From NCBI GenBank assembly GCA_948144175.1, contig CANXME010000222.1:1192501-1256500 (forward strand): DNA of 64,000 nucleotides. The letters are read 5' to 3'. Below are positions 1 to 64,000 of this stretch, in pieces. This stretch comes from Closterium sp. NIES-65. Lineage: Eukaryota > Streptophyta > Zygnematophyceae > Desmidiales > Closteriaceae. The first letter of the stretch is position 1, and each line of letters starts with the position of its first letter. The translations under genes were made by a program, and so were the position numbers. The notes under the pieces were generated by a model, which was not told the DNA's origin, searched no databases, and worked only from the letters and a program-made list of their open reading frames with translations.

Positions 1-3000
1 GGCAGGCTGGAGAGGGGTCTGCATCCCAGGGGGAGTGCAACGCCGTTGGAGGGGTTGGTGTGAAAGTGTCGGCCAGATCTGGGGAGACAGATTGGGCAAC
101 TGCACACCGACGTTTGGGGCATGTGGCAATGCCTTTGCTGAAGCAGCTGGAGAAGGATGGAGCCGTTAAGGGCTTAAAGCTGAACGGACAACCACCCGAT
201 GATAACTGTGAAATTTGCCTCCTTTCAAAGTTCACCCGTTTCCCCTTCCATAGTGTGGCTGGCAGGAGCAAAAAGCCGTTGGAGCTGGTCCACATGGACT
301 TGGTGGGGCCGCTGCCGGTGCAAGGGCACAAGGGGGAGCGGTACTTCCTAACCATAGTGGATGACTGGAGCAGGCTAATGTGGGCGTATCCGCTGAAGCA
401 GAAAGATCACGCCGCCTCCACGATTCGGGACGATTGGCTGCCGTTCGTGGAGAAGCAAGCGGAGTGTGTGGTGAAGCGGATTAGGACAGATCGGGGTGGT
501 GAGTTCCTTGGAGCTGAGATGACGGCCTGGCTCAAGAAGCAGGGCATCCAGAGGGAGCTGACCACGGCTTACACCCCACAGTCCAACGGTGTAGCAGAAC
601 GGGCGAACCGGACAATTCTGGAGACAGCTAGGGCGCTGCTCATAGAATCTGGGCTGGGCAACTTGATGTGGCCCCATGCTGTTCGACACGCTACTGTCGC
701 TAGGAACAGGGTACTCACAAAGGTTGGGGATGACTCGTGGGTGCCGTTGGAGAGGTGGCTTGGGAGGAAGCCGCCGGTGGACATGCTGAGGGTGTTCGGT
801 TGCATGGCAGTCGCCCACGTCCCCAAGACCTACCGCAGTAAGTTGGGGGCGAGTGCAATCTGGTGTGTGCATTTGGGGCTGGCTGCTGAGAGCAAAGGAT
901 GGCTGCTGTGGGAGCCTTCCAAGGGTGTGTTGTTTGACAGCAGGGATGTGAAGTTTGTTGAGGGCATGATGTATGGGAGCTGGGAGAAACAGCCGGAGGC
1001 CAGGGTTTCCCAGCAGATGGAGCAGATTACCATGCAGCTGGACCTGACTCCTAGTGTGTGGGAGGAGGGAGAGGAGGCAGCTGCAGAGGGTGGTGATAAA
1101 GAGAAGGTGCAGGAGGCACCTGCTGGTGGAGGTGATGGTGTGGAGATTAGCGGTAGCACTAGTGGAGCTGCTGGATCCGAGGGAGGAGAGCAGCAGCAGG
1201 GAAAAACTAAGAAGCCGAAGGGTGTTATTATGAAGGGATGGGAGACACCCGTCTCCAGGCCAGGACGTACCCGTATGGTTACTAAGAAGCTGACTGCAGG
1301 AGCTGATGTAGCGGAGCAGCAGCTTGGGACCGAGGAGGCATTGCTGATTCTACCGCATGGCTATGACCCGGATGAGGAGGATCAACCTGCGTAATGTTTT
1401 CTTGCCCCTGCACCAGAGGAACCAGCTAGCATGGAGGAGGCATTAGCTGGACCAGATAGGGACAAATGGCTAGCTTCCAGGGATGCTGAGTACCAGAGCC
1501 TGCTGGAGAATGGGACTTGGGAACTAGTGGTGCTGCCTGAGGGAAAGAAAGCGGTACAATGCAAGTGGGTGATAAGGATCAAGACTGACGACAAGGGGCA
1601 GGTCACCATCTACAAGAGTAGGTTGGTGGCTAAGGGGTTTATGCAGAAGGAGAAGCGGGACTTCAATGAGATCTTTGCTCCCACTGCCAAACCCCCTACC
1701 CTTCGTGTCTTGTTGGCAGATGCAGCCGTTAGTGGGAAGTTCATTATCCAGATGGACATATCAACGGCATTTCTCAACGGGATTTTAGAGGAGGAGGTGT
1801 TCATGACGCAGCCACCTGGGTATGAGGATGGTACGGGCAGGGTGTGCAAGCTGAAAAAGTCCATCTACGGCTTGAAGCAGGCGCCACGCTGCTGGTACCA
1901 GAATTGGCAGCTGTTTTAGAGGAGATGGGATTCAGGACCAGCAGCTGTGATGAGAGCCTCTTTCTCAAGGGGGAGGGGGAGAAGCTGGTGCTGTTTCTGG
2001 TCTATGTGGACGACATTCTTCTCTTTAGCAGCAGCATGAAGGAGATCCAGAACGTGCAGCAGCAGCTGATGGAGAACTTCAAGTGCAAGAACCTTGGGGA
2101 GGTAAAGTACTACCTCGGGATGCACGTGGAGAGGGATCTGGATCACAGGTGGTTGAAGCTGCACCAGGAGAAGTTCATCAAGGAGCTTGGGGAGAAGTAC
2201 GGAATTGAGAATGAGCGCAAGGTTGCAACTCCCCTGCCAGCAGAATTCAAGCTTGTGAAAGCTGCAGAGGATGAAGGGGTTGAAGCCGAGGAGCAGCAGC
2301 AATTTCAGTCCTTGGTGGGCAGCCTCTTGTATGCAGCAGTTCACACGAGACCCGACATCTCTTTCTCGGTTGGGCAGCTGGCTAGGGTGGTGCAGAATCC
2401 ATCAGAGGAGCAGGTGGATGCAGCTGAGCGTGTGGTGAAGTATCTGAACTCTCACCCAAGCATTGGAGTTCAATACTCTGCATCTGCACAGGTGAAGCAG
2501 AAAGGGGTTGAGGTGCTGAAAGAGAAGGGGGAGAGGCTTGGAGAAGGCAAGCTTTTTCTCACTTGCTTTACTGATGCTACGTGGGCCTCTGAGAAGGAGG
2601 ATTCCTCATCTGTGGGAGGATACATCTGCGTAGTTGGGGGAGGACCGGTTAGTTGGAGGTCAAAGAAGCAGACGGAGACAGCACTCTCTTCCGTGGAGTC
2701 AGAGTACATGGCGATGTTCCATGGGGTGAAGGAGGTGATTTGGCTGAGGAGGTTGTTAGAGGAGATTGGCCAGGAGCAGAAGGTTGCTACGCCGCTGTTT
2801 TGTGATAGCAAGGGGGCTCTTGGGATGGCCAGGAACGCTGTGCTTCATGGGCTGAACAAGCACATGCGTATCAAGTGGCACTGGCTGCGTAAGGAGGTGA
2901 AGAGGGGGACGGTGAATCCGATCTACATCAAGACTCACCAGCAGCCAGCAGACTTCCTCACCAAGAGGCTTGCGGATGAGCCTCATTGGCGTTGTGTGCG

Positions 3001-3025
3001 CATGAGTGGAATGAGCATGAACTAG
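1..3025 (+). pseudogene. pol: Copia A pol: integrase, RT and RNase H, broken
   Basis: This is polyprotein-derived integrase, reverse transcriptase and RNase H. The frame is already open at base 1, so the N-terminus is missing. In order: the integrase zinc motif (RRLGH then CEIC), a DLVGP / RTDRGGEF / NGVAERANR catalytic core (D, D, E), a hydrophilic linker, RT with YVDD near 2003, and RNase H (TDATWASEKEDSS, then SVESEYMA). Two lesions are visible. One is an in-frame TAA at 1392-1394 between the linker and RT; the same frame continues through a typical RT start. The other is a one-base loss near 1905, after KQAPRCWYQ, where reading moves to another frame. The tail (IKTHQQPADFLTKRL) is typical of plant Copia. 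A decayed copy, not a host gene. Confidence 0.9.
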
Positions 3026-3056
3026 TATGGAATGATGGGGATGCAGCCGGCAGGCT

Positions 3057-3067
3057 GAGGGGGAGTG
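3057..3067 (+). promoter_or_regulatory. Polypurine tract of element A
   Basis: A purine run (GAGGGGGAGTG) sits directly before the LTR, 32 bases after the pol stop. By position it is the plus-strand primer site. Confidence 0.75.
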
Positions 3068-4173
3068 TGTTGGGTGCAAATTCACATTGCACGACATCCT
3101 GCCGTCTGTTTGTACGAGTATGAGTGTGCGAATGCATTTGCGTGTGAATGGTATGTTTGTGTGTTTGTTTGCTTTCGCAATTTTCGCTTGAAGCATTTGC
3201 AGGTACTCGCACAATGTGCGCTTCGGCATAACATTGTACGTGCTATGAAGAGTACAAGCAGAAAGGGCGAGCTCGCAAAGGAACCCAAGATGGAAGCTTT
3301 GCGGTTCAACTTACTTGATTGCGCAGATTCAGTTCTATCCAACTCGAAATTGTACTGTTTTGTTTGGTTGACTATAGTGTAGCAAGGCAGGCACTATAGG
3401 GGTACAATTTAGGTGAAGGTTGGATGTTGTTTGTCTGTATCTGCATGCTACAGGGCCAGGGGAAACCAGCGGAACCAGCATTTGGCTGGTTGGGCAAAGA
3501 CAAAACAGGTTCTGTTTTTAGGACCTGAACCTGGTTGTTGTTTTCCCAGGTTGGAAAAACAGAACCAGAGGTTGTTCACCAACCTATCACCTGCTATTTT
3601 GTCCAGCCAGGTTGGTTCTGTTGCTTGGAATTATTTGGGATCATCCCTGGTTGTTCCCAGGTTGATTCCCAAGGTCCTTGCTAGCTAGAGCTATTTATTC
3701 CTTCTCTGTTTGTACCTGAATATAGTGAAATTGATTCAAGCGAATTCCTTCCTTGCTGGAATTTCTTTTCTACGCGGTGCGACGGCGGAATGCTACCCAA
3801 GTCAACGCTAGTACGCTAGCACTCCAACGCTAGGCTAACGCTGTCCGAGCCATAACTTCGTAATGGCAGAACTTTTCGCGAGGCAACTTGGCTTATTTTG
3901 AAGCTCTTAGAGTGAGCTTCGATATAGGAAATTCTCAGCTTAATCCGATCGACGGTCTGCACGATACGCTGCGCGACGTTCAAGGTACTCTTGCTGTTTT
4001 GACTAAGTCCCTCTTGATCCCTCTCTCTGCAAACTCGGACCCGAGGATAGGGGCTGGTCTTGTACCAGGCACCCAAGGACCCTTGGAGGTGACCCCGAGG
4101 AGAGGTTTTAAGTGTGATAAAGTCTTAATAGCTTGAGTTTATTAGGCCCTTACACCAACACCTTACACCAACA
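3068..4173 (+). repeat. 3' LTR of element A (about 1.1 kb)
   Basis: It begins TGTTGG right after the polypurine tract and ends CCAACA, a six-base terminal inverted repeat. The last 13 bases repeat (ACACCAACACC/TTACACCAACA), so the end could also be 4160. The continuity of C gag from 4174 favours 4173. Inside, 3440-3670 is rich in CCAGGTTGG-like words and holds a perfect 12-base inverted repeat (3508-3519 with 3555-3566). An AT-rich stretch near 3690 could be promoter-like. Confidence 0.8.
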
Positions 4174-4729
4174 GATCTCAGAGGCCTCCGGAAACTGCTG
4201 GCGCCAAGCGTCGGTCAGGCGGGCAAAGCAGCGGCGAGCGGTGTAGGTGCCCCCACACTGCTCACCCGCGCGGTCGCCGGTGCGAAGGACGTAGGTGCAG
4301 GGACCGAACGCCCCACCACGCTGACGCTGCGAGTACCAGTCACGGAGCTGCTGGGGGCCGGGGACGTCGCGAGAGCGCTGCTGCTGCTGCTGCTGCTGGC
4401 GCTGGCCACCCCTAGCGCCGCTCCTCTGGGACGAGCCACTCCGACCACCGCCACCACCGCCGCCACCGCCGCCACCGCCGCCCTCGCCCGCGCCGCTCCC
4501 ACTGCCTCCACCGCCACCACCTCCGCCGCCACTCCGCCTCCACCGCCGCCACCAGTACCCCCACCCCCGCCTCCACTCCCACCGCCACCCGCACTCCCCC
4601 CGCCGCCCCCACCTCCTCCGCCACCGCCCTCGCTAGCTCCACCCGCTCCCTTGCCCCCCTTGCTCCTGCCAGAGCGACGCCTACCGCTGGGGGCAGACGC
4701 CGCACCGACCAACTCTAAACCAACGAGGG
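4174..4729 (-). pseudogene. gag: Gag C-terminal fragment of element C
   Basis: On the minus strand the protein enters at GAASAPSGRRRSG, passes into a long poly-glycine/serine tract, and reaches a glutamine-rich stretch and the zinc-knuckle region (CTYVLRTGDRAGEQC then H...C) that other family members also have. The translation leaves frame inside the glycine tract, so at least one length change has occurred there. The N-terminal Gag domain found in D, E, F and B1 (about 230 residues) is missing. Nucleocapsid-like RNA binding is the family role; this piece is a relic cut at 4174 by element A. Confidence 0.75.
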
Positions 4730-5217
4730 CAGGCGGCCGTCAGGGCGCTAGGGCGGGCGGCGCTCAGGCGGCAGGGCGAGCGGCCGTCAGGGCGCTAGGG
4801 CGGGCGGCGCTCAAGCGTCAGGGCGGGCGGCCGTCAGGGCGCTAGGGCGGGCGGCGCTCGGGCGCTAGGGCGGGCGGCGCTCGGGCGCTAGGGCGGGCGG
4901 CGCTCGGGCGCTAGGGCGGGCGGCGCTCGGGCGCTAGGGCGGGCGGCGCTCGGGCGCTAGGGCGGGCGGCGCTCGGGCGCTAGGGCGGGCGGCGCACGGG
5001 CGCTAGGGCGGGCGACGCTCGGGCTCTAGGGCGGGCGGCCGGCAGGATTTAGGGCGGGCCGCGCTCGAGCGCTAGGGCAGGCAGCGCGCGGGCGCTAGGG
5101 GCCGTTAGGGCAGATCGAAAAAAAAGGAAGTACTAGGGCCCGGAGCGCGCTCCGGGCAGAAAAAAAAAGGTTACGAGGTAGCGGTGGTGGGCCCTAAGAA
5201 CAGTTCCCACAGGGGAA
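4730..5217 (-). repeat. Leader of element C with 23-bp tandem repeats
   Basis: This is a GC-rich untranslated leader between primer site and gag. From about 4850 to 5005 a 23-bp unit (CGCTCGGG CGCTAGGG CGGGCGG) repeats about seven times with few changes, flanked by looser copies on both sides. Leaders of E, D, F and B1 occupy the same place but repeat different units. Confidence 0.75.
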
Positions 5218-5231
5218 CCTGCTCGATACCA
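5218..5231 (-). promoter_or_regulatory. tRNA primer binding site of element C
   Basis: On the minus strand TGGTATCGAGCAGG directly follows the LTR. It resembles the plant Copia site TGGTATCAGAGC, complementary to the 3' end of initiator tRNA-Met, but lacks one base. Confidence 0.75.
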
Positions 5232-5363
5232 TGAGAATAAGTGAACGAGAATGAAATGACTATGAATGAAGTGAGTACAAATAGGAAACCCTAATTGGGT
5301 TGTACCCCCTATGGGATACCCCACTATAGCCTACACAAATAAGTAAGCTATAATGTTCTGACA
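5232..5363 (-). repeat. 5' LTR of element C (132 bp)
   Basis: On the minus strand it runs TGTCAGAACATTATAGC ... TTCTCA, close to the LTRs of B1. It includes the shared core TAGGCTATAGTGGGG, then TATCCCATAGGGGGTAC. The ends are TG...CA. Confidence 0.9.
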
Positions 5364-7880
5364 CCTTCGGCTGCTGAGGGTGCTGCGGTCGCGGGTCCCG
5401 GAAGTGCTCGTACTGGGAGTACTGGAGCTGCTAGGCCTGCGGGTTCGACAAGGGCTGGTGTTGCTGAGGGTGTTGGCGCTGAGACTACCGCTGGCGGTAC
5501 TGCTGGGGGTGCTCCTGGTGCTGCTAGAGGTTCTGGAGCTGCTGGAGGTGCTGCTGGAGCGGGTGCTGCTGCTGAGGGTACTGGTGCTGTCCCTGCTGCT
5601 TCTGGCGTCGCAATGCGGCCTCGACCGTACTTCGTTCCACTCCTGCAGCAGGATCTTGGTCTTCCACCTTCTACTGGTCCTCCTCCTCCCTTAGAGTGTC
5701 CACAGCCTGTCGTGTCACAGTTAAAGTTGCAGCCTACCTCCCCTTTGCCAGCTCCTTCTCCCTACACTGCTCCTACTGGAGGTCTTACGGAGCGTCGTGA
5801 GCCTGCGTCCCGCCCTGCGTCTCCTGTCCGTGCTGCTCGCACTAGTGGTCGCGGTTCGCGTCAGCGTCCTCCTCCTGTCCCTGGCTCGCACCGGATGTCT
5901 CTGCGTCCGTCCACTGCTCCTCTGCGTGCCCCTTTGCCTTCTCCTCCTGAGTCCTCTCTTCCTGCTCTTGCCGACCCGGAGTCGGACTCTCTTCGTGCTG
6001 CCAGTCCTACTGTCACGAGTCTCCTTGCTACTGTCGTCACTGACCCTTCCTTTGAGTCCACTGCTGCGTCTGCCCTAGTTGATGAGCTCGTCGACTTTGC
6101 TGCTCGCTGTCGCCTAGACTACGCTGCTAGTCTTGTCGCTGAGTCTGAGTCTGTCTGTCCTCCGTCCGTCGGGGGTGAGTGTGCCCTTGGCACGGACGCC
6201 CTTGAGGACAGGCAAGAGGAGTTTCAGTGTCTGGCAGCTGCTTCACCTCATCTCGTGTCCGTACTGCTTACCCCTGAGGGATACCCGGATGCACTTGACA
6301 TCCCGACTCCGCGCTCCTACGCGGAGGCGATAGAGGGTCCCTACTCCTCTCAGTGGCAGGCAGCTATGGATGCAGAGATGGCTTCCTTGAAAGCCACAGG
6401 CACCTACGTTGACGCTGTTCCCCCTCCTGGGGCGAACATCGTCAGTGGCATGTGGATCTTCAGGGTGAAGCGGCCGCCGGGTTCTCCGCCTGTCTTCAAG
6501 GCGCGTTACGTGGCTCGTGGCTTCAGTCAGCGGCAGGGAGTTGACTACTTTCAGACCTTCTCCCCCACCCCAAAGATGACCACTCTTTGGGTACTGCTGC
6601 ACGTTGCTGCTCACCGTGACTACGAGCTGCACTCTCTTGACTTCAGCACAGCTTTCTTGCAGGGCAGCCTGCACGAGGAGATCTGGCTGCGCCGCCCACC
6701 TGGCTTCACTGGGTCTTTCCCTGCTGGTACCCAGTGGAGTCTCCGGCGTCCAGTCTATGGTCTCCGTCAGGCGCCACGTGAGTGGTACGACACACTAAGG
6801 ACTACGCTTGCGGCTCTTGGGTTTGCTCCTTCTACTGCCGACCCGTCGCTGTTTTTGCGCACCGACACCTCTCTGCCGCCGTTCTACATCCTCGTGTACG
6901 TCGACGACTTGGTCTTTGCCACAGCTGACACTGCTGGACTCGCCTACGTGAAGTCCGAACTGCAGAAGAGACACACGTGCACTGACCTGGGTGAACTGCG
7001 CAGCTACCTTGGCTTGCAGATCACCCGGGACAGAGCACGCCGCACCATTACTCTGACTCAGTCACACATGGTGCAGCAGGTCCTTCAGCGCTTCGGCTTC
7101 ACGTACTCCTCGCCTCAGGCCACTCCTCTGCCTACTCGCCACTCAAGCTCAGTTCTGCCTTTGGATGAGTCCGTAGAGTCGAGTTGTCCGTATCCAGAGC
7201 TTGTTGGCTGCCTCATGTACCTGATGACCTGTACACGACCTGACCTTGCATACCCTCTTAGCATTCTTGCACGCTATGTTGCTCGTGGGAGACACCGACT
7301 AGAGCCCATGGCTGCAGCGAAGAGGGTGTTGCGCTACTTGTGCAGTACGTCGGGCATGGGACTAGTGCTTGGAGGGCGGAGTCCAGTGGTCCTCACTGGG
7401 CACGCGGACGCTTCTTGGGCTGATGACCAGGCTACGCAGCGGTCGTCACAGAGTTACACCTTCAGCCTTGGTTCCGGCTTTGTTTCGTGGCGGGCTACTC
7501 GCTCGTCTTCTGTTCTCGGCTACAGTTGTGAGGCTGAGATCTACGCATGGGCCATGGCTGCATAGGAGCTTCGCTGGCTCACCTACCTGCTAACCGACCT
7601 TGGAGAGCCGCCTTGTTATCCTCCAGTCTTGTACGTAGACAACAAGGCCATGCTGGCCTTATGTCGAGAGCAGAGACTAGAGCACAGAACAAAGCACATT
7701 GCTTTTCGCTACTTCCTTGCTCGTGAGCTGCAGCAGCGTGGACATTTGCGGCTTGCGTACGTGGCCTCTAAGGCCAACACTGCTGATGTCTTCACCAAGG
7801 TACTTGCGCCTTGTGATCATCAGCGCTTCTGCACTCAGCTTGGTCTTGTGCCTGTCTTGCCTCACTTGCTCTCCTATTGA
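5364..7880 (+). pseudogene. pol: Pol 3' part of B2: linker, RT, RNase H
   Basis: The frame is open from 5364 through an alanine/glycine-rich linker and a proline/serine-rich segment (from MRPRPYFVPLLQQ at 5613). It then enters a complete Copia RT: GMWIFRVKRPPG, LDFSTAFLQG, and the catalytic YVDD near 6898. RNase H follows (GHADASWADDQAT, SCEAEIYAW, YVDNKAM, then the ANTADVFTK tail). The only lesion is an in-frame TAG at 7563-7565, where sister copies have CAG. The end at 7880 matches the family. With one stop, this is the least damaged family RT here. The N-terminal half is outside the window. Confidence 0.9.
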
Positions 7881-8087
7881 CCTTGCTTGTAGTGTCACAT
7901 ATATATATACCTGCTCTTGCTTGTCTAGCTTTATATATATGTGTGTCCTCTTGCATGTGAACTGGCCTTGTGGACTTGACCTTGTGCTCGGACTGTGTGG
8001 TGACTTTGTGATCCACCCTAAGCTTGCGTTGCTTTGCTTGACTGGTCTTGTGACCCCTTGTTCTCCCCCACTTTGCCTATGGGGGTG
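7881..8087 (+). other. 3' UTR and polypurine tract of B2
   Basis: Non-coding. It has TA-rich runs (ATATATATATAC, TTTATATATATGTG) shared by all family members, then TGACCCCTTGTTCTCCCCC. The polypurine tract GGGGGTG (8081-8087) touches the LTR. Confidence 0.7.
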
Positions 8088-8200
8088 TGTCAGAACATTT
8101 GTGTAGGCTGTAGTGGGGTATCCCATAGGGGGTACAACCCAATTAGGGTTAGTACTTGTACCCACTTCATTCATAGTCCATTTTTTCTCGTTTCTTCTCA
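8088..8200 (+). repeat. 3' LTR of B2 (113 bp)
   Basis: TGTCAGAACATTTGTGTAGG ... TTCTTCTCA. It is about 20 bp shorter than other family LTRs because the AT-rich stretch after TGTCAGAACA is missing. Confidence 0.85.
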
Positions 8201-8259
8201 GTACCCCATATGTGCTACCCCACTATAGCCTACAGCAGCTATGTCATATAAATCTGACA
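8201..8259 (-). repeat. 3' LTR of D, first 59 bp
   Basis: On the minus strand TGTCAGATTTATATGACATAGC ... GGGGTAC matches the first 59 bases of D's 5' LTR (12362-12420) with about two differences, then stops at the edge of B2. Confidence 0.85.
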
Positions 8260-8270
8260 CAACCCCATAC

Positions 8271-11200
8271 GAGCAGGCCCAGCTACCTCAGGCTCCGCAC
8301 CCTCTAGCTCAGCACCTCCAGGCGCCGCACCCCCAGGCTCAGCACCCCCACGCGTAGCACCCCCAGGCTCAGCACCCCTAGGCGTAGCACCCCCAAGCTC
8401 AGCACCCCCAGACTCAGCACCCCCAGGCTCAGCACCCCCAATCGTAGCACCCTCAGGCTCAGCACCCCCAGCAGCACTAGAGTCACCAGCAACCTCTACA
8501 GGCTCAACTGCGTCTACCTGGGACACACCTGAAGGGGCAGGACCCTGAGGGGGAAGGGAGTCTATCAGGGGGGGGACCTGGCACAAGGAAGAGCGGTGGC
8601 GGGGGGAGGGACGGAGTGCGGTAGGGGAAGAGACGGTAGAATAGACCGACTCGTCAAACGTAACGTCCTGGGAGGACAGAACACGGCGAGAGGTGGGGTG
8701 GTAGAACTGCCACCCTGGCGCGTCAGGGGGGAAGCCAAGGAAGACGCAGAGAGTAGCACAAGGGGACAGCTTGTCCGCAGACAAGTCGCGGACAAACGCC
8801 CGAGATCCCCCGACACGGAACGCTGACGCATTGCCAACCTTCCCCATCCACAGCAAAGCTGGGGAGGTCTCCGCCATGGAGACCCTGGGCTGAAGGTTGA
8901 TCTGATGCACCGCGTACCGAACTGCAAACGGCCACTGAAAATGGGGAGCAGCCACATGCATCATGGACGTATGGGCGTCGTCCATGACCATGCCAATGCG
9001 GCGCTCAGCAATCCCATTTTGCTGTGGAGAGTCCGGAAGCGTGAAGGTCTGGCGGATGCCTCGTGCACGACATTAGGCTCGCAGAAGGCCAGAGGAGAAC
9101 TCTCCGCCTCTGTCAGAGTGCACAGCAGAACAGGAAAGTCCGGGCCGAAGCTCTGCCTGAGCTGGAGACGAGCTGCGCGGATCCAGTCGATCAACACCTC
9201 AGTGACATCAACCTTGCTGCGCAAGGGGAAGATTGTGGTGTAACGCGAGTAGTCGTCAACCACTTGCAGGAAGTAGCGCTCGTGACCCTCTCCACGGACG
9301 CAGGCCGAGCCCCACACGTCCATGTGAAGCGTCTGCAGCGGGGACTCTGACGAAGGAAACTGGAAGGAGAGAGGGGCAGCCCGCTGCTGCCCCTCGACTC
9401 AGGGAACGCAGGTAGGGGCAGGCCCCGGAGGAAGGGGAGGGAGGGACCGGGGAAGACCAGAGACAAGGACACGGGAGGCCATGCCTCGGAGACGAAACAG
9501 GGAGGGGTGACCAAGGCGGTGGTGCCAGAGGAGAGTCTCGTGAGACAGGAGGCAACAAGAGCAGGGGGCAAACTCAGGACCAGACCTGGACGCTGCAGCA
9601 AACACCTGACCCGACGCAGCTACCTGACCAGATGCAGTGACTGGAGGAGACTCAGTGGTCAGTGTGTACAGGCTCGACCCCGGCCGATTTGTAAACGTGG
9701 CCAAGTGTCGGCCCGTCTGAGCGTCTGTGCAATGGGTCATCCGCAAGTTCGCAGGAGTGAACTGGTGAAAACCCGCATCCTGTAGGTCAGCACCACTCAC
9801 CAAGTTCGTAGAGAATGAGGGGAGGTAAAGACCAGACATGGTGCCAGAGGGGGCCGCCGGACACGGGAGGACAGTGGAGAAGTGAGCAAGGACAGGACCC
9901 ATAGAGGGGTCTACCAGAGAGACTGCAACTGGCCGACCAAGTGGCGTGAGTGTGGTGCGGTCTCGAAAGGAGCGAGAAGCCCCCGAGTCAAAAGTGAAGG
10001 TGTGGGAGGCCGAAGCGGACGCAGTACCTAAGAGAGCAGACTCACCAGCACCTGAGGAAGCAGACACACTAGCACCTAGAGCAGCAGCCTCGCTAGCACC
10101 TAGAGCAGTAGCCTCACCAGTACCTGGAGCAGCAGTCTCAATGCCCCGGTCGGGCGGAAAACACCGGTAACAGTCACCCTTATCACTAATAGTCACAGCA
10201 TACATGGCAGCAAGATTAGCATCAAAGTCAAGGTCAAATATAGCTACTCCCGCCCTAGACAGCTCGCCCCAGCAAGGGATCTCAGTTGCCTCAGGGAACT
10301 GGTGACGCCAACCGTCCGTCAGGCGGCCAAAGCAGCGCTGGGTGGAGTGCGCACCCCCGCACTGCTCACCCGCGCGGTCGCCGGTGCGTAGGACGTAGGT
10401 GCACGGACCAATACCCCCACCCCGCTGGCGTGGAGCGTACCACTCACGAAGCTACTGAAGGAGGGGGATGTCACGAGTGCGCTGCTGTTGCTGCTGCTGC
10501 TGGTGCTGACCACCACCGGAGCCGACCCTCTGCGCAGCGCCACCCCGACCAGCTCCACCTCCTCCGCCGCCGCCTCCTCCACCGCCGCCACCTCTGCCAC
10601 CTCCGCTCCCACCGTCACCGCCGCCGCCTCCTCCGCCTCCACTGCCGCCACCGACGCCTCCACCCCCGCCACCACCCCCACCGCCACCCCCACCCCCTCT
10701 GCCGCCTCCACCGCCGCCTCCACGGCCCCCGCTAGCTCCTCCAGCGCCCCTGCCCCCCTTGCCGTTGCCAGGGCGGCGTCTCCCGCTAGGGGTAGACGCC
10801 GCACCGACCGACTCAAGACCAACGAGGTCGGCCGCAGCAGCACAGGCAACAGAGGGTAGGAGAGGAGAGGGGGAGCACCCCTCAAAGACAGGGGCGCTAG
10901 GGTCACCACGAGAGGCTCCTACAGCGACCATGCTCTTCTCTGCTGCTAGGAGGCACTCCTCGATGAGGTCAATGGTGAGGGTGGTGGGGCAAACAGAGAG
11001 AAAGCGGTCCCTAACCGGGCGAAGGGTGTCAGGGAGGCGGGTGACTATGTAGTAGAGAGTGATGTACATAGGGGGGGGGGTCTTGGCGCAGAACTCAGCG
11101 GGAAGGGCAGCGCGGTAGCGAATGTCACTAGTGCAAAGGTGCGTAATGAGGTCAGCGACTTTGGGAAAAGCTGCGAGGTCAAGGAAGAGGTATGGCAGGA

Positions 11201-11540
11201 TGAGGCGGCTAAGTGCAGCAGTGGCACGGGAAGAGTATTGTGCAACTATAGCGTCGTACAAGGTCTTAGCACTCTTGTACTGGCTAAAGTGCGCACGCTC
11301 AGAGGTAGGTAAGTGGCGACGCACAGCAAGACGTGCAGCAGCATCGCGTGTTGCCCACTGTGGGCGATCAGTGGCTTCAGCATCAGCAGCAGGGGCAGGA
11401 GAGGCACCAGAAGTGAGGTCAAAGAGGGAGAGACCGCCTGCCCTATCGCACTGTAGGAAAAGCTGGAGGTCATCTACCCAGGCGTCAAAATCAATGGCCC
11501 GACCCTCATCGTCAAAAGCGAGGACACTTGGGGTAGCCAT
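8271..11540 (-). pseudogene. gag-pol: Gag-protease-integrase of D, RT deleted
   Basis: It starts at ATG 11540 (MATPSVLAFDDEGRAIDFDA), followed by the family Gag domain, a poly-glycine tract, and the zinc knuckle CTYVLRTGDRAGEQC-GGA-H. The protease site is DSGASRSF (one phenylalanine shorter than in sister copies), then HHRLGHPS integrase zinc region and the integrase core. Lesions are an in-frame TAG at 10452-10454 (sister copies have CAG), TGA at 9399-9401 in place of a cysteine codon, and a frameshift near 9118 inside the second catalytic-aspartate motif. Reading resumes from MVMDDAHTSMMH to the AEPGG-repeat linker, which ends at the deletion. No RT remains, so any movement would have needed enzymes in trans. 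Confidence 0.88.
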
Positions 11541-12280
11541 AACAATAGTAGACTAGCAGCGCGAGCAGTAGGCTAAGGGCAGCGGAGTGGTAGAGGTGCC
11601 GCTCTTACCGGACAGGGCGGCTCGGCAGCTCGGCAGCAACTTCAGCTTGGTGGCTCGGCGGCTCGGGCGGCTCGGGTGGCTCGGGCGGCTCGGCAGCAGC
11701 GGCGGCTCGGCAGCACAGCGGCAACGGCGGCTCGGCGGCACAGCGGCAACGGCGGTTTGGTAGTGACGGCGGGGCCGTGAAGGGCGGCAGAGCCGCTGAA
11801 GGGATGTCGGGAGGGCCGGGTGGGGCGGCGACGAGGTCGCTAAGAGCGGCGGCGAGGCCACGAAGGGTGGCGGCCGGCGCTGCGAGGGTGGGGCCGGGGG
11901 GTCGCTAGGGTAGGGCGATAGGGCCGGTAAGAGCGGCGCCAGGGCCACGAGGGTGGGGCGACGGAGCCGCGAGGGCGGCTCAAAGAGGTCGCGAGGGCGG
12001 CGCGAAGGGGCCGCGACGGCGGCGCAAAGGGGCCGCGAGGGCGGCGCGATGAGGCCGCGAAGGCGGCGCGACGGGGCCGCGAAGGCGGCGCGACATGAGG
12101 GGGTCGCGAACGCGGCGCGACGGGGCCGCAAGGGCGGCGCGACGCGGCGGAGCCGTAAGGGCGGCGCGACAGGGCCGCTAGGGGCCGAGAGAGAGGGGAG
12201 CGCGACTCGGGCAGGGGCTGAGTGTGCTCCGGGCAGGAAAAAAAAACCGGTGGGCCCTAGGAACAGTTCCCACAAGGGAA
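11541..12280 (-). repeat. Leader of D, GC-rich degenerate repeats
   Basis: This is the 5' leader between primer site and gag. 11780-12200 repeats units like GGGGCCGCGAGGGCGGCGCGA with variation, and nearer gag there are CGGCTCGG repeats. Long open frames on both strands here follow from composition and are not called. Confidence 0.65.
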
Positions 12281-12294
12281 CCTGCTCGATACCA
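12281..12294 (-). promoter_or_regulatory. tRNA primer binding site of D
   Basis: TGGTATCGAGCAGG on the minus strand, directly after the LTR. It has the same one-base-short form of the initiator tRNA-Met site as element C. Confidence 0.75.
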
Positions 12295-12420
12295 TGAGAA
12301 AACTGAAACGAGAATGAAATGACTGAGGGAAAGTTGGGTACAAGTACAAACCCTAGAAAGGTGTACCCCATATGTGCTACCCCACTATAGCCTACAACAG
12401 CTATGTCAAATAAATCTGAC
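12295..12420 (-). repeat. 5' LTR of D (126 bp)
   Basis: On the minus strand TGTCAGATTTATTTGACATAGC ... GTTTTCTCA. It is a distinct LTR subtype sharing the TAGGCTATAGTGGGGTA core with its relatives. Confidence 0.88.
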
Positions 12421-12789
12421 AGATGCGCCACCGATCCATGGTGCTTCCTCGCAGTAACGACACAACATATTGAATCTTGGCCGCGTTGACAAGACGTAGA
12501 TCACGTCGACGAAAACGTTCATCGTGAAAATCCACGCCCAAAACTTCGAACCGCCCAGTTGACTTGGATCAAAGCAATGTGGATGCTGGAGCTTGAGCGA
12601 CATCAGTGAGGGGAGTGCCGACTCATCGATTGGTGTTGCTGTGTTGACGCGGCGCTGACTTCCAGCCACATTTGTCGCCCCGGGGTGTGTTGTCCTGTGA
12701 TTGTCGCGAACGTCATTCTATACGACGCTATGACTAGTAGCACTCGAAGGTTGTCCCACACTCTCGTGCTGGGCAGCGGATGGTGCTCC

Positions 12790-13098
12790 TTACGTTTGTG
12801 ATTGTGCTTGTTGTGCTCGTGCGATGAAATCCTGCATTGATGTATGTTTTGCAGTTAGCGCCGCAATTTCCTCGTTAATTTCGTGCAATTGTTGCAGCAG
12901 CTCTTCCGTATGAGGCTCGCAAGGTCGACATCGAAGGGCGGCAACCGATCTTAATGCTATGCTTAGTCGTGGCTGCACACGTTTACGCAAGAACGGGAGG
13001 GTAGCGGCTCCTAGTATGCCAAGGGGCGTGAGTCCCTTCGAGTGAAAAATAAATGTTGGCTTCGGCTGGTGAAATTCTCGATCCGCTCTTATAGTCAA
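12790..13098 (-). CDS. Possible small host ORF or exon, unknown function
   Basis: This is a minus-strand open frame of up to 102 residues. The middle has a short hydrophobic stretch followed by basic residues (GILGAATLPFLRKRVQ), and the end looks coiled-coil-like (ELLQQLHEINEEIAAL, then TAKHTSMQDFIARAQQ). A pyrimidine-rich run ending in AG lies near 13040 on this strand, so the true start may be a splice acceptor rather than the first ATG. I do not recognise the family. Unlike most open frames nearby, its composition is not repetitive, but it could still be chance. Confidence 0.25.
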   Translation of the reverse strand: MTIRADREFHQPKPTFIFHSKGLTPLGILGAATLPFLRKRVQPRLSIALRSVAALRCRPCEPHTEELLQQLHEINEEIAALTAKHTSMQDFIARAQQAQSQT

Positions 13099-13795
13099 GT
13101 GTTACAGGTGCAATGGAATAAGATATTGAGTGATTGCACTATGTTGTGGAGCGAGTACAAAGTATGAATGAAGGCATGAGCAAATACTTGTGTGCGAACA
13201 CGCAAACAATAACGTGGTGCGTGCGAGCTAGTTAGTGCGATGCTAGCATCAATGTTCGGGCTGTCCCGAAGCATAGGACGAGACGGCCAATCTAGCGGTG
13301 CATGGTTTGGTGAATATTGTGTGCAAAGGTTGGCGAAGCCTTGTTAACAGTAAACGGTGGACAACGGCTGATCCTATACGCGGTATTCACGAGGTAAGGA
13401 ATGTCGAAAAAATCCCTTCACATATTTATATTCGACTAGGATGTGTCGACTAAGCTGCCATGTATGAATATATCATTGTCCTCGTAGCATATCACAAAGC
13501 CAACTTTTCTCAAGCACACTTTTACGATGCCAAGCGGGACTTAGGGCGTGTTTTTTGCGCCTCTTATCAGACAAATCTTTTATCAGAATTGCACGGTAGT
13601 ACGATGCTTCTCGCTCCTAGTATTTCAGTATAGTTAGACGTGTGCCTGATAAGAGGTTAGCCTGATAAAGATTGATTGCAAGTAGTTAGCAGCAAAAGTG
13701 AGATTAATGACACCTGTTATGGTAGATGCAACAGTACAGAAATGATTATAACAAAAAAATACAAAGGTTTATATAAGATAACAAAGAAATACCAA

Positions 13796-13800
13796 CCGGC
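13796..13800. repeat. Target-site duplication of E (CCGGC)
   Basis: CCGGC directly precedes the 5' LTR and recurs at 28449-28453 right after the 3' LTR. This proves 13801-28448 is one insertion despite the 7.3-kb element F inside it. Confidence 0.9.
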
Positions 13801-13935
13801 TGTCAGAATGCTATATAGCTTATACATTTGTGTAGGCTATAGCGGGGTATCCCATAGGGGGTACAACCCAATTAGGGTTTCCTATATGTACTCACTTCAT
13901 TTCCTAGTTCATTCATTCTGGCTCTACTTTCCTCA
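13801..13935 (+). repeat. 5' LTR of E (135 bp)
   Basis: TGTCAGAATGCTATATAGC ... CTTTCCTCA, with the core TAGGCTATAG(C/T)GGGGTATCCC. Confidence 0.92.
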
Positions 13936-13947
13936 TGGTATCAGAGC
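13936..13947 (+). promoter_or_regulatory. tRNA primer binding site of E
   Basis: TGGTATCAGAGC begins directly after the LTR. It is an exact match to the plant initiator tRNA-Met primer site used by many plant Copia elements, and the only perfect one in this window. Confidence 0.9.
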
Positions 13948-14862
13948 AGGTTCCCTCGTGGGAACTGTTCCTAGGGCCCACTGTCTTTTTTTTCCTGCCC
14001 GGAGCGCCCTCTGCCCCTGCCCGAGTCGCGCTCCCCTCTCTCTCGGCCCCTAGTGGCCCCTTTCACCGCCCGTCACGGCCCTTAGACGCCCGTGCGCAAA
14101 ACGCGCCGCCCGTCCCGGCCCTTGACGCCCGCGCGCCGCCCGTCCCGGCCCCTAGACGCCCGCGCGCCGCCCGTCCAGGCCCCTAGACGCCCGCGCGCCG
14201 CCCGTCCCGGCCCCTAGACACACGCGCGCCGCCCGTCCCAGCCCCTAGACGCCCGCGCGCCGCCCGTCCCGGCCCCTAGACGCCCACGCGCCGCCCGTCT
14301 CGGCCCATAGACGCCCGCGCGTTGCCCGTCTCAGCCCCTAGACGCCCGCGCGCCGCCCGTCCCGGCCCCTAGACGCCAGCACGCCGCCCGTCCCGGCCCC
14401 TAGACCCCAGTGCGCCGCCCGTCCCGGCCCTGCGCCGCCGTCCCGGCCCCCACGCCGCCCGTGCGCCACCCGTCCCAGCCGCGCGCCGCCGTCCCAGCCC
14501 CCAAGCCGCCCGTGCGCCACCCGTCCCAGCCGCGCGCCACCGTCCCGGCCCCACGCCGCGCGTACGCCTCTGTGACGCCCGAGCCGCCTGTGCCGCTGAG
14601 GAGCCGAGCCGCCCGAGCCGCCTGTGCCGCTGAGTACCCGAGCCGCCCGAGCCGCCCGAGCCGCCCAAGCCGCCCGAGGCGCCCGAGCCGCGTGCACCGC
14701 CCGAGCCGCCCGAGCCACCTGAGGAGCCGAGCCGCTGGTCCCGCGGAGCTGCTGTCGCTGCTGGGCCGGCCGAGCAGCTGTGTTGCTGTGCTGCTGAGCT
14801 GCCCAAACCGCCCTGTCTGGTGAGACCGGCACCTCTGTCTCTACTACTCGTCTACTGCTGTC
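13948..14862 (+). repeat. Leader of E with about 31-bp tandem repeats
   Basis: From about 14060 to 14410 a unit close to CGCCCGCGCGCC, then GCCCGTCCCGGCCCCTAGA, repeats about ten times. CGAGCCGCC-type repeats follow to 14740. This is the gag leader; no conserved protein is seen. Confidence 0.75.
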
Positions 14863-16109
14863 ATGGCTACCCCTAGTGTCCTAGCTTTTGACGCTGAGGG
14901 TCGCGCCATTGACTTTGAGGTCTGGGTCGACGACCTGCAGCTGTTCCTACAGTACGATAGGGCGGACGGTCTTTCACTCTTTGACCTTACCTCTGGCGCT
15001 TCCCCTGCCCCTGCTGCTGATGCTGATGCCACCGTTCGCTCCCAGTGGGCCACGCGCGATGCTGCTGCACGTCTTGCTGTGTGTCGCCACCTCCCTACCT
15101 CCGAGCGTGCGCACTTTAGCCAGTACAAGAGTGCTCAGACCTTGTACGACGCAGTAGTCGCGCGCTACTTCTTCCATGCCACTGCTGCACTGAGCCGTCT
15201 CATGCTGCCGTACCTCTTCCCTGACCTTGTTGCCTTTCCCACCGTAGCTGACCTCATTACGCACCTCCGCACTAGTGACACTCGCTACCGCACTGCACTT
15301 CCTGCTGACTTCTGCGCCGCGAACCCCCCTCCATGTACATCACCCTGTACTTCCTAGTCACTCGCCTCTCTGACTCCCTTCGCGTAGTCAGGGACCACTT
15401 TCTCTCAGTCTGTCCCACCATGCTCTCCGTAGACCTCCTCGAGAAGGCCCTCCTAGGAATAGAGAAGAGCATCGTTGCTGTAGGAGCCTCTCGAGGTGAC
15501 ACGCGCACCCCCATCTTTAAGGGGTGTTCTCCCTCCCCCCTGCTGCCCTCTGTTGCCTCTGCTGCTACGGCCGACCTCCTTGGTCTTGAGTCGGTCGGTG
15601 CGGCATCTGCCCCTAGCGGGAGACGCCGCCCTGGCAAGGGCAAGGGGGGCAAGGGAGCTGGAGGAGCGGGCGGTGGAGGTGGAGGTGGAGGCGGTGGGGG
15701 GAGTGGGGGTGGCGGTGGGAGTGGAGGTGGGGGTGGAGGGGTCGGTGGCGGCAGTGGAGGCGGAGGCGGCAGCGGCGGTGGCGGTGGGAGCGGAGGTGGC
15801 GGAGGAGGCGGCGGCGGAGGCGGCGGCAGTGGTGGAGCCAGCGGAGGCGGCGGAGGCGGTGGGGGTGGCGGTGGAGCTGGTCGCGGGTCTTCGCAGAGGA
15901 GTGACTCCGGTGGTGGCTCGCGCCAGCAGCAGCAGCGCGGTCGTGAGACCCTGTCCCCTCAGCAGCTCCGTGAGTGGTACACCACACGCCAGCGGGGTGG
16001 GGGTTTTAGTTCGTGCACCTACGTCCTGCGCACCGGCGCCCGTGCGGGTGAGCAGTGTGGGGGTGCGCACCCCACCCAGCGCTGCTTTGGCCGCCTGACG
16101 GACGCGTGA
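14863..16109 (+). pseudogene. gag: Gag of E with poly-Gly tract and zinc knuckle, broken
   Basis: It starts at ATG 14863 (MATPSVLAFDAEGRAIDFEV), the same start as in D, F and B1. The first about 160 residues match the family Gag domain up to AANPPP, where a one-base loss near 15330 shifts the frame. Reading resumes at MYITLYFLVTRLS. From 15650 to 15890 the protein is almost only glycine and serine. Then come a short glutamine run and the zinc-knuckle region CTYVLRTGARAGEQC-GGA-H-PTQR-C. A TGA at 16107-16109 replaces a conserved tryptophan codon (DAW), and the same frame continues into pol. Virus-like particle assembly and RNA binding are family roles, inferred here. Confidence 0.85.
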
Positions 16110-17974
16110 CGTCACCAGTTCCCGGAGGCCTCAAAGATCCCTCGCTTGGGCGAGCTGTCTAGGGCGGGTGTGGCTATCTTTGATCTTGACTTTGATGCTA
16201 TTCTTTCTGCCATGTATGATGTGTCTATTAGTGATGAGGGTGACTGTTACCGGTGTTTACTGCCCGATCCGGGCATTGAGAGTGCTACTCTAGGTACTGG
16301 TGAGGCGGCTGCCCTAGGTGCTTGTGACGCTGCTGCTCTAGGTGCTAGTGTGTCTGCGCCATCAGGTAGTGGTGAGTCTGCGCTCTCAGGTACTACTTCG
16401 GCTTCGGCCTCCCTCACCTTCATCCTTGACTCTGGGGCGTCTCGCTCCTTCTTTCGGGACCGCACCACACTTACGCCGCTTAGTCGGCCGGTTGCGGTGT
16501 CTCTGGCTGACCCCTCTGGGGGTCCTGTCCTGTCTCGCATCTCCACAGTCCTCCCGTGTCCGGCGACTCCCTCTGGCACCCTGTCTGGTCTCTACCTCCC
16601 CTCGTTCTCGATGAACCTGGTGAGTGGTGCTGACCTACAGGATGCAGGTGTCCACCAGTTCACTCCTGCGCGTCGGCGAGTGACCCACTGTACAGAGGTT
16701 GGCACAGGCCGACACCTGGCTGCGTTCACCTGTCAGCCGGGGTCGAGCCTGTACACTCTGACCACTGTTTCTCCTCCAGTTGCTGAGTCTGGTAGGGTAG
16801 CTGCGTCGGGTCAGGTGTTTGCTGCGGCGTCCAGGTCTGGTCCTGAGTCTGCCCCCTGTTCGTGTCGTCTCCTGTCTCACAAGACTCTCCTCTGGCACCA
16901 CCGCCTTGGCCACCCCTCTCTGCTTTGGTTCCGAGGCATGGCCTCCCGTCTTCTTGTGTCTGGTCTCCCCCGGTCCCTCCCTCCCCTTCCTCAGGGCCGT
17001 GGCCCTGCCTGTGTCCCCTGTGTCGAGGGGCGCCAGCGTGCTGCCCCTCACTCCTCCCAGTTTCCTCCGACAAAGGCCCCGTTGCAGACGCTTCACATGG
17101 ACGTGTGGGGCCCAGCCCGCGTCCGTGGACAGGGTCACGAGCGCTACTTTCTGCTCGTTGTTGACGACTACTCGCGTTACACCACAGTCTTCCCCTTGCG
17201 CAGCAAGGGTGATGTCACTAAGGTGTTGATCGATTGGATCCGCGCAGCTCGTCTTCAGCTCAGGCAGCGCTTTGGCTCGGACTTTCCTGTTCTGCGTCTG
17301 CACTCGGACACAGGTGGAGAGTTTTCATCTGGCCTTCTGCGAGCCTACTGTTGCGCACGAGGCATCCGTAAGACCTTCACGCTTCCGAACTCACCGCAGC
17401 AAAATGGGATTGCCGAGCGCCGCATAAGCATGGTCATGGACGTCGCTCGTACGTCTATGATGCATGCGGCTGCCCCCCATTTTCTGTGGCCGTTTGCGGT
17501 GAGGTACGCGGCGCATCAGCTCAACCTCCACCCCAGGGTCTCTAGGCCGGAGACCTCCCCAGCCTTGCTGTGGACGGGGAAGGTTAGCAATGTGTCGGAG
17601 TTCCGGGTCTGGGGATCTTGGGCATTTGTCCGCGACTTGTCTGCGGACAAGCTGTCCCCTGGTGTTGTTCCTTGCGTCTTCCTGGGGTTCCCCCCTGACG
17701 CGCCTGGGTGGCAGTTCTACCACCCCACCTCTCGACATGTTCTGTTCTCCCAGGACGTCACGTTTGACGAGTTGGTCCCCTACTACTGCCTCTTCCCCTA
17801 CCGCACTCCGTCCCTCCCCCCGCTCCCGCTCTTCCTTGTACCAGGTCCCCCCCTGGTAGACCCCCTTCCCCCTCAGGGTCCTGCCCCTTCAGGTGTGTCC
17901 CACGTAGACGCAGTCGAGCCTCTCGAGGTCACTGGTGACTATGGTGCTCCTGAGGGTGCTTCCGCTGGGGCGTT

Positions 17975-18175
17975 GAGTCCGGGGGTGCTGGACCTGGAGG
18001 TGCGGAGCCTAGGGGTGCTGTGTCTGGGGGTGCTTAGCCTGGCGGTGCTGAGCCTGGGGGTGCTGCTTCTGGGGGTGCTGAGCCTGGGGTTACTGAGACT
18101 GGGGGTGCTGCGCCTGGGTGTGCTGAGCCTGGGGGTGCTACGCCTGGGGGTGCTGCGTGTGGAGGTGCTCGGCCT
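17975..18175 (+). repeat. IN-RT linker minisatellite of E
   Basis: Degenerate 15-bp units (GGTGCTGAGCCTGGG type) encode AEPGG-like pentapeptides in the pol frame. Copy number and order differ from those in D, F and B1. Confidence 0.75.
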
Positions 18176-20496
18176 GGAGGTTCTCCGGGTGCCTCGTCTC
18201 GCCAGGAGCCACTCTCTCCATAGGAGCTGCGCGAGTGGTTTGCCCGGCGCTGGCGTCGTGCTGCTGGTGCTTGAGGTTCTTTGGCTGCTGAGGATGCTGC
18301 GGTCGCGGGTCCCGGAGGTGCTCGTACAGGGAGTACTGGAGCTGCTGGGCCTGCGGGTTCGACTGGAGCTGGTGCTGCTGAGGGTGTTGGCGCTGAGACT
18401 ACCGCTGGCGGTCCTACTGGGGGTGCTCGTGGTGCTCCTGGAGGTTCAGGAGCTGCTGGAGGTGCTGCTGGAGCGAGTGCTCGTGCTTAGGGTACTGGTG
18501 CTGTCCCTGCTGCTTCTGGCGTCGCCACGCGGCCTCGACCGTACTTCGTTCCACTCCTACAGTAGGTTCTTGGTCTTCCACCTTCCACTGGTCCTCCTCC
18601 TCCCTTAGAGTGGCCGCAGCCTGTCCCGTCACAGTTACAGTTGCAGCCTACCTCCCCTTTGCCCGCTCCTTCTCCCTACACTGCTCCTACTGGAGGTCTT
18701 GCTGAGCGTCGTGAGCCTGCGTCCCGCCCTGCGTCGCCTGTTCGTGCTGCTCGCACTAGTGGTCACGGTTCGCGTCAGCGTCCATCTTCTGTCCCAAGCA
18801 CGCACCGGATGTCTCTACGTCCGTCCACTGCTCCTCTGCGTGCCCCTTTGCCTTCTCCTCCTGAGTCCTCTCTTCCTGCTCTTGCCGACCCGGAGTCGGA
18901 CCCTCTTCGTACTGCCAGTCCCACTGTCACGCGTCTCCTTGCTACTGTCGTCACTCACCCTTCTTTCGAGTCCACTGCTGCGTCTGCCCTAGTTGCTGAG
19001 CTCGTCGACTTATCCGCTCGCTGTCGCCTAGACTACGCTGCTAGTCTTGTCGCTAAGTCTGAGTTTGTCTGTCCTCCGTCCGTCGGGGGTGAATGTGCTC
19101 TTGACCCGGACGTCCTTGAGGACAGGCAGGAGGAGTTCCAGTGTCTGGCAGCTGCTTCACCTCATATCGTGTCTGTACTGCTTACCCCTGAAGGAGACCC
19201 GCATGCCCTTGACATCTCGACTCCACGCTCTTACGCGGAGGCGATAGAGGGTCCCTACTCCTCTCAGTGGTCGGCAGCTATGGATGCAGAGATGGCTTCC
19301 TGGAAGTCCACATGCACCTACTTTGACGCTGTTCCCCCTCCTGGGGCGAACATCGTCAGTGGCATGTGGATCTTCAGGGTGAAGCGGCCGCCGGGTTCTC
19401 CGCCTGTCTTCAAGGCGCGTTACGTGGCTCGTGGCTTCAGTCAGCGGCAGGGAGTTGACTACTTTCAGACCTTCTACCCCACCCCGAAGATGACCACTCT
19501 TCGGGTACTGCTGCACGTTGCTGCTCTCCGTGACTACGAGCTGCTTTCTCTTGACTTCAGCACAGCTTTCTTGCAGGGCAGCCTGCACGAGGAGATCTGG
19601 CTGCGCCGCCCACCTTGCTTCACTGGGTCTTTCCCTCCTGGTACCCAGTGGAGTCTCCGGCGTCCAGTCTACGGTCTCCGCCAGGCGCCACGTGATTGGC
19701 ATGACACACTGAGGACTACGCTTGGGGCTCTTGGGTTTGCTCCTTCTACTGCCAACCCGTCGCTGTTTCTACGCACCAACACCTCTCTGCCGCCGTTCTA
19801 CATCCTCGTGTACGTCGACGACTTGGTCTTTGCCACAGCTGACACTGCTGGACTCGCCTACGTGAAGTCCGAGCTGCAGAAGAGACACACGTGCACTGAC
19901 CTGGGCGAACTGCGCAGCTACCTTGGCTTGCAGATCACCCGGGACAGAGCACGCCGCACCATTACTCTGACTCAGTCACACATAGTGCAGCACGTCCTTC
20001 AGCGCTTCGGCTTCACGTACTCCTCGCCTCAGGCCACTCCTCTGCCTACTCGCCACTCACTCTCAGCTCTGCCTTCGGATTTGTCCGTAGAGTCGAGTGG
20101 CCCGTATCCAGAGCTTGTTGGCTGCCTCATGTACCTGATGACCTGCACTCGACCTGACCTTGCATACCCTCTTAGCATTCTTGCACACTATGTTGCTCCT
20201 GGGAGACACCGACCAGAGCACATGGCTGCAGCGAAGAGGGTGTTGCGCTACTTGTGCAGTATGTCGGGCATGGGGCTAGTGCTTGGAGGGCGGAGTCCAG
20301 TGGTCCTCACTGGGCACGCAGACGCTTCTTGGGCTGACGACGAGGCTACGCAGCGGTCGTCACAGGGTTACACCTTCAGCCTTGGTTCCGGCTCTGTTTC
20401 GTGGCGGGCTACTCGCTCGTCTTCTGTTCTCGGCTCCAGTTGTGAGGCTGAGATCTACGCCGGGGTCATGGCTGCACAGGAGCTTTGCTGGCTCAC

Positions 20497-20501
20497 CTAC
20501 C
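20497..20501. repeat. Target-site duplication of F (CTACC)
   Basis: CTACC precedes F's 5' LTR and recurs at 27805-27809 after its 3' LTR. The E RNase H coding sequence continues on both sides. Confidence 0.92.
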
Positions 20502-20630
20502 TGTCAAACATTGTATGTTGTGCTTCTTTAGGCTACAGTGGGTTAGCCTATAGTGGGTACACATTTCTAGGGTAAGGTTTGACCTATTTGTACCCAACCC
20601 TCATTCTAGTCATTCATTCTCATTCTGACA
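20502..20630 (+). repeat. 5' LTR of F (129 bp)
   Basis: TGTCAAACATTGTATG ... CATTCTGACA. Its core (TAGGCTACAGTGGG, AGCCTATAGTGGGTACAC) is a rearranged version of the core in E and B1. Confidence 0.92.
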
Positions 20631-20644
20631 TGGTATTACGAGCC
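20631..20644 (+). promoter_or_regulatory. tRNA primer binding site of F (variant)
   Basis: TGGTATTACGAGCC directly follows the LTR. It resembles the initiator tRNA-Met site but has a substitution and an extra base. Confidence 0.65.
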
Positions 20645-21436
20645 TAGGTTTCACCTAGGACCGAAACGATAGGGCCCACCGTTTCCGCTAGCCGCGCCCT
20701 CGTGCGCCGCCTTTTCCTGCGCCTCGAGCGCCTTGTTCTTAAGGCCCCCTAAGGCCCTCTCGCGTCGCCCCTCACGGCCCCTTGCGTTGCCCTCTTAAGG
20801 CCCCTTACGGCCCCGCGCTAGCCTCTCAAGGCCCCGTGTGGCCCCGCGCTAGCCCCCTAAGGACCCGTCGGCCTCGCGCTAGCCCCGCGCTAGCCCCGCG
20901 CTAGCCCCCTAAGGCCCCCGTCGGCCCCGCGCTAGCCTCTCACGGCCCCCCGAACGGCCCCGCGCTAGCCCAGAATGGCCCCGTACGGCCCCCCACGCTA
21001 GCCTCTCACGGCCCCCTCGGCCCCGCGCTAGCCCTCTAAGGCCACCGTCGGCCCCGCGCTAGCCTCTCACGGCCCCCCCTCGGCCCCGCGCTAGCCCTCT
21101 AAGGCCCCCGTCGGCCCCGTGCTAGCCTCTCACGGCCCCCGAACGGCCCCGCGCTAGCCCCGAACGGCCCCCAACCGGCCTCGCCCTCGCCCTGGATGGC
21201 CCCGCGCTCTCGCTTAACAGCCCCACCCGGCCCAGCGCTCGCCCCTCTAGGACCGAGCCGAACCGCGCGACCCGACCGAGCCGCGCGACCCGACCGAGCC
21301 GCGCCACCCTAGCCGAGCCGCGCCGCCCTAGCCGAGCCGCGCCGCCCTAGCCGAGCCGCGCCGCCCTACTGCTACTACCACTGCTGCTACTGCTACTCCT
21401 GCTACTACTACTACTGCCACTGCTACTGCTTCAACT
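20645..21436 (+). repeat. Leader of F, GC-rich tandem repeats
   Basis: Units of about 30 bp built from CGGCCCCGCGCTAGCCTCTCA / AGGCCCC repeat with variation from about 20750 to 21180. GAGCCGCGC repeats and short ACTGCTACTGCT runs follow up to the gag start. Confidence 0.7.
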
Positions 21437-22620
21437 ATGGCTAGCCCTACAGTTCTCTCGTTCGATACTGAGGGCCGCCCGATTAAGTTTGAGACCTGGC
21501 TCGATGATCTGCACCTGTTCCTCCAGCTCACTGCCCGAGAGGATATCTCGCTGTACGATCACGCACTAGGCACAGTCCCTGCTCCTGCTACTGCTCGCTC
21601 GCAGTGGCAGACTCGCGATGCCCACGCCCGCTTTGCCATTTGCAACTCCCTGCCAGTCGATGAGCGCGAGCACTTTGGCCAGCATCAGACTGCGCAGGCC
21701 CTGTACACTGCTGTAGTTGCGCGCTACTCCTCCCCGGCCTCAGCTGCACTAGGCCGCCTCTCGCTTCCCTACCTGTTCCCCGACCTGTCCGCCTTCCAGA
21801 CAGTCGCTGACCTCATCACTCACCTCCGCACTAGTGATGCCCGCTTCCGTGCAGCCATGCCCGCTGAGTTTCTTGCCTCCAACCCTCCCCCGCTCTGGCT
21901 CACTCTCTACCACCTAGTCACCCGCCTCCCTGACACTCTGCGTACAGTCAGGGACCACTTCCTAGCTCGCTGCCCCACTGAGCTCACCATTGCCGCCCTA
22001 GAGAAGGAACTACTTGCAGCTGAGAAGAGTATTGTAGCTGTAGGTGCCTCTCGTGGCGACCCCCGCCCCCCTTTCTTCAAGGGGTGTTCCCCCTCCCCCC
22101 TGCTCCCCTCTGTCGCCTCTGCTGCTGCTGTCGACCTCCTTGGTGCTGAGCAGGTTGGCTCTGCGTCCGCTCCCAGCGGGCGCCGCAGCGGCAAGGGCAG
22201 GGGAGGCAAGGGCGGTGGGGGTGACGGCGGGGGAGGCGGTGGTGGGGGTGGTGGCGGCGGTGGGGGCGGTGGCGGGGCTGGAGGGGCTTGTGGCAGCGGT
22301 GGGGGTGGTGGAGGCAGCGGCGGCGGCGGTGGCCGGGGTGGGGGCGGTGGTGGTGGCAGCGGTGGACGTGGCGGCGGCAGGGGCGGTGGTGGTCGTGGTG
22401 GAGGCGGCGGTAGTGGTCGTGGAGGCTCTGGCACTGGCCAGAGCGCGCAGCACCCTCAGTCCTCCCAGGAGCTTCGTGAGTGGTACTTACAGCACGGGGG
22501 TGGGGGGGATAGCCTTAGCTGCACGTACGTCATCCGCACTGGTCGCCGCAAGGGAAAGACGTGCAGGAGGGCGCACACTGCGCAGCGCTGCTTCTCTCGC
22601 CTAGATGACGCTTGGCGTGT
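21437..22620 (+). pseudogene. gag: Gag of F
   Basis: It starts at ATG 21437 (MASPTVLSFDTEGRPIKFET) and is open for about 390 residues. A family Gag domain of about 240 residues is followed by about 80 residues of glycine-rich tract (22200-22430), then LREWYLQHGGG and the zinc-knuckle region CTYVIRTGRRKGKTC-RRA-H-TAQR-C. The last part is more basic than in E or D. The frame is lost near 22612-22622, just after LDDAW, so Gag itself is complete but separated from pol. It is the most intact Gag in the window. A -1/+1 recoding site was considered, but the sister copies read straight through this point, so a mutation is more likely. Confidence 0.85.
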
Positions 22621-25600
22621 CAGTTTCCTGACGCTCCTGAGCTCCCTCAGTGGGCTGATCTCCTCAAGAAGGATATCGATATCTATGCTCTTGATTTTGA
22701 TGTTATTCTCAAAGCAATATATGCATTGACTATTAGTGGAGAGGAGGACCAGTACCTGAGTGTTCCGCCTGACCCAGGCATCCGCACGAGTGAGGCTGCC
22801 GCCCTAGGTGCTTGCGTGTCTGCTACCCCAGGTGCTGGTGAGGCTACTGCTCTAGGTGCTAGTGTGTCTGCCACCCCAGGTACTACTGAGTCCACTGAGG
22901 CACTACACACCTTCACTCTAGACTCAGGCGCTTCGCGCTCTTTCTTTCGTGACCGCACTGCCCTTGAGCCCCTTGCTCGACCAGTCGCTGTCTCGCTCGC
23001 TGACCCCTCTGGGGGTCCGGTCATTGCGACCTCCTCCACCCTCCTTCCTTGTCCTGCTGTCCCGTCGTGCACACTGTCAGGTCTCCACCTCCCTTCGTTC
23101 TCTACGAACTTGGTGGCGGGTTGTGCGCTTCAGGATGGGGGTGTTCACCAGTTCACCCCTGCCTACGAGCGCGTGACACACTGCACGTGTGCTCGGACGG
23201 GCCGTCACCTGGCTACCTTCACTCGGCAGCCGGGGTCGGACCTGTACACACTGACCACTGAGTCCCCTTAGGTAGCGGCGTCTGCGTCTGCGTCTGCGTC
23301 AGGTTAGCTCTCTGCCCCCTGCTCGTGTCGCTCTCTAGCGCACAAGACTGTCCTCTGGCACCACCGACTTGGTCACCCGTCAGTGCAGCGCCTTCGGGGC
23401 ATGCACGCCCGGTACCTTGTGTCTGGTCTTCCTCGGGTACTCCCTCCCCTCCCACCCTCCCTTGCTCCTCCTTGTCTTCCCTGTGTCAAGGGGCGGCAGC
23501 GCGCTGCCCCTCACTCCTCCTCGTTCCCCCCGACGACTGCTCCGTTGCAGACGCTCCACATGGACGTGTGGGGCCCAGCCCGCGTCCGTGGTCAGGGCCA
23601 GGAGAGGTACTTCTTGATCGTCGTTGACGACTACTCGCGCTACACCACGGTCTTCCCCTTGCGCACCAAGGGTGAAGTCCCTGATGTTCTGATCCCTTGG
23701 ATCAGCAGAGCATGTCTTCAGCTGCGAGAGCGTTTTCGCTCGGAGTTTCCTGTCCTGCGCTTGCACTCTGACAGAAGTGGCGAGTTCTCCTCTGACCTCT
23801 TGGCAGCCTACTGTGCCGAGCACGGCATTCACCAGTCGTTCACGCTCCCGGCCTCTCCACAGCAGAATGGGGTTGCTGAGCGCCGCATTGGCCTTGTCAT
23901 GGCGGTTGCTCGTACCTCCTTAGTCCACGCGGCTGCCCCCCACTTTCTGTGGCCGTTTGCGGTCCGGTACGCTGCGCATCAGCTCAACCTCTGGCCCCGT
24001 GTATCCGCTCCGGAGACCTCGCCCACACTGCTGTGGACGGGGGAGGCTGGCGATGCGTCACGCTTCCGTGTCTGGGGATCCTGAGCTTTTGTTCGCGACA
24101 CGTCTGCGGACAAGCTCTCCTCCCGCACTGCTCCGTGTGTCTTTCTTGGCTTTGTCCCGGATGCGTCTGGCTGGCAGTTTTACCACCCCGCCTTGCACCG
24201 CGTCTTCCCCTCTTAGGACGTCACTTTTGACGAGTCCGTGCCCTTCTACCGCCTCTTCCCCTACCGCACTGCCCCGCTCCCTCCCCCGCCTCTCTTCCTC
24301 GCGCCAGGTGCTGCAGTGGTAGACCCCCTCCCCCCTCAGGGTGCCGCTCCCTCAGGTGTCTCTCAGGTAGACCCGGTTGAGCCTGCCGAGGTAGCTGTCG
24401 ACTCGCGTCCTGCTAGAGGTGCTGAGCCTGAGCGTGCGGAGCTTGAGCGAGCGGAGCCTGGGGGTGCTGAGCCTGGGGGTGCTGAGCCTGGGGGTGCTGA
24501 GCCTGGGGGTGCTGGGTCTGGGGGTACTGAGACTGGGGGTGCTGAGCCTGGGGGTGCTGGGTCTGAGGGTACTGAGCCTGGCGTTGCTGAGTCTGGGGGT
24601 GCTGAGCCTGGTGGTGTTGCAGTTGACTGTGAGGCGCGTGGAGGACATCCCTCTTCGCAGCAGCTACGTGAGTGGTACTCACGGTACTGCAGCCTCCGGC
24701 GGGGTGCGTCTCGGGCTCGTGGTGCTACTGGAGTTGGTACTCGTGTTTCTTCACCACGGCGGGAGCCGCCCTCTTCCCCACAGCTTCGAGAGTGGTACGC
24801 TCGGCACATCAGTCTCCGGAGTGGAGCTGCTGGTGCTGGGGTCCCAGGAGCTGACGCTGCTGCGGGTGCTGCGGACCCTGGTGCTGGAGGTACTGCTGCT
24901 GCTGGCCGTGCTGCTGGAGGTGCTGCTAGTACTGAGGACCCGGGCGTTGGAGCGGCGGCAGGTGCTGCGGTCCCTGGTGCTGGAGGTGCTGCTGCTGCTG
25001 GCGGTGCTGCTGGAGGTGCTACTAGTACTGAGGACCCGGGCGTTGGAGCTGCTGCGGGTGCTGCGGACCCTGGTGCTAGAGGTGCTGCTGCTGCTGGAGG
25101 TGCTGCTTGTGCTTCAAGAGGTGCTGCTGCTGCCGCTGGTGTCTTTGCTGGTTCGAGAGTTGCTGCACGGTCACGGCCGTACTTCGTTCCGCTCCTTCAG
25201 CAGGTTCTTGGTCAGCGTCCTCCTCCTTGTCCTCCTCTCGCCTTAGAGTGTCCGCCGTCTGTCCAGTCACAGCCACAGTTACCGCGTGCCTCCCCGCTCC
25301 CTGTGCCTACTCCTTACACTGGTCCGACTGGAGGTCTTGCTGAGAGACGTGAGCCTGCGTCACGTCCTGTGTCACCTGCGTCTCGTCGAGCGTCGCCTGT
25401 TCGAGCTGCTACCACTGGTAGTCGTGTCCCGCGTGAGCGTCCTCCTGCTCTCCAGGCACTCACCAGATGGCGCTTGGTCAGTCCACTGCTCCGCAGCGTG
25501 TCGCTCTCCCGTCGCCTCCTGCGTCCTCTCTTCCTGCTCTTGCTGACCCGGAGTCAGACTCCCTTCGCGCTGCCAGTCCTACTGTCACACGTCTCCTGGC

Positions 25601-27445
25601 TACGGTTGTCACTGACCCTTCCTTTGAGTCCGCTGCTGCGTCTGCCTTAGTCACTGAGCTTGTTGAATTTGCAGCTGCATGTCCTCTAGACTACGCTGCG
25701 AGTCTTGTTGCTGAGTCTGTCTGTCCTCCGTCCGTCGGGGGTGAGTGTGCTCTTGGCACGGACGTTCTGGAGGACAGGCAGGAGGAGTTTGGTTGCCTTG
25801 CCGCTGCTTTGCCCCATCTCGTGTCCATGCTTGATGCCCCTGAGGGAGACCCGGATGCACCAGACATCCCGACCCCACGCTCTTACGCAGAGGCGATGGC
25901 CGGTCCCTACTCCTCTCAGTGGCAGTCAGCCATGGACACAGAGTTGGCTTCCGGAAGTCCTCTGGCACCTACGTCGACGAGGTTCCCCCACCTGGGACGA
26001 ACATCGTCAGTGGCATGTGGATTTTCAGGGTGAAGCGGCCGCCGGGCTCTCCGCCTGTCTTCAAGGCGCGTTACGTTGCACGAGGCTTCAGTCAGCAAGA
26101 GGGAGTTGACTTCTTCCAGAACTTCTCCCCGACCCCGAAGATGACCACTCTTCAGGTTCTGCTACACGGCGCCGCTCAGCGTGACTACGAGCTCCACTCT
26201 CTTGACTTCAGCACAGCTTTCTTGAAGGGCAGCTTGCACGAGGAGATCTGGCTGCGCCGCCCACCTGGCTTCACTGGGTTGTTCCCTCCTGGTACCCAGT
26301 GGAGCCTCCGGCGGCCGGTCTACGATCTCCACCAGGCGCCACGTGAGTGGCACGACACACTGAGGACTACACTTGCGGCTCTTGGGTTCGCTCCTTCTAC
26401 TGCTGACCCGTCGCTGTTTCTACGTACTCACCCCTCACTGCCGCCGTTCTACATCCTCGTGTACGTCGACGACTTGGTCTTTGCCACTTCTGACACAGTT
26501 GGTCTCGCTCACGTGAAGTCCGAGCTGCAGAAGAGACACACGTGCACAGACGTGGGTGAACTAACAAGCTATCTTGGCTTGCGGATCACCCGGGACAGAG
26601 CACGGCGCACCATCACCTTGACTCAGTCACACATGGTGCAGCAGGTCCTTCAGCGCTTTAGCTTCACGTACTCTTCGCCTCAATCCACTCCTCTGCCTAC
26701 GGGACACTCGCTCTCAGCTCTGCCTTCGGATGAGTCCGTAGAGCCGAGTGGTCCGTATCCAGAGCTTGTGGGCTGCCTCATGTACCTGATGACCTGCACT
26801 CGACCTGACCTTGCATACCCTCTCAGCATCTTAGCACGCTATGTCGCTCCCGGCCGTCACCGGAAGGAGCACATGGATGCAGCTAAGAGGGTGTTGCGCT
26901 ACTTGTGCAGTACGTCGGGCATGGGGCTAGTGCTTGGAGGGCGAGACCGGCCTGTTCTCACTGGGCACTCCGACGCTTCTTGGGCAGACGACCAGGCTAC
27001 TCAGCGGTCGTCCCAGGGTTACACCTTCAGCCTTGGCTCTGGCTCTGTCTCTTGGCGTTCTACTCGCTCTTCTTCTGTTCTCAGCTCCAGCTGTGAGGCT
27101 GAGATCTACGCCACGGCCATGGCTGCCCAGGAGCTTCGCTGGCTCACCTACCTGCTGACTGACCTTGGAGAGCAGCCTCGTTCTCCTCCAGTGCTGTACG
27201 TCGACAACAAGGCCACCATTGCCTTGTGTCGGGAGCACAGACTGGAGCACAGGACGAAGCACATTGCTCTGCGCTACTTTCTTGCTCGAGAGTTGCAGCA
27301 GCGAGGTCAGCTTTGTCTGCGTTACATGGCCACTCGGGCCAACAGTGCTGACGTGTTCTCCAAGGCGCTTCAGCCTTGTGACCATCAGCGCTTCTGTACT
27401 GTTCTAGGCCTCGTGCCTACTGTCCCTCATTTGCTCACTTCTTGA
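22612..27445 (+). pseudogene. pol: Pol of F: protease, integrase, linker, RT, RNase H
   Basis: Protease (LDSGASRSFFRDRT near 22918), integrase zinc region and core (MDVWGPARVRG, HSDRSGEF, NGVAERR), the AEPGG linker (24415-24620), a long Ala/Gly linker, RT with YVDD near 26462, and RNase H ending at TGA 27443-27445. Lesions are TAG at 23269, TAG at 23305, TGA at 24082, TAG at 24214 (sister copies read CAG), a frameshift near 25460 and another near 25955. From about 25955 the RT-RNase H part is open for about 490 residues. Its 5' neighbour is Gag in another frame. The active site is intact, but the whole cannot be translated as one protein. Confidence 0.9.
24415..24625 (+). repeat. IN-RT linker minisatellite of F
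   Basis: About 13 copies of a 15-bp unit, GCTGAGCCTGGGGGT, encode AEPGG repeats in the pol frame. The central copies are nearly identical. Confidence 0.85.
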
Positions 27446-27675
27446 CTTTGCTTGTACAGTGATCTTTATATATATATATATACCTGCATGCTTACTCTTG
27501 CTAGGTTGTGATCACTGTATCTCTTGTTCTTTTATAAATCTGCATGTGAACTGGTCTTGTGACCACTTGTTTGTGCTCGGAACTTGTGTGGTATCCTTGA
27601 GATCCACCCTGAGCTTTGCTTTGCTTTGACTGGTCTTGTGACCCCTTGTTCTCCCCCACTTTGCCTATGGGGGTG
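27446..27675 (+). other. 3' UTR and polypurine tract of F
   Basis: Non-coding with TATATATATATA (27468-27481), then the family's conserved GTGACCCCTTGTTCTCCCCC segment and the polypurine tract GGGGGTG directly before the LTR. Confidence 0.7.
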
Positions 27676-27804
27676 TGTCAAACATTGTATGTAGTGCTTG
27701 TTTAGGCTACAGTGGGCTAGCCTATAGTGGGTACACATTTCTAGGGTTAGGTTTGACCTATTTGTACCCAACCCTCATTCTAGTCATTCATTCTCCTTCT
27801 GTCA
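27676..27804 (+). repeat. 3' LTR of F (129 bp)
   Basis: TGTCAAACATTGTATG ... CTTCTGTCA. Same length as the 5' LTR, with six differences by eye. Confidence 0.93.
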
Positions 27805-28102
27805 CTACCTGCTCACTGACCTTGGAGAGCCGCCTCGTTCTCCTCCAGTCCTGTACGTAGACAACAAGGCCATTCTGGCCTTGTGTCGAGAGCAGAGACT
27901 GGAGCACAAAACAAAGCACATTGCTCTTCGCTACTTCCTTGCTCATGAGCTTCAGCAGCGTGGACAGCTGCGACTTGCGTACGTGGCCTCTGAGGCCAAC
28001 ACTGCTGATGTCTTCACCAAGGCACTTGCGCCTTGTGATCATCAGCGTTTCTGCACTCAGCTGGGTCTTGTGCCTGTCTTGCCTCACTTGCTCACCTCTT
28101 GA
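27805..28102 (+). pseudogene. pol: RNase H C-terminal part of E, after F
   Basis: The RNase H frame of E resumes after F: LLTDLGEPP, YVDNKAILALCREQR, TKHIALRYF, then the ANTADVFTKALAP tail and TGA at 28100-28102. No further lesion is visible in this piece. It joins exactly across F through the CTACC duplication. Confidence 0.92.
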
Positions 28103-28314
28103 TCTTGCTTGTACTATCACATATATATATACCTTCTCGTGCTTGTCTAGCTTTATATATATGTGTGTACTCTTGCTTGTGAACTGGCCTTGTGGCCCTG
28201 ACCTTGTGCTCGGACTGTGTGGTGACTTTGTGATCCACCCTGAGCTTGCTTTGCTTTGCTTTACTTGACTGGTCTTGTGACCCCTTGTTCTCCCCCACTT
28301 TGCCTATGGGGGTG
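28103..28314 (+). other. 3' UTR and polypurine tract of E
   Basis: Two ATATATATA runs separated by CTTGTCTAGC, then the conserved CTTGTTCTCCCCC stretch and the polypurine tract GGGGGTG just before the LTR. Confidence 0.7.
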
Positions 28315-28448
28315 TGTCAGAATGCTATATATCTTATACATTTGTGTAGGCTATAGTGGGGTATCCCATAGGGGGTACAACCCAATTAGGGTTTCCTATA
28401 TGTACTCACTTCATTCATAGTTCATTCATTCTCGCTCTACTTTCCTCA
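28315..28448 (+). repeat. 3' LTR of E (134 bp)
   Basis: TGTCAGAATGCTATATATC ... CTTTCCTCA. It matches the 5' LTR at 13801-13935 except for about five positions and one indel, and is followed by the CCGGC duplication. Confidence 0.93.
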
Positions 28449-29820
28449 CCGGCCTGGCTAGCCATGTAAATTAATGGGTACAATCTTTTATCACAGCGAG
28501 ACTTTACTGTGCAGGGTGAGAGCCCGTTTTCAAACCCGTTCTATCATTCTCCCTCATTGATGCATCTAGCCGCAGCATAAGGCCCTCGCTACCAGACATT
28601 TCTGTCTCAATGTTTTTTTTTTGTTAGTTAGATTTCCCAAAAACGGGTTTATTGATTCATCTTTTTGATAAAAAATGGTATAATGACTTCATTTGATTCA
28701 TCAAAACTATAATGTGTGATCCATCTGAAATCAAATTATAATAATCTAGAATGACTCTCGTCAAAACATGCTGTAACAAGTCAAATATGTGGTGTGACAG
28801 GGAATCTTTATTGCGATGGGTCGAATTGTTGACTACTAATTGGGATCTAGAAGTTCTAAGCACGCCTTTAATACACACTAGCTAGTCCCCACGGGGTCAC
28901 GTCCAAGGGTCCTCGGGTGCCTGGCAAAGCCAGCCTCTAACCAAGGGTCCATGTTTGTTGAGGAACACACTAAGTGTAAACAAAATTGTGTGCTTTAGAA
29001 CGTTCCCAAACTCATTTGCGCAGTGTTGAACGATCAATATGTGCGTGTGCAGAATAGCTCATCGCGTCAATACGTTGATAGGGAATTTTCTATTCACGAA
29101 AATATTGATTACAATCAAGCACAAGCACGCATATATAGAAATCACTAAGTATGAACAAATGCAAACATTAAACAGATATAAAACTGTTATTCGGACTTTG
29201 CCATGTTGTCTTGGAGAAACGGTAGCCCAACTTCTGCTTCATTTGGCTTTACTTGCCACCTTAGAAAAACCGTCTTCATTTTGCATCTCTGTCAGACGCC
29301 CCTGCCGACTCCTGGCATGAATGATTATGATTGCACACATAGGAATCATGCTCACTCGTGTGGGAATTCCATTTCTCCGGTGCTTCATAGTTGTAAAACG
29401 GTTTTCACCGATTCGTACCTGTAATGAAACCATTGCGTTATGTGCGCGACTTTCTGGCAAAATTTCTTTGTTTGCAAGTCAACGCGAATTTAGTTTTTTT
29501 TCAACTGTTATTTCGAGCTCCCGACGTGCCACGTGCACGACCGAGATATCCCTTGATCATGCAGGACAAATCTATCGCGTCAACGATCGTGCGTTGTCCT
29601 GCACGGAACGGAGCGATCATGTTGCTCTGTCTTGTTGCAGTCATGCACAATGTGCACCTCGCAACAGAGCCACATACGCGCAGGCTCTGTGGGTCTTGAC
29701 TTTCACGTCCCTGACTAGCGCAAAAATCAAGGTCAAAGGGCTCGGTCAAAACTCAAGCCCTACTCCTTGGCACACTCGACACTCACGATGAACACTCATG
29801 AAAAACCCATGAACAAAACA
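28449..29820. other. AT-rich spacer between E and B1
   Basis: No gene recognised. It holds a decayed A-type LTR fragment (28886-28958), a perfect 10-base inverted repeat (29560-29569 with 29594-29603), and ATGAACA-type words near 29780-29820 that continue on the far side of B1. Confidence 0.5.
28886..28958 (-). repeat. Decayed fragment of an A-type LTR
   Basis: The minus strand carries CAGGCACCCGAGGACCCTTG and neighbouring words. This matches the A LTR at about 4030-4100 (CAGGCACCCAAGGACCCTTG, then GGTGACCCC) over about 65 bp at roughly 80 percent by eye. Confidence 0.6.
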
Positions 29821-29825
29821 GAAAA
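29821..29825. repeat. Target-site duplication of B1 (GAAAA)
   Basis: GAAAA precedes the 5' LTR and recurs at 37186-37190 after the 3' LTR. Confidence 0.92.
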
Positions 29826-29959
29826 TGTCAGAACATAATAGCTTACTTATTTGTGTAGGCTATAGTGGGGTATCCCATAGGGGGTACAACCCAGCTAGGG
29901 TTTCCTATTTGTACTCACTTCGTTCATAGTTCACACATTCTCTCGTTCACTTCTTCTCA
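29826..29959 (+). repeat. 5' LTR of B1 (134 bp)
   Basis: TGTCAGAACATAATAGC ... CACTTCTTCTCA. Confidence 0.93.
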
Positions 29960-29971
29960 TGGAATCAGAGC
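29960..29971 (+). promoter_or_regulatory. tRNA primer binding site of B1
   Basis: TGGAATCAGAGC follows the LTR directly. It differs at one base from the initiator tRNA-Met site TGGTATCAGAGC. Confidence 0.8.
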
Positions 29972-30900
29972 AGGTTCCCCTGTGGGAACTGTGCTTAGGG
30001 CCCACCACCTAAAATTTTTTTTTTCTGCCCTAGCGCCTTAGTGCCCTAGCGCCCGCCCTAGCGCCCGCCCTACCGAGCGCCCTAGCCCCCACCTCGGCGC
30101 CCGCCCTTTCGAGCCGCCCGTTAGCGCCGCCCGTGCGGCCGCCCGTTCGCGCCGCCCGTTAGCGCCGCCCGTTAGCGCCGCCAGTTAGCGCCGCCCGTGC
30201 GGCCGCCCGTTCGCGCCGCCCGTAGCGCCGCCCGTGAGCCGCCCGTAGCGCCGCCCGTCGCGCCACCCGTTAGCGCCGCCCGTGAGCGCCGCCCTTGCAG
30301 CCGCCCGTAGCGCCGCCCACTAGCGCCGCCCGCCGCGCTGCCCGTGCGACAGCCCTAGCGCCGCCCGTCGCGCTTTCAGCTGCCCGCCAGAGCGCCGCCC
30401 GTCGCGCTGCCCAACGCGCTGCCCGTCCCGCTGCCCAGACCGCCGCCCAGCGCCGCCCTGACACCGCCCGACGACCAGCCCGTGCAGCCGCCCGTGCAGC
30501 CGCCCGTGCTCCCGCCCGTGCACCCGCCCGTGTAGCTGACCGTGCAGCCGCCCGTGAGGCCGCCCGTGCACCCGCCCGTGTTCCCGCCCGTGCACCCGCC
30601 CGTCCAGCTACCCGTGCAGCAGCCCGTGAGCCGCCCGCTAGCCGCCCACGAGCCGCACCAGCCACTAGTGCGGCCGCCCGAGCACCGCCCCAGCCGCCCG
30701 TGCCGCCGCCCGAGCCGCCTGAGCCGCCCAAGCCGCCCGCGCCGCCCGAGCCGCCCGAGCCGCCCGAGCCGCCAGAGCTGCCCGAGCCGCCTGAGGAGCC
30801 GCACTCCTACTCCTGTCGGGCCACTGCTGCTCCAGGGCTGTGTTCCTGTGCCGCTGACCTACCCGACTCTTCCTGCCCGGTGAGACTGTCAGCTGCAGTC
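29972..30900 (+). repeat. Leader of B1, GC-rich repeats, partly open in the gag frame
   Basis: Repeats of GCGCCGCCCGTTAGCGCC and, later, GTGCAGCCGCCC and GAGCCGCCC units. From 30295 to the gag ATG at 30901 the gag frame has no stop, so a product with an alanine/proline/arginine-rich extension of about 200 residues is possible. Because the other copies have unrelated repeats here, I take it as leader. Confidence 0.7.
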
Positions 30901-32190
30901 ATGGCCACCCCCAATGTCCTAGATTTTGACGCTGAGGGTAGAGCCATTGACTTTGCTGTCTGGATTGAAGACCTGCAGCTGTACTTACTGTGTGATGCGA
31001 TCGATGAGGTCTCTCTCTTTGAATTTGTCTCTGGCGCTGTCCCTGCCCCTCTTGCTGATGCTGATTCCGCCGTTCGCTCCAAGTGGGCGACCCGCGATGC
31101 TGCTGCACGTCTTGCTGTGCGTCGCCACCTCCTTTCCTCTGAGCGTGCCCACTTTAGTCAGTGCAAGACCGCCCAGGCCTTGTACGACGCTGTAGTTGCA
31201 CGCTACTCCTCCCCTTCCTTCGCTACGCTGAGCCGCCTCATGCTACCGTTTCTCTTCCCTGACCTCGCTGCCTTTCCCACTGTTGCTGACCTCATTACCC
31301 ACCTTCGCGCTAGTGACGCTCGCTACCGCGCTGCCCATCCTGCTGAGTTCCGCGCCGCAAACCCTCCTCCCATGTACATCACTCTCTACTTTCTTGTCAC
31401 CCGTCTCCCTGAGTCCCTTCGTGTCGTTAGGGTCTAGTTTCTCTCTGTCTGTCCCACCACCCTCACTGTCGACCTCCTTGAGGAGTCCCTGCTAGCGGCT
31501 GAGAACAGCATCGTCGCTGTAGGGGCCCCTCGGGGTGACCCTCGCACCCCCATCTTTGAGGGGTGTTCTCCTTCCCCCTTGCTGCCCTCTGTCGCCTCTG
31601 CCGCTGCGGCCGACCTCACTGGTTTTGAGTCGGTCGGTGCGGCGTCTGCCCCCAGCGGTAGACGCCGCTCTGGCAAGGGCAAGGGGGGCAAGGGAGCGGG
31701 TGGAGCTAGAGGGGGCAGTGGAGGAGGAGGTGGGGGTGGCGGGGGGAGTGGGGGTGGCGGTGGGGGTGGTGGCGGGAGTGGAGGTACTGGTGGCGGCGGT
31801 GGAGGCGGAGGTGGCGGCGGAGGCGATAGCGGAGGAGGCGGGGGCGAGGGTGCCGGTGGGGGCGGTGGCGGTGGAGACGGGGGTGGCGGTGGAGGCGGGA
31901 GTGGCGGTGGCGGCGTGGGTCGGAGTGGCTCATCCCAGCGGAGCAGCTCTGGGGGTGGTCAGCGCCAGCAGCAGCAGCAGCAGCCACAGCAGCAGCAGCG
32001 CTCTCGCATCGTCCCCGCCCCTCAGCAGCTCCTTGAGTGGTACTTGCAGCGTCAGCATGGTGGTGCGTTCAGTCCCTGCCCCTACGTTCTTCGCACCGGC
32101 GACCGTGCGGGGGAAAGGTGTGGAGGCACCCACACAGCCCGCCGCTGCTTTGGCCACCTGACCGACGCCTGGCGTCAGCAGTTTCCGGAG
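30901..32190 (+). pseudogene. gag: Gag of B1
   Basis: It starts at ATG 30901 (MATPNVLDFDAEGRAIDFAV). The family Gag domain is interrupted by TAG at 31435-31437, and the same frame then continues. A glycine-rich tract covers about 31695-31920 (some 75 residues), followed by a glutamine-rich run (31957-32000), LLEWYLQ, and the zinc-knuckle region CPYVLRTGDRAGERC-GGT-H-TARR-C ending near 32150. The stop truncates Gag before the glycine tract and knuckle. In sister copies this position codes for an aspartate/histidine pair (RDHFLSV). The frame continues directly into protease. Confidence 0.88.
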
Positions 32191-35100
32191 GCCGCTGAGA
32201 TCCCCCGCTGGGGGGAGCTGTCTAGGGCTGGTGTAGCTGTTTATGATCTTGACTTTGATGCTATTCTTTCTGCTATGTATGTTGTGACTGGTAGTGATGA
32301 GGATGACTGTTACCGGTCTTTCCCGCCCGACCCGGGCATTGGTACTGCTGCTCTAGGTGCCAGTGAGGCTGCTGCACTAGGTGCCGTTGCGCCTGCACGC
32401 TCAGGTACTGGTGAGTTTGCGCTCTCAGGTACTGTGTCGGCCTCGGCCTCTCACACCTTCACCCTCGACTCTGGGGCCTCTCGCTCCTTCTTTCGGAACC
32501 GCACCACTCTCACGCCGCTGAGTCGGCCAGTTGCGGTGTCCCTGGCGGACCCCTCAGGGGGGCCTGTCTTGTCTCGCTTCTCTACGGTCCTTCCTTGTCC
32601 AACGGCCCCCTCTGGCACCCTGTCTGGTCTCTACCTCCCCTCGTTCTCGACGAACCTGGTGAGTGGTGCTGACCTACAGGATGCGGGTGTCCACCAGTTC
32701 ACTCCTGCTCGTCAGCGGGTGACACACTGCACGGAGGCTAGCACAGGCCGCCACCTGGCTACGTTCACACGTCGGCCGGGGTCGAGCCTGTACACACTGA
32801 CCACTGCTTCTCCTCCAGGTACTGAGTCTGGTAGGGTCCCTTCGTCTGGTCAGGTGTTTGCTGCGGCGTCCAGGTCTGGTCCTGAGTCTGCCCCCTGTTC
32901 GTGTCGTCGTCTGTCTCACGAGACCCTCCTCTGGCACCACCGCCTTGGCCACCCCTCTCTGCTTCGGCTCAGAGGTATGGCCTCCCGTCTTCTTGTGTCT
33001 GGTCTTCCCCGTTCCCTCCCTCCCCTTCCTCGGGGCCCTGGCCCTGCCTGTGTCCCATGTGTCGAGGGGCGCCAGCGTGCTGCCCCTCACTCCTCCCAGT
33101 TTCCTCCGACAGAGGCCCCGTTGCAGACGCTTCACATGGACGTGTGGGGCCCAGCCCGCGTCCGTGGACAGGGTCAGGAGCGCTACTTCCTGCTCGTTGT
33201 TGACGACTACTCAGGTTACACCACAGTCTTCCCTTTGCGCAGCAAGGGTGAGGTCACTGAGGTGCTGATCGACTGGATCCGCGCAGCTCGTCTTCAGCTC
33301 AAGCAGAGCTTTGGCTCCGACTTTCCTGTGTTGCGTCTGCACTCAGACAGAGGCGGAGAGTTCTCCTCTGGCCTTCTGCGTGCCTACTGTCGTGCGCGAG
33401 GCATCCGCCAGACCTTCACGCTTCCGGACTCCCCGCAGCAAAATGGGATTGCTGAGCGCCGCATTGGCATGGTCATGGACGTCGCCCGTACGTCCATGAT
33501 GCATGCGGCTTCCCCCCATTTTCTGTGGCCGTTTGCGGTCAGGTACGCAGCGCATCAGATCAACCTCCACCCCAGGGTCTCCAGGCCGGAGAACTCCCCA
33601 GCTCTGCTGTGGACCGGGAAGGTTGGCGATGCGTCGGCGTTCCGGGTCTGGGGATCTCGGGCGTTTGTCCGCGACTTGTCTGCGGACAAGCTGTCCCCTC
33701 GCGCTGCTCCCTGCGTCTTCTTGGGGTTCCCCCCCGACGCCCCTGGGTGGCAGTTCTACCACCCCACCTCTCGACGTGTTGTGTCCTCCCAGGACGTCAC
33801 GTTCGACGAGTCGATACCCTACTACCGCCTCTTCCCCTACCGCACTCCGTCCCTCCCCCCACCCCCGCTCTTCTTGGTACCAGGCCCCCCCCCCCGGTAG
33901 ACCCCCTCCCCCCTCAGGGTCCTGCCCCTTCAGGTGTGTCTCAGGTAGACGCAGTCGAGCCTGTCGAGGTCACTGGTGACTCTGGTGCTGCGGCGGGTGC
34001 TGAGCCTGGGGGTGCTGAGCCTGGGGGTGCTGAGCCTTGGGGTGCGGAGTCTGGGGGTGCTGAGCCTGGGGGTGCGGAGTCTCGGGGTGCTGAGCCTGGG
34101 GGTGCTGAGCCTGGGGGTACTGAGCCTTGGGGTGCTGCGCCTGGGGGTACTGTGCCTGGGGGTGCTGTGCCTGGGGGTGCTGTGCCTGGAGGTGTTGTGC
34201 CTGGAGGTGCTTCGTCTCGCCGGGAGCCACTCTCCCCACAGGAGCTGCGTGAGTGGTTTGCCAGGCGCTGGAGGCGTGCTGCTGGTGCTGGAGGTTCTTC
34301 GACTGCAGAGGGTACTGCTGCCGAGAGTCCCAGCGGTGCTCGTACTGTAGGTACTGGAGCTGCTGGGTCTGAGGGTTCTCCTGGAGCTGGTGCTGCTGAG
34401 GGTGTTGGCGCTAAGTCTACCGCTGGCGGTCCGCCTGGCAGTGCTCCTGGTGGTGCTGCTGGAGGTTCTGGAGCTACTGGAGGTGCTGCTGGAGGTGCTG
34501 CTGGAGGTGCTGCTCGAGCGGGTACTCCTGCTGGGGGTACTGGTGCTGTCCGTGCTGTTTCTGGCGTCGCCCCGCGGCCCCGACCGTACTTTGTTCCGTT
34601 CCTGCAGCAGGTTCTTGATCTTACACCTTCTTCTTGTCCTCCTCCTCCTCCCTTCGAGGGTCCACGGCCAGTCCAGTCACAGCCACAGCTACAGCCTGCC
34701 TCCCCTTTGCCTGCTCCTTCTCCCTACACTCGTCCTACTGGAGGTCTTACTGAGCGTCGTGAGCCTGCGTCTCGTCCTGCGTCGCCTGTTCGTACTGCGC
34801 GCGCTAGTGGTCGCGGGTCGCGTCAGCGTCCTCCTCCTGTCCCTGGCACGCACCGGATGTCACTGCGTCCGTCCACTGCTCCTCTGCGTGCCCCTTTGCC
34901 TTCTCCTGCTTCCTCTCTTCCTGCTCTTGCCGACCCGGAGTCGGACTCTCTTCGTGCTGCCTGTCCTACTGTCACGCGTCTCCTTGCTACTGCTGTCACT
35001 GACCCTTCCTTCGAGTCGTCTGCTGCGTTTGCCCTTGTCACTGAGCTTGTCGACTTTGCTGCTCGCTGTCGTCTAGACTACGCTGCCAGTCTTGTTGCTG

Positions 35101-36838
35101 AGTCTGAGTCTGCCTGTCCTATGTCCGTCGGGGGTGGGTGTGCCCTTAGCACGGACGTCCTTGAGGACAGGCAGGAGGAGTTCCAGTGTCTGGCCGCCGC
35201 TTCTTCCATCTCGCGTCTGTACTGCTAGCCCCTGAGGGAGACCCGGATGGACTAGACATCCCGACTCCGCGCTCTTACGCGGAGGCGATAGAGGGTCCCT
35301 ACTCCTCTCAGTGGCAGGCAGCTATGGATGCAGAGATGGCTTCCTGGAAGTCCACAGGCACCTACGTCGACGCTGTTCCCCCTCCTGGGGCGAACATCGT
35401 CAGTGGCATGTGGATTTTCAGGGTGAAGCGGCCGCCGGGTTCTCCGCCTGTCTTCAAGGCGCGTTACGTGGCTCGTGGCTTCAGTCAGCGGCAGGGAGTT
35501 GACTACTTTCAGACCTTCTCCCCCACCCCGAAGATGACCACCCTTCGGGTTCTGCTTCACGTTGCTGCTCACCGTGACTACGAGCTGCACTCTCTCGACT
35601 TCAGCACAGCTTTCTTGCAGGGCAGCCTGCACGAGGAGATCTGGCTGCGTCGCCCTCCTGGCTTCACCGGGTCGTTCCCTCCTCGTACCCAGTGGAGTCT
35701 CCGGCGTCCAGTCTACGGTCTTCGCCAGGCGCTACGTGAGTGGCACGACACACTGAGGACTACGCTGGCGGCACTTGGGTTTGCTCCTTCTACTGCCGAC
35801 CCGTCGCTGTTTCTGCGCACCGACACCTCTCTGCCGCCGTTCTACATCCTCGTGTACGTCAACGACTTGGTCTTTGCCACAGCTGACACTCCTGGACCCG
35901 CCTACGTGAAGTCCGAGCTGCAGAAGAGACACACGTGCACAGACCTGGGTGAACTGCGCAGCTACCTTGGCTTGCAGATCACCCGGGACAGAGCACGCCG
36001 CACCATTACCCTGACTCAGTCACACATGGTGCAGCAGGTCCTTCAGCGCTTCGGCTTCACGTACTCCTCGCCTCAGGCCACTCCTCTGCCTACTCGCCAC
36101 TCGCTCTCAGCTCTGCCTTCGGATGAGTCCGTAGAGTCGAGTGGCCCGTATGCAGAGCTTGTTGGCTGCCTCATGTACCTGATGACCTGCACACGACCTG
36201 ACCTTGCATACCCTCTTAGCATTCTTGCACGCTATGTTGCTCCTGGGAGACACCGACTAGAACACATGGCTGCAGCTAAGAGGGTGTTGCGCTACTTGTG
36301 CAGTACGTCAGGCATGGGGCTAGTGCTTGGAGGGCGCAGTCCAGTGGTCCTCACTGGGCACGCAGACGCTTCTTGGGCTGACGACCAGGCTACGCAGCGG
36401 TCGTAACAGGGTTACACCTTCAGCCTTGGTTCCGGCTCTGTTTCGTGGCGGGCTACTCGCTCGTCTTCTGTTCTTGGCTCCAGTTGTGAGGCTGAGATCT
36501 ACGCTGGGGCTATGGCTGCACAGGAGTTACGCTGGCTCACCTACTTGCTGACCGACCTTGGAGACCAGCCTCGTTCTCCTCCAGTCCTGTACGTAGACAA
36601 CAAGGCCATGCTGGCCTTGTGTCGAGAGCAGAGACTGGAGCACAGGACAAAGCACATTGCTCTCCGCTACTTTCTTGCTCGTGAGCTACAGCAGCGTGGA
36701 CAGTTGCGACTTGCGTACGTGGCCTCTGAGGCCAACACTGCTGATGTGTTCACCAAGGCACTTGCGCCTTGTGATCATCAGCGTTGCTGCACGCAGCTGG
36801 GTCTTGTGTCTGTCTTGCCTCACTTGCTCACTTCTTGA
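32191..36838 (+). pseudogene. pol: Pol of B1: protease, integrase, linker, RT (YVND), RNase H
   Basis: Protease (LDSGASRSFFRNRT near 32465), integrase zinc region (HHRLGHPS, CVPCVEG), core (MDVWGPARVRG, HSDRGGEF, NGIAERR), AEPGG linker (33990-34215), proline-rich segment, RT, RNase H and a stop at 36836-36838. A C-homopolymer (about 33886-33897) shifts the frame at the integrase/linker border, a second shift lies near 35200, and TAA at 36404-36406 replaces a serine codon in RNase H. The RT motif reads YVND (35852-35863) instead of the catalytic YVDD. With that aspartate lost this RT should be inactive. The RNase H tail after 36404 is in frame and complete. Confidence 0.92.
33985..34215 (+). 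repeat. IN-RT linker minisatellite of B1
   Basis: About 15 copies of a 15-bp unit (GGTGCTGAGCCTGGG type) encode AEPGG-like pentapeptides. Late units drift to TVPGG and VVPGG. Confidence 0.85.
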
Positions 36839-37050
36839 CCTTACTTGTACCTTCACATATATATAGTCTTGCTCTTGCTTGCTTGACTGTTGTATATGTC
36901 TATATATGATCTTGCATGTGAACTGGCCTTGTGGCCCTTGAACTTGTGCTCGGAATGTGTGGTGACTTTGTGATCCACCCTGAGCTTTGCTTTGCTTTGC
37001 TTGACTGGTCTTGTGACCCCTTGTTCTCCCCCACTTTGCCTATGGGGGTG
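36839..37050 (+). other. 3' UTR and polypurine tract of B1
   Basis: CATATATATAG and GTCTATATATG runs, then the conserved CTTGTTCTCCCCC segment and polypurine tract GGGGGTG (37044-37050) touching the LTR. Confidence 0.7.
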
Positions 37051-37185
37051 TGTCAGAACATAATAGCTTTATTTATTTGTGTAGGCTATAGTGGGGTATC
37101 CCATAGGGGGTACAACCCAGCTAGGGTTTCCTATTTGTACTCACTTCGTTCATAGTTCACACATTCTCTCGTTCACTTCTTCTCA
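37051..37185 (+). repeat. 3' LTR of B1 (135 bp)
   Basis: TGTCAGAACATAATAGC ... CACTTCTTCTCA. Identical to the 5' LTR outside a few bases around position 19-21. Confidence 0.93.
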
Positions 37186-37190
37186 GAAAA

Positions 37191-39214
37191 ATCCATGAAC
37201 AAAATGCAAACAGTCATGAACAAATACGAACACATATGAACGAACATGAAAACACATGAACGCTCATGAAGCTTGCACGAACAGGACGCGAACATTCATG
37301 AACACGCAAAGGCTCATGAGAAACATGATCTTTCGGAACTTCACGCACATTCATGATGCAACGCGAACAATACGAAACACACACAAACAATCACGAAAAC
37401 TCACAAATGCAACTTCACAATAAGAACCACAAAACTTATGAATCGCTAATGCGATTCATAAACTAAAAATGCCAGAATGAAAAGCACACAAAAGCCCATC
37501 ACACAAGAGACAGATTACCTCAAAACAATCACCTCAATAGTTAACCTTGCTCGATGAATTGGTGACAGGTTGACATGCAAAACATGATTTGCACCCAATA
37601 CGAATCTGGAGGAATCTCTACTCTGATAGGTAAAAAATGCAGTAACAAGTCGAATTTGGTACGGCAGGTCAAGTTTGAATCTAGTTTTTGGTCCCATTTG
37701 TAACAAGAAACAAAGACCTTGAGTTTGATTGGTCTGACATGGCTTAAAAGTTTTTTTTTTTGTAAGAGACAAAATCTTTGCGAGGACCCTGCTGCAACGG
37801 TGTCGATTCGTCAACTATTTTTTACCCAACGGTTCCTCTTGACCCTTCGTCCTTATCTCTGGTAATGCGTTGATTCTATTACATACATGAATGTCAAGTG
37901 AATTGCTTATCATAACAACCCCCTTCATTCCTGAACGTAGCAGATTCTAAATCGCATAACCACACCACTGGGTTTGGCGTACTGATGGTACAGCTGACGT
38001 GGCAATCGCTTCATGGGGAATTTGACTGCAATGTCACCCGTGGGACATTACATCAGATCAACCTTCCCCTTGCCAATTTTGTCCTTGACAAAGAAGTAAC
38101 GCATCGCGATATGGTTCGTGCAATGGACGAAACCAGGTTTGTTTGCGTTCTTGGTTCTGCTCTAACTATCACAGTGGAGGCGGAAAATCGGTGACATCAT
38201 AATTTTCACCTCGTACAGAAGCGCCTGGAGATAAAGGTTTTCACGAACTGTAGCGTTGGAGGCGATGATTTTTTGTTTCCACCTAAGATAGGGCAACCAG
38301 CTCTTGCTTTTGGGAATTCCAAAATGGTCCTGTTGTTGTTCAATGATCCGTCACTTAGAGAGCTTACAACGAACTCATTACTCAACTAAACGCAAAGCCA
38401 CTTGGTAGGATTGTGCACCTTAGGCTTAGCGACCATCTCCAAGTTGAATCAGTCGTTAAGATGGTCTATAGAGTGAGAACCAAGTAAAAAACGTCCAGTA
38501 TCCGCATGACTAGAATGGTGGAGGAAGTACAAGCATTAAGGTATATTGGAGTTGAGGACTACAAGAGAACCATGAGAGGGAAGAGGTTCTCCAAGAGCTA
38601 GGGAAGGATGGTATGAACCTTCCTAGCAGCATGCAACCCTCATCATGAGGTCCTTGAGGTGTCACATGCAAAATTCAATCTAGTTGGATTTACCTAGGTG
38701 TTGCAACATTTGCAACCCATGCTAGAAACTTATAGCCACCCCAATCCAAAAGTCAAAGTTGCCTTCCCTAACCAACCAAAAAAAAATCCCTTTATAATCA
38801 TGTCCATGTAATCACCCAAATTAGATTTAACCCCAAAAGTTAATAAGAAATCCAAGTCTTGGAAATATTGTAATCTGGGCGATCTTGGTCGAAATAAGGC
38901 GATCTTGGTATCGTTGTAAACCTATGGATTTCTCCTGCATGATCAAGCGTTTGAAGTTGGAGAAAAACGCAGAGATGATAATATCCAACAGCCATGCATA
39001 ATAACATATGCTCATGCAAATAATGCAAACACAAATGGCACGAGCACTCGGCACGACGTTAGGATGACATGCGCTCAGAATGACGTGCATCCAACACCTG
39101 TTGATTCAAGTTAAAAGGCCAAGCCGGTTATTGAATGTGAATTGTTAAGATTAGCGGCGTGATCGGCGTCTATGTAATCGACGAGGATGAATGACGGAGT
39201 TGTGAGGGTTGAGT
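37191..39214. other. AT-rich spacer, no gene recognised
   Basis: 37190-37440 is built of degenerate ATGAACA / CACATGAAC words that continue from the left side of B1. 37745-37762 is a T-run. Short open frames (for example 37985-38194 plus) have no recognisable features. I see no conserved domain, RNA gene or LTR. Confidence 0.5.
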
Positions 39215-39767
39215 AAGAGAGTCAAATGTTGGGAGTTCAGATGAAGTACTGTAGAGCACGGTGCAGATCTATGGTTCTTAGCCACAGGCTTGGTGAAGTA
39301 GTAGGCTAGCTGGCTCGCAATGTAGGAATCGGGTCCGCAGATGACAGAGCCAAAGAGCAGGCTACCCAGCTGTTGCTCTTAAGAGTGCAGACCTGCATTA
39401 GGCATTTGTTCTCTCGTTTATAGTTGGGTTCAAACACGTGGTAGGGAAATAAGAGTGGTGCAGGTGAAATGTTGAAGCACTCCCCAAGTATTCCACTATA
39501 CTTTGGAGCTGAGAGGTGAATGGCTTCTAGAGCGTAGGAGAGATCAAGTGCTAGAAAAAGTGTCACATCGTGGTTGATAGTAATGTCGACGCGGCTTTTC
39601 AGGTTCCTCTCGAATTGTTCGAGAAGACTTTTGCTCGTCCATATGTACAGCAAGTCATCAACGTAAACTCTAAGAAGGATGTAATTGCCAGAGAAGTGAA
39701 GGGGGTACATCCCTGGATTTGGCAGGAGTCGCAACAGCGGCAGCTTTAGCAGCAGCACCCGCAACAA
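39215..39767 (-). pseudogene. pol: Decayed Copia RT fragment
   Basis: The minus-strand frame reads NYILLRVYVDDLLY, then EQFERNLKSRVDI, LFLALDLSYALEAIHLSAPKY, and beyond a gap SQLAYYFTKPVAKNH. These are the YVDD active site and following thumb/connection region of a Ty1/Copia RT, but strongly diverged and with a shortened middle. No LTRs, integrase or RNase H were found next to it. It belongs to neither the A nor the short-LTR family. The region upstream of the YVDD is already unrecognisable, so this is an old relic. Confidence 0.65.
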
Positions 39768-40015
39768 CTATGTCAGTGGTCAGTCAATAGCACGGGGGTC
39801 CTGTTAGCCCTGGAAGCACCAGCCGTGTTGGTGGGCCTGCCAAGTGGACGTCGTCCAAGACTCTTGCCAAACCCTACTGTGGCTTCGTCTGCAGGCAATG
39901 TATGTTTGACGTGCATACCGCAATGTATTTTTCCTTTGTCACGTACCTTGATGAATTTAGTGAGGCTGCACTGTTTTTGTGTATGTGTGTATATGTGTGT
40001 GTTTGTGTGTAAGTT
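39768..40015. other. Spacer before the LINE array
   Basis: No gene seen. A (GT)n-like stretch lies at 39975-40012, immediately next to the 3' end of L-a. Confidence 0.5.
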
Positions 40016-40781
40016 TCTCTCTCAAGCGCTCATGCATTTATGTTGCCTATAGGGTACAGGCATGCAGGGAGGTACATGATATAGCCGGTAGGCTGTCCTA
40101 GGCAGGCAAGCAGGTGGGTAGGCAAGACAAGCGGGCCAACAAATATACAGCACCAGCCATTCCTAAGCTAACATAGTCCTAGTCCAAGAGCCATCCGCGC
40201 CAGCACCATCATCCTCCTGGCCACCCTCAATCCCTAGCATGTCCACCCATCCCTGCTACCGCTGCCTCCGTTCCCAAGCCTCTACACTCCTGCCAGGTCG
40301 TCATCAAGCACCTGCCACAGATCCCCGAGGCTAGGCTCCCAGGGATCCAACAGTGCTTGAGGGTACGCCGCCTCCGCTGCCATGTTAGATTTGTTGAGGA
40401 AAGAGATGGCCTGGGAGCGCTGCAGCATCACCGACCAACGCTGCCGGTAGTGTGCGTTAAGCCTGGAAGCCGTGGTGGTGAGCAGCCCCTGTCTGAACTT
40501 TTTCTTAGCTGTCGCCACGGCCAGCAGTCGAAGGAACTGGACCGTGTCTGCCGCCAAAGCGCCATATGTTTCAACCGCCAGCCCAAGGAACCCCACGTAG
40601 TCCGGGTGGCCCTCGTAGAGGCGGTGTTTCCTCTCCAAAGCCTCTCTGGCTGCCCACCTTGGCGGCTTCCGTACCCTAGGATCCCGCCTCTGGAGCACCG
40701 GGTCCGTCACTATGACGTCGGTGACCCAAGTCTCTGCAGATTCCCGGTCCTGGAATGCAAAGTCCGCGCGCTTGCTAAGCT
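40016..40781 (-). mobile_element. LINE copy L-a, 5'-truncated
   Basis: On the minus strand it runs from within the endonuclease region at 40781 to a short (GA)n tail at 40016-40023. The 3' UTR ends CGCTTGAGAGAGA, the family's terminal motif. Truncation at the 5' side is typical of incomplete target-primed reverse transcription. Confidence 0.85.
40282..40781 (-). pseudogene. LINE ORF2 C-terminus (L-a)
   Basis: It enters at LSKRADFAFQDRES, the start of the endonuclease-like motif, continues through ETWVTDV-VTDPVLQRRD and GWAAREA-type sequence, and ends with the family C-terminus (HYRQRWSVMLQRSQA ... WEPSLGDLWQVL) at 40282. The piece is open for its whole length. The RT and zinc motif are absent because of 5' truncation. 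It is most similar to L-f and L-g. Confidence 0.85.
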
Positions 40782-41071
40782 TCTCTCAAGCAGTCCTGCA
40801 TTGACATATGTATAGGGTACAGGCAAGGCAATGGCAATCCTAACAAGCAGGTGGCCTAGGCATGCAAATTTAGAATGAACAGAATCACAAACTGGGCCTA
40901 TGTTGGGCCGGCCTGCCATGCTCTGCTGCGTAGTCACCACACCTGTCCCTATTGCCACATCATTGCTGGCCTGCACATCCTTTTGCAGGGCACCTCACTC
41001 CCTCCCCTGTCCTGCCCAGCAGAGGGGAGCCCTCCTCGGATGGGCGGGCCCTTATGATGCTACCCGGCCCT

Positions 41072-44000
41072 CTACTCCCACATGTCATCCTTGAGGATTT
41101 GCCATAGGTCCCCGAGGCTTGGCTCCCACGGGTTAGCCGCTACCTGTGGGTGCGCTGCCTTGAGTGCGCAGTTGGATTTGGCCATCAGGGCATTCGCCTG
41201 GCAGCACTGGAGCATTACCGACCATCTCTGTTGGTAGTGCGCCATGAACTTCGAGGCTACAGTAGTGAGCCTCCCCTGTCTGTGCTTCTTCTTAGCAGCC
41301 TGGGTGCCCAGGAGGCGGAAGAACCGCTGGGTGTCCCTAGCTAGGGCCCCGTAGGTTTCCACCGCCAGACCGAACACCCCCACAAAACCCGGGCGGCCCT
41401 CGTACAGCCCCCGTTTCACTCTTGCCACGTCCTCTGCCGCCCACCCCGGTGCCTTTACCGCTCTCTTGTCACGCCGCTGCAGGACAGGGTCCGTGACTGT
41501 CACATCAGTGACATATGTCTCGTTGGACTCCTTGTCGCGAATTACCAAGTCCGCTCGCTTTTGGTTGGTTATGGGCGAGAAGGCTGCTGATTCGTGCAAG
41601 GTTGTGTAGTCCACTCCTTGAGCCATCCGGAGCGCTGCGAACACCAGAGCGTCGTGAGTGTTAGTCCTGTCCCCTCCGTTGGCACACCGCAGCAGGTGGT
41701 TCGGTAGGCTTCTGTCCCCGATGCCTGACCGCTTCCCCTTGCAGAGGCACCTGTCTGTGACCGCCACGGGCAGACCAAGCCGGAAGCCAAGCGCCACTGC
41801 AAACTGACTGGGGGAGAAGGTGAGGTCGCCTCTCGTAGGGATAGCTAATGAGCCATTGTCAACCATGGGCTTGTCCGCCCTTGTGTCTCCCACGAGCTCG
41901 GCTGCCCTATCTAGGTTTACCAGCTTTGAGAGGATCAGCTGCACGTGTCCCTTCACCTCCCCCTTCTGGTGGTGTTCCTTCAGGACCTCCCGAGCCTACT
42001 CTGGGAGCTGGTTCGGAAGGTCAGTGAGCGTCGCCCCTCCAGCCTCCGTCCCCTGGGCTCCTCCCATCGGTGACACCAGGTCCGTCACCTGCTGCAGTGG
42101 GTTGTCCGCCGTCATTGCCGTGTGCCTAAGGAGGGTGTTGGCTGCATGGAGGGAGGCCAGGTATGCCGCTGGTGCCTCGGAGAGCGGGTCTATCAGCCCC
42201 AAGCCACCGAGGCACACCGGTAGCGTGGCTTGGCGCCATACCAGGGTCTGCTCCAGTTTGCTCGTAGGAGCATGCATCTTTGCCGCTTTTAGTGCCGTCC
42301 ACAGCAGTTCCTCACTCGAGTCCCTCCATTCCACAGGTGGTAGTGTGTCAGCTGGGGTGGTTCTGAGCATATACGAGATGCGTCGCGACACACATCTCGA
42401 GAGGAGGAGGAGTGCGTGTTGTGGGTGCAGTTTGCGAATGAGGTTCAATGGCGACGCCACCGTTCTCAGTGTCGTTCGTATAGACCTATTCCCGTACTCT
42501 CTGGTGCCCACCAGGCTTCCCAACACCCGTATCCCGTCGACCGCCGCCCTCAGTCCTTCTTGAAGAACATCCGAGCAACCTGCAGGGCACCACACCGATG
42601 ACTTCTCCAGGTTGCACCGCAGTCCGCACTTGCGTAGCTCCTCGGCGATGACGTTCATTCCCCTAATCGCTTCCGCCGGTGTGCCAATGATTGTGATGTC
42701 ATCCGCGTACGCCATCACCACCGTGTTGGGGCACATCGCTGCCGCCCTCAATAGGGTTGGTTGTATGGCCGCCGCAAAGAGCATCGCCCCCAGTGGGTCC
42801 CCCTGGCGCACGCCACGTGCACTCTCGATGTACCGTTTATTGAAGCCCTGGTCTAGTAGGAGGCGTGCCGGTGCGGCGTACAGCGTGCGAACTAGCGGCA
42901 AAACTGGCTCGAGCGCTGTCCATTTGAGCGCCGTGAAAGAACTCCCACATTCCACGGAGTTGAAAGCGTTCTCGATATCCAGCTGTATTGCGATTTGAGA
43001 CGGGTCATCCGTCAGTAGGGCTCTGGTAGCGTGTATCACTGTCTCCGCTCCTCCGGGTAATGCCACGCCGAACTGGACTGGGAGGAAAAATTTCCTGATA
43101 TCGGGCGATATTTTCCGTAGTGCCGCTTTAGCCGTTAGCCTAACTATCGCCTCGCCAATCGCAATCGGCCTGACCCCACCTCCTGGATTCTCTAATGCAA
43201 TCAGCCTCGCTGGTAGGAGGAGATCCCTAAAGGACGAGCTAAGGGAGGTACAGGAGTAAGAAGACCTCCCCATTCAGCAGCGCAGGGTCACGTAGGTGTT
43301 CAAAACACGTGCCAGATGGCCCCGCCCCACTCCCGTTCGGGAACTTAGCTAAAACTTCGCAAAATTTGTCCGCCGCGATCGTCAGGGATGATGTCTCGTA
43401 TCCGGTAATCCATCCAGGCGTTGCTTCCCCCGCTCTCGGATGTTTTGTGCAAAGTGCTACGAGTGTTGCTGGTGATTGCTCGGCAAGGGGGGCAGACTGT
43501 AACGCCACTAAGGCTTTCGCCAGGTTTGCCTTCTGTACTAGGCCCTCCACTCAGGCACACATGCCTTCCGGGTCCGGTTGGTGTCTGCTCGGTTGGGGGT
43601 TCGGGGGAATGACGAAGGCTTCCGAGAAGAGCACCTCCCAGTCTTCCTCTTGAAATTGCTGAAGTCGCTTCTCAACCACGGCCCAGCGGTTTCCTCGAAC
43701 CCTCTCGATTTCGGCTCGGAGGGTCAGCCTGGGTAGGTATTGCAGGATTCGCCACGCACCCACGCAGCTAGGAACCTTCGCGAGTCTCAGCAGGGGGATC
43801 GTCATGCAATAAGCGTAGACACCCAGGATTTTGGGTGGAAGCTTCCGGAACACAAAAGGGTTGGGCGCTGCAATACATTGGCCCCAATTCCCACCCTTCC
43901 ACTTGGCGCCAAACTGCTGGGCCATTTGCGATGTCTGCTGGCGATCTTGCCTTGCTGGCCGTCTCACTGGGATGGGCGCCACGTGATTCGCCCACATTGG

Positions 44001-44406
44001 CGTCTGCCCGGTTTCCCTCCACCCTAGTTCCTCTGTTTGTCTCTCCAGCTGGGATACCCTGCTCATCCTCTAGTGACACGTCCTCCGAATCCCCCTGCTC
44101 CTCCTCCATATATTCATTGTCTTCATCTTCGTCACAGTCATTCATTGGGCTAATTCCTTGTTGTCGCTCAGGCCTCCCGTGTCTTTCCCGCCACGGACCA
44201 GATCTGGCTTTCTCTCTGGCCACAGCTGCCGCCAGGCCTCCTTGCCCTGCCCTTCTGCGCGCACCCCGCCCGCCGCGCCCTCTCCCCGTCACCAGCGCTT
44301 GTCTCCGAGTTCCTACTGGCGGGTTTCCCGCCACTGCCTCCGCTGCGCGTTCTCGCAGCAGCCTCTGCCGCGCTGTTCCTTCTCGGCGACGGTCAATCAC
44401 AATCAC
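41072..44406 (-). pseudogene. LINE ORF2 of L-b: RT and endonuclease, broken
   Basis: The N-terminal part is basic/acidic (MIVIDRRREGTARQ, AREKARSGPWRERHGRP), followed by the conserved pre-RT region (LPPKILGVYAYCMTIPLL), RT (GGGVRPIAIGE, VQFGVALPGGAE, ARGVRQGDPLGAMLF, YADDITI near 42700), CLGGLGLIDP, the zinc motif (CLCKGKR ... NHLLRC) and the endonuclease segment KRADLVIRDKESNETYVTDV. Lesions are a frameshift near 43855, TGA at 43551-43553, a deletion plus shift near 43240-43270, TAG at 41996-41998 or close by, and an apparent loss of about 17 residues before the zinc motif. The C-terminus (PWEPSLGDLWQIL) is complete. Confidence 0.88.
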
Positions 44407-44501
44407 CTGCTCTTCTTCTACGACCGCCGCCCCGTCTTTCGCTTCGGCCCCCGCCCGTTCCGCTCTTTCGTGGGGCCGATCCGCTACGTTCCCCGTACCT
44501 G

Positions 44502-45948
44502 ATGATGGGTAGGCGCCGGCAGCCTTGGCGTGAGGTGATCGTGGCGGCGAGATCTCCTGCTGCGCCCACCCTACCAGCGGCCCCGGGCGGGCAGGTGCCA
44601 GCCCTGTTCCGAGCCGTCACGGACTGCTTGACTGCGGGTGTTGGCGCCACATCATCTTCGAGCGCGCCTGCTCGGCCACGGGAGCCGGTGTATCGCTCCC
44701 CGCGTGGGCTCATTCATCCGTTTCTCCGTGCGCGTGGCCATTCGTTCCGTCGTCGTTGCCCCCCTCGCCCGCTCCTGTCCGGCCAGGCTCGTCCTCGACC
44801 TCAGCTACACGCGTCGGCCACACGGTCCCAGCCGTTGCAGCTACCTTCGGCCTGGTCTCAGTCCGCGTCGTCCCGCTCGGAGGCGCCGGATGCGCCGGCG
44901 CAGTCTGCGCCGCTAGCCCCTCTGCCGCAGCCTCCCCCTCTAGCGTCGGAGTTGGCGTTGCCTCCGCTGACATGTCCTTCCGTGCCCGTCCCTCCGCCGC
45001 CTCAGCCCGATTCCGCACCTCCGGTTGGCGTGCAGGCGCATCCCCCGACGTCTGCCCCAGGGCCCGGCCTAGGCGCGGCGCCGCCACCTCCTCAGCCGTC
45101 CGCTCCGCCTCACGCGCCGCCCGCGTTGGGGCCGACTCCCGTTGCGCCGCTTGCGTATTCGTAACCACCCCGGTTAGATTTGGCGGATTTCACACCTCTT
45201 GTTCCCCGGGGGCTTCCTCTCCCTGTTCCCGCTCCTCATGGGCCTCAGCGCCAGCACCCTCTAGTTCTGGGGTCTCGCCTCCCTGCGGCTCGGCTCGGAT
45301 TTGTGAGTTACCCGCGTTCTCGTCTCCTCCCCGCTCTTTGCGTGATGTTCTCCCCTGCCCCCCACTCATCTGCTGTGTTTTGCGATTTCCACGTCCCTCG
45401 CCATCCTGCGCCCCCTTCACTCCCGCAGCATCAGCCTGTGCCTGGAATCTCCCGCGGCTACTGGAGCGAAGACGAGGTGCCTGGCACCACTCGTGACCCT
45501 GAGGTGGACTGGGATGGTGTCTCGTGGCCACATGTGCCGCGTGAAGGGAACTGAAACACTCCCCCCCGAGCCCTCCTTGGGGTGAGCCGCGGCCTGGAGA
45601 CGGGGCTTACCAGTCCGTGGCATGCACCTGGCGGAGGTTGGCCGCTGCGTGTCAGAGCTGTTGTTCGTGCTTGACCTCCTACATGGCACCCTTCAGTCGC
45701 GGGAGGTGGTGGCGCGGGATCCGCAGATGAATGAAGACCAGCAGGGACGGGTGCGGCGTGCAGTGTCGGGTGCGCTGTGTGATGTCTTGCATCTGCTGCT
45801 TGAGCCTGCGGACCCGTTGCTGGACGATGGGCCTGGCGCTGCGACTTTCCGCTAGGTAGCCAAGGCTGCTGAGGAGTCCCGGCTTGGGATCGTCCCTGCG
45901 AGCGCGTGTGTGCTCCGGTAGCTTGGGCGGCGGGTGAGGCGGATGTAG
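44502..45948 (+). pseudogene. Antisense ORF of L-b (opposite to ORF2), unknown function
   Basis: This ORF is on the plus strand, head-to-head with L-b ORF2, with 95 bp between the two ATGs. It starts at ATG 44502 (MMGRRRQPWREV), then GGQVPALFRAVTD, VYRSPRGLIHP and RARGHSFRRR. A proline/serine-rich middle follows, then a predicted helical C-terminal domain (45622-45948: VLDLLHGTLQSREVV, DPLLDDGPGAATFR). Breaks are a TAA near 45163, a frame change between 45554 and 45622, and TAG at 45853 and 45919. The same protein, in the same place, is seen in L-e and L-f. Aligned with L-e, differences fall mostly at third positions of this frame, so it, not the minus frame, was under protein-level selection. 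I do not recognise the family. Confidence 0.65.
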
Positions 45949-46089
45949 GTGTTGACCTGGCCGCTGCTGTGGTGGTTGCCTTCTTCCTCATGGCTTGGGG
46001 ACTTACCTTAGTGCTGCCCATTCAGTACTATACTTGCATGCATGTACTGTACCCTGTGCAACTCCTCCTTTCCTATGTTGTTCTTGCCA

Positions 46090-46316
46090 CCCCAAACGCG
46101 CGAGCCGCTGGGTTGGGTGGATCCACACTCACCGGAGTATAATGAGTGGAATGAACCAAAAGAGGAGGCTATATAGGTGCTCGTACAACATATAGGCGTA
46201 CTGCAGTGGCTATACTAAGGGCTCAATGCGAATGGAGGCTAAGGACTACGCTAGACTAGGTACATACTAAGCTAGAGAGCTAGGGAGCTGGGAGAGGCTA
46301 AGGACTGGGCCTAGTG
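46090..46316 (-). promoter_or_regulatory. 5' UTR block of L-b
   Basis: On the minus strand this is the LINE 5' end. A TATA-like ATATAGCCTCC (about 46152-46163) is shared with L-e, as is CAACCCAGCGGCTCG. The UNCG hairpins present in L-e and L-f are missing here. Confidence 0.45.
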
Positions 46317-46930
46317 CCTCTCTCTCTCTCTCTAATGGTCCTTGTATTGATATAGATGGCAAGTACAAGCATGCAAGTCATAGAGTCATAGGTTACACAC
46401 ATGCAAAGCACAAGCACCACAGATCTACAACTCCACTAGGGGCTCAATGACCGCGAAGCAGTCCCCAAGGTGCAACTCGTCCCCAATTCCCCCCACAGGC
46501 GGGTTTTCTACTGCCGCAGCCTCTCCAAGCTTGAGCAGGAGACCCACAGATTGGGCCCTTTGCAGGGCCACCGACCAGCGTTGCCTGAACTGGTGCAGGA
46601 ACTTTGCAGCATAGAACGATTTGGAGTCGGCGTTGAAGTGGCATGGAGCTGCAGTGTCCGCCAAGAGCTTCAGGAAGACTGGCACCTCCGCGCAGGGGCA
46701 ACCGTAGGTGTCCACCGCAAGTGGGAAGAACTTCACCGTCTCCGGCAGGGTGGCGTAGTGCTGGATCTTCTTGTCCGCTTGCTCTCGTGCCGCCCAGCCC
46801 CTGCCTTTCTGCGCCTCTGGATCCCTAGTGATAATAGGGTCAGTAATGGTGACGTCGCATACGTAGACTGCCCCACCGCTTCTGTTCGTCATTGTAAAAT
46901 CTGCCGTCTGTTCCTCAATAGGGCAGTGCG
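46317..46930 (-). mobile_element. LINE copy L-c, 5'-truncated (type II)
   Basis: On the minus strand it starts within the endonuclease region at about 46930 and ends with ATATCAATACAAGGACC and a (GA)n run of about 17 bases touching the 5' end of L-b. It is flanked by GA runs on both sides, so it probably inserted into a GA junction. Confidence 0.8.
46425..46930 (-). pseudogene. LINE ORF2 C-terminus (L-c, type II)
   Basis: Open from AHCPIEEQTADFTMTNRS through GGAVYVCDVTITDPIITRD and GWAAREQADKK to the stop at 46425. It resembles the C-terminal part of L-d (TADLTIRDRSSGAVWIGDVTITDP) and differs from type I copies by ITDP for VTDP, the segment YGCPCAEVP, and a C-terminus reading LHLGDCFAV instead of SLGDLWQ. 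RT and zinc motif are absent through 5' truncation. Confidence 0.82.
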
Positions 46931-46931
46931 C

Positions 46932-49460
46932 CTCTCTCTCTCAAGCGGTCCTTGTATTGATATAACGGGTGAGTACAAATGATCGAGGCAGAATAGAAAC
47001 AGGCAACACCAAAGACTAAAAGAACAACCTAGCAGCAAACCAGATCCTAAGAACAACCTACAACCCCTCCCACCAACCACCACCCCCCCCCCCCACTGGA
47101 AGCTCCTAAGGGGGCTCAGCAGTAGGTTCGAGCACCACAAAACAGTCCCCCAGGGACATTTCCTCGCCAGGAGCCCCGACAAGAGGGTTCTGGGCCTCTG
47201 CTGCCATGTTGCACTTGGCCAAGTAGCTTACGGCCTGTGCGCGCTGAAGGGTGACCGACCATCTCTGGCGGAACTGGTTGAGTAGTTTTGCCGCCTGATA
47301 GGTTGAAGGGTCGGCGTTGAAGAGCTTGCGTGCAGCCGTGTGGGCCAAGAGCTTGAGGAAAGCGGGGACCTCTGCGCATGGGCAGCCATAAGTCTCGACT
47401 GCGAGGGGTACGAATGAGACGTAGGCTGCCGGGGAGCCGCTGTAATCTGAGATTTTTTTGTCAGCGGCTTCCCTGGCAGCCCACCCCCTCCCTTTCACCG
47501 CATTGGGGTCGCGCGTGCTGATGGGGTCAGTGATGGTGACGTCCCCGATCCATACTGCCCCTGAGGACCGATCACGAATGGTGAGGTCCGCTGTCTTCCT
47601 AGTGACCGGGCAGAACTCGGCCGTTTCATTGTGCACCATGAACCCGGCGTACTGTGCCATCCTAATGCACTCATCCCTCAGCTCGTTGTGAGTATTTGTC
47701 CTTCCTCCTCCTGTGGCGCAGCGTAGCAGATGGTTTGGGAGCCGATTGTCTGGGATGGGAACCTGCTTGGTGCAGTCACAAGCGCCGTGGGCTGAAAATG
47801 GTAGTCCTAGCCTGAACTGTAGGGCTGTGGCAAAGTGGGGACCGTCGAGCCTCAGGGAGGGCATGAGCGGGACTGCATGGAGCCAGTCCCGGCTCCGTAC
47901 CCTGACAAAGAGAGAAGGCGCTGCGTATGGCCGCTTTTGGGGTTTGGGGTCATGCCCCGTGTGCTCTCCACCTGGTTAGCATACCTTCTGCCCTGAACTG
48001 CCAAAGCTAGCCCCTGCTGCAGCTTCACACCCGTGGGAGCAGCCCTGTCACTCTGTAGTAGCTCCCCGACATCACTCGGTAGGTCTGCCTCGCACTGAGC
48101 TAGCCAGCGGTAGAGAGCGCAGGAGTCCGTGTACGGTCCCATCATCTGCACCCGTGTCCCTGTCAGGGGCCCCAGCTGGCTATCTTCAAGGGTTGAGAGC
48201 AGCTGCTGTGCCTGGGTAAAGCTAGCTAGGTAGCTGTAGCTGCCCTCGACCGCGGGGTCAGTGATTCCGAGGCCCCCGAGTGATACTGGCAGCGAAGCTT
48301 GGGACCATGTACGAGAGATCTCAGCGTCACCCCGCGGATGCCTAATGCCACATGCCGTTAACAGAGTCTCAAACAACTGCCTGCCCCAACTGGACCACTC
48401 ATACAGAGGCATATGCATGAGGGGTGTGGTCCGGATGAGGTAGGAAACTCGTCTTGAGATACACCTGGAGAGTAGCAGGGCAGCCAGCTGAGGTTCCATC
48501 CGTGCTATCAGGCTAAGAGGTGCCGCCATGGAGCTAAGGTTTGAACGAATGAAGTCTGCTGTGGCCTCATCGGAACCTATGAAACTGCCTAGCAGCTTCA
48601 CGCCGTTTCCAGTGAACGGGACACCCTGGGGTAGGGCAGAGGTGGGGATGCCTGACTGTGACCAGGCCGCGCATTTAGATGGGTTATGATGCAGGCCAAT
48701 TGGCATGAGGCTCTCATTGAAGTGCTGAAACGCTGCAACGCAGGTAGATTGCTCCCCTAGGAAGGTGACGTCGTCTGCGTACGCTAGGCAGGCTACAGTA
48801 GGGAAGGCTTGGGCTGTAGCTTGCAGCGCGGGATTGATTGCCGCTGCAAACAGCAGTGGCCCAAGAGGGTCTCCCTGCCGAACTCCTGTCATGCTTAGCA
48901 GGGGCTCATGCTTGAAGCCCTCGTCCAGGTAGAGCGGTGAGGGGGCCCCGTAGGTGAGCTGTACTAGTGGAAGTAGTGGTGCTAGAGATGAATTGTCTAG
49001 CGCGGATGCTATTGCAGCTCTGTTGACACTGTTGAAGGCGTTGGCTAGGTCTGTCTGGAGGACTAGCGCGTGAGGATTTTCAGATAGGTAGGCGCGGGTG
49101 ATGTGGATAACCGCCTCCGCTCCCCCAGGCACCGCCACGCCGAACTGGTGTGGCATGAAGAATTTTCTTGCCGCCCCTGCTGTCAACATCAGAGCTGTTT
49201 TGGCGGCGAGTCTTGTGATGCTTTCACCAATAGCGATCGGCCTTGTCCCTCCGTCTGGTTTGGAGAGAGCCAGTAGGCGAGACGCTGTGAGGAGCCTGGC
49301 GACTGTGGATGGCAGTTTCCCTGTCAGAATGGTGTTGACCATTGCGTGGATGTTTGTCGCTACTGACTGATTGACTAGACACGCCTCCTGCTCATGCTCG
49401 AATGTCAGACCTGATGGGCCCGCCCCAATCCCATTGTCACAGCGTGACAGAACTCTGTCC
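46932..49460 (-). mobile_element. LINE copy L-d, 5'-truncated (type II)
   Basis: On the minus strand it runs from inside the region before RT (joined in frame to L-e at about 49460) to the 3' end ATATCAATACAAGGACCGC, then TTGAGAGAGAGAG at 46932-46945. 46946-47105 is its 3' UTR. Confidence 0.82.
47106..49460 (-). pseudogene. LINE ORF2 of L-d: type II RT and endonuclease
   Basis: It enters at NGIGAGPSGLTFEH just before RT. RT motifs are GGTRPIAIGESITR, HQFGVAVPGGAE, TGVRQGDPLGPLLF and YADDVTFLG (near 48780). SLGGLGITDP follows. A frameshift near 47880-47895 precedes WLHAVPL, and the second frame holds the zinc motif (CDCTKQ ... NHLLRC), the endonuclease motif TADLTIRDRSSGAVWIGDV and the C-terminus to 47106. 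Compared with type I copies the RT has FMPHQFG for FLPVQFG and DLANAFNSV for DIENAFNSV, so it is a clear subfamily. The frame upstream is shared with L-e. Confidence 0.86.
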
Positions 49461-50020
49461 CAAGGGTCAGCCCAGGCCTGGGGGTATGCTGCCTCCGCCG
49501 CCCTGTTGGACTTTGCCAGCATGGCGTTGGCTTGGTAGCGCTGCAGCATTACCGACCACCGTTGTCGGTAGTGCGCCGTCATCCTGGAGACCACCGTGGT
49601 GAGCCTCCCTTGGCGGTGCTTCTTCTTGGCCGCACTCGTCCCTAAAATGCGGAAGAATTTCTGTGTGTCTCTTGCTAGTCCCCCGTAGGTTTCCACAGCC
49701 AGGCCCAGGACCCCCGCAAACTCAGGGCGCTCCTCATACAGCCCCCTTTTGGTCCTGGCAGCGTCCTGTGCTGCCCACCCTGGCGCCTTTCTCTCTTGGG
49801 TATCCCGCCTCTGCAGCACTGGGTCGGTCACCGTCAGGTCTGTGAGGTAGGTTTCACCCGACTCCCTGTCACGGAAGACCAGGTCCGCCCGTTTAGGGTT
49901 GACTTGGGGCGAAAATCCTGTCGTCTCGTGCAAGGTAGTGAAATCCGCTTCACGTGCCATGCGTAGTGCCGCGTACACCACCGCGTTGTGGGTGTTGGTG
50001 CGGTCCCCCCATCCGCGCAT
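47852..50020 (-). CDS. Chimeric open frame: L-e C-terminus fused to L-d RT
   Basis: This is one open frame of 722 codons. Its first about 185 residues are the end of L-e ORF2: endonuclease motif KRADLVFRDRESGETYLTDL and the type I C-terminus up to AYPQAWADPWD. It then passes without a stop into the pre-RT and RT region of L-d (RVLSRCDNGIGAGPSG onwards). Sister copies continue PWEPSLGDLWQ at that point, so the join at about 49460 is a breakpoint that happens to keep frame. The order endonuclease then RT is the reverse of a normal ORF2. Whether it is expressed is unknown; I regard it as a by-product of recombination or insertion-deletion. Confidence 0.6.
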   Translation of the reverse strand: MRGWGDRTNTHNAVVYAALRMAREADFTTLHETTGFSPQVNPKRADLVFRDRESGETYLTDLTVTDPVLQRRDTQERKAPGWAAQDAARTKRGLYEERPEFAGVLGLAVETYGGLARDTQKFFRILGTSAAKKKHRQGRLTTVVSRMTAHYRQRWSVMLQRYQANAMLAKSNRAAEAAYPQAWADPWDRVLSRCDNGIGAGPSGLTFEHEQEACLVNQSVATNIHAMVNTILTGKLPSTVARLLTASRLLALSKPDGGTRPIAIGESITRLAAKTALMLTAGAARKFFMPHQFGVAVPGGAEAVIHITRAYLSENPHALVLQTDLANAFNSVNRAAIASALDNSSLAPLLPLVQLTYGAPSPLYLDEGFKHEPLLSMTGVRQGDPLGPLLFAAAINPALQATAQAFPTVACLAYADDVTFLGEQSTCVAAFQHFNESLMPIGLHHNPSKCAAWSQSGIPTSALPQGVPFTGNGVKLLGSFIGSDEATADFIRSNLSSMAAPLSLIARMEPQLAALLLSRCISRRVSYLIRTTPLMHMPLYEWSSWGRQLFETLLTACGIRHPRGDAEISRTWSQASLPVSLGGLGITDPAVEGSYSYLASFTQAQQLLSTLEDSQLGPLTGTRVQMMGPYTDSCALYRWLAQCEADLPSDVGELLQSDRAAPTGVKLQQGLALAVQGRRYANQVESTRGMTPNPKSGHTQRLLSLSGYGAGTGSMQSRSCPP

Positions 50021-52860
50021 CTCAGTAGGTGATTTGGCAAGCTGCTGTCTGCTATCTTGGAGCGCCTGCCGCGGCAGGGGTAGTTTTCTGTGACTGGAAG
50101 GGAAAGGCCGAGCCTGAAGCCTAGGGCTATGGCGAATTGCCCGGGTGAGAAGGTGAGGTCCGCTCGCGTGGGTATGGCATGCAGCCAGTCTCTTGCCCCT
50201 GGCGCCTGCAAGGCTATGAGCCGCACCACGTGCCTGTTGTCCTCGCCCGGCTTGTCTACCCGGGTGTCTCCTATCAGCTCCGCTGCCCTGTCCAAGTTAA
50301 CCTCGCGGGATAGCCCCAACTGCAGCCGCCCTTTCCCCCCCCTCTGATGGTGGTGCTCATGTAGGAGTTCCAGTGCCTTTTCTGGTAACTTGCTTTTAAG
50401 GTCCTGCAGGATCTCTCCTCCCCGTGCCGACACCTCGATGCGTTATGTAGATACCAGGTCTGCAGCCCGCCGCAGGGGGTTGTCTGGGTGCTCAGGGAGG
50501 CCACTTAGTAGGGTGTGGGCCGCGCATAGGGATGCCAGGTAGGCTGCGGGTGCTTCCGAGACCGGATCTATGAGGCCCAGCCCGCCGAGGCATACTGGAA
50601 GGGTCGCTTGCCTCCACACCAGGCTCTGTTCGATCTCCTTCCTTGGCACGTGCAGGTGTGCCGCTTTGAGCGCCGTCCACACCACTCCATCGCTCCACTC
50701 CCGCCATTCTTCTAAGGGCAGCATGTCTGCCGGTGTTGTCCGAAGCAGGTACGAGATGCGCCTGGATACGCAGCGTGACAGTAACAGTAGGGCATGCTGC
50801 GGGTGGATGCTGCTGAGAAGGTCGAGGGGGGCTGCCACCGCGTCTAGGGAAGCTGTGATCATGCGCCTCCCGTATTCCTTTGTTCCTATGGGGCTCCCAA
50901 AGACGCGTATGCTGTCTACTGCTGCTACCAGGCTGTCAGGAAGGTCGTCCGGTATGCCTGATGGGCTCCAGGCAGATGATTTTGCGAGGTTGCATTTGAG
51001 GTCGCGGCCAGCAAGTTGACTGGTGATGATCCCAAGGTGAGTGCCGCTTCCTGCGCCGTCCCCACGATTGTAATGTCATCAGCGTAGGCCATGACCGTGA
51101 CCGTCGGGAAAATGTCAGACGCCACCTGGAGCGCCGGTTGAATAGCTGCCGCAAAGAGCATGGGGCCTAGTGGATCTCCCTGACGGACCCCGCGCGCACT
51201 CTCGATGTGAGGCTCCGCGAAGCCGTGATCTAGTAGTAGGCAGGAGGGTGTGCCGTACAGCGTACGCACTAGTGGTATGATGCGGCTGAGTCCAGAGAAA
51301 TGCAGTGATTCGAAAAAACCGGCGCGTTCAACCGAGTTAAAGGCGTTTTCGATATCTAACTGCAGCACCACTCGCTTCAGATCCTCATCTAAGAGCGCCC
51401 GCACCGTGTGAATAATACATTCGGCGCCTCCAGGTACTGTCACTCCGAATTGTACCGGGAGGAAGTATTCTCGGATGGGCGTGCTTAGTTCCCTAAGCGC
51501 TGCCTTGGCTGTGAGTCATAGTATCGCTTCTCCTATGGCTATGGGTCTGACACCGCCGCCCGGTTTCTCCAGGGCTACTAGTCTAGATGGTAGCAAGAGC
51601 TGCGTCAGTTCCGCTGGCAGGTGGGTGCTAAGGACGTGGTTGACAACGCCATGCAGGTAAGAGCAAACTTCATTGTTGGTGAGCGCGGGGTCTCGGAGGT
51701 GCTCGAAGCAGGTGCCTGAGGGTCCCGCTCCAATTCCATTGGGGCATCTCGCCGTTACTTTGCGAAATGTCTCTGCTGACGTTGCTAGGTTGCTGGAGGC
51801 GAATCCTGTTACCCAGTTTGGGGTTTCGCTCCCTGCCCCAGGGTGCTTCGCTCTTAGTGCTTCCAGGGTCGCATTTGATGGTTCTGCGAGTGGCGAAGTT
51901 TGTAACGCTGCTGCTGCTTTTGCGAGATTTGCCTTGCGCACGAGCCCCTCCGCCCTCGCGCAGATGCCCTCTGGGTCCGGCTGGTGACGACTCGGTTGGG
52001 AGTTCTGGGGTATGGTGCAGGCATGGGAGTACAGTAGGTCCCACTTTTCCAACTTGAACTGGTCCAGCCTTGTCGCCACCTCGCTCCTCTGTTTCCAGGT
52101 GCGTTCCCAATGTTAGCTCTCAGTGTGAGTCGGGGCAGGAATAGCAACATTTGCCAGGCTCCTTGGCAGGTCGGGTTCTTGGAAAGCCGCAGCAGGGGAA
52201 TCGTGAGGCAGTAGCTGTAGATTCCGAGAATGTTGGGGGGAAGCTTCCGAGCTAGGAAGGGCTGGGCACTGTTGCGTAGAGGTGACAGGTCCCACTCCTT
52301 CACCTTCTGCCACGTGGCCTCGTCATCCGCGATATCTGCTGCTGAGCGCTCTCTATTTGCTGCCCTCGCGCTAGCCTGTGCACTTGATTCGGCCCCCTGG
52401 GCTGGTTGTGGGCCACGCGGCCTCCTCTGTCCCTGGTTTGCGCCTGTGTTCGGGATCCCCTCCTCTGCGTCGAGGGATATATCTTTAGAATCCCTCTCCT
52501 CCGATTCGATATATTCCCCGTCACTTCCTTCATCCTCTCCCCTCATTGAGTTTGCGTTCTGTCTTGTGCCAGACCGCAGAGGCCTTCCGTGTCTTTCCCG
52601 CCAGTCCCCCGATCTGGCCTTTTCCCTTGCTAACGCTCGTACCAAGTTTCCCAGGCCTCCTCCCCTGCCTCGGCCCCTCCCTCGCGCTCCTCGTGCTGCC
52701 GCTCCAGGCGTCACGGTTTCCGGCGGTCGACCTTCAGCTCTCCGGTTGGCCTGCTCCCGCAGGGCCTGCTGCCGGTTCGTTCCCCCTTGGTGACGGCCGC
52801 GTCTCGCCGCGGCCCTCCTCTCCTCTGCCTCTTCGGCGGCGCTCTCCCTCTCCTGCTGCG
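49460..52860 (-). pseudogene. LINE ORF2 of L-e: RT and endonuclease, broken
   Basis: Conserved sequence starts around GTNRQQALREQANRR and AREKARSGDWRERHGRP, then LPPNILGIYSYCLTIPLL. A frameshift near 52095 precedes the pre-RT region. RT shows GGGVRPIAIGE, VQFGVTVPGGAE, RGVRQGDPLGPMLF and YADDITIVG (near 51080). Further lesions are TGA at 51516-51518, a frameshift near 51035, TAA at 50443-50445 and a frameshift near 50010 just after the zinc motif (CRGRRSK ... NHLLRCADGG). The minus frame stays open upstream to 53593, but that part is antisense to a better conserved plus-strand ORF, so I place the likely start near 52860. Confidence 0.85.
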
Positions 52861-52893
52861 CCTCCGCCTCTTCTCCCGCGATCTCCAGCGGTG

Positions 52894-54244
52894 ATGACTG
52901 GTCGGCGCCGCCCTCCACCTTGGCGACTGCCTGGGGCGGATCCGCCTGATGCGTCCAACCCACAAGGGGCCAAGGTCGGGCGGGTGCCAGCCCTTTTCCG
53001 AGCCGCCGCTGATGTTGTTGCGGCCGCGGCTTCTGGTGGCGGTTCTTCTCAGGTGCGCGTCGGTTCATCTGCGCCTCGTGGGCCGATTTATCGGTCTCCC
53101 CGCGGGCGGACTCATCCGCATGTAAGGGCCCGGGGTCAATCCTTCCGCCACCGCCGCCCTCCCCGGCCATCTCCGTTGCTTGCCCCGCAGTCCGTGCGAT
53201 CCTTGGTTCAGGCCCCACGGTCACAGGTGCCACTGGTGCCTTAATCGCAACCATCGACGCAGCCCCTGCCGCCTCGATCGTTGCCGTCGCTGGCTTCTTC
53301 TTCGTCACAGCAGCAGCATTTGTCTGCGCCGGCGGCACTGTTGTCCTCTCCATTGGTGGCGCCGCCCGGGGCTGAGCTTGTGGCGCCGTCTGCGTCTTCC
53401 GGCCCGAGTTGCTTGCCGCCGCTGCCGCCGCCGATGTGGGCCTCTCTTCTAGCGCTTTAGACGCCACAGGCCCAACTGCAGGTCTCTCAGTGTCAGCCGA
53501 GTCCTTCTCTGCCGCCGCTAACCTCTCATCCTCCGCAGATTCAGCCGCCTCCTGCGGCTCAACAGCCGTCTTTGTCGCCGGTCCCCCACCCACCGGAACC
53601 TCCGCCTCAGGGGCCTCCTTCTCAGCCGGCGCAGGCCTCCCTATGTCCTCCGTCTGCCCTCCCTCAATCTCAGCCGCCCTTGCAGCCTCCTGTGGTGCCG
53701 CCGCCGCCCCCTCCCTGTGGGGCCTCAGTCTCTGCCGCCGCCGCCGCCGGTACCTTCTCCCCTCCCCCCGCCTCCTCCTCCCCGTTTATCGCCACCGGCG
53801 CCTCCTGGTCCGCCTGCTGATCCCTGGGGGGTGTCATGGTCTCGTCGCCCGCGTAATGGTGGTTGGGGCCCTCCCTGGTGCGCTCCTCCTGCCGAGGTGC
53901 CGTATCCCACCCCTGATTCGCGGCTGTTGCAATTTTGCCGTTGTGTGGCTGGCGTGGCTGCTGTGTTGGAGCACCTCCATCATGCTCTTCAAACGCGGGA
54001 GATTGTCCAGCGTGATCCCGAATTTGGCGAGCTGCAGTTGGCGCACGTGCGGGCGGCGGTGGCTGGCGCACTGTGGGAGGTGTTGTGTTTGCCGCTGGAG
54101 TCTGTGGATCCTGTACTGGACGAAGGTCCTGGCACCGCGGCCTTCCGAAGGGTAGCCAAGGCTGCTGAGTCGGCGCCTTTGGAGGTGGTCCCTGTGATCT
54201 CGTCCTTGCTCCGCTGGCTTGAGCAGCGGGTGCGTCAGGTTTAG
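52894..54244 (+). pseudogene. Antisense ORF of L-e (opposite to ORF2), unknown function
   Basis: Starts at ATG 52894 (MTGRRRPPPWRLPG), followed by GRVPALFRAAADV, IYRSPRGRTHP and RARGQSFRHRR, all alignable to L-b. A proline-rich middle (53260-53930) has a TAA at 53242 and a frame change near 53750. The C-terminal domain at 53927-54244 is intact: VLEHLHHALQTREIV, DPVLDEGPGTAAFRR, SSLLRWLEQRV, stop TAG at 54242-54244. Over two stretches aligned by hand with L-b, differences by codon position in this frame are 13 : 7 : 31. In the overlapping minus frame most of them become second-position changes. Function unknown; an ORF1-like or regulatory role is speculation. Confidence 0.7.
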
Positions 54245-54400
54245 GCGGCTTCGCCTTTGTCACCTTGGTTGTGGGCTTTTTCCTCCCCATGCCTGGGGGC
54301 TTACCTATTGTGTGACTCTTGGCAGCCTTAGTTGAGCCCTTTTGTAATGTATGCCATTGTTTAACGTTGCTCTTGTCCCCTTGTACTTGCCTCCCCTCAC

Positions 54401-54447
54401 GCGCAGCCGAAGGCCGCGCCGTCGAGCGTCGGCCGCCGTAGGCGGCC
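54401..54447 (-). promoter_or_regulatory. Paired hairpins in the 5' UTR of L-e
   Basis: Two inverted repeats, 54401-54419 and 54431-54447. On the minus strand the second reads GGCCGCCTACGGCGGCC, i.e. a stem closed by C(UACG)G. The first keeps pairing through a G-U, which would be an A-C mismatch on the plus strand. Same position and order as in L-f. Confidence 0.65.
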
Positions 54448-54499
54448 GGCGCGAGCCGCTGGGTTGGGAGGAACCAAGCTCACCAGAGAATAATGGCGG

Positions 54500-54660
54500 G
54501 AATGAGGCAGTAGGGGAGGCTATATGTGCTCATGTACTCCTTATAGGCTTACTGCAGGGAATACACTAGGGACAGGAGGCTAAGAAAGCCTTAAATCTAT
54601 GCTATGCTAAGGCTAAACTAAGCTAGAGAGTTTGGAGAGACTGTGGAAAGGGCCTAGTGC
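54500..54660 (-). promoter_or_regulatory. Putative LINE promoter region of L-e
   Basis: On the minus strand this holds GAGCACATATAGCCTCC (54508-54524), a TATA-like word shared with L-b, about 140 bases from the 5' end. The 5' end itself begins GCACTAGGCCC directly after the GA run in both copies. Confidence 0.4.
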
Positions 54661-55017
54661 CTCTCTCTCTCAAGCAGTCATGTATTGACATGGTTTGCAA
54701 GGTACAAGCAAGGAGCTACCACTCGGTCTAAACGTGCAAGCAATCGTGAGTCCAACATAGCGAGACCAGCAAGCTAGGCAAACGAACAACTAGCAAAACA
54801 CAGAGAACCAGCTCTCCAGATGTTGAAACAGGCCACCACACACTAGGACGAACGAGCCAGCCAGTACCAAGGCCACCAAACCCTGTCCCTACAGTCCTCC
54901 TGCTTCTGGACTCCCCCTACTGATCCTGCCTCTCTGTCCACAGTCCCTTTCCCCATACGCAGCTTCCTGCCGTCGTCCGGCTAAACCTCCCCCACTCCCA
55001 CTCCCTCCCCGCCCTCT

Positions 55018-58000
55018 AAGCCGTTCTGGCAGGGGCTTGACGCTCCTCGTACTCATCCTCTTGCATTTGCCAGAGGTCCCCCAGCCGGGGGGCCCAGGGG
55101 TCTGCCGGCGCCTGTGGAAAAGCCGCCGCGGCCGCCCTGTTCGACTTAGATAGGAGTGAAGCATGACCAACCACCGCTGCCTGTAGTGTGCATTAAGGCG
55201 GGCGGCAGTGGTGGTGAGGCGCCCCTGGCGGTATTTCTTCAGTGCCGCATAGTTGGCTAGCATACGGAGGAACTGCTGGGTGTCGGCCGCCAGGGCTCCA
55301 TAGGTCTCAACTGCCAAACCAAAGAAGCCGACGTATCCAGGGCGCCCTACGTAGAGCCGATGTTTTGTCTGCGACGCCTCCTCCGCTGCCCATCCTGGCG
55401 GTTTCCGTGCCCTCACATCCCTCCTCTGCAGGACCGGGTCCGTGACTGTCACGTCTGTTGCCCAAGTCTCCCCTGATTCCGGGTCCCGAACGGCGAGGTC
55501 CGCTCGCTTACTCGCTACAGGGGGAGAGAAGGCAGTCGTCTCGTGGAAGGTCCTATACCCTGCTTCCTGCGCCATGCGGAGGGCTGCAAAGACCAGGGCG
55601 TTGTGGGTGCGCACCGCATCCCCGCCGTCGGCACAACGGAGCAGATGGTTTGGCAGGCTCTTGTCAGCAGTAGAGGAGTTGGATCTCCTGCAGGGGCAAA
55701 CCTCCGCTACCGGTAACTCCATGCCAAGGCGCAGGCCCAGTGCCATGGAGAACTGACCAGGGGAGATTGAGAGGTCAGCCCTCGTTGGCACTGCATGGAG
55801 CCAGTCACCTGCTCCCACTCCTTTCAAGCTAATTAGCCGAATTGCATGGCCCCTGTCCACCCCCGGCCTATCTGTGACCGTATCTGCGAGCAGCTCTTCC
55901 GCGCGCGTGTGGTTAATGGCCTTAGACAGGCCCAGCTGCAGGTTGCCCATGCCTTTCAGGTTCTCCCTATAGCCGCGGAGGACTGCTGCAGCCTGTGCTG
56001 GGAGCCTGGCCTCAAGCGGTGCCAGCGGGTTGGCCCGGGGGGGCGGTGGGGCCCATGTCGGGGAGAGGAGATTCCCGGCCTTGTGAAGAAGGTAGTCTGG
56101 CGGCAGGTTCAGCTGCTACAGGAGAAGGTGCGCCGCTGCAGTTGAGGCTAGGTACGCTGCTGGGGCTTCGGAGATGGGGTCAATGATTCCCAAACCTCCT
56201 AGCCGCACCGGGAGCGTGGCCTGGCGCCACAACAGACTCTGCTCCAGCTCACTTGGCGGGATCCGAAGCTTTGACGCCGCGAGCCCGGCTCCTACCAGTG
56301 CCTCGCTCCACTCCCGCCACTCCGTACGGGCCAGTGCATCCGCTGGTGTTGTGCGTAGGAGGTACGAGATGCGGCGGGAGATGCTCCGAGATAGCATGAG
56401 TAAGGCGTGCTGCGGGTTGAGTTGGGCGACGAGATGTAGCGGCGCCGCCACCTCCGCTAGCGTCCTGCGGACCTGGTCGGTGCAGAAGGCGTCGCCGCCA
56501 ACCGGGCTGCCCAACACCTTCAAGCCGCCTGGGTGGACAGGAAGACCATGTGGCAGACCATCCCCTCCTTCCTCCCACAAAGCCCACCACGCCGCGGACT
56601 TGGTAAGGTTGCAACGTAATCCGCATGAAGCCAGCTCCGTGACTACTGTGTTAAAAGCCACGCACGCCACCTCGCGAGGCCCGACGATGGTGATGTCGTC
56701 GGCATACGCTACTATTGCCACCTCCGGTATGCTCGTGGCCACGCTGAGTAGTATCGGCTGGATTGCTGCCGCAAAAAGGAGAGGCCCCAGCGGATCCCCT
56801 TGGGGGACACCTCTGGAGCGTACGATGTGCTCAACTTCCAGACGGGGGTCCACAAGAAGCCGCGAGGAGCCATCGTAGAGGTTCCTGACAAGCGGGAGCA
56901 GCGTGTTGAGAGTAGACCACTGGAGGGCGGAGAGGAATGACGCGCGTTCTACACTGTTAAATGCGTTTTCCACATCGAGCTGTAGAGCTACGCGGGTCTC
57001 GTCGTCCTTAAGGAGAGAACGAACCGCGTGGATAATACACTCCACTCCCCCAGGAACCGCGACGCCGAACTGTACGGGTAGGAAAAATTCCCGGATTTTC
57101 GGGCCCAAGCTGTGCAGCGCCGCTTTAGCCACCACGCGGAGCAACGCCTCGCCTATTGCAATTGGTCTAACTCCTCCCCCAGGCTTTTCCAAGGCTATGA
57201 GTCGAGAGGGGAGTAGGAGGTCGCGGACTGATTGACTCTGGAAAGAGCCGGCGAGGCGATTTACCACGTTCGTCAGCAACAGGAGGATCTCCTCGTTCGC
57301 TAGGGCTGGGTCTCGTAGGTGTTCAAAACAGCTGCCCGAGGGCCCTGCCCCTACCCCATTCGGGCATTTCGCGAGGATTTCGAGCAGAGCCTCGAGTGGG
57401 ATACGGAGCTCAGAGTCAGGGATCCCGCTAACCCATGATGGTGTTGGGGCGCTTGACGGTGGGTGTTTCGCCCGTAGGGCAGCCAGGGTTGCAGAGCTTG
57501 GGTCGGCGAGGGGGCTTGTGCGTAACGCCGCAACCGCCTTCGAAATGTTACCTTTTTGAACCAAACCCTCCGCTCTTGCGCAAACCCCTTCGTCATCGTC
57601 TTGATGCCTTAGCGGACCCCCCGTGTTGGGGATAGTGCAGGCTGCCTCGAACAACCCATCCCACTCTCCCAACTGGAACTGATGTAACCGAGCCTCAATC
57701 GCTGCCCACCGATTTCCAGTGACAGGCTCTGGTGGGGGGCAAAGTGTCAGCCTCGGGAGGTATAGTAGGACCGCCCAAGCACCTGGGCATTCTGGGTTCG
57801 TCGACAACCGCAGGAGAGGTGCGAGGAGACACAAACAGAATTTGTCCAGCACTTGGGGTGGTAAGCGTCTGACTAGGAAGGGTTGGTCCATCCGTTGAAG
57901 GAGATCCATAGTCCATGTGCCCGCCATTTGCCAGATGGCGTCATCCTCTGCCAGGGTGGCCGGCGATTTCACTTCGTCGGTTACCGTGGGAGCTGGCTTA

Positions 58001-59814
58001 GATACTCCTTCAGCCTGGGATGTTGCCCTGGCCACTCCCTCTCCTGTCCCTCGCACTCGATTCCGGCCTCTTCCCAAATCCTCCTCGTTAACCAGAGACA
58101 CCTCTTCGGACTCCGGGCCCGCCTCCTCTCCACACATAAACTCAGGGTCCCCCATGTCCTCAGCAGGCTCAGCATCGACCCCATTGGCTGGGGCTTCCAA
58201 AACCTCTGGGTGGTCGTGGCGTTCCCGCCAAGGGCCTGTTCGTGCCTGGATCTCCGCTCCCCCCAAGCAAGCAACACCCCCGCGCCTTCCCCCTCGCCTC
58301 CTGCGATCCATACCGCAGAAACCCCGATTCGCCGCCAGTGCTGGCTGAGGCGTCGCCGCTAGTCCCGCTCTTTCCGCCGGCATCCATGGCGTTCTGCCTC
58401 CCCTTGGTGGGCCCCACGTGACAGCACCCAAACGAGCTGAGCGACGAGTGGCGACGGCCGCCGCAGTTGGAGCTACTGGGCTTGACGGTGAGTGCGTGTG
58501 TGCTCCGCTGTCCTGGTTTGGTGCCGGCTGCTTTGCCACACGGGTTGTTGTTGCCTCTGTTGTCGCCTCATTGAGCCCAGAAACCCCCCGTGCCTCTTGC
58601 GTGTGCGCAAATGACGACCGATGCACTCGCTCTGATGGCAGTTGCCCTTGCAGAAGCCAGCCCAGGAGGGGTCCCGGGGAGCCAGGTCCCAGCCCTGCTC
58701 CGAGCCGTCTCGGCGCTGGCTGGGCCCGCGGCTTCCTCGTCGACATCACTCGTGCAGCGCCTAAGGCAGCGCCGTTCGGGGGCCTCGGAGTCTCTCCCTC
58801 AGCCTGGACGTGCTCCTGCCTCCTTGAGGCCGCGGTAGCAGCAGGCATTCCGACGTTCGCAGCGGCAGTCGTCGCGCCTTCCGCCGTTGGGGCGTCGCCT
58901 CGCACCCCAGTCGCAGCAGACACCGCCGCCGCCAGCACGGCCGGCGTCACCGGCGCCGGTGACGCGGATAGCGCCGCCTTCGCAGTCTGTTCCGGACTCG
59001 CGCCCAGCCTCGTCCCCTCAGCCTCCGCCTGTGCAGCCCGCGCGGTGGCAGAGGGCGAAACTGAGCCGGCGTCAAAGGCAGCGGCAGAGGCGCCAGCAGA
59101 CACCAGGACCGCAGGCACTCCAGCAGCCGCGACTCCAGACTCCTCACCAGCCGCCACCGCGGGCGGCGCAGCCGCCTCCAGCTCAATCTCCGCTCCGTCG
59201 GTTTCCTTTACCCCTCCATCCGTAGCAGCATCGCTCCTCGGTGTACCATGTTCCTCCGTCCCCTCCTCCGCCCGCTCAGGTCCCTCAGTCTGTGTCGGGC
59301 CCCTCGTCATTCCATCAGTACTCATTCCAAGGCCCCCCTGTGCAGCACCCATGGGTTCCAGTAACGCCTCCTGCCCCGCCGCCCCCTCAAGCCGAGGTTC
59401 CTGGTCAGCCTCCAACTCTCGTCGAGCAGCGCGTGATGCACGTGGGGACTTGCTTGACGCTCTTGTCGTACGTGCTAGACCAGCTTCACGTGACTCTGGT
59501 GCAGCAGGAGGTGCAGATCGGGGCAATGCAGCCAGCGGAGCAGACGGCGGCAGTGGCGGCCGCGGAGGAGTTGCAGCATTACCTCCCGCTGATTGGCTTT
59601 GTGCCGGGCTCCCCCGGGGCTGCCCTCGGGCCCGGCCCTGGAGCTTTGGCACGGCTTGCCGAGTCTGCCCAGGAGGACCCTCTCGACCTTGTAGCCGCTG
59701 CCGCGTCTGTCCTACGCTGGTTGGACGGGCGGCTTTGCTGGATCCTGGTTGAGTAGCTGGTGCCTTCCCTTTACCGGCCGCCTGAGAGGCAGGCCTGGCT
59801 TTGGGCTTCCCCAT
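55018..59814 (-). pseudogene. LINE ORF2 of L-f: RT and endonuclease, two lesions
   Basis: The minus frame is open from ATG 59814 to TAG 56116-56118 (1232 codons). The first 500 codons are low-complexity and antisense to the conserved plus-strand ORF, so ATG 58311 (MDRRRRGGRRGG) is a plausible true start. Motifs are TGPWRERHDHPEV, LPPQVLDKFCLCLLAPLL, RT (GGGVRPIAIGE, VQFGVAVPGGVE, SRGVPQGDPLGPLLF, YADDITIVG near 56700) and LGGLGIIDP. After the TAG the same frame continues with WLHAVPTRADL, the zinc motif (CPCRRSN ... NHLLRCADGG) and the endonuclease segment KRADLAVRDPESGETWATDV. A frameshift near 55165 alters the last part; the family C-terminus ends near 55018 in another frame. RT has GVPQGDP where others have GVRQGDP. 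Confidence 0.88.
58590..59756 (+). pseudogene. Antisense ORF of L-f (opposite to ORF2), unknown function
   Basis: One plus-strand frame from ATG 58590 (or 58611) to TAG 59754-59756, with only two in-frame TAGs (58836, 59223), each directly followed by CAG. The N-terminus carries GSQVPALLRAVSALAGP, matching VPALFRA in L-b and L-e, but lacks their GRRR-PWR start. The middle is proline/glutamine-rich (PSPPPPAQVPQSVSGP, SFHQYSFQGPPVQHPW). The C-terminal domain (59430-59756) reads VLDQLHVTLVQQEV ... LGPGPGALARLAESAQ ... ASVLRWLDGRL and aligns with L-e. From 59226 onward it is open. I cannot name a family. The composition resembles RNA-binding or coat-like disordered proteins, but no domain supports that. 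Confidence 0.68.
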
Positions 59815-59925
59815 GGCGGTGAAGTCATGCCCGGGGGTGTTGCTGTTGTTGTAGAATGCTACTCCAGCATGTTGTACCTCTTGCCGCTATAGTCCTTGTC
59901 GTCCCTTTTCCTTGTCTCCCCTCAC

Positions 59926-59972
59926 GCGCGGCCGAAGGCCGCGCTGGCGAGCGGCGGCCGCCGAAGGCGGCC
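59926..59972 (-). promoter_or_regulatory. Two perfect UUCG-type hairpins in the 5' UTR of L-f
   Basis: 59926-59944 (GCGCGGCCGAAGGCCGCGC) and 59956-59972 (GGCCGCCGAAGGCGGCC) are perfect inverted repeats. On the minus strand, the LINE sense strand, both are closed by C(UUCG)G, an exceptionally stable RNA tetraloop. They lie between the LINE 5' end and the end of the antisense ORF. Confidence 0.75.
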
Positions 59973-60058
59973 GGCGCGAGCCGCTGGGTTTGGGGAATAA
60001 ACTGAACTCACCAGTGAAGAATGAGCTCAAAAAGGGTGCATCTAAGGACTATATACTA

Positions 60059-60060
<2 letters not shown>

Positions 60061-60154
<94 letters not shown>
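60061..60154. repeat. (CT)n microsatellite, about 94 bp
   Basis: Nearly pure CT with a single G at about 60093. On the minus strand it is the (GA)n run at the 5' end of L-f. Confidence 0.95.
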
Positions 60155-60155
<1 letters not shown>

Positions 60156-60271
60156 AACAAACAAGCCGCTGGATTCGCAGTGAGAATTGGCTCACCACCG
60201 AGGAATTGGGGAATAAACTGAACTCACCAGTGAAGAATGAGCTCAAAAAGGGTGCATCTAAGGACTATATA

Positions 60272-60273
<2 letters not shown>
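60155..60273 (-). repeat. Duplicated 5' end of L-f between two GA runs
   Basis: 60208-60273 repeats 59992-60058 almost exactly (TGGGGAATAAACTGAACTCA ... GGACTATATACTAT). With the adjoining CT run it forms a tandem duplication of about 216 bp of the LINE 5' terminus. Confidence 0.88.

Positions 60274-60341
<68 letters not shown>
60274..60341. repeat. (CT)n microsatellite, about 67 bp
   Basis: Pure CT run. On the minus strand it is the (GA)n tail at the 3' end of L-g (CAATGAAGGACTTCTGGAGAG). Much longer than the tails of the older copies. Confidence 0.95.
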
Positions 60342-60342
<1 letters not shown>

Positions 60343-60659
60343 GAAGTCCTTCATTGATAGGTTCATAGGGGTACAGGCATGGCAAGAACAGGTGCAGAAC
60401 ATCCCTAGTACTGCGAGCAGCCGGTAATGCTTGGCAAGGCCGAGGTGGGCACCACGGGTGGCCAGGCTAGCAAATCCTTTGTGACAGTGGGTCATGAACT
60501 TGGGGACAAGTGAGGGGGTGCAAAACACACAGAACATGCCCACAAAGCAAGGCCCACCCGAGCTAGGCAAACAAGGCAAGGCAAGGCAATCCACAGAGGC
60601 CTGAGCCAGAGAAGCATTTGGCTAACACTTAGCCAGACCCCATGCAGTATCTATCCCGC

Positions 60660-63600
60660 TCACTGACCCATCACCCCATCCATCTCATCCTCCAGGACTT
60701 GCCAGAGATCCCCTAGGCTAGGTTCCCAGGGGTCCCTGGCAACCTGTGAGAAGGCTGCCACGTCCCCTATGTTTGACTTGTTCAGGAATGACGAGGCCTG
60801 TGAGCGCTGGAGCATAACGCTGAAGCGCTGCCTGTAGTGAGCGGTGAGCCGAGCAGTGGTGGTGGTGAGCCTCCCCTGGCGGAACCTGGTTTTCGCCGTC
60901 GAGGTTGCTAGCAAGCGGATGAACTGTTGGGTATCCGTAGCCAGGGCACCGTATGTTTCCACTGCCAACCCGGAGAAACCCACGTAGTCAGGCCGCCCCT
61001 CATAGAGCCTGTGTTTCTTCTCTGAGGCTTCTCGTGCCGCCCATCCAGGCGGCTTCCGGGCGCGCTTGTCACGGCACTGCAGCACTGGGTCGGTCACTGT
61101 CACGTCTGTTACCCAAGTCTCATTTGACTCCTTGTCCTGAATAGCCAGGTCTCCTCTCTTCCTCAGCACCGGTGGGGAAAAGGCGGTGGTTTCGTGGAAA
61201 ACCGTGAAGTCGGCCTCCTTTGCCATCCGGAGCAGAGTAAACACTAGAGCATCATGTGTGCGGACTACATCTCCTCCGTGCCCACACCGTAAGAGGTGGT
61301 TTGCCAAGCTCGTGTCCGTGATTGCAGTGTTGGCTCGCTTGCACGGGCAGGTGGTTGTGACTAGCAGAGCCATTCCGAGGCGGAAGCCAAGTGCCAACGA
61401 GAACTGACCAGGGGCAAAAGTAAGGTCAGATCTCGTTGGGACGGCATGGAGCCAATCCCCCGCGCCTACCCCTTGCAGGCTGATGAGCCGCAATGCGTGC
61501 CCACGGTCCTTCCCTGGGCGGTCTTCTATTGTGTTGGCCAGTAGCTCCGCCGCTCTCGTCTCGTTGATGTGGCGGGACAGGGTCAGTTGAAGGTTCCCCT
61601 GTCCCGCCGGCTGCTCCCTGTAAGTGTGCAGTGCCGCCCGTGCCGCTAGGGGTAGCCCGGCCTCCAGAGTTGTCAGGCGGTTGATGCTAGGCGGGGCTGG
61701 GGTCCAATCAGGGCAGAGCAGCTCGACCGCCCTACTCAAGAGATAGGCCTCAGGCAAGTTTATCGGGCTCAGCAGCTGCTGCACCGCTGTGACCGAGGCG
61801 ATGTAGGCCGCAGGTGCCTCGGAGACTGGGTCAAGAATCCCCAGGCCTCCCAGCCTGATTGGCAGACTCCCTTGGCGCCACAACAAACTCCTCTCCAGCT
61901 CATCTGAGGGTACTCGGAGCTTCGCTGCTGCTAGAGCCGTTGCCATCAGGTTCTCACTCCAGCTCCTCCACTCATCTCTCCCCAGGACTTCCGCCGGTGT
62001 CATCCGCAAGAAGTAGGACATTCGGCGGGATATGCTCCTCGTGAGGATGAGCATTGCACTCTGCGGGTGGAGCTGCGCCACCAGGGGCAGCGGGGCCGAC
62101 GCCTCAACAAGCCGTGTTTGTGCTTGGGTGGTGCAGAAGGTGGGCACGCCTACTGGGCTGCCTAGGACTCGGATCCCGTCGGTGGTCTGCTGCAGGCCGA
62201 TGGGAGGTGGCGTGCTGCCGTCTTCCGCCAACGACTGTCCCCAGGCCGACGATTTTGCGATGTTGCAGCGGAGGCCGAGTGTTGCCTGCTCCCTAGTAAT
62301 GGCCCCAAAGGCCTCATAGCAGGCCTCCTTTGGCCCCACGATCGTTATGTCGTCGGCGTAGGCTACTATCGCGACTTCCGGTAGGAGGGTCGCCGTACTT
62401 AGCAGGCATGGTTGAATAGCTGCCGCGAAGAGTAGTGGACCGAGCGGGTCCCCTTGACGCACTCCGCGTGACGAGAGGATTTGGTTCACTCCGAACCGCT
62501 CGTCAACCAAGAGTGGCGACGGTGCCTCATAGAGTGTTCGGGCCAGGGGCATTAGCTGCAGTAGACTGGATTGGGAGAGAGCGTTGAAGAAAGCCGCCCG
62601 TTCAACACTGTTGAAGGCGTTTTCTATGTCCAGCTGCAGTGCTACTCGTGTATCATCGTCTCTCAGTAGCGATCTGACGGAGTGGACGATACACTCCGCG
62701 CCACCCGGTATCGCTACCCCAAACTGGACTGGTAGGAAAAAGGCCTTAATGTTCTCGGTTAAACCACGCAGTGCCGCCTTAGCTACAACTCGAAGGATGG
62801 CCTCCCCTATCGCAATAGGCCGGACTCCACCGCCTAGTTTTTCTAGAGCGATCAACCGTGATGGCAGCAGCAGATCTCGGGTCGTTTGTGTTTGGAACGT
62901 GCTCAGCAGGTACGTCACCACCTTAGCGAGTAGAATAAGCACCTCCCCGTTTGCCAGTGCCGGATCCTTGAGGTGTTCAAAACAGGTGCTAGATGGGCCG
63001 GCTCCAACCCCGTTCGGGCATTTCTTCAAGATTTCGCGAAGTTCGTCTGTTGATACACTGAGGGTCGAACGGTTGAACCCTGTAACCGGTCCTGGTAGCG
63101 AAGTTTCGGCCGCGGGGTGTTTCGCTTGAAGTGCAGTCAATGTTTCTGCCGTCGCTTTCGCGAGCGGTGTAGTTCGTAACGCTGCTACCGCCTTGGAAAT
63201 GTTTCCTTTTCGTATCAATCCTTCCGCCCTCGCGCATAAACCTGCGTCATCCGGCTGGTGTCGTGTCGGGTTTTCATTGTCGGGGATAACACATGCGTCG
63301 GTGTACAGAGCCTGCCAGCTGCCGAGTTGGAACTGGTGCAGGCGCAGCTCTATTTCTGTCCACCGGCTGCCTTCAACAGGTTCGGAGGCCGGGCGTAGCG
63401 TCAGCCTCGGCAGATACAGCAAGATCGCCCATGCACCTGGGGAGTCAGGATTCTTCGAGAGTCGAATGAGGGGCGCCAGGAGACAGAGCGAGTAACTTTC
63501 CAGGATCCTGGGCGGCATTCTGCGGACCAAGAAGGGTTGATCCCCTTTTTGGAGTGGGTATTTATCCCACGTGGCAGCCAGCTCCCAGATGGCAGAATCC

Positions 63601-63957
63601 TCTGCCAGGTCAGACGGTGATCTGACCCCAGAGTCGCTCTGTCCCTCGTTGGTTGCGTCCCCATTTTCTCCCACCACACTTGGGTTCCCCCTTGCTCTTG
63701 GCGCTCCCTCGTTCCCAATTCCCGCACCCTGTGGGTTATCGCCCCGGGGGTTTACCCCATTGTTCTGGGTTCTCCTTCGCTCCCCAGTTGTTCTCGTCAT
63801 GTGTGTTCCCTCCTCCTCCTCCAACGAGATTTCCTCCGATGGTTCTGGCCCCTCGCACTCCTCCCCTTGCTCTGCGGGCCATTTCTCCCCCCCGAAGGCC
63901 GGTGTTCTGCTCGACTCGGCCCGCCCGTTGCGGTGCTCCCGCCGGGATCCACGGTGT
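60660..63957 (-). CDS. LINE ORF2: RT plus restriction-like endonuclease, intact
   Basis: This is the ORF2-type polyprotein of a non-LTR retrotransposon, which by family role nicks target DNA and reverse transcribes its RNA there. The frame is open from about 63957 (first ATG 63800) to TGA 60660-60662, over 1050 codons. In order: acidic N-terminus (EEISLEEEEG), pre-RT region (MPPRILESYSLCLLAPLI), RT (GGGVRPIAIGE near 62820, VQFGVAIPGGAE, RGVRQGDPLGPLLF, YADDITIVG near 62360), LGGLGILDP, a segment WLHAVPTRSDLTFAPGQFS, a zinc motif CPCKRAN ... NHLLRC near 61345-61285, and an endonuclease-like segment KRGDLAIQD ... TWVTDVTVTDP. It ends with SLGDLWQVL. No APE-type endonuclease motif was seen. The start is uncertain. 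Confidence 0.88.
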
Positions 63958-64000
63958 CACCATCGGCGTTGCCTGGCCAGCCCTTGGCTGGCCCCAGGTG

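Follow-up and report, generated by a model that had tools for sequence, protein, structure and literature searches.

We propose that a family of R2-like LINEs in the zygnematophycean alga Closterium sp. NIES-65 is probably ambisense, with an accessory protein encoded antisense to the LINE. One strand of the element would carry a single ORF bearing the reverse transcriptase (RT), and the other a two-exon gene contained entirely within that ORF's first third. Comparison of element subfamilies shows that the predicted antisense gene is under purifying selection at the protein level, and the LINE frame opposite the gene has been maintained mostly without stops, though its sequence is not conserved.

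Results

A two-exon gene predicted opposite the LINE ORF

The window, that is, the whole 64,000-nucleotide stretch of DNA that was analysed, contains three minus-strand LINEs (L-b, L-e and L-f), each with a plus-strand ORF antisense to its 5' third. A first-pass annotation of this DNA had placed such an ORF opposite the 5' region of L-b and L-e, where it is indeed present, and had missed the third copy, L-f. The features, in window positions, are as follows.

44502..45302, plus strand: L-b antisense gene, exon 1, from sequence, translation and the coding pattern in homologous copies
45303..45428, plus strand: L-b antisense-gene intron, 126 nt (TTT/GTGAGT ... CCCGCAG/CATCAG)
45429..45948, plus strand: exon 2 of the L-b antisense gene, encoding the C-terminal helical domain and closed by the TAG at 45946-45948
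41081..45991, minus strand: L-b LINE ORF, decayed; start ATG at 45991, RVT_1 match, C-terminal endonuclease-like part
46318..46333, no strand: (CT)n microsatellite marking the 5' limit of the L-b LINE unit, where the homology shared by many copies stops
52894..54244, plus strand: L-e antisense gene; ATG at 52894, Pro-rich linker broken by stops and a shift of frame
49463..54290, minus strand: L-e LINE ORF, frame-shifted; start ATG at 54290
58611..59756, plus strand: antisense gene of L-f, the third copy, interrupted by TAG twice in frame; its C-terminal domain is at 59424-59735
55156..59814, minus strand: L-f LINE ORF; start ATG at 59814, RT, frame break near 56117

None of the three window copies retains an intact plus gene, and intact copies are found elsewhere in the Closterium genome. 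Exon 1 of L-b begins with the ATG at 44502 and encodes an Arg-rich YRSPRG/RARGxSFRxR motif and then the Pro-rich linker. The damage to this copy consists of an in-frame TAA in exon 1 (45162-45164), an internal TAG near 45854 in an exon 2 that has also acquired indels, and frame breaks; the C-terminal part of its plus ORF spans 45628-45909. The plus ORF of L-e, with its ATG at 52894, includes the stretch 53522-54241, with the C-terminal domain at 53915-54241. The LINE ORF of L-f is open for 1256 codons from stop to stop.

Seventeen further genomic copies disclose a two-exon gene of ~445 codons, which overlaps the ~1,676-codon LINE ORF by ~1.4 kb. Both the start codon and the stop codon of this gene are kept in 14 of the 14 copies compared (14 of 16 alignment rows; L022 and L023 were omitted for poor alignment). 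In most copies, the three of the window among them, the plus gene is interrupted by stops or frame shifts. The intron, mostly 126 nt long, has the donor GTGAGT in 13 of 15 copies and the acceptor AG in 13 of 15, and in seven of the 15 it contains a stop in frame, which would be lost on splicing; these seven include L019 and L020, whose LINE ORFs are intact (1709 codons stop to stop). Gene models P0123, P0124, P0129 and P0131 splice exactly at this intron, and models P0125, P0126, P0128, P0130, P0133 and P0144 read through it, some of them splicing elsewhere. Three copies (L023-L025) have lost the intron through a deletion that lies off the splice sites. This comparison covered copies other than L-e, L-f, L026 and L027. 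No GT[AG]AG donor occurs in the stretches of L-e and L-f that were scanned, and the intron is therefore shown for the L-b group only; within that group, conserved splice signals flank a stretch without coding selection, as in a spliced coding gene. In L-b and L-e a GTAAG resembling a splice donor immediately precedes the LINE ATG; it is absent from L-f and was dropped as a candidate.

Selection on the antisense reading frame

When L-e was compared with the window by tblastn, its C-terminal part matched at 54% identity over 90 codons (E 7e-25) and its N-terminal part at 50% over 94 columns (E 1e-16). A 90-codon gapless block gives 32:20:45 differences at plus-frame positions 1:2:3, which upholds the bias that the first-pass annotation had counted in a smaller sample (13:7:31). 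Omega for this block is 0.37 in the plus frame and 1.76 in the overlapping open LINE frame, in line with the earlier view that the latter has a non-coding pattern.

The same pattern extends over both exons. Counted at plus positions 1:2:3 in three pairs with no sequence reused, differences in exon 1 are 143:179:298 (p=2e-19). For the same three pairs, exon 2 gives 61:54:117 (p=1e-8), the intron, which shows no codon periodicity, gives 38:45:43 (p=0.62), and the adjoining LINE body gives 133:294:95 (p=4e-37). At the plus ATG, the coding pattern switches over to that of the LINE frame. In overlapping 240-nt segments from two pairs, differences are most frequent at plus position 3 in 8 of 8 segments from the plus exons and at LINE position 3 in 27 of 27 from the LINE body. 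Plus-frame omega in exon 1 is 0.27-0.50 over ten pairs, with the LINE frame there at 0.90-1.22, and in exon 2 it is 0.27-0.42 among the seven pairs listed. The omega alignment was made without the near-duplicates L011 and L013 and without L026 and L027; in the RT/endonuclease region, omega is uninterpretable for some pairs involving L010, L014, L016 and L017, whose LINE sequence there is absent or aligns badly. A closed minus frame that shares the plus third positions also gives an omega of 0.40, but has 2-3 stops in each of three copies. Synonymous shuffling of the LINE frame reached the observed plus score in 0 of 1000 trials for each of three pairs, and the reverse shuffle matched the LINE-frame similarity in 9, 420 and 127 of 1000.

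The first-pass annotation had named a plus-frame omega near 1 across copies as telling against its reading. Between subfamilies no such value was found. Between close copies, pooled counts are near-neutral on both strands (exon ratios 0.92-1.10, stops 6 vs 12.6 expected), which we read as decay after insertion; one close pair, L019/L020, has a plus omega of 0.42. Given the near-neutral drift of the pooled close copies, it is apparently the lineage of the element, and not its resident copies, that is under selection. A sampled check for LINEs without the plus region turned up a related element, L029, from which most of the antisense region has been deleted.

The LINE frame across the overlap

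The LINE ATG lies ~45 nt past the plus stop and is kept in 14 of 14 copies, which places the antisense gene inside the LINE ORF. Of the layout first described, antisense and head-to-head, the antisense part holds; the gene is not merely head-to-head with the LINE. Further ATGs in the LINE frame, up to a point 357 nt inside the LINE body, each occur in 5 or fewer of these 14 copies.

Between subfamilies, 5 exon changes create a LINE-frame stop, vs 29.3 expected. Stops within copies were counted in 10 of them, skipping exon segments whose length is not a multiple of three (exon 2 of L024, L009, L-b and L010, exon 1 of L016 and both exons of L017); L024 contributed no intron. The two exons of L019 have no LINE-frame stop (5.3 expected), nor does L-f (5.5 expected), and the intron has none in nine of nine copies, with 0.7-1.5 expected in each. 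Exon 1 of L012, L009 and L-b contains 3, 2 and 3 such stops, vs 3.7, 3.9 and 5.2 expected, and the C-terminal piece of L-e has 7 in LINE phase vs 5.5 expected, the LINE frame being shifted within that piece. Over nine pairs, the intron shows 3 gap runs, all involving L012, and the leader beyond the LINE ATG shows 22. In the LINE body of these copies, gaps often shift the frame (36 of 45 gap runs in nine pairs), so the near absence of such gaps from a 126-nt intron rests on few events.

The mobile unit and its class

Homology in the LINE body starts at the plus ATG or within ~32 codons of it in 17 of 19 loci, and the other two loci are fragments. Beyond the antisense gene, 13 of 15 copies continue into (CT)n (15 of 17 loci were viewed), as the earlier placement of the plus ORF inside a GA-bounded unit would have it. 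Its suggestion of an ambisense LINE, or of a LINE with a divergent partner gene, likewise gains from the plus omega, the conserved start and stop and the adjoining LINE body.

The LINE ORF comprises a low-complexity N-terminal third, the RT and a C-terminal endonuclease-like part. The RT is of the non-LTR type (RVT_1, E 8e-23 in the L-f ORF), and the best PDB match of the LINE is an R2 retrotransposon protein (E 3e-10), a match that covers the RT only. RVT_1 is the sole Pfam match at E<=1 in the 1256-aa L-f ORF, with no APE endonuclease upstream, and the C-terminal LINE parts at 47106-47975 and 54889-56115 have no Pfam match at E<=0.01. After the RT in the L019 and L020 ORFs there are, by eye, what we take to be Cys/His and PD-(D/E)XK-like motifs. 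An Rfam scan of the window gave no match. A plasmid collection searched with the LINE RT returned one group II intron RT at 25%. GC content here is ~65%, and long chance ORFs occur on both strands.

The antisense protein and its relatives

The predicted antisense protein has an Arg-rich N-terminus, a Pro-rich linker and a helical C-terminal domain, with a mean AlphaFold pLDDT of 49 for the whole and 66 for the domain. Searches of Pfam and of PDB by sequence and by fold yielded no relative, and no PDB match at E<=0.001. In the protein database, words from the L-e C-terminal part retrieved no homologue at E<=1; the L023 copy retrieved at least 34 proteins at E<=0.01 (8000 candidates scored), and all 34, among the matches listed, bear Closterium names. 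Neither those matches nor Pfam include a viral or transposon relative.

A distant LINE subfamily (L028 type) has an antisense ORF with a coding pattern at the same place (17:11:57 in its C-terminal part, p=8e-13). Homology between the L-b-type and L028-type proteins was not detected. BLAST without composition correction gives a weak match between the two types that is confined to the Pro-rich part.

Discussion

We propose that a promoter within the LINE body would drive the antisense gene, whose transcript would be spliced and translated. As the intron runs antisense to the LINE RNA, it would not be removed from the retrotransposition template and would be inherited by each new copy. The product is most likely the element's second protein and may either bind nucleic acid and multimerise in the manner of ORF1 proteins or carry the RNP into the nucleus. 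The basic region, linker and helical domain resemble those of LINE ORF1 proteins and suggest a similar role, whereas the Closterium protein is encoded on the opposite strand and has no Pfam match. We are somewhat less than evenly confident in a broader proposal, that a whole LINE clade is ambisense and that its ORF1p counterpart would be an intron-bearing nested antisense gene, present at the same place in dissimilar Arg/Pro/helical versions in each subfamily.

Several other explanations have to be weighed against an antisense-encoded accessory protein. It seems unlikely, if worth serious thought, that the antisense product limits the element, whether as antisense RNA forming dsRNA or as a protein for copy-number control. 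Because the gene and the LINE mRNA are complementary throughout, any antisense transcript can pair with that mRNA, and roles of this kind are discussed for aORF-3R elements (PMC7264820) and for L1 antisense RNA (PMC8554170); selection here, however, acts on amino acids and reading frame, neither of which RNA pairing by itself requires. Selection could still favour a protein by which the element limits itself. Improbable, too, is a divergent pair in which coding within the overlap belongs to the plus strand alone, with a LINE ORF that begins downstream and an N-terminal open frame that is accidental. LINE-frame amino acids are indeed unconstrained in exon 1, and some copies have LINE-frame stops within the overlap; against this, the far LINE ATG is kept in every copy compared, the others stay rare until inside the constrained body, stops are avoided overall and are absent from the intron, and the intron is nearly free of indels beside a gap-rich leader.

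We give still less credence to a host gene captured in antisense that rides along or has been domesticated by the host. The intron and complete gene structure would suit such an origin, as would the failure to find a viral or transposon relative among the listed database matches or in Pfam, but the LINE body adjoins the plus region in all loci other than the two fragments, pooled close copies drift near-neutrally and all listed relatives carry Closterium names. That the LINE strand alone codes, the plus ORF being a by-product of GC-rich, biased LINE coding, is an idea to which the GC content and the chance ORFs on both strands lend some colour; it is nonetheless ruled out, like a chance ORF, by the shuffles, the codon pattern and the intron, along with the conserved start and stop, and we regard it as virtually impossible.

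Among known systems, the single long RT-bearing ORF recalls R2-type LINEs. These target 28S rDNA, whereas the Closterium unit abuts a (GA)n microsatellite, and we know of no antisense gene in R2. Primate LINE-1 ORF0 is a 71-aa antisense ORF at the LINE 5' end, tied to an antisense promoter in the 5' UTR and with a proposed role in mobility (PMC8554170). The Closterium gene, at ~445 codons in two exons, nested in the LINE ORF and selected across subfamilies, falls outside the ORF0 class. Another likeness is to aORF-3R in the LTR retrotransposons of plants (Grande gene23, RIRE2, Retand and PvRetro13, with brtn of Boty also named), described as a conserved antisense gene without an assigned function, some of whose products are nuclear (PMC7264820). 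Both are retroelements with a conserved antisense gene; aORF-3R, however, lies between pol and the 3' LTR of an LTR element, whereas the Closterium gene belongs to a LINE, is at the 5' end and overlaps the RT-bearing ORF. Searches of the open-access literature, at the level of listings and the openings of abstracts, yielded no LINE that carries a long and conserved gene in antisense.

LINEs are usually regarded as one-strand elements. If our proposal is correct, a LINE maintains a large spliced gene opposite its own ORF, with two coding constraints over ~1.4 kb, and would be a natural case of an intron surviving retrotransposition through its orientation. With one strand keeping its sequence and the other mainly an open frame, these elements would offer a test bed for the evolution of overlapping genes. 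For the second protein that single-ORF LINEs are missing, the antisense product would be a concrete candidate.

A conserved protein opposite the LINE 5' third

Minus-strand LINEs, including copies L-b, L-e and L-f, occupy the right part of the window as a tandem series, with (CT)n microsatellites marking the 5' ends. Their reverse transcriptase has an RVT_1 domain (Pfam); its nearest database sequences are Closterium proteins and its nearest solved structures are R2 retrotransposon proteins. In 13 of 15 copies shown (5' ends, L009–L025, from elsewhere in the genome), (CT)n/(GA)n microsatellites bound the LINE units, which suggests that the units insert into GA repeats or that their 5' end is itself (GA)n. 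The ends in the window are:

46318–46333: microsatellite end of a LINE unit
54661–54671: microsatellite end of a LINE unit
about 60000–60350: microsatellite end of a LINE unit

Window positions 4000–37200 carry Copia-type LTR retrotransposon arrays (RVT_2, rve, gag_pre-integrs and SH3 domains) in direct and inverted copies of about 74–94% identity. In L-b and L-e a splice-donor-like GTAAG lies just 5' of the LINE start codon (minus strand, window about 46003 and 54303); L-f, the third copy compared, lacks it there.

Within the window, tblastn matches L-e plus-strand pieces to L-b at 54% over 90 codons and 50% over 94 columns, and to L-f at 59424–59735 (34%, E 6e-8). The first-pass annotation had seen a coding pattern in the plus frame between L-b and L-e, and it is borne out over 90 gapless codons: differences at plus codon positions 1:2:3 are 32:20:45, and omega (a dN/dS-type ratio) is 0.37 in the plus frame vs 1.76 in the open LINE frame. 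A value of 0.40 comes from one closed minus frame in which third positions fall on the same base pairs as in the plus frame, but that frame has 2–3 stops in each copy. It is the plus strand that carries the conserved protein, because synonymous-codon shuffles of the LINE frame reach the observed plus similarity in 0 of 1000 trials for each of three pairs, and plus-codon shuffles reach the LINE-frame similarity in 9, 420 and 127 of 1000.

Genomic copies and gene boundaries

As a DNA query, the L-b region finds at least 63 matches in the 874 Mb genome; those spanning most of the region, the window itself excluded, are 69–94% identical. Nineteen places were fetched from these matches (L009–L027). 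Homology to the LINE body starts at the plus ATG or at most about 32 codons away in 17 of them (L009–L025), the adjacent body being only a short part in L010 and L011; L026 and L027 are fragments. The LINE ORF is intact in L019 and L020 (1709 codons stop to stop), whose plus gene is open apart from one stop, and the plus strand of L023 and L024 has no stop throughout (663 codons stop to stop).

In a scan of eight pairs in 120-nt windows (L019 coordinates), differences are in excess at third positions of the LINE frame as far as about 4760; from about 4773 until the plus stop the excess is at third positions of the plus frame, the exceptions being the intron and two weaker windows. Past the plus stop the only pattern is one weak LINE-type window (6220–6339). 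All 14 copies compared have the plus ATG (4773), the plus stop (6234) and the LINE ATG (6282), and no other LINE-frame ATG between 6282 and 4416 occurs in more than 5 of them. The gap from plus stop to LINE ATG is 43 nt in both L019 and L-e. Since the LINE frame is constrained at 4000–4760 (omega 0.15–0.23 for nine pairs and 0.57 for the tenth, the closest), the LINE must start upstream, in the overlap, which places the plus gene within the LINE ORF, facing about codons 16–504. The antisense placement first described thus stands, while a merely head-to-head one gives way to nesting.

A predicted intron in the plus gene

The stop in the plus gene of L019–L022 falls between TTT/GTGAGT and CCTGCAG/CATCAG. 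Among the 15 rows keeping this stretch, 13 have the donor GTGAGT and 13 the acceptor AG; its length is 126 nt in 13 and 125 nt in two, and seven contain an in-frame stop. Across three pairs sharing no sequence, codon periodicity is absent from the intron (38:45:43, p=0.62) and present in exon 1 (143:179:298) and exon 2 (61:54:117). Database gene models P0123, P0124, P0129 and P0131 have a splice at precisely this point (GF/HQPVPG); P0125, P0126, P0128, P0130, P0133 and P0144 run on through the stretch unspliced, and further models differ. According to the main text of PMC10407611, where the word "retrotransposon" is absent, Closterium genes were predicted by Augustus with RNA-seq hints and PASA transcripts.

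In L023–L025 a deletion with breakpoints off the splice sites has removed the greater part of the intron together with the first part of exon 2; the plus ORF is still open in L023 and L024. In models P0122 and P0154, antisense genes from different types of LINE are apparently joined.

Two coding constraints in the overlap

LINE-frame omega in the overlap is 0.90–1.22 for exon 1 and 1.05–1.6 for exon 2 (seven exon 2 pairs shown). LINE-frame stops number 0 vs 5.5 expected in L-f, 0 in either exon of L019 (3.0 and 2.4 expected), and 0 in the intron of nine copies (0.7–1.5 expected each), which are related and so non-independent. Exon 1 of the decayed L-b, L009 and L012 has 3, 2 and 3 vs 5.2, 3.9 and 3.7 expected, and an L-e piece with a shifted LINE frame has 7 vs 5.5. 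The LINE protein sequence thus appears free here, its frame tending to stay open.

Between subfamilies, with effects counted in both frames, plus-silent, LINE-altering changes number 385 vs 249 expected and plus-altering changes are depleted (0.80 and 0.84 of expected); new LINE-frame stops number 5 vs 29 expected and new plus stops 12 vs 26. Pooled close pairs lie near expectation (change classes 0.92–1.10; stops 6 vs 12.6), as does the adjoining LINE body, also near neutral; one of those pairs, L019/L020, has a plus omega of 0.42. A plus-frame dN/dS near 1 across many copies had been named as a refutation, and comparisons between subfamilies do not bear it out; the near-neutral pooled pairs limit this reading. 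We read the latter as decay after insertion, which also speaks against host domestication.

The predicted protein and a second antisense ORF

Gene models of NIES-64, NIES-65, Naga37s-1 and Yama58-4 include 34 related proteins. Pfam and PDB sequence searches with the plus protein gave no match. AlphaFold models it poorly (mean pLDDT 49 and 66), with an all-helical C-terminal part, and Foldseek returned nothing at E<=0.001. Composition would fit an ORF1-like or nuclear-import partner. L1 ORF0 is given as 71 aa (PMC8554170). Among titles and abstract starts in an open-access library, no comparably long, conserved gene antisense to a LINE turned up.

L028–L042 are fifteen further stretches: an initial four, located through the 3' end of a different type of LINE, and eleven added afterwards. 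The LINE of this type, tested in L028, is about 39% identical to L019 in its body. A long plus-strand stretch opposite the LINE N-terminal part is common to L028, L034, L035, L037, L040 and L041:

L028:3662–4921, plus strand: second antisense ORF, in a distant LINE subfamily, with coding-type divergence; also in L034, L035, L037, L040 and L041

Differences between L028 and L041 are 46:42:116 over 3900–4921 (p=1e-14) and 17:11:57 in the C-terminal part (p=8e-13). The region is mostly deleted in L029, and no match to the antisense ORF was found in 8 of the 15 stretches (L030–L033, L036, L038, L039, L042), which may be truncated, of another LINE type, or missed by the fixed offset. Comparison found no sequence homology between the two antisense proteins; by eye their design is alike, Arg-rich and Pro-rich with a helix-like C-terminus. 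Either they have diverged past recognition, or one niche has been filled twice.
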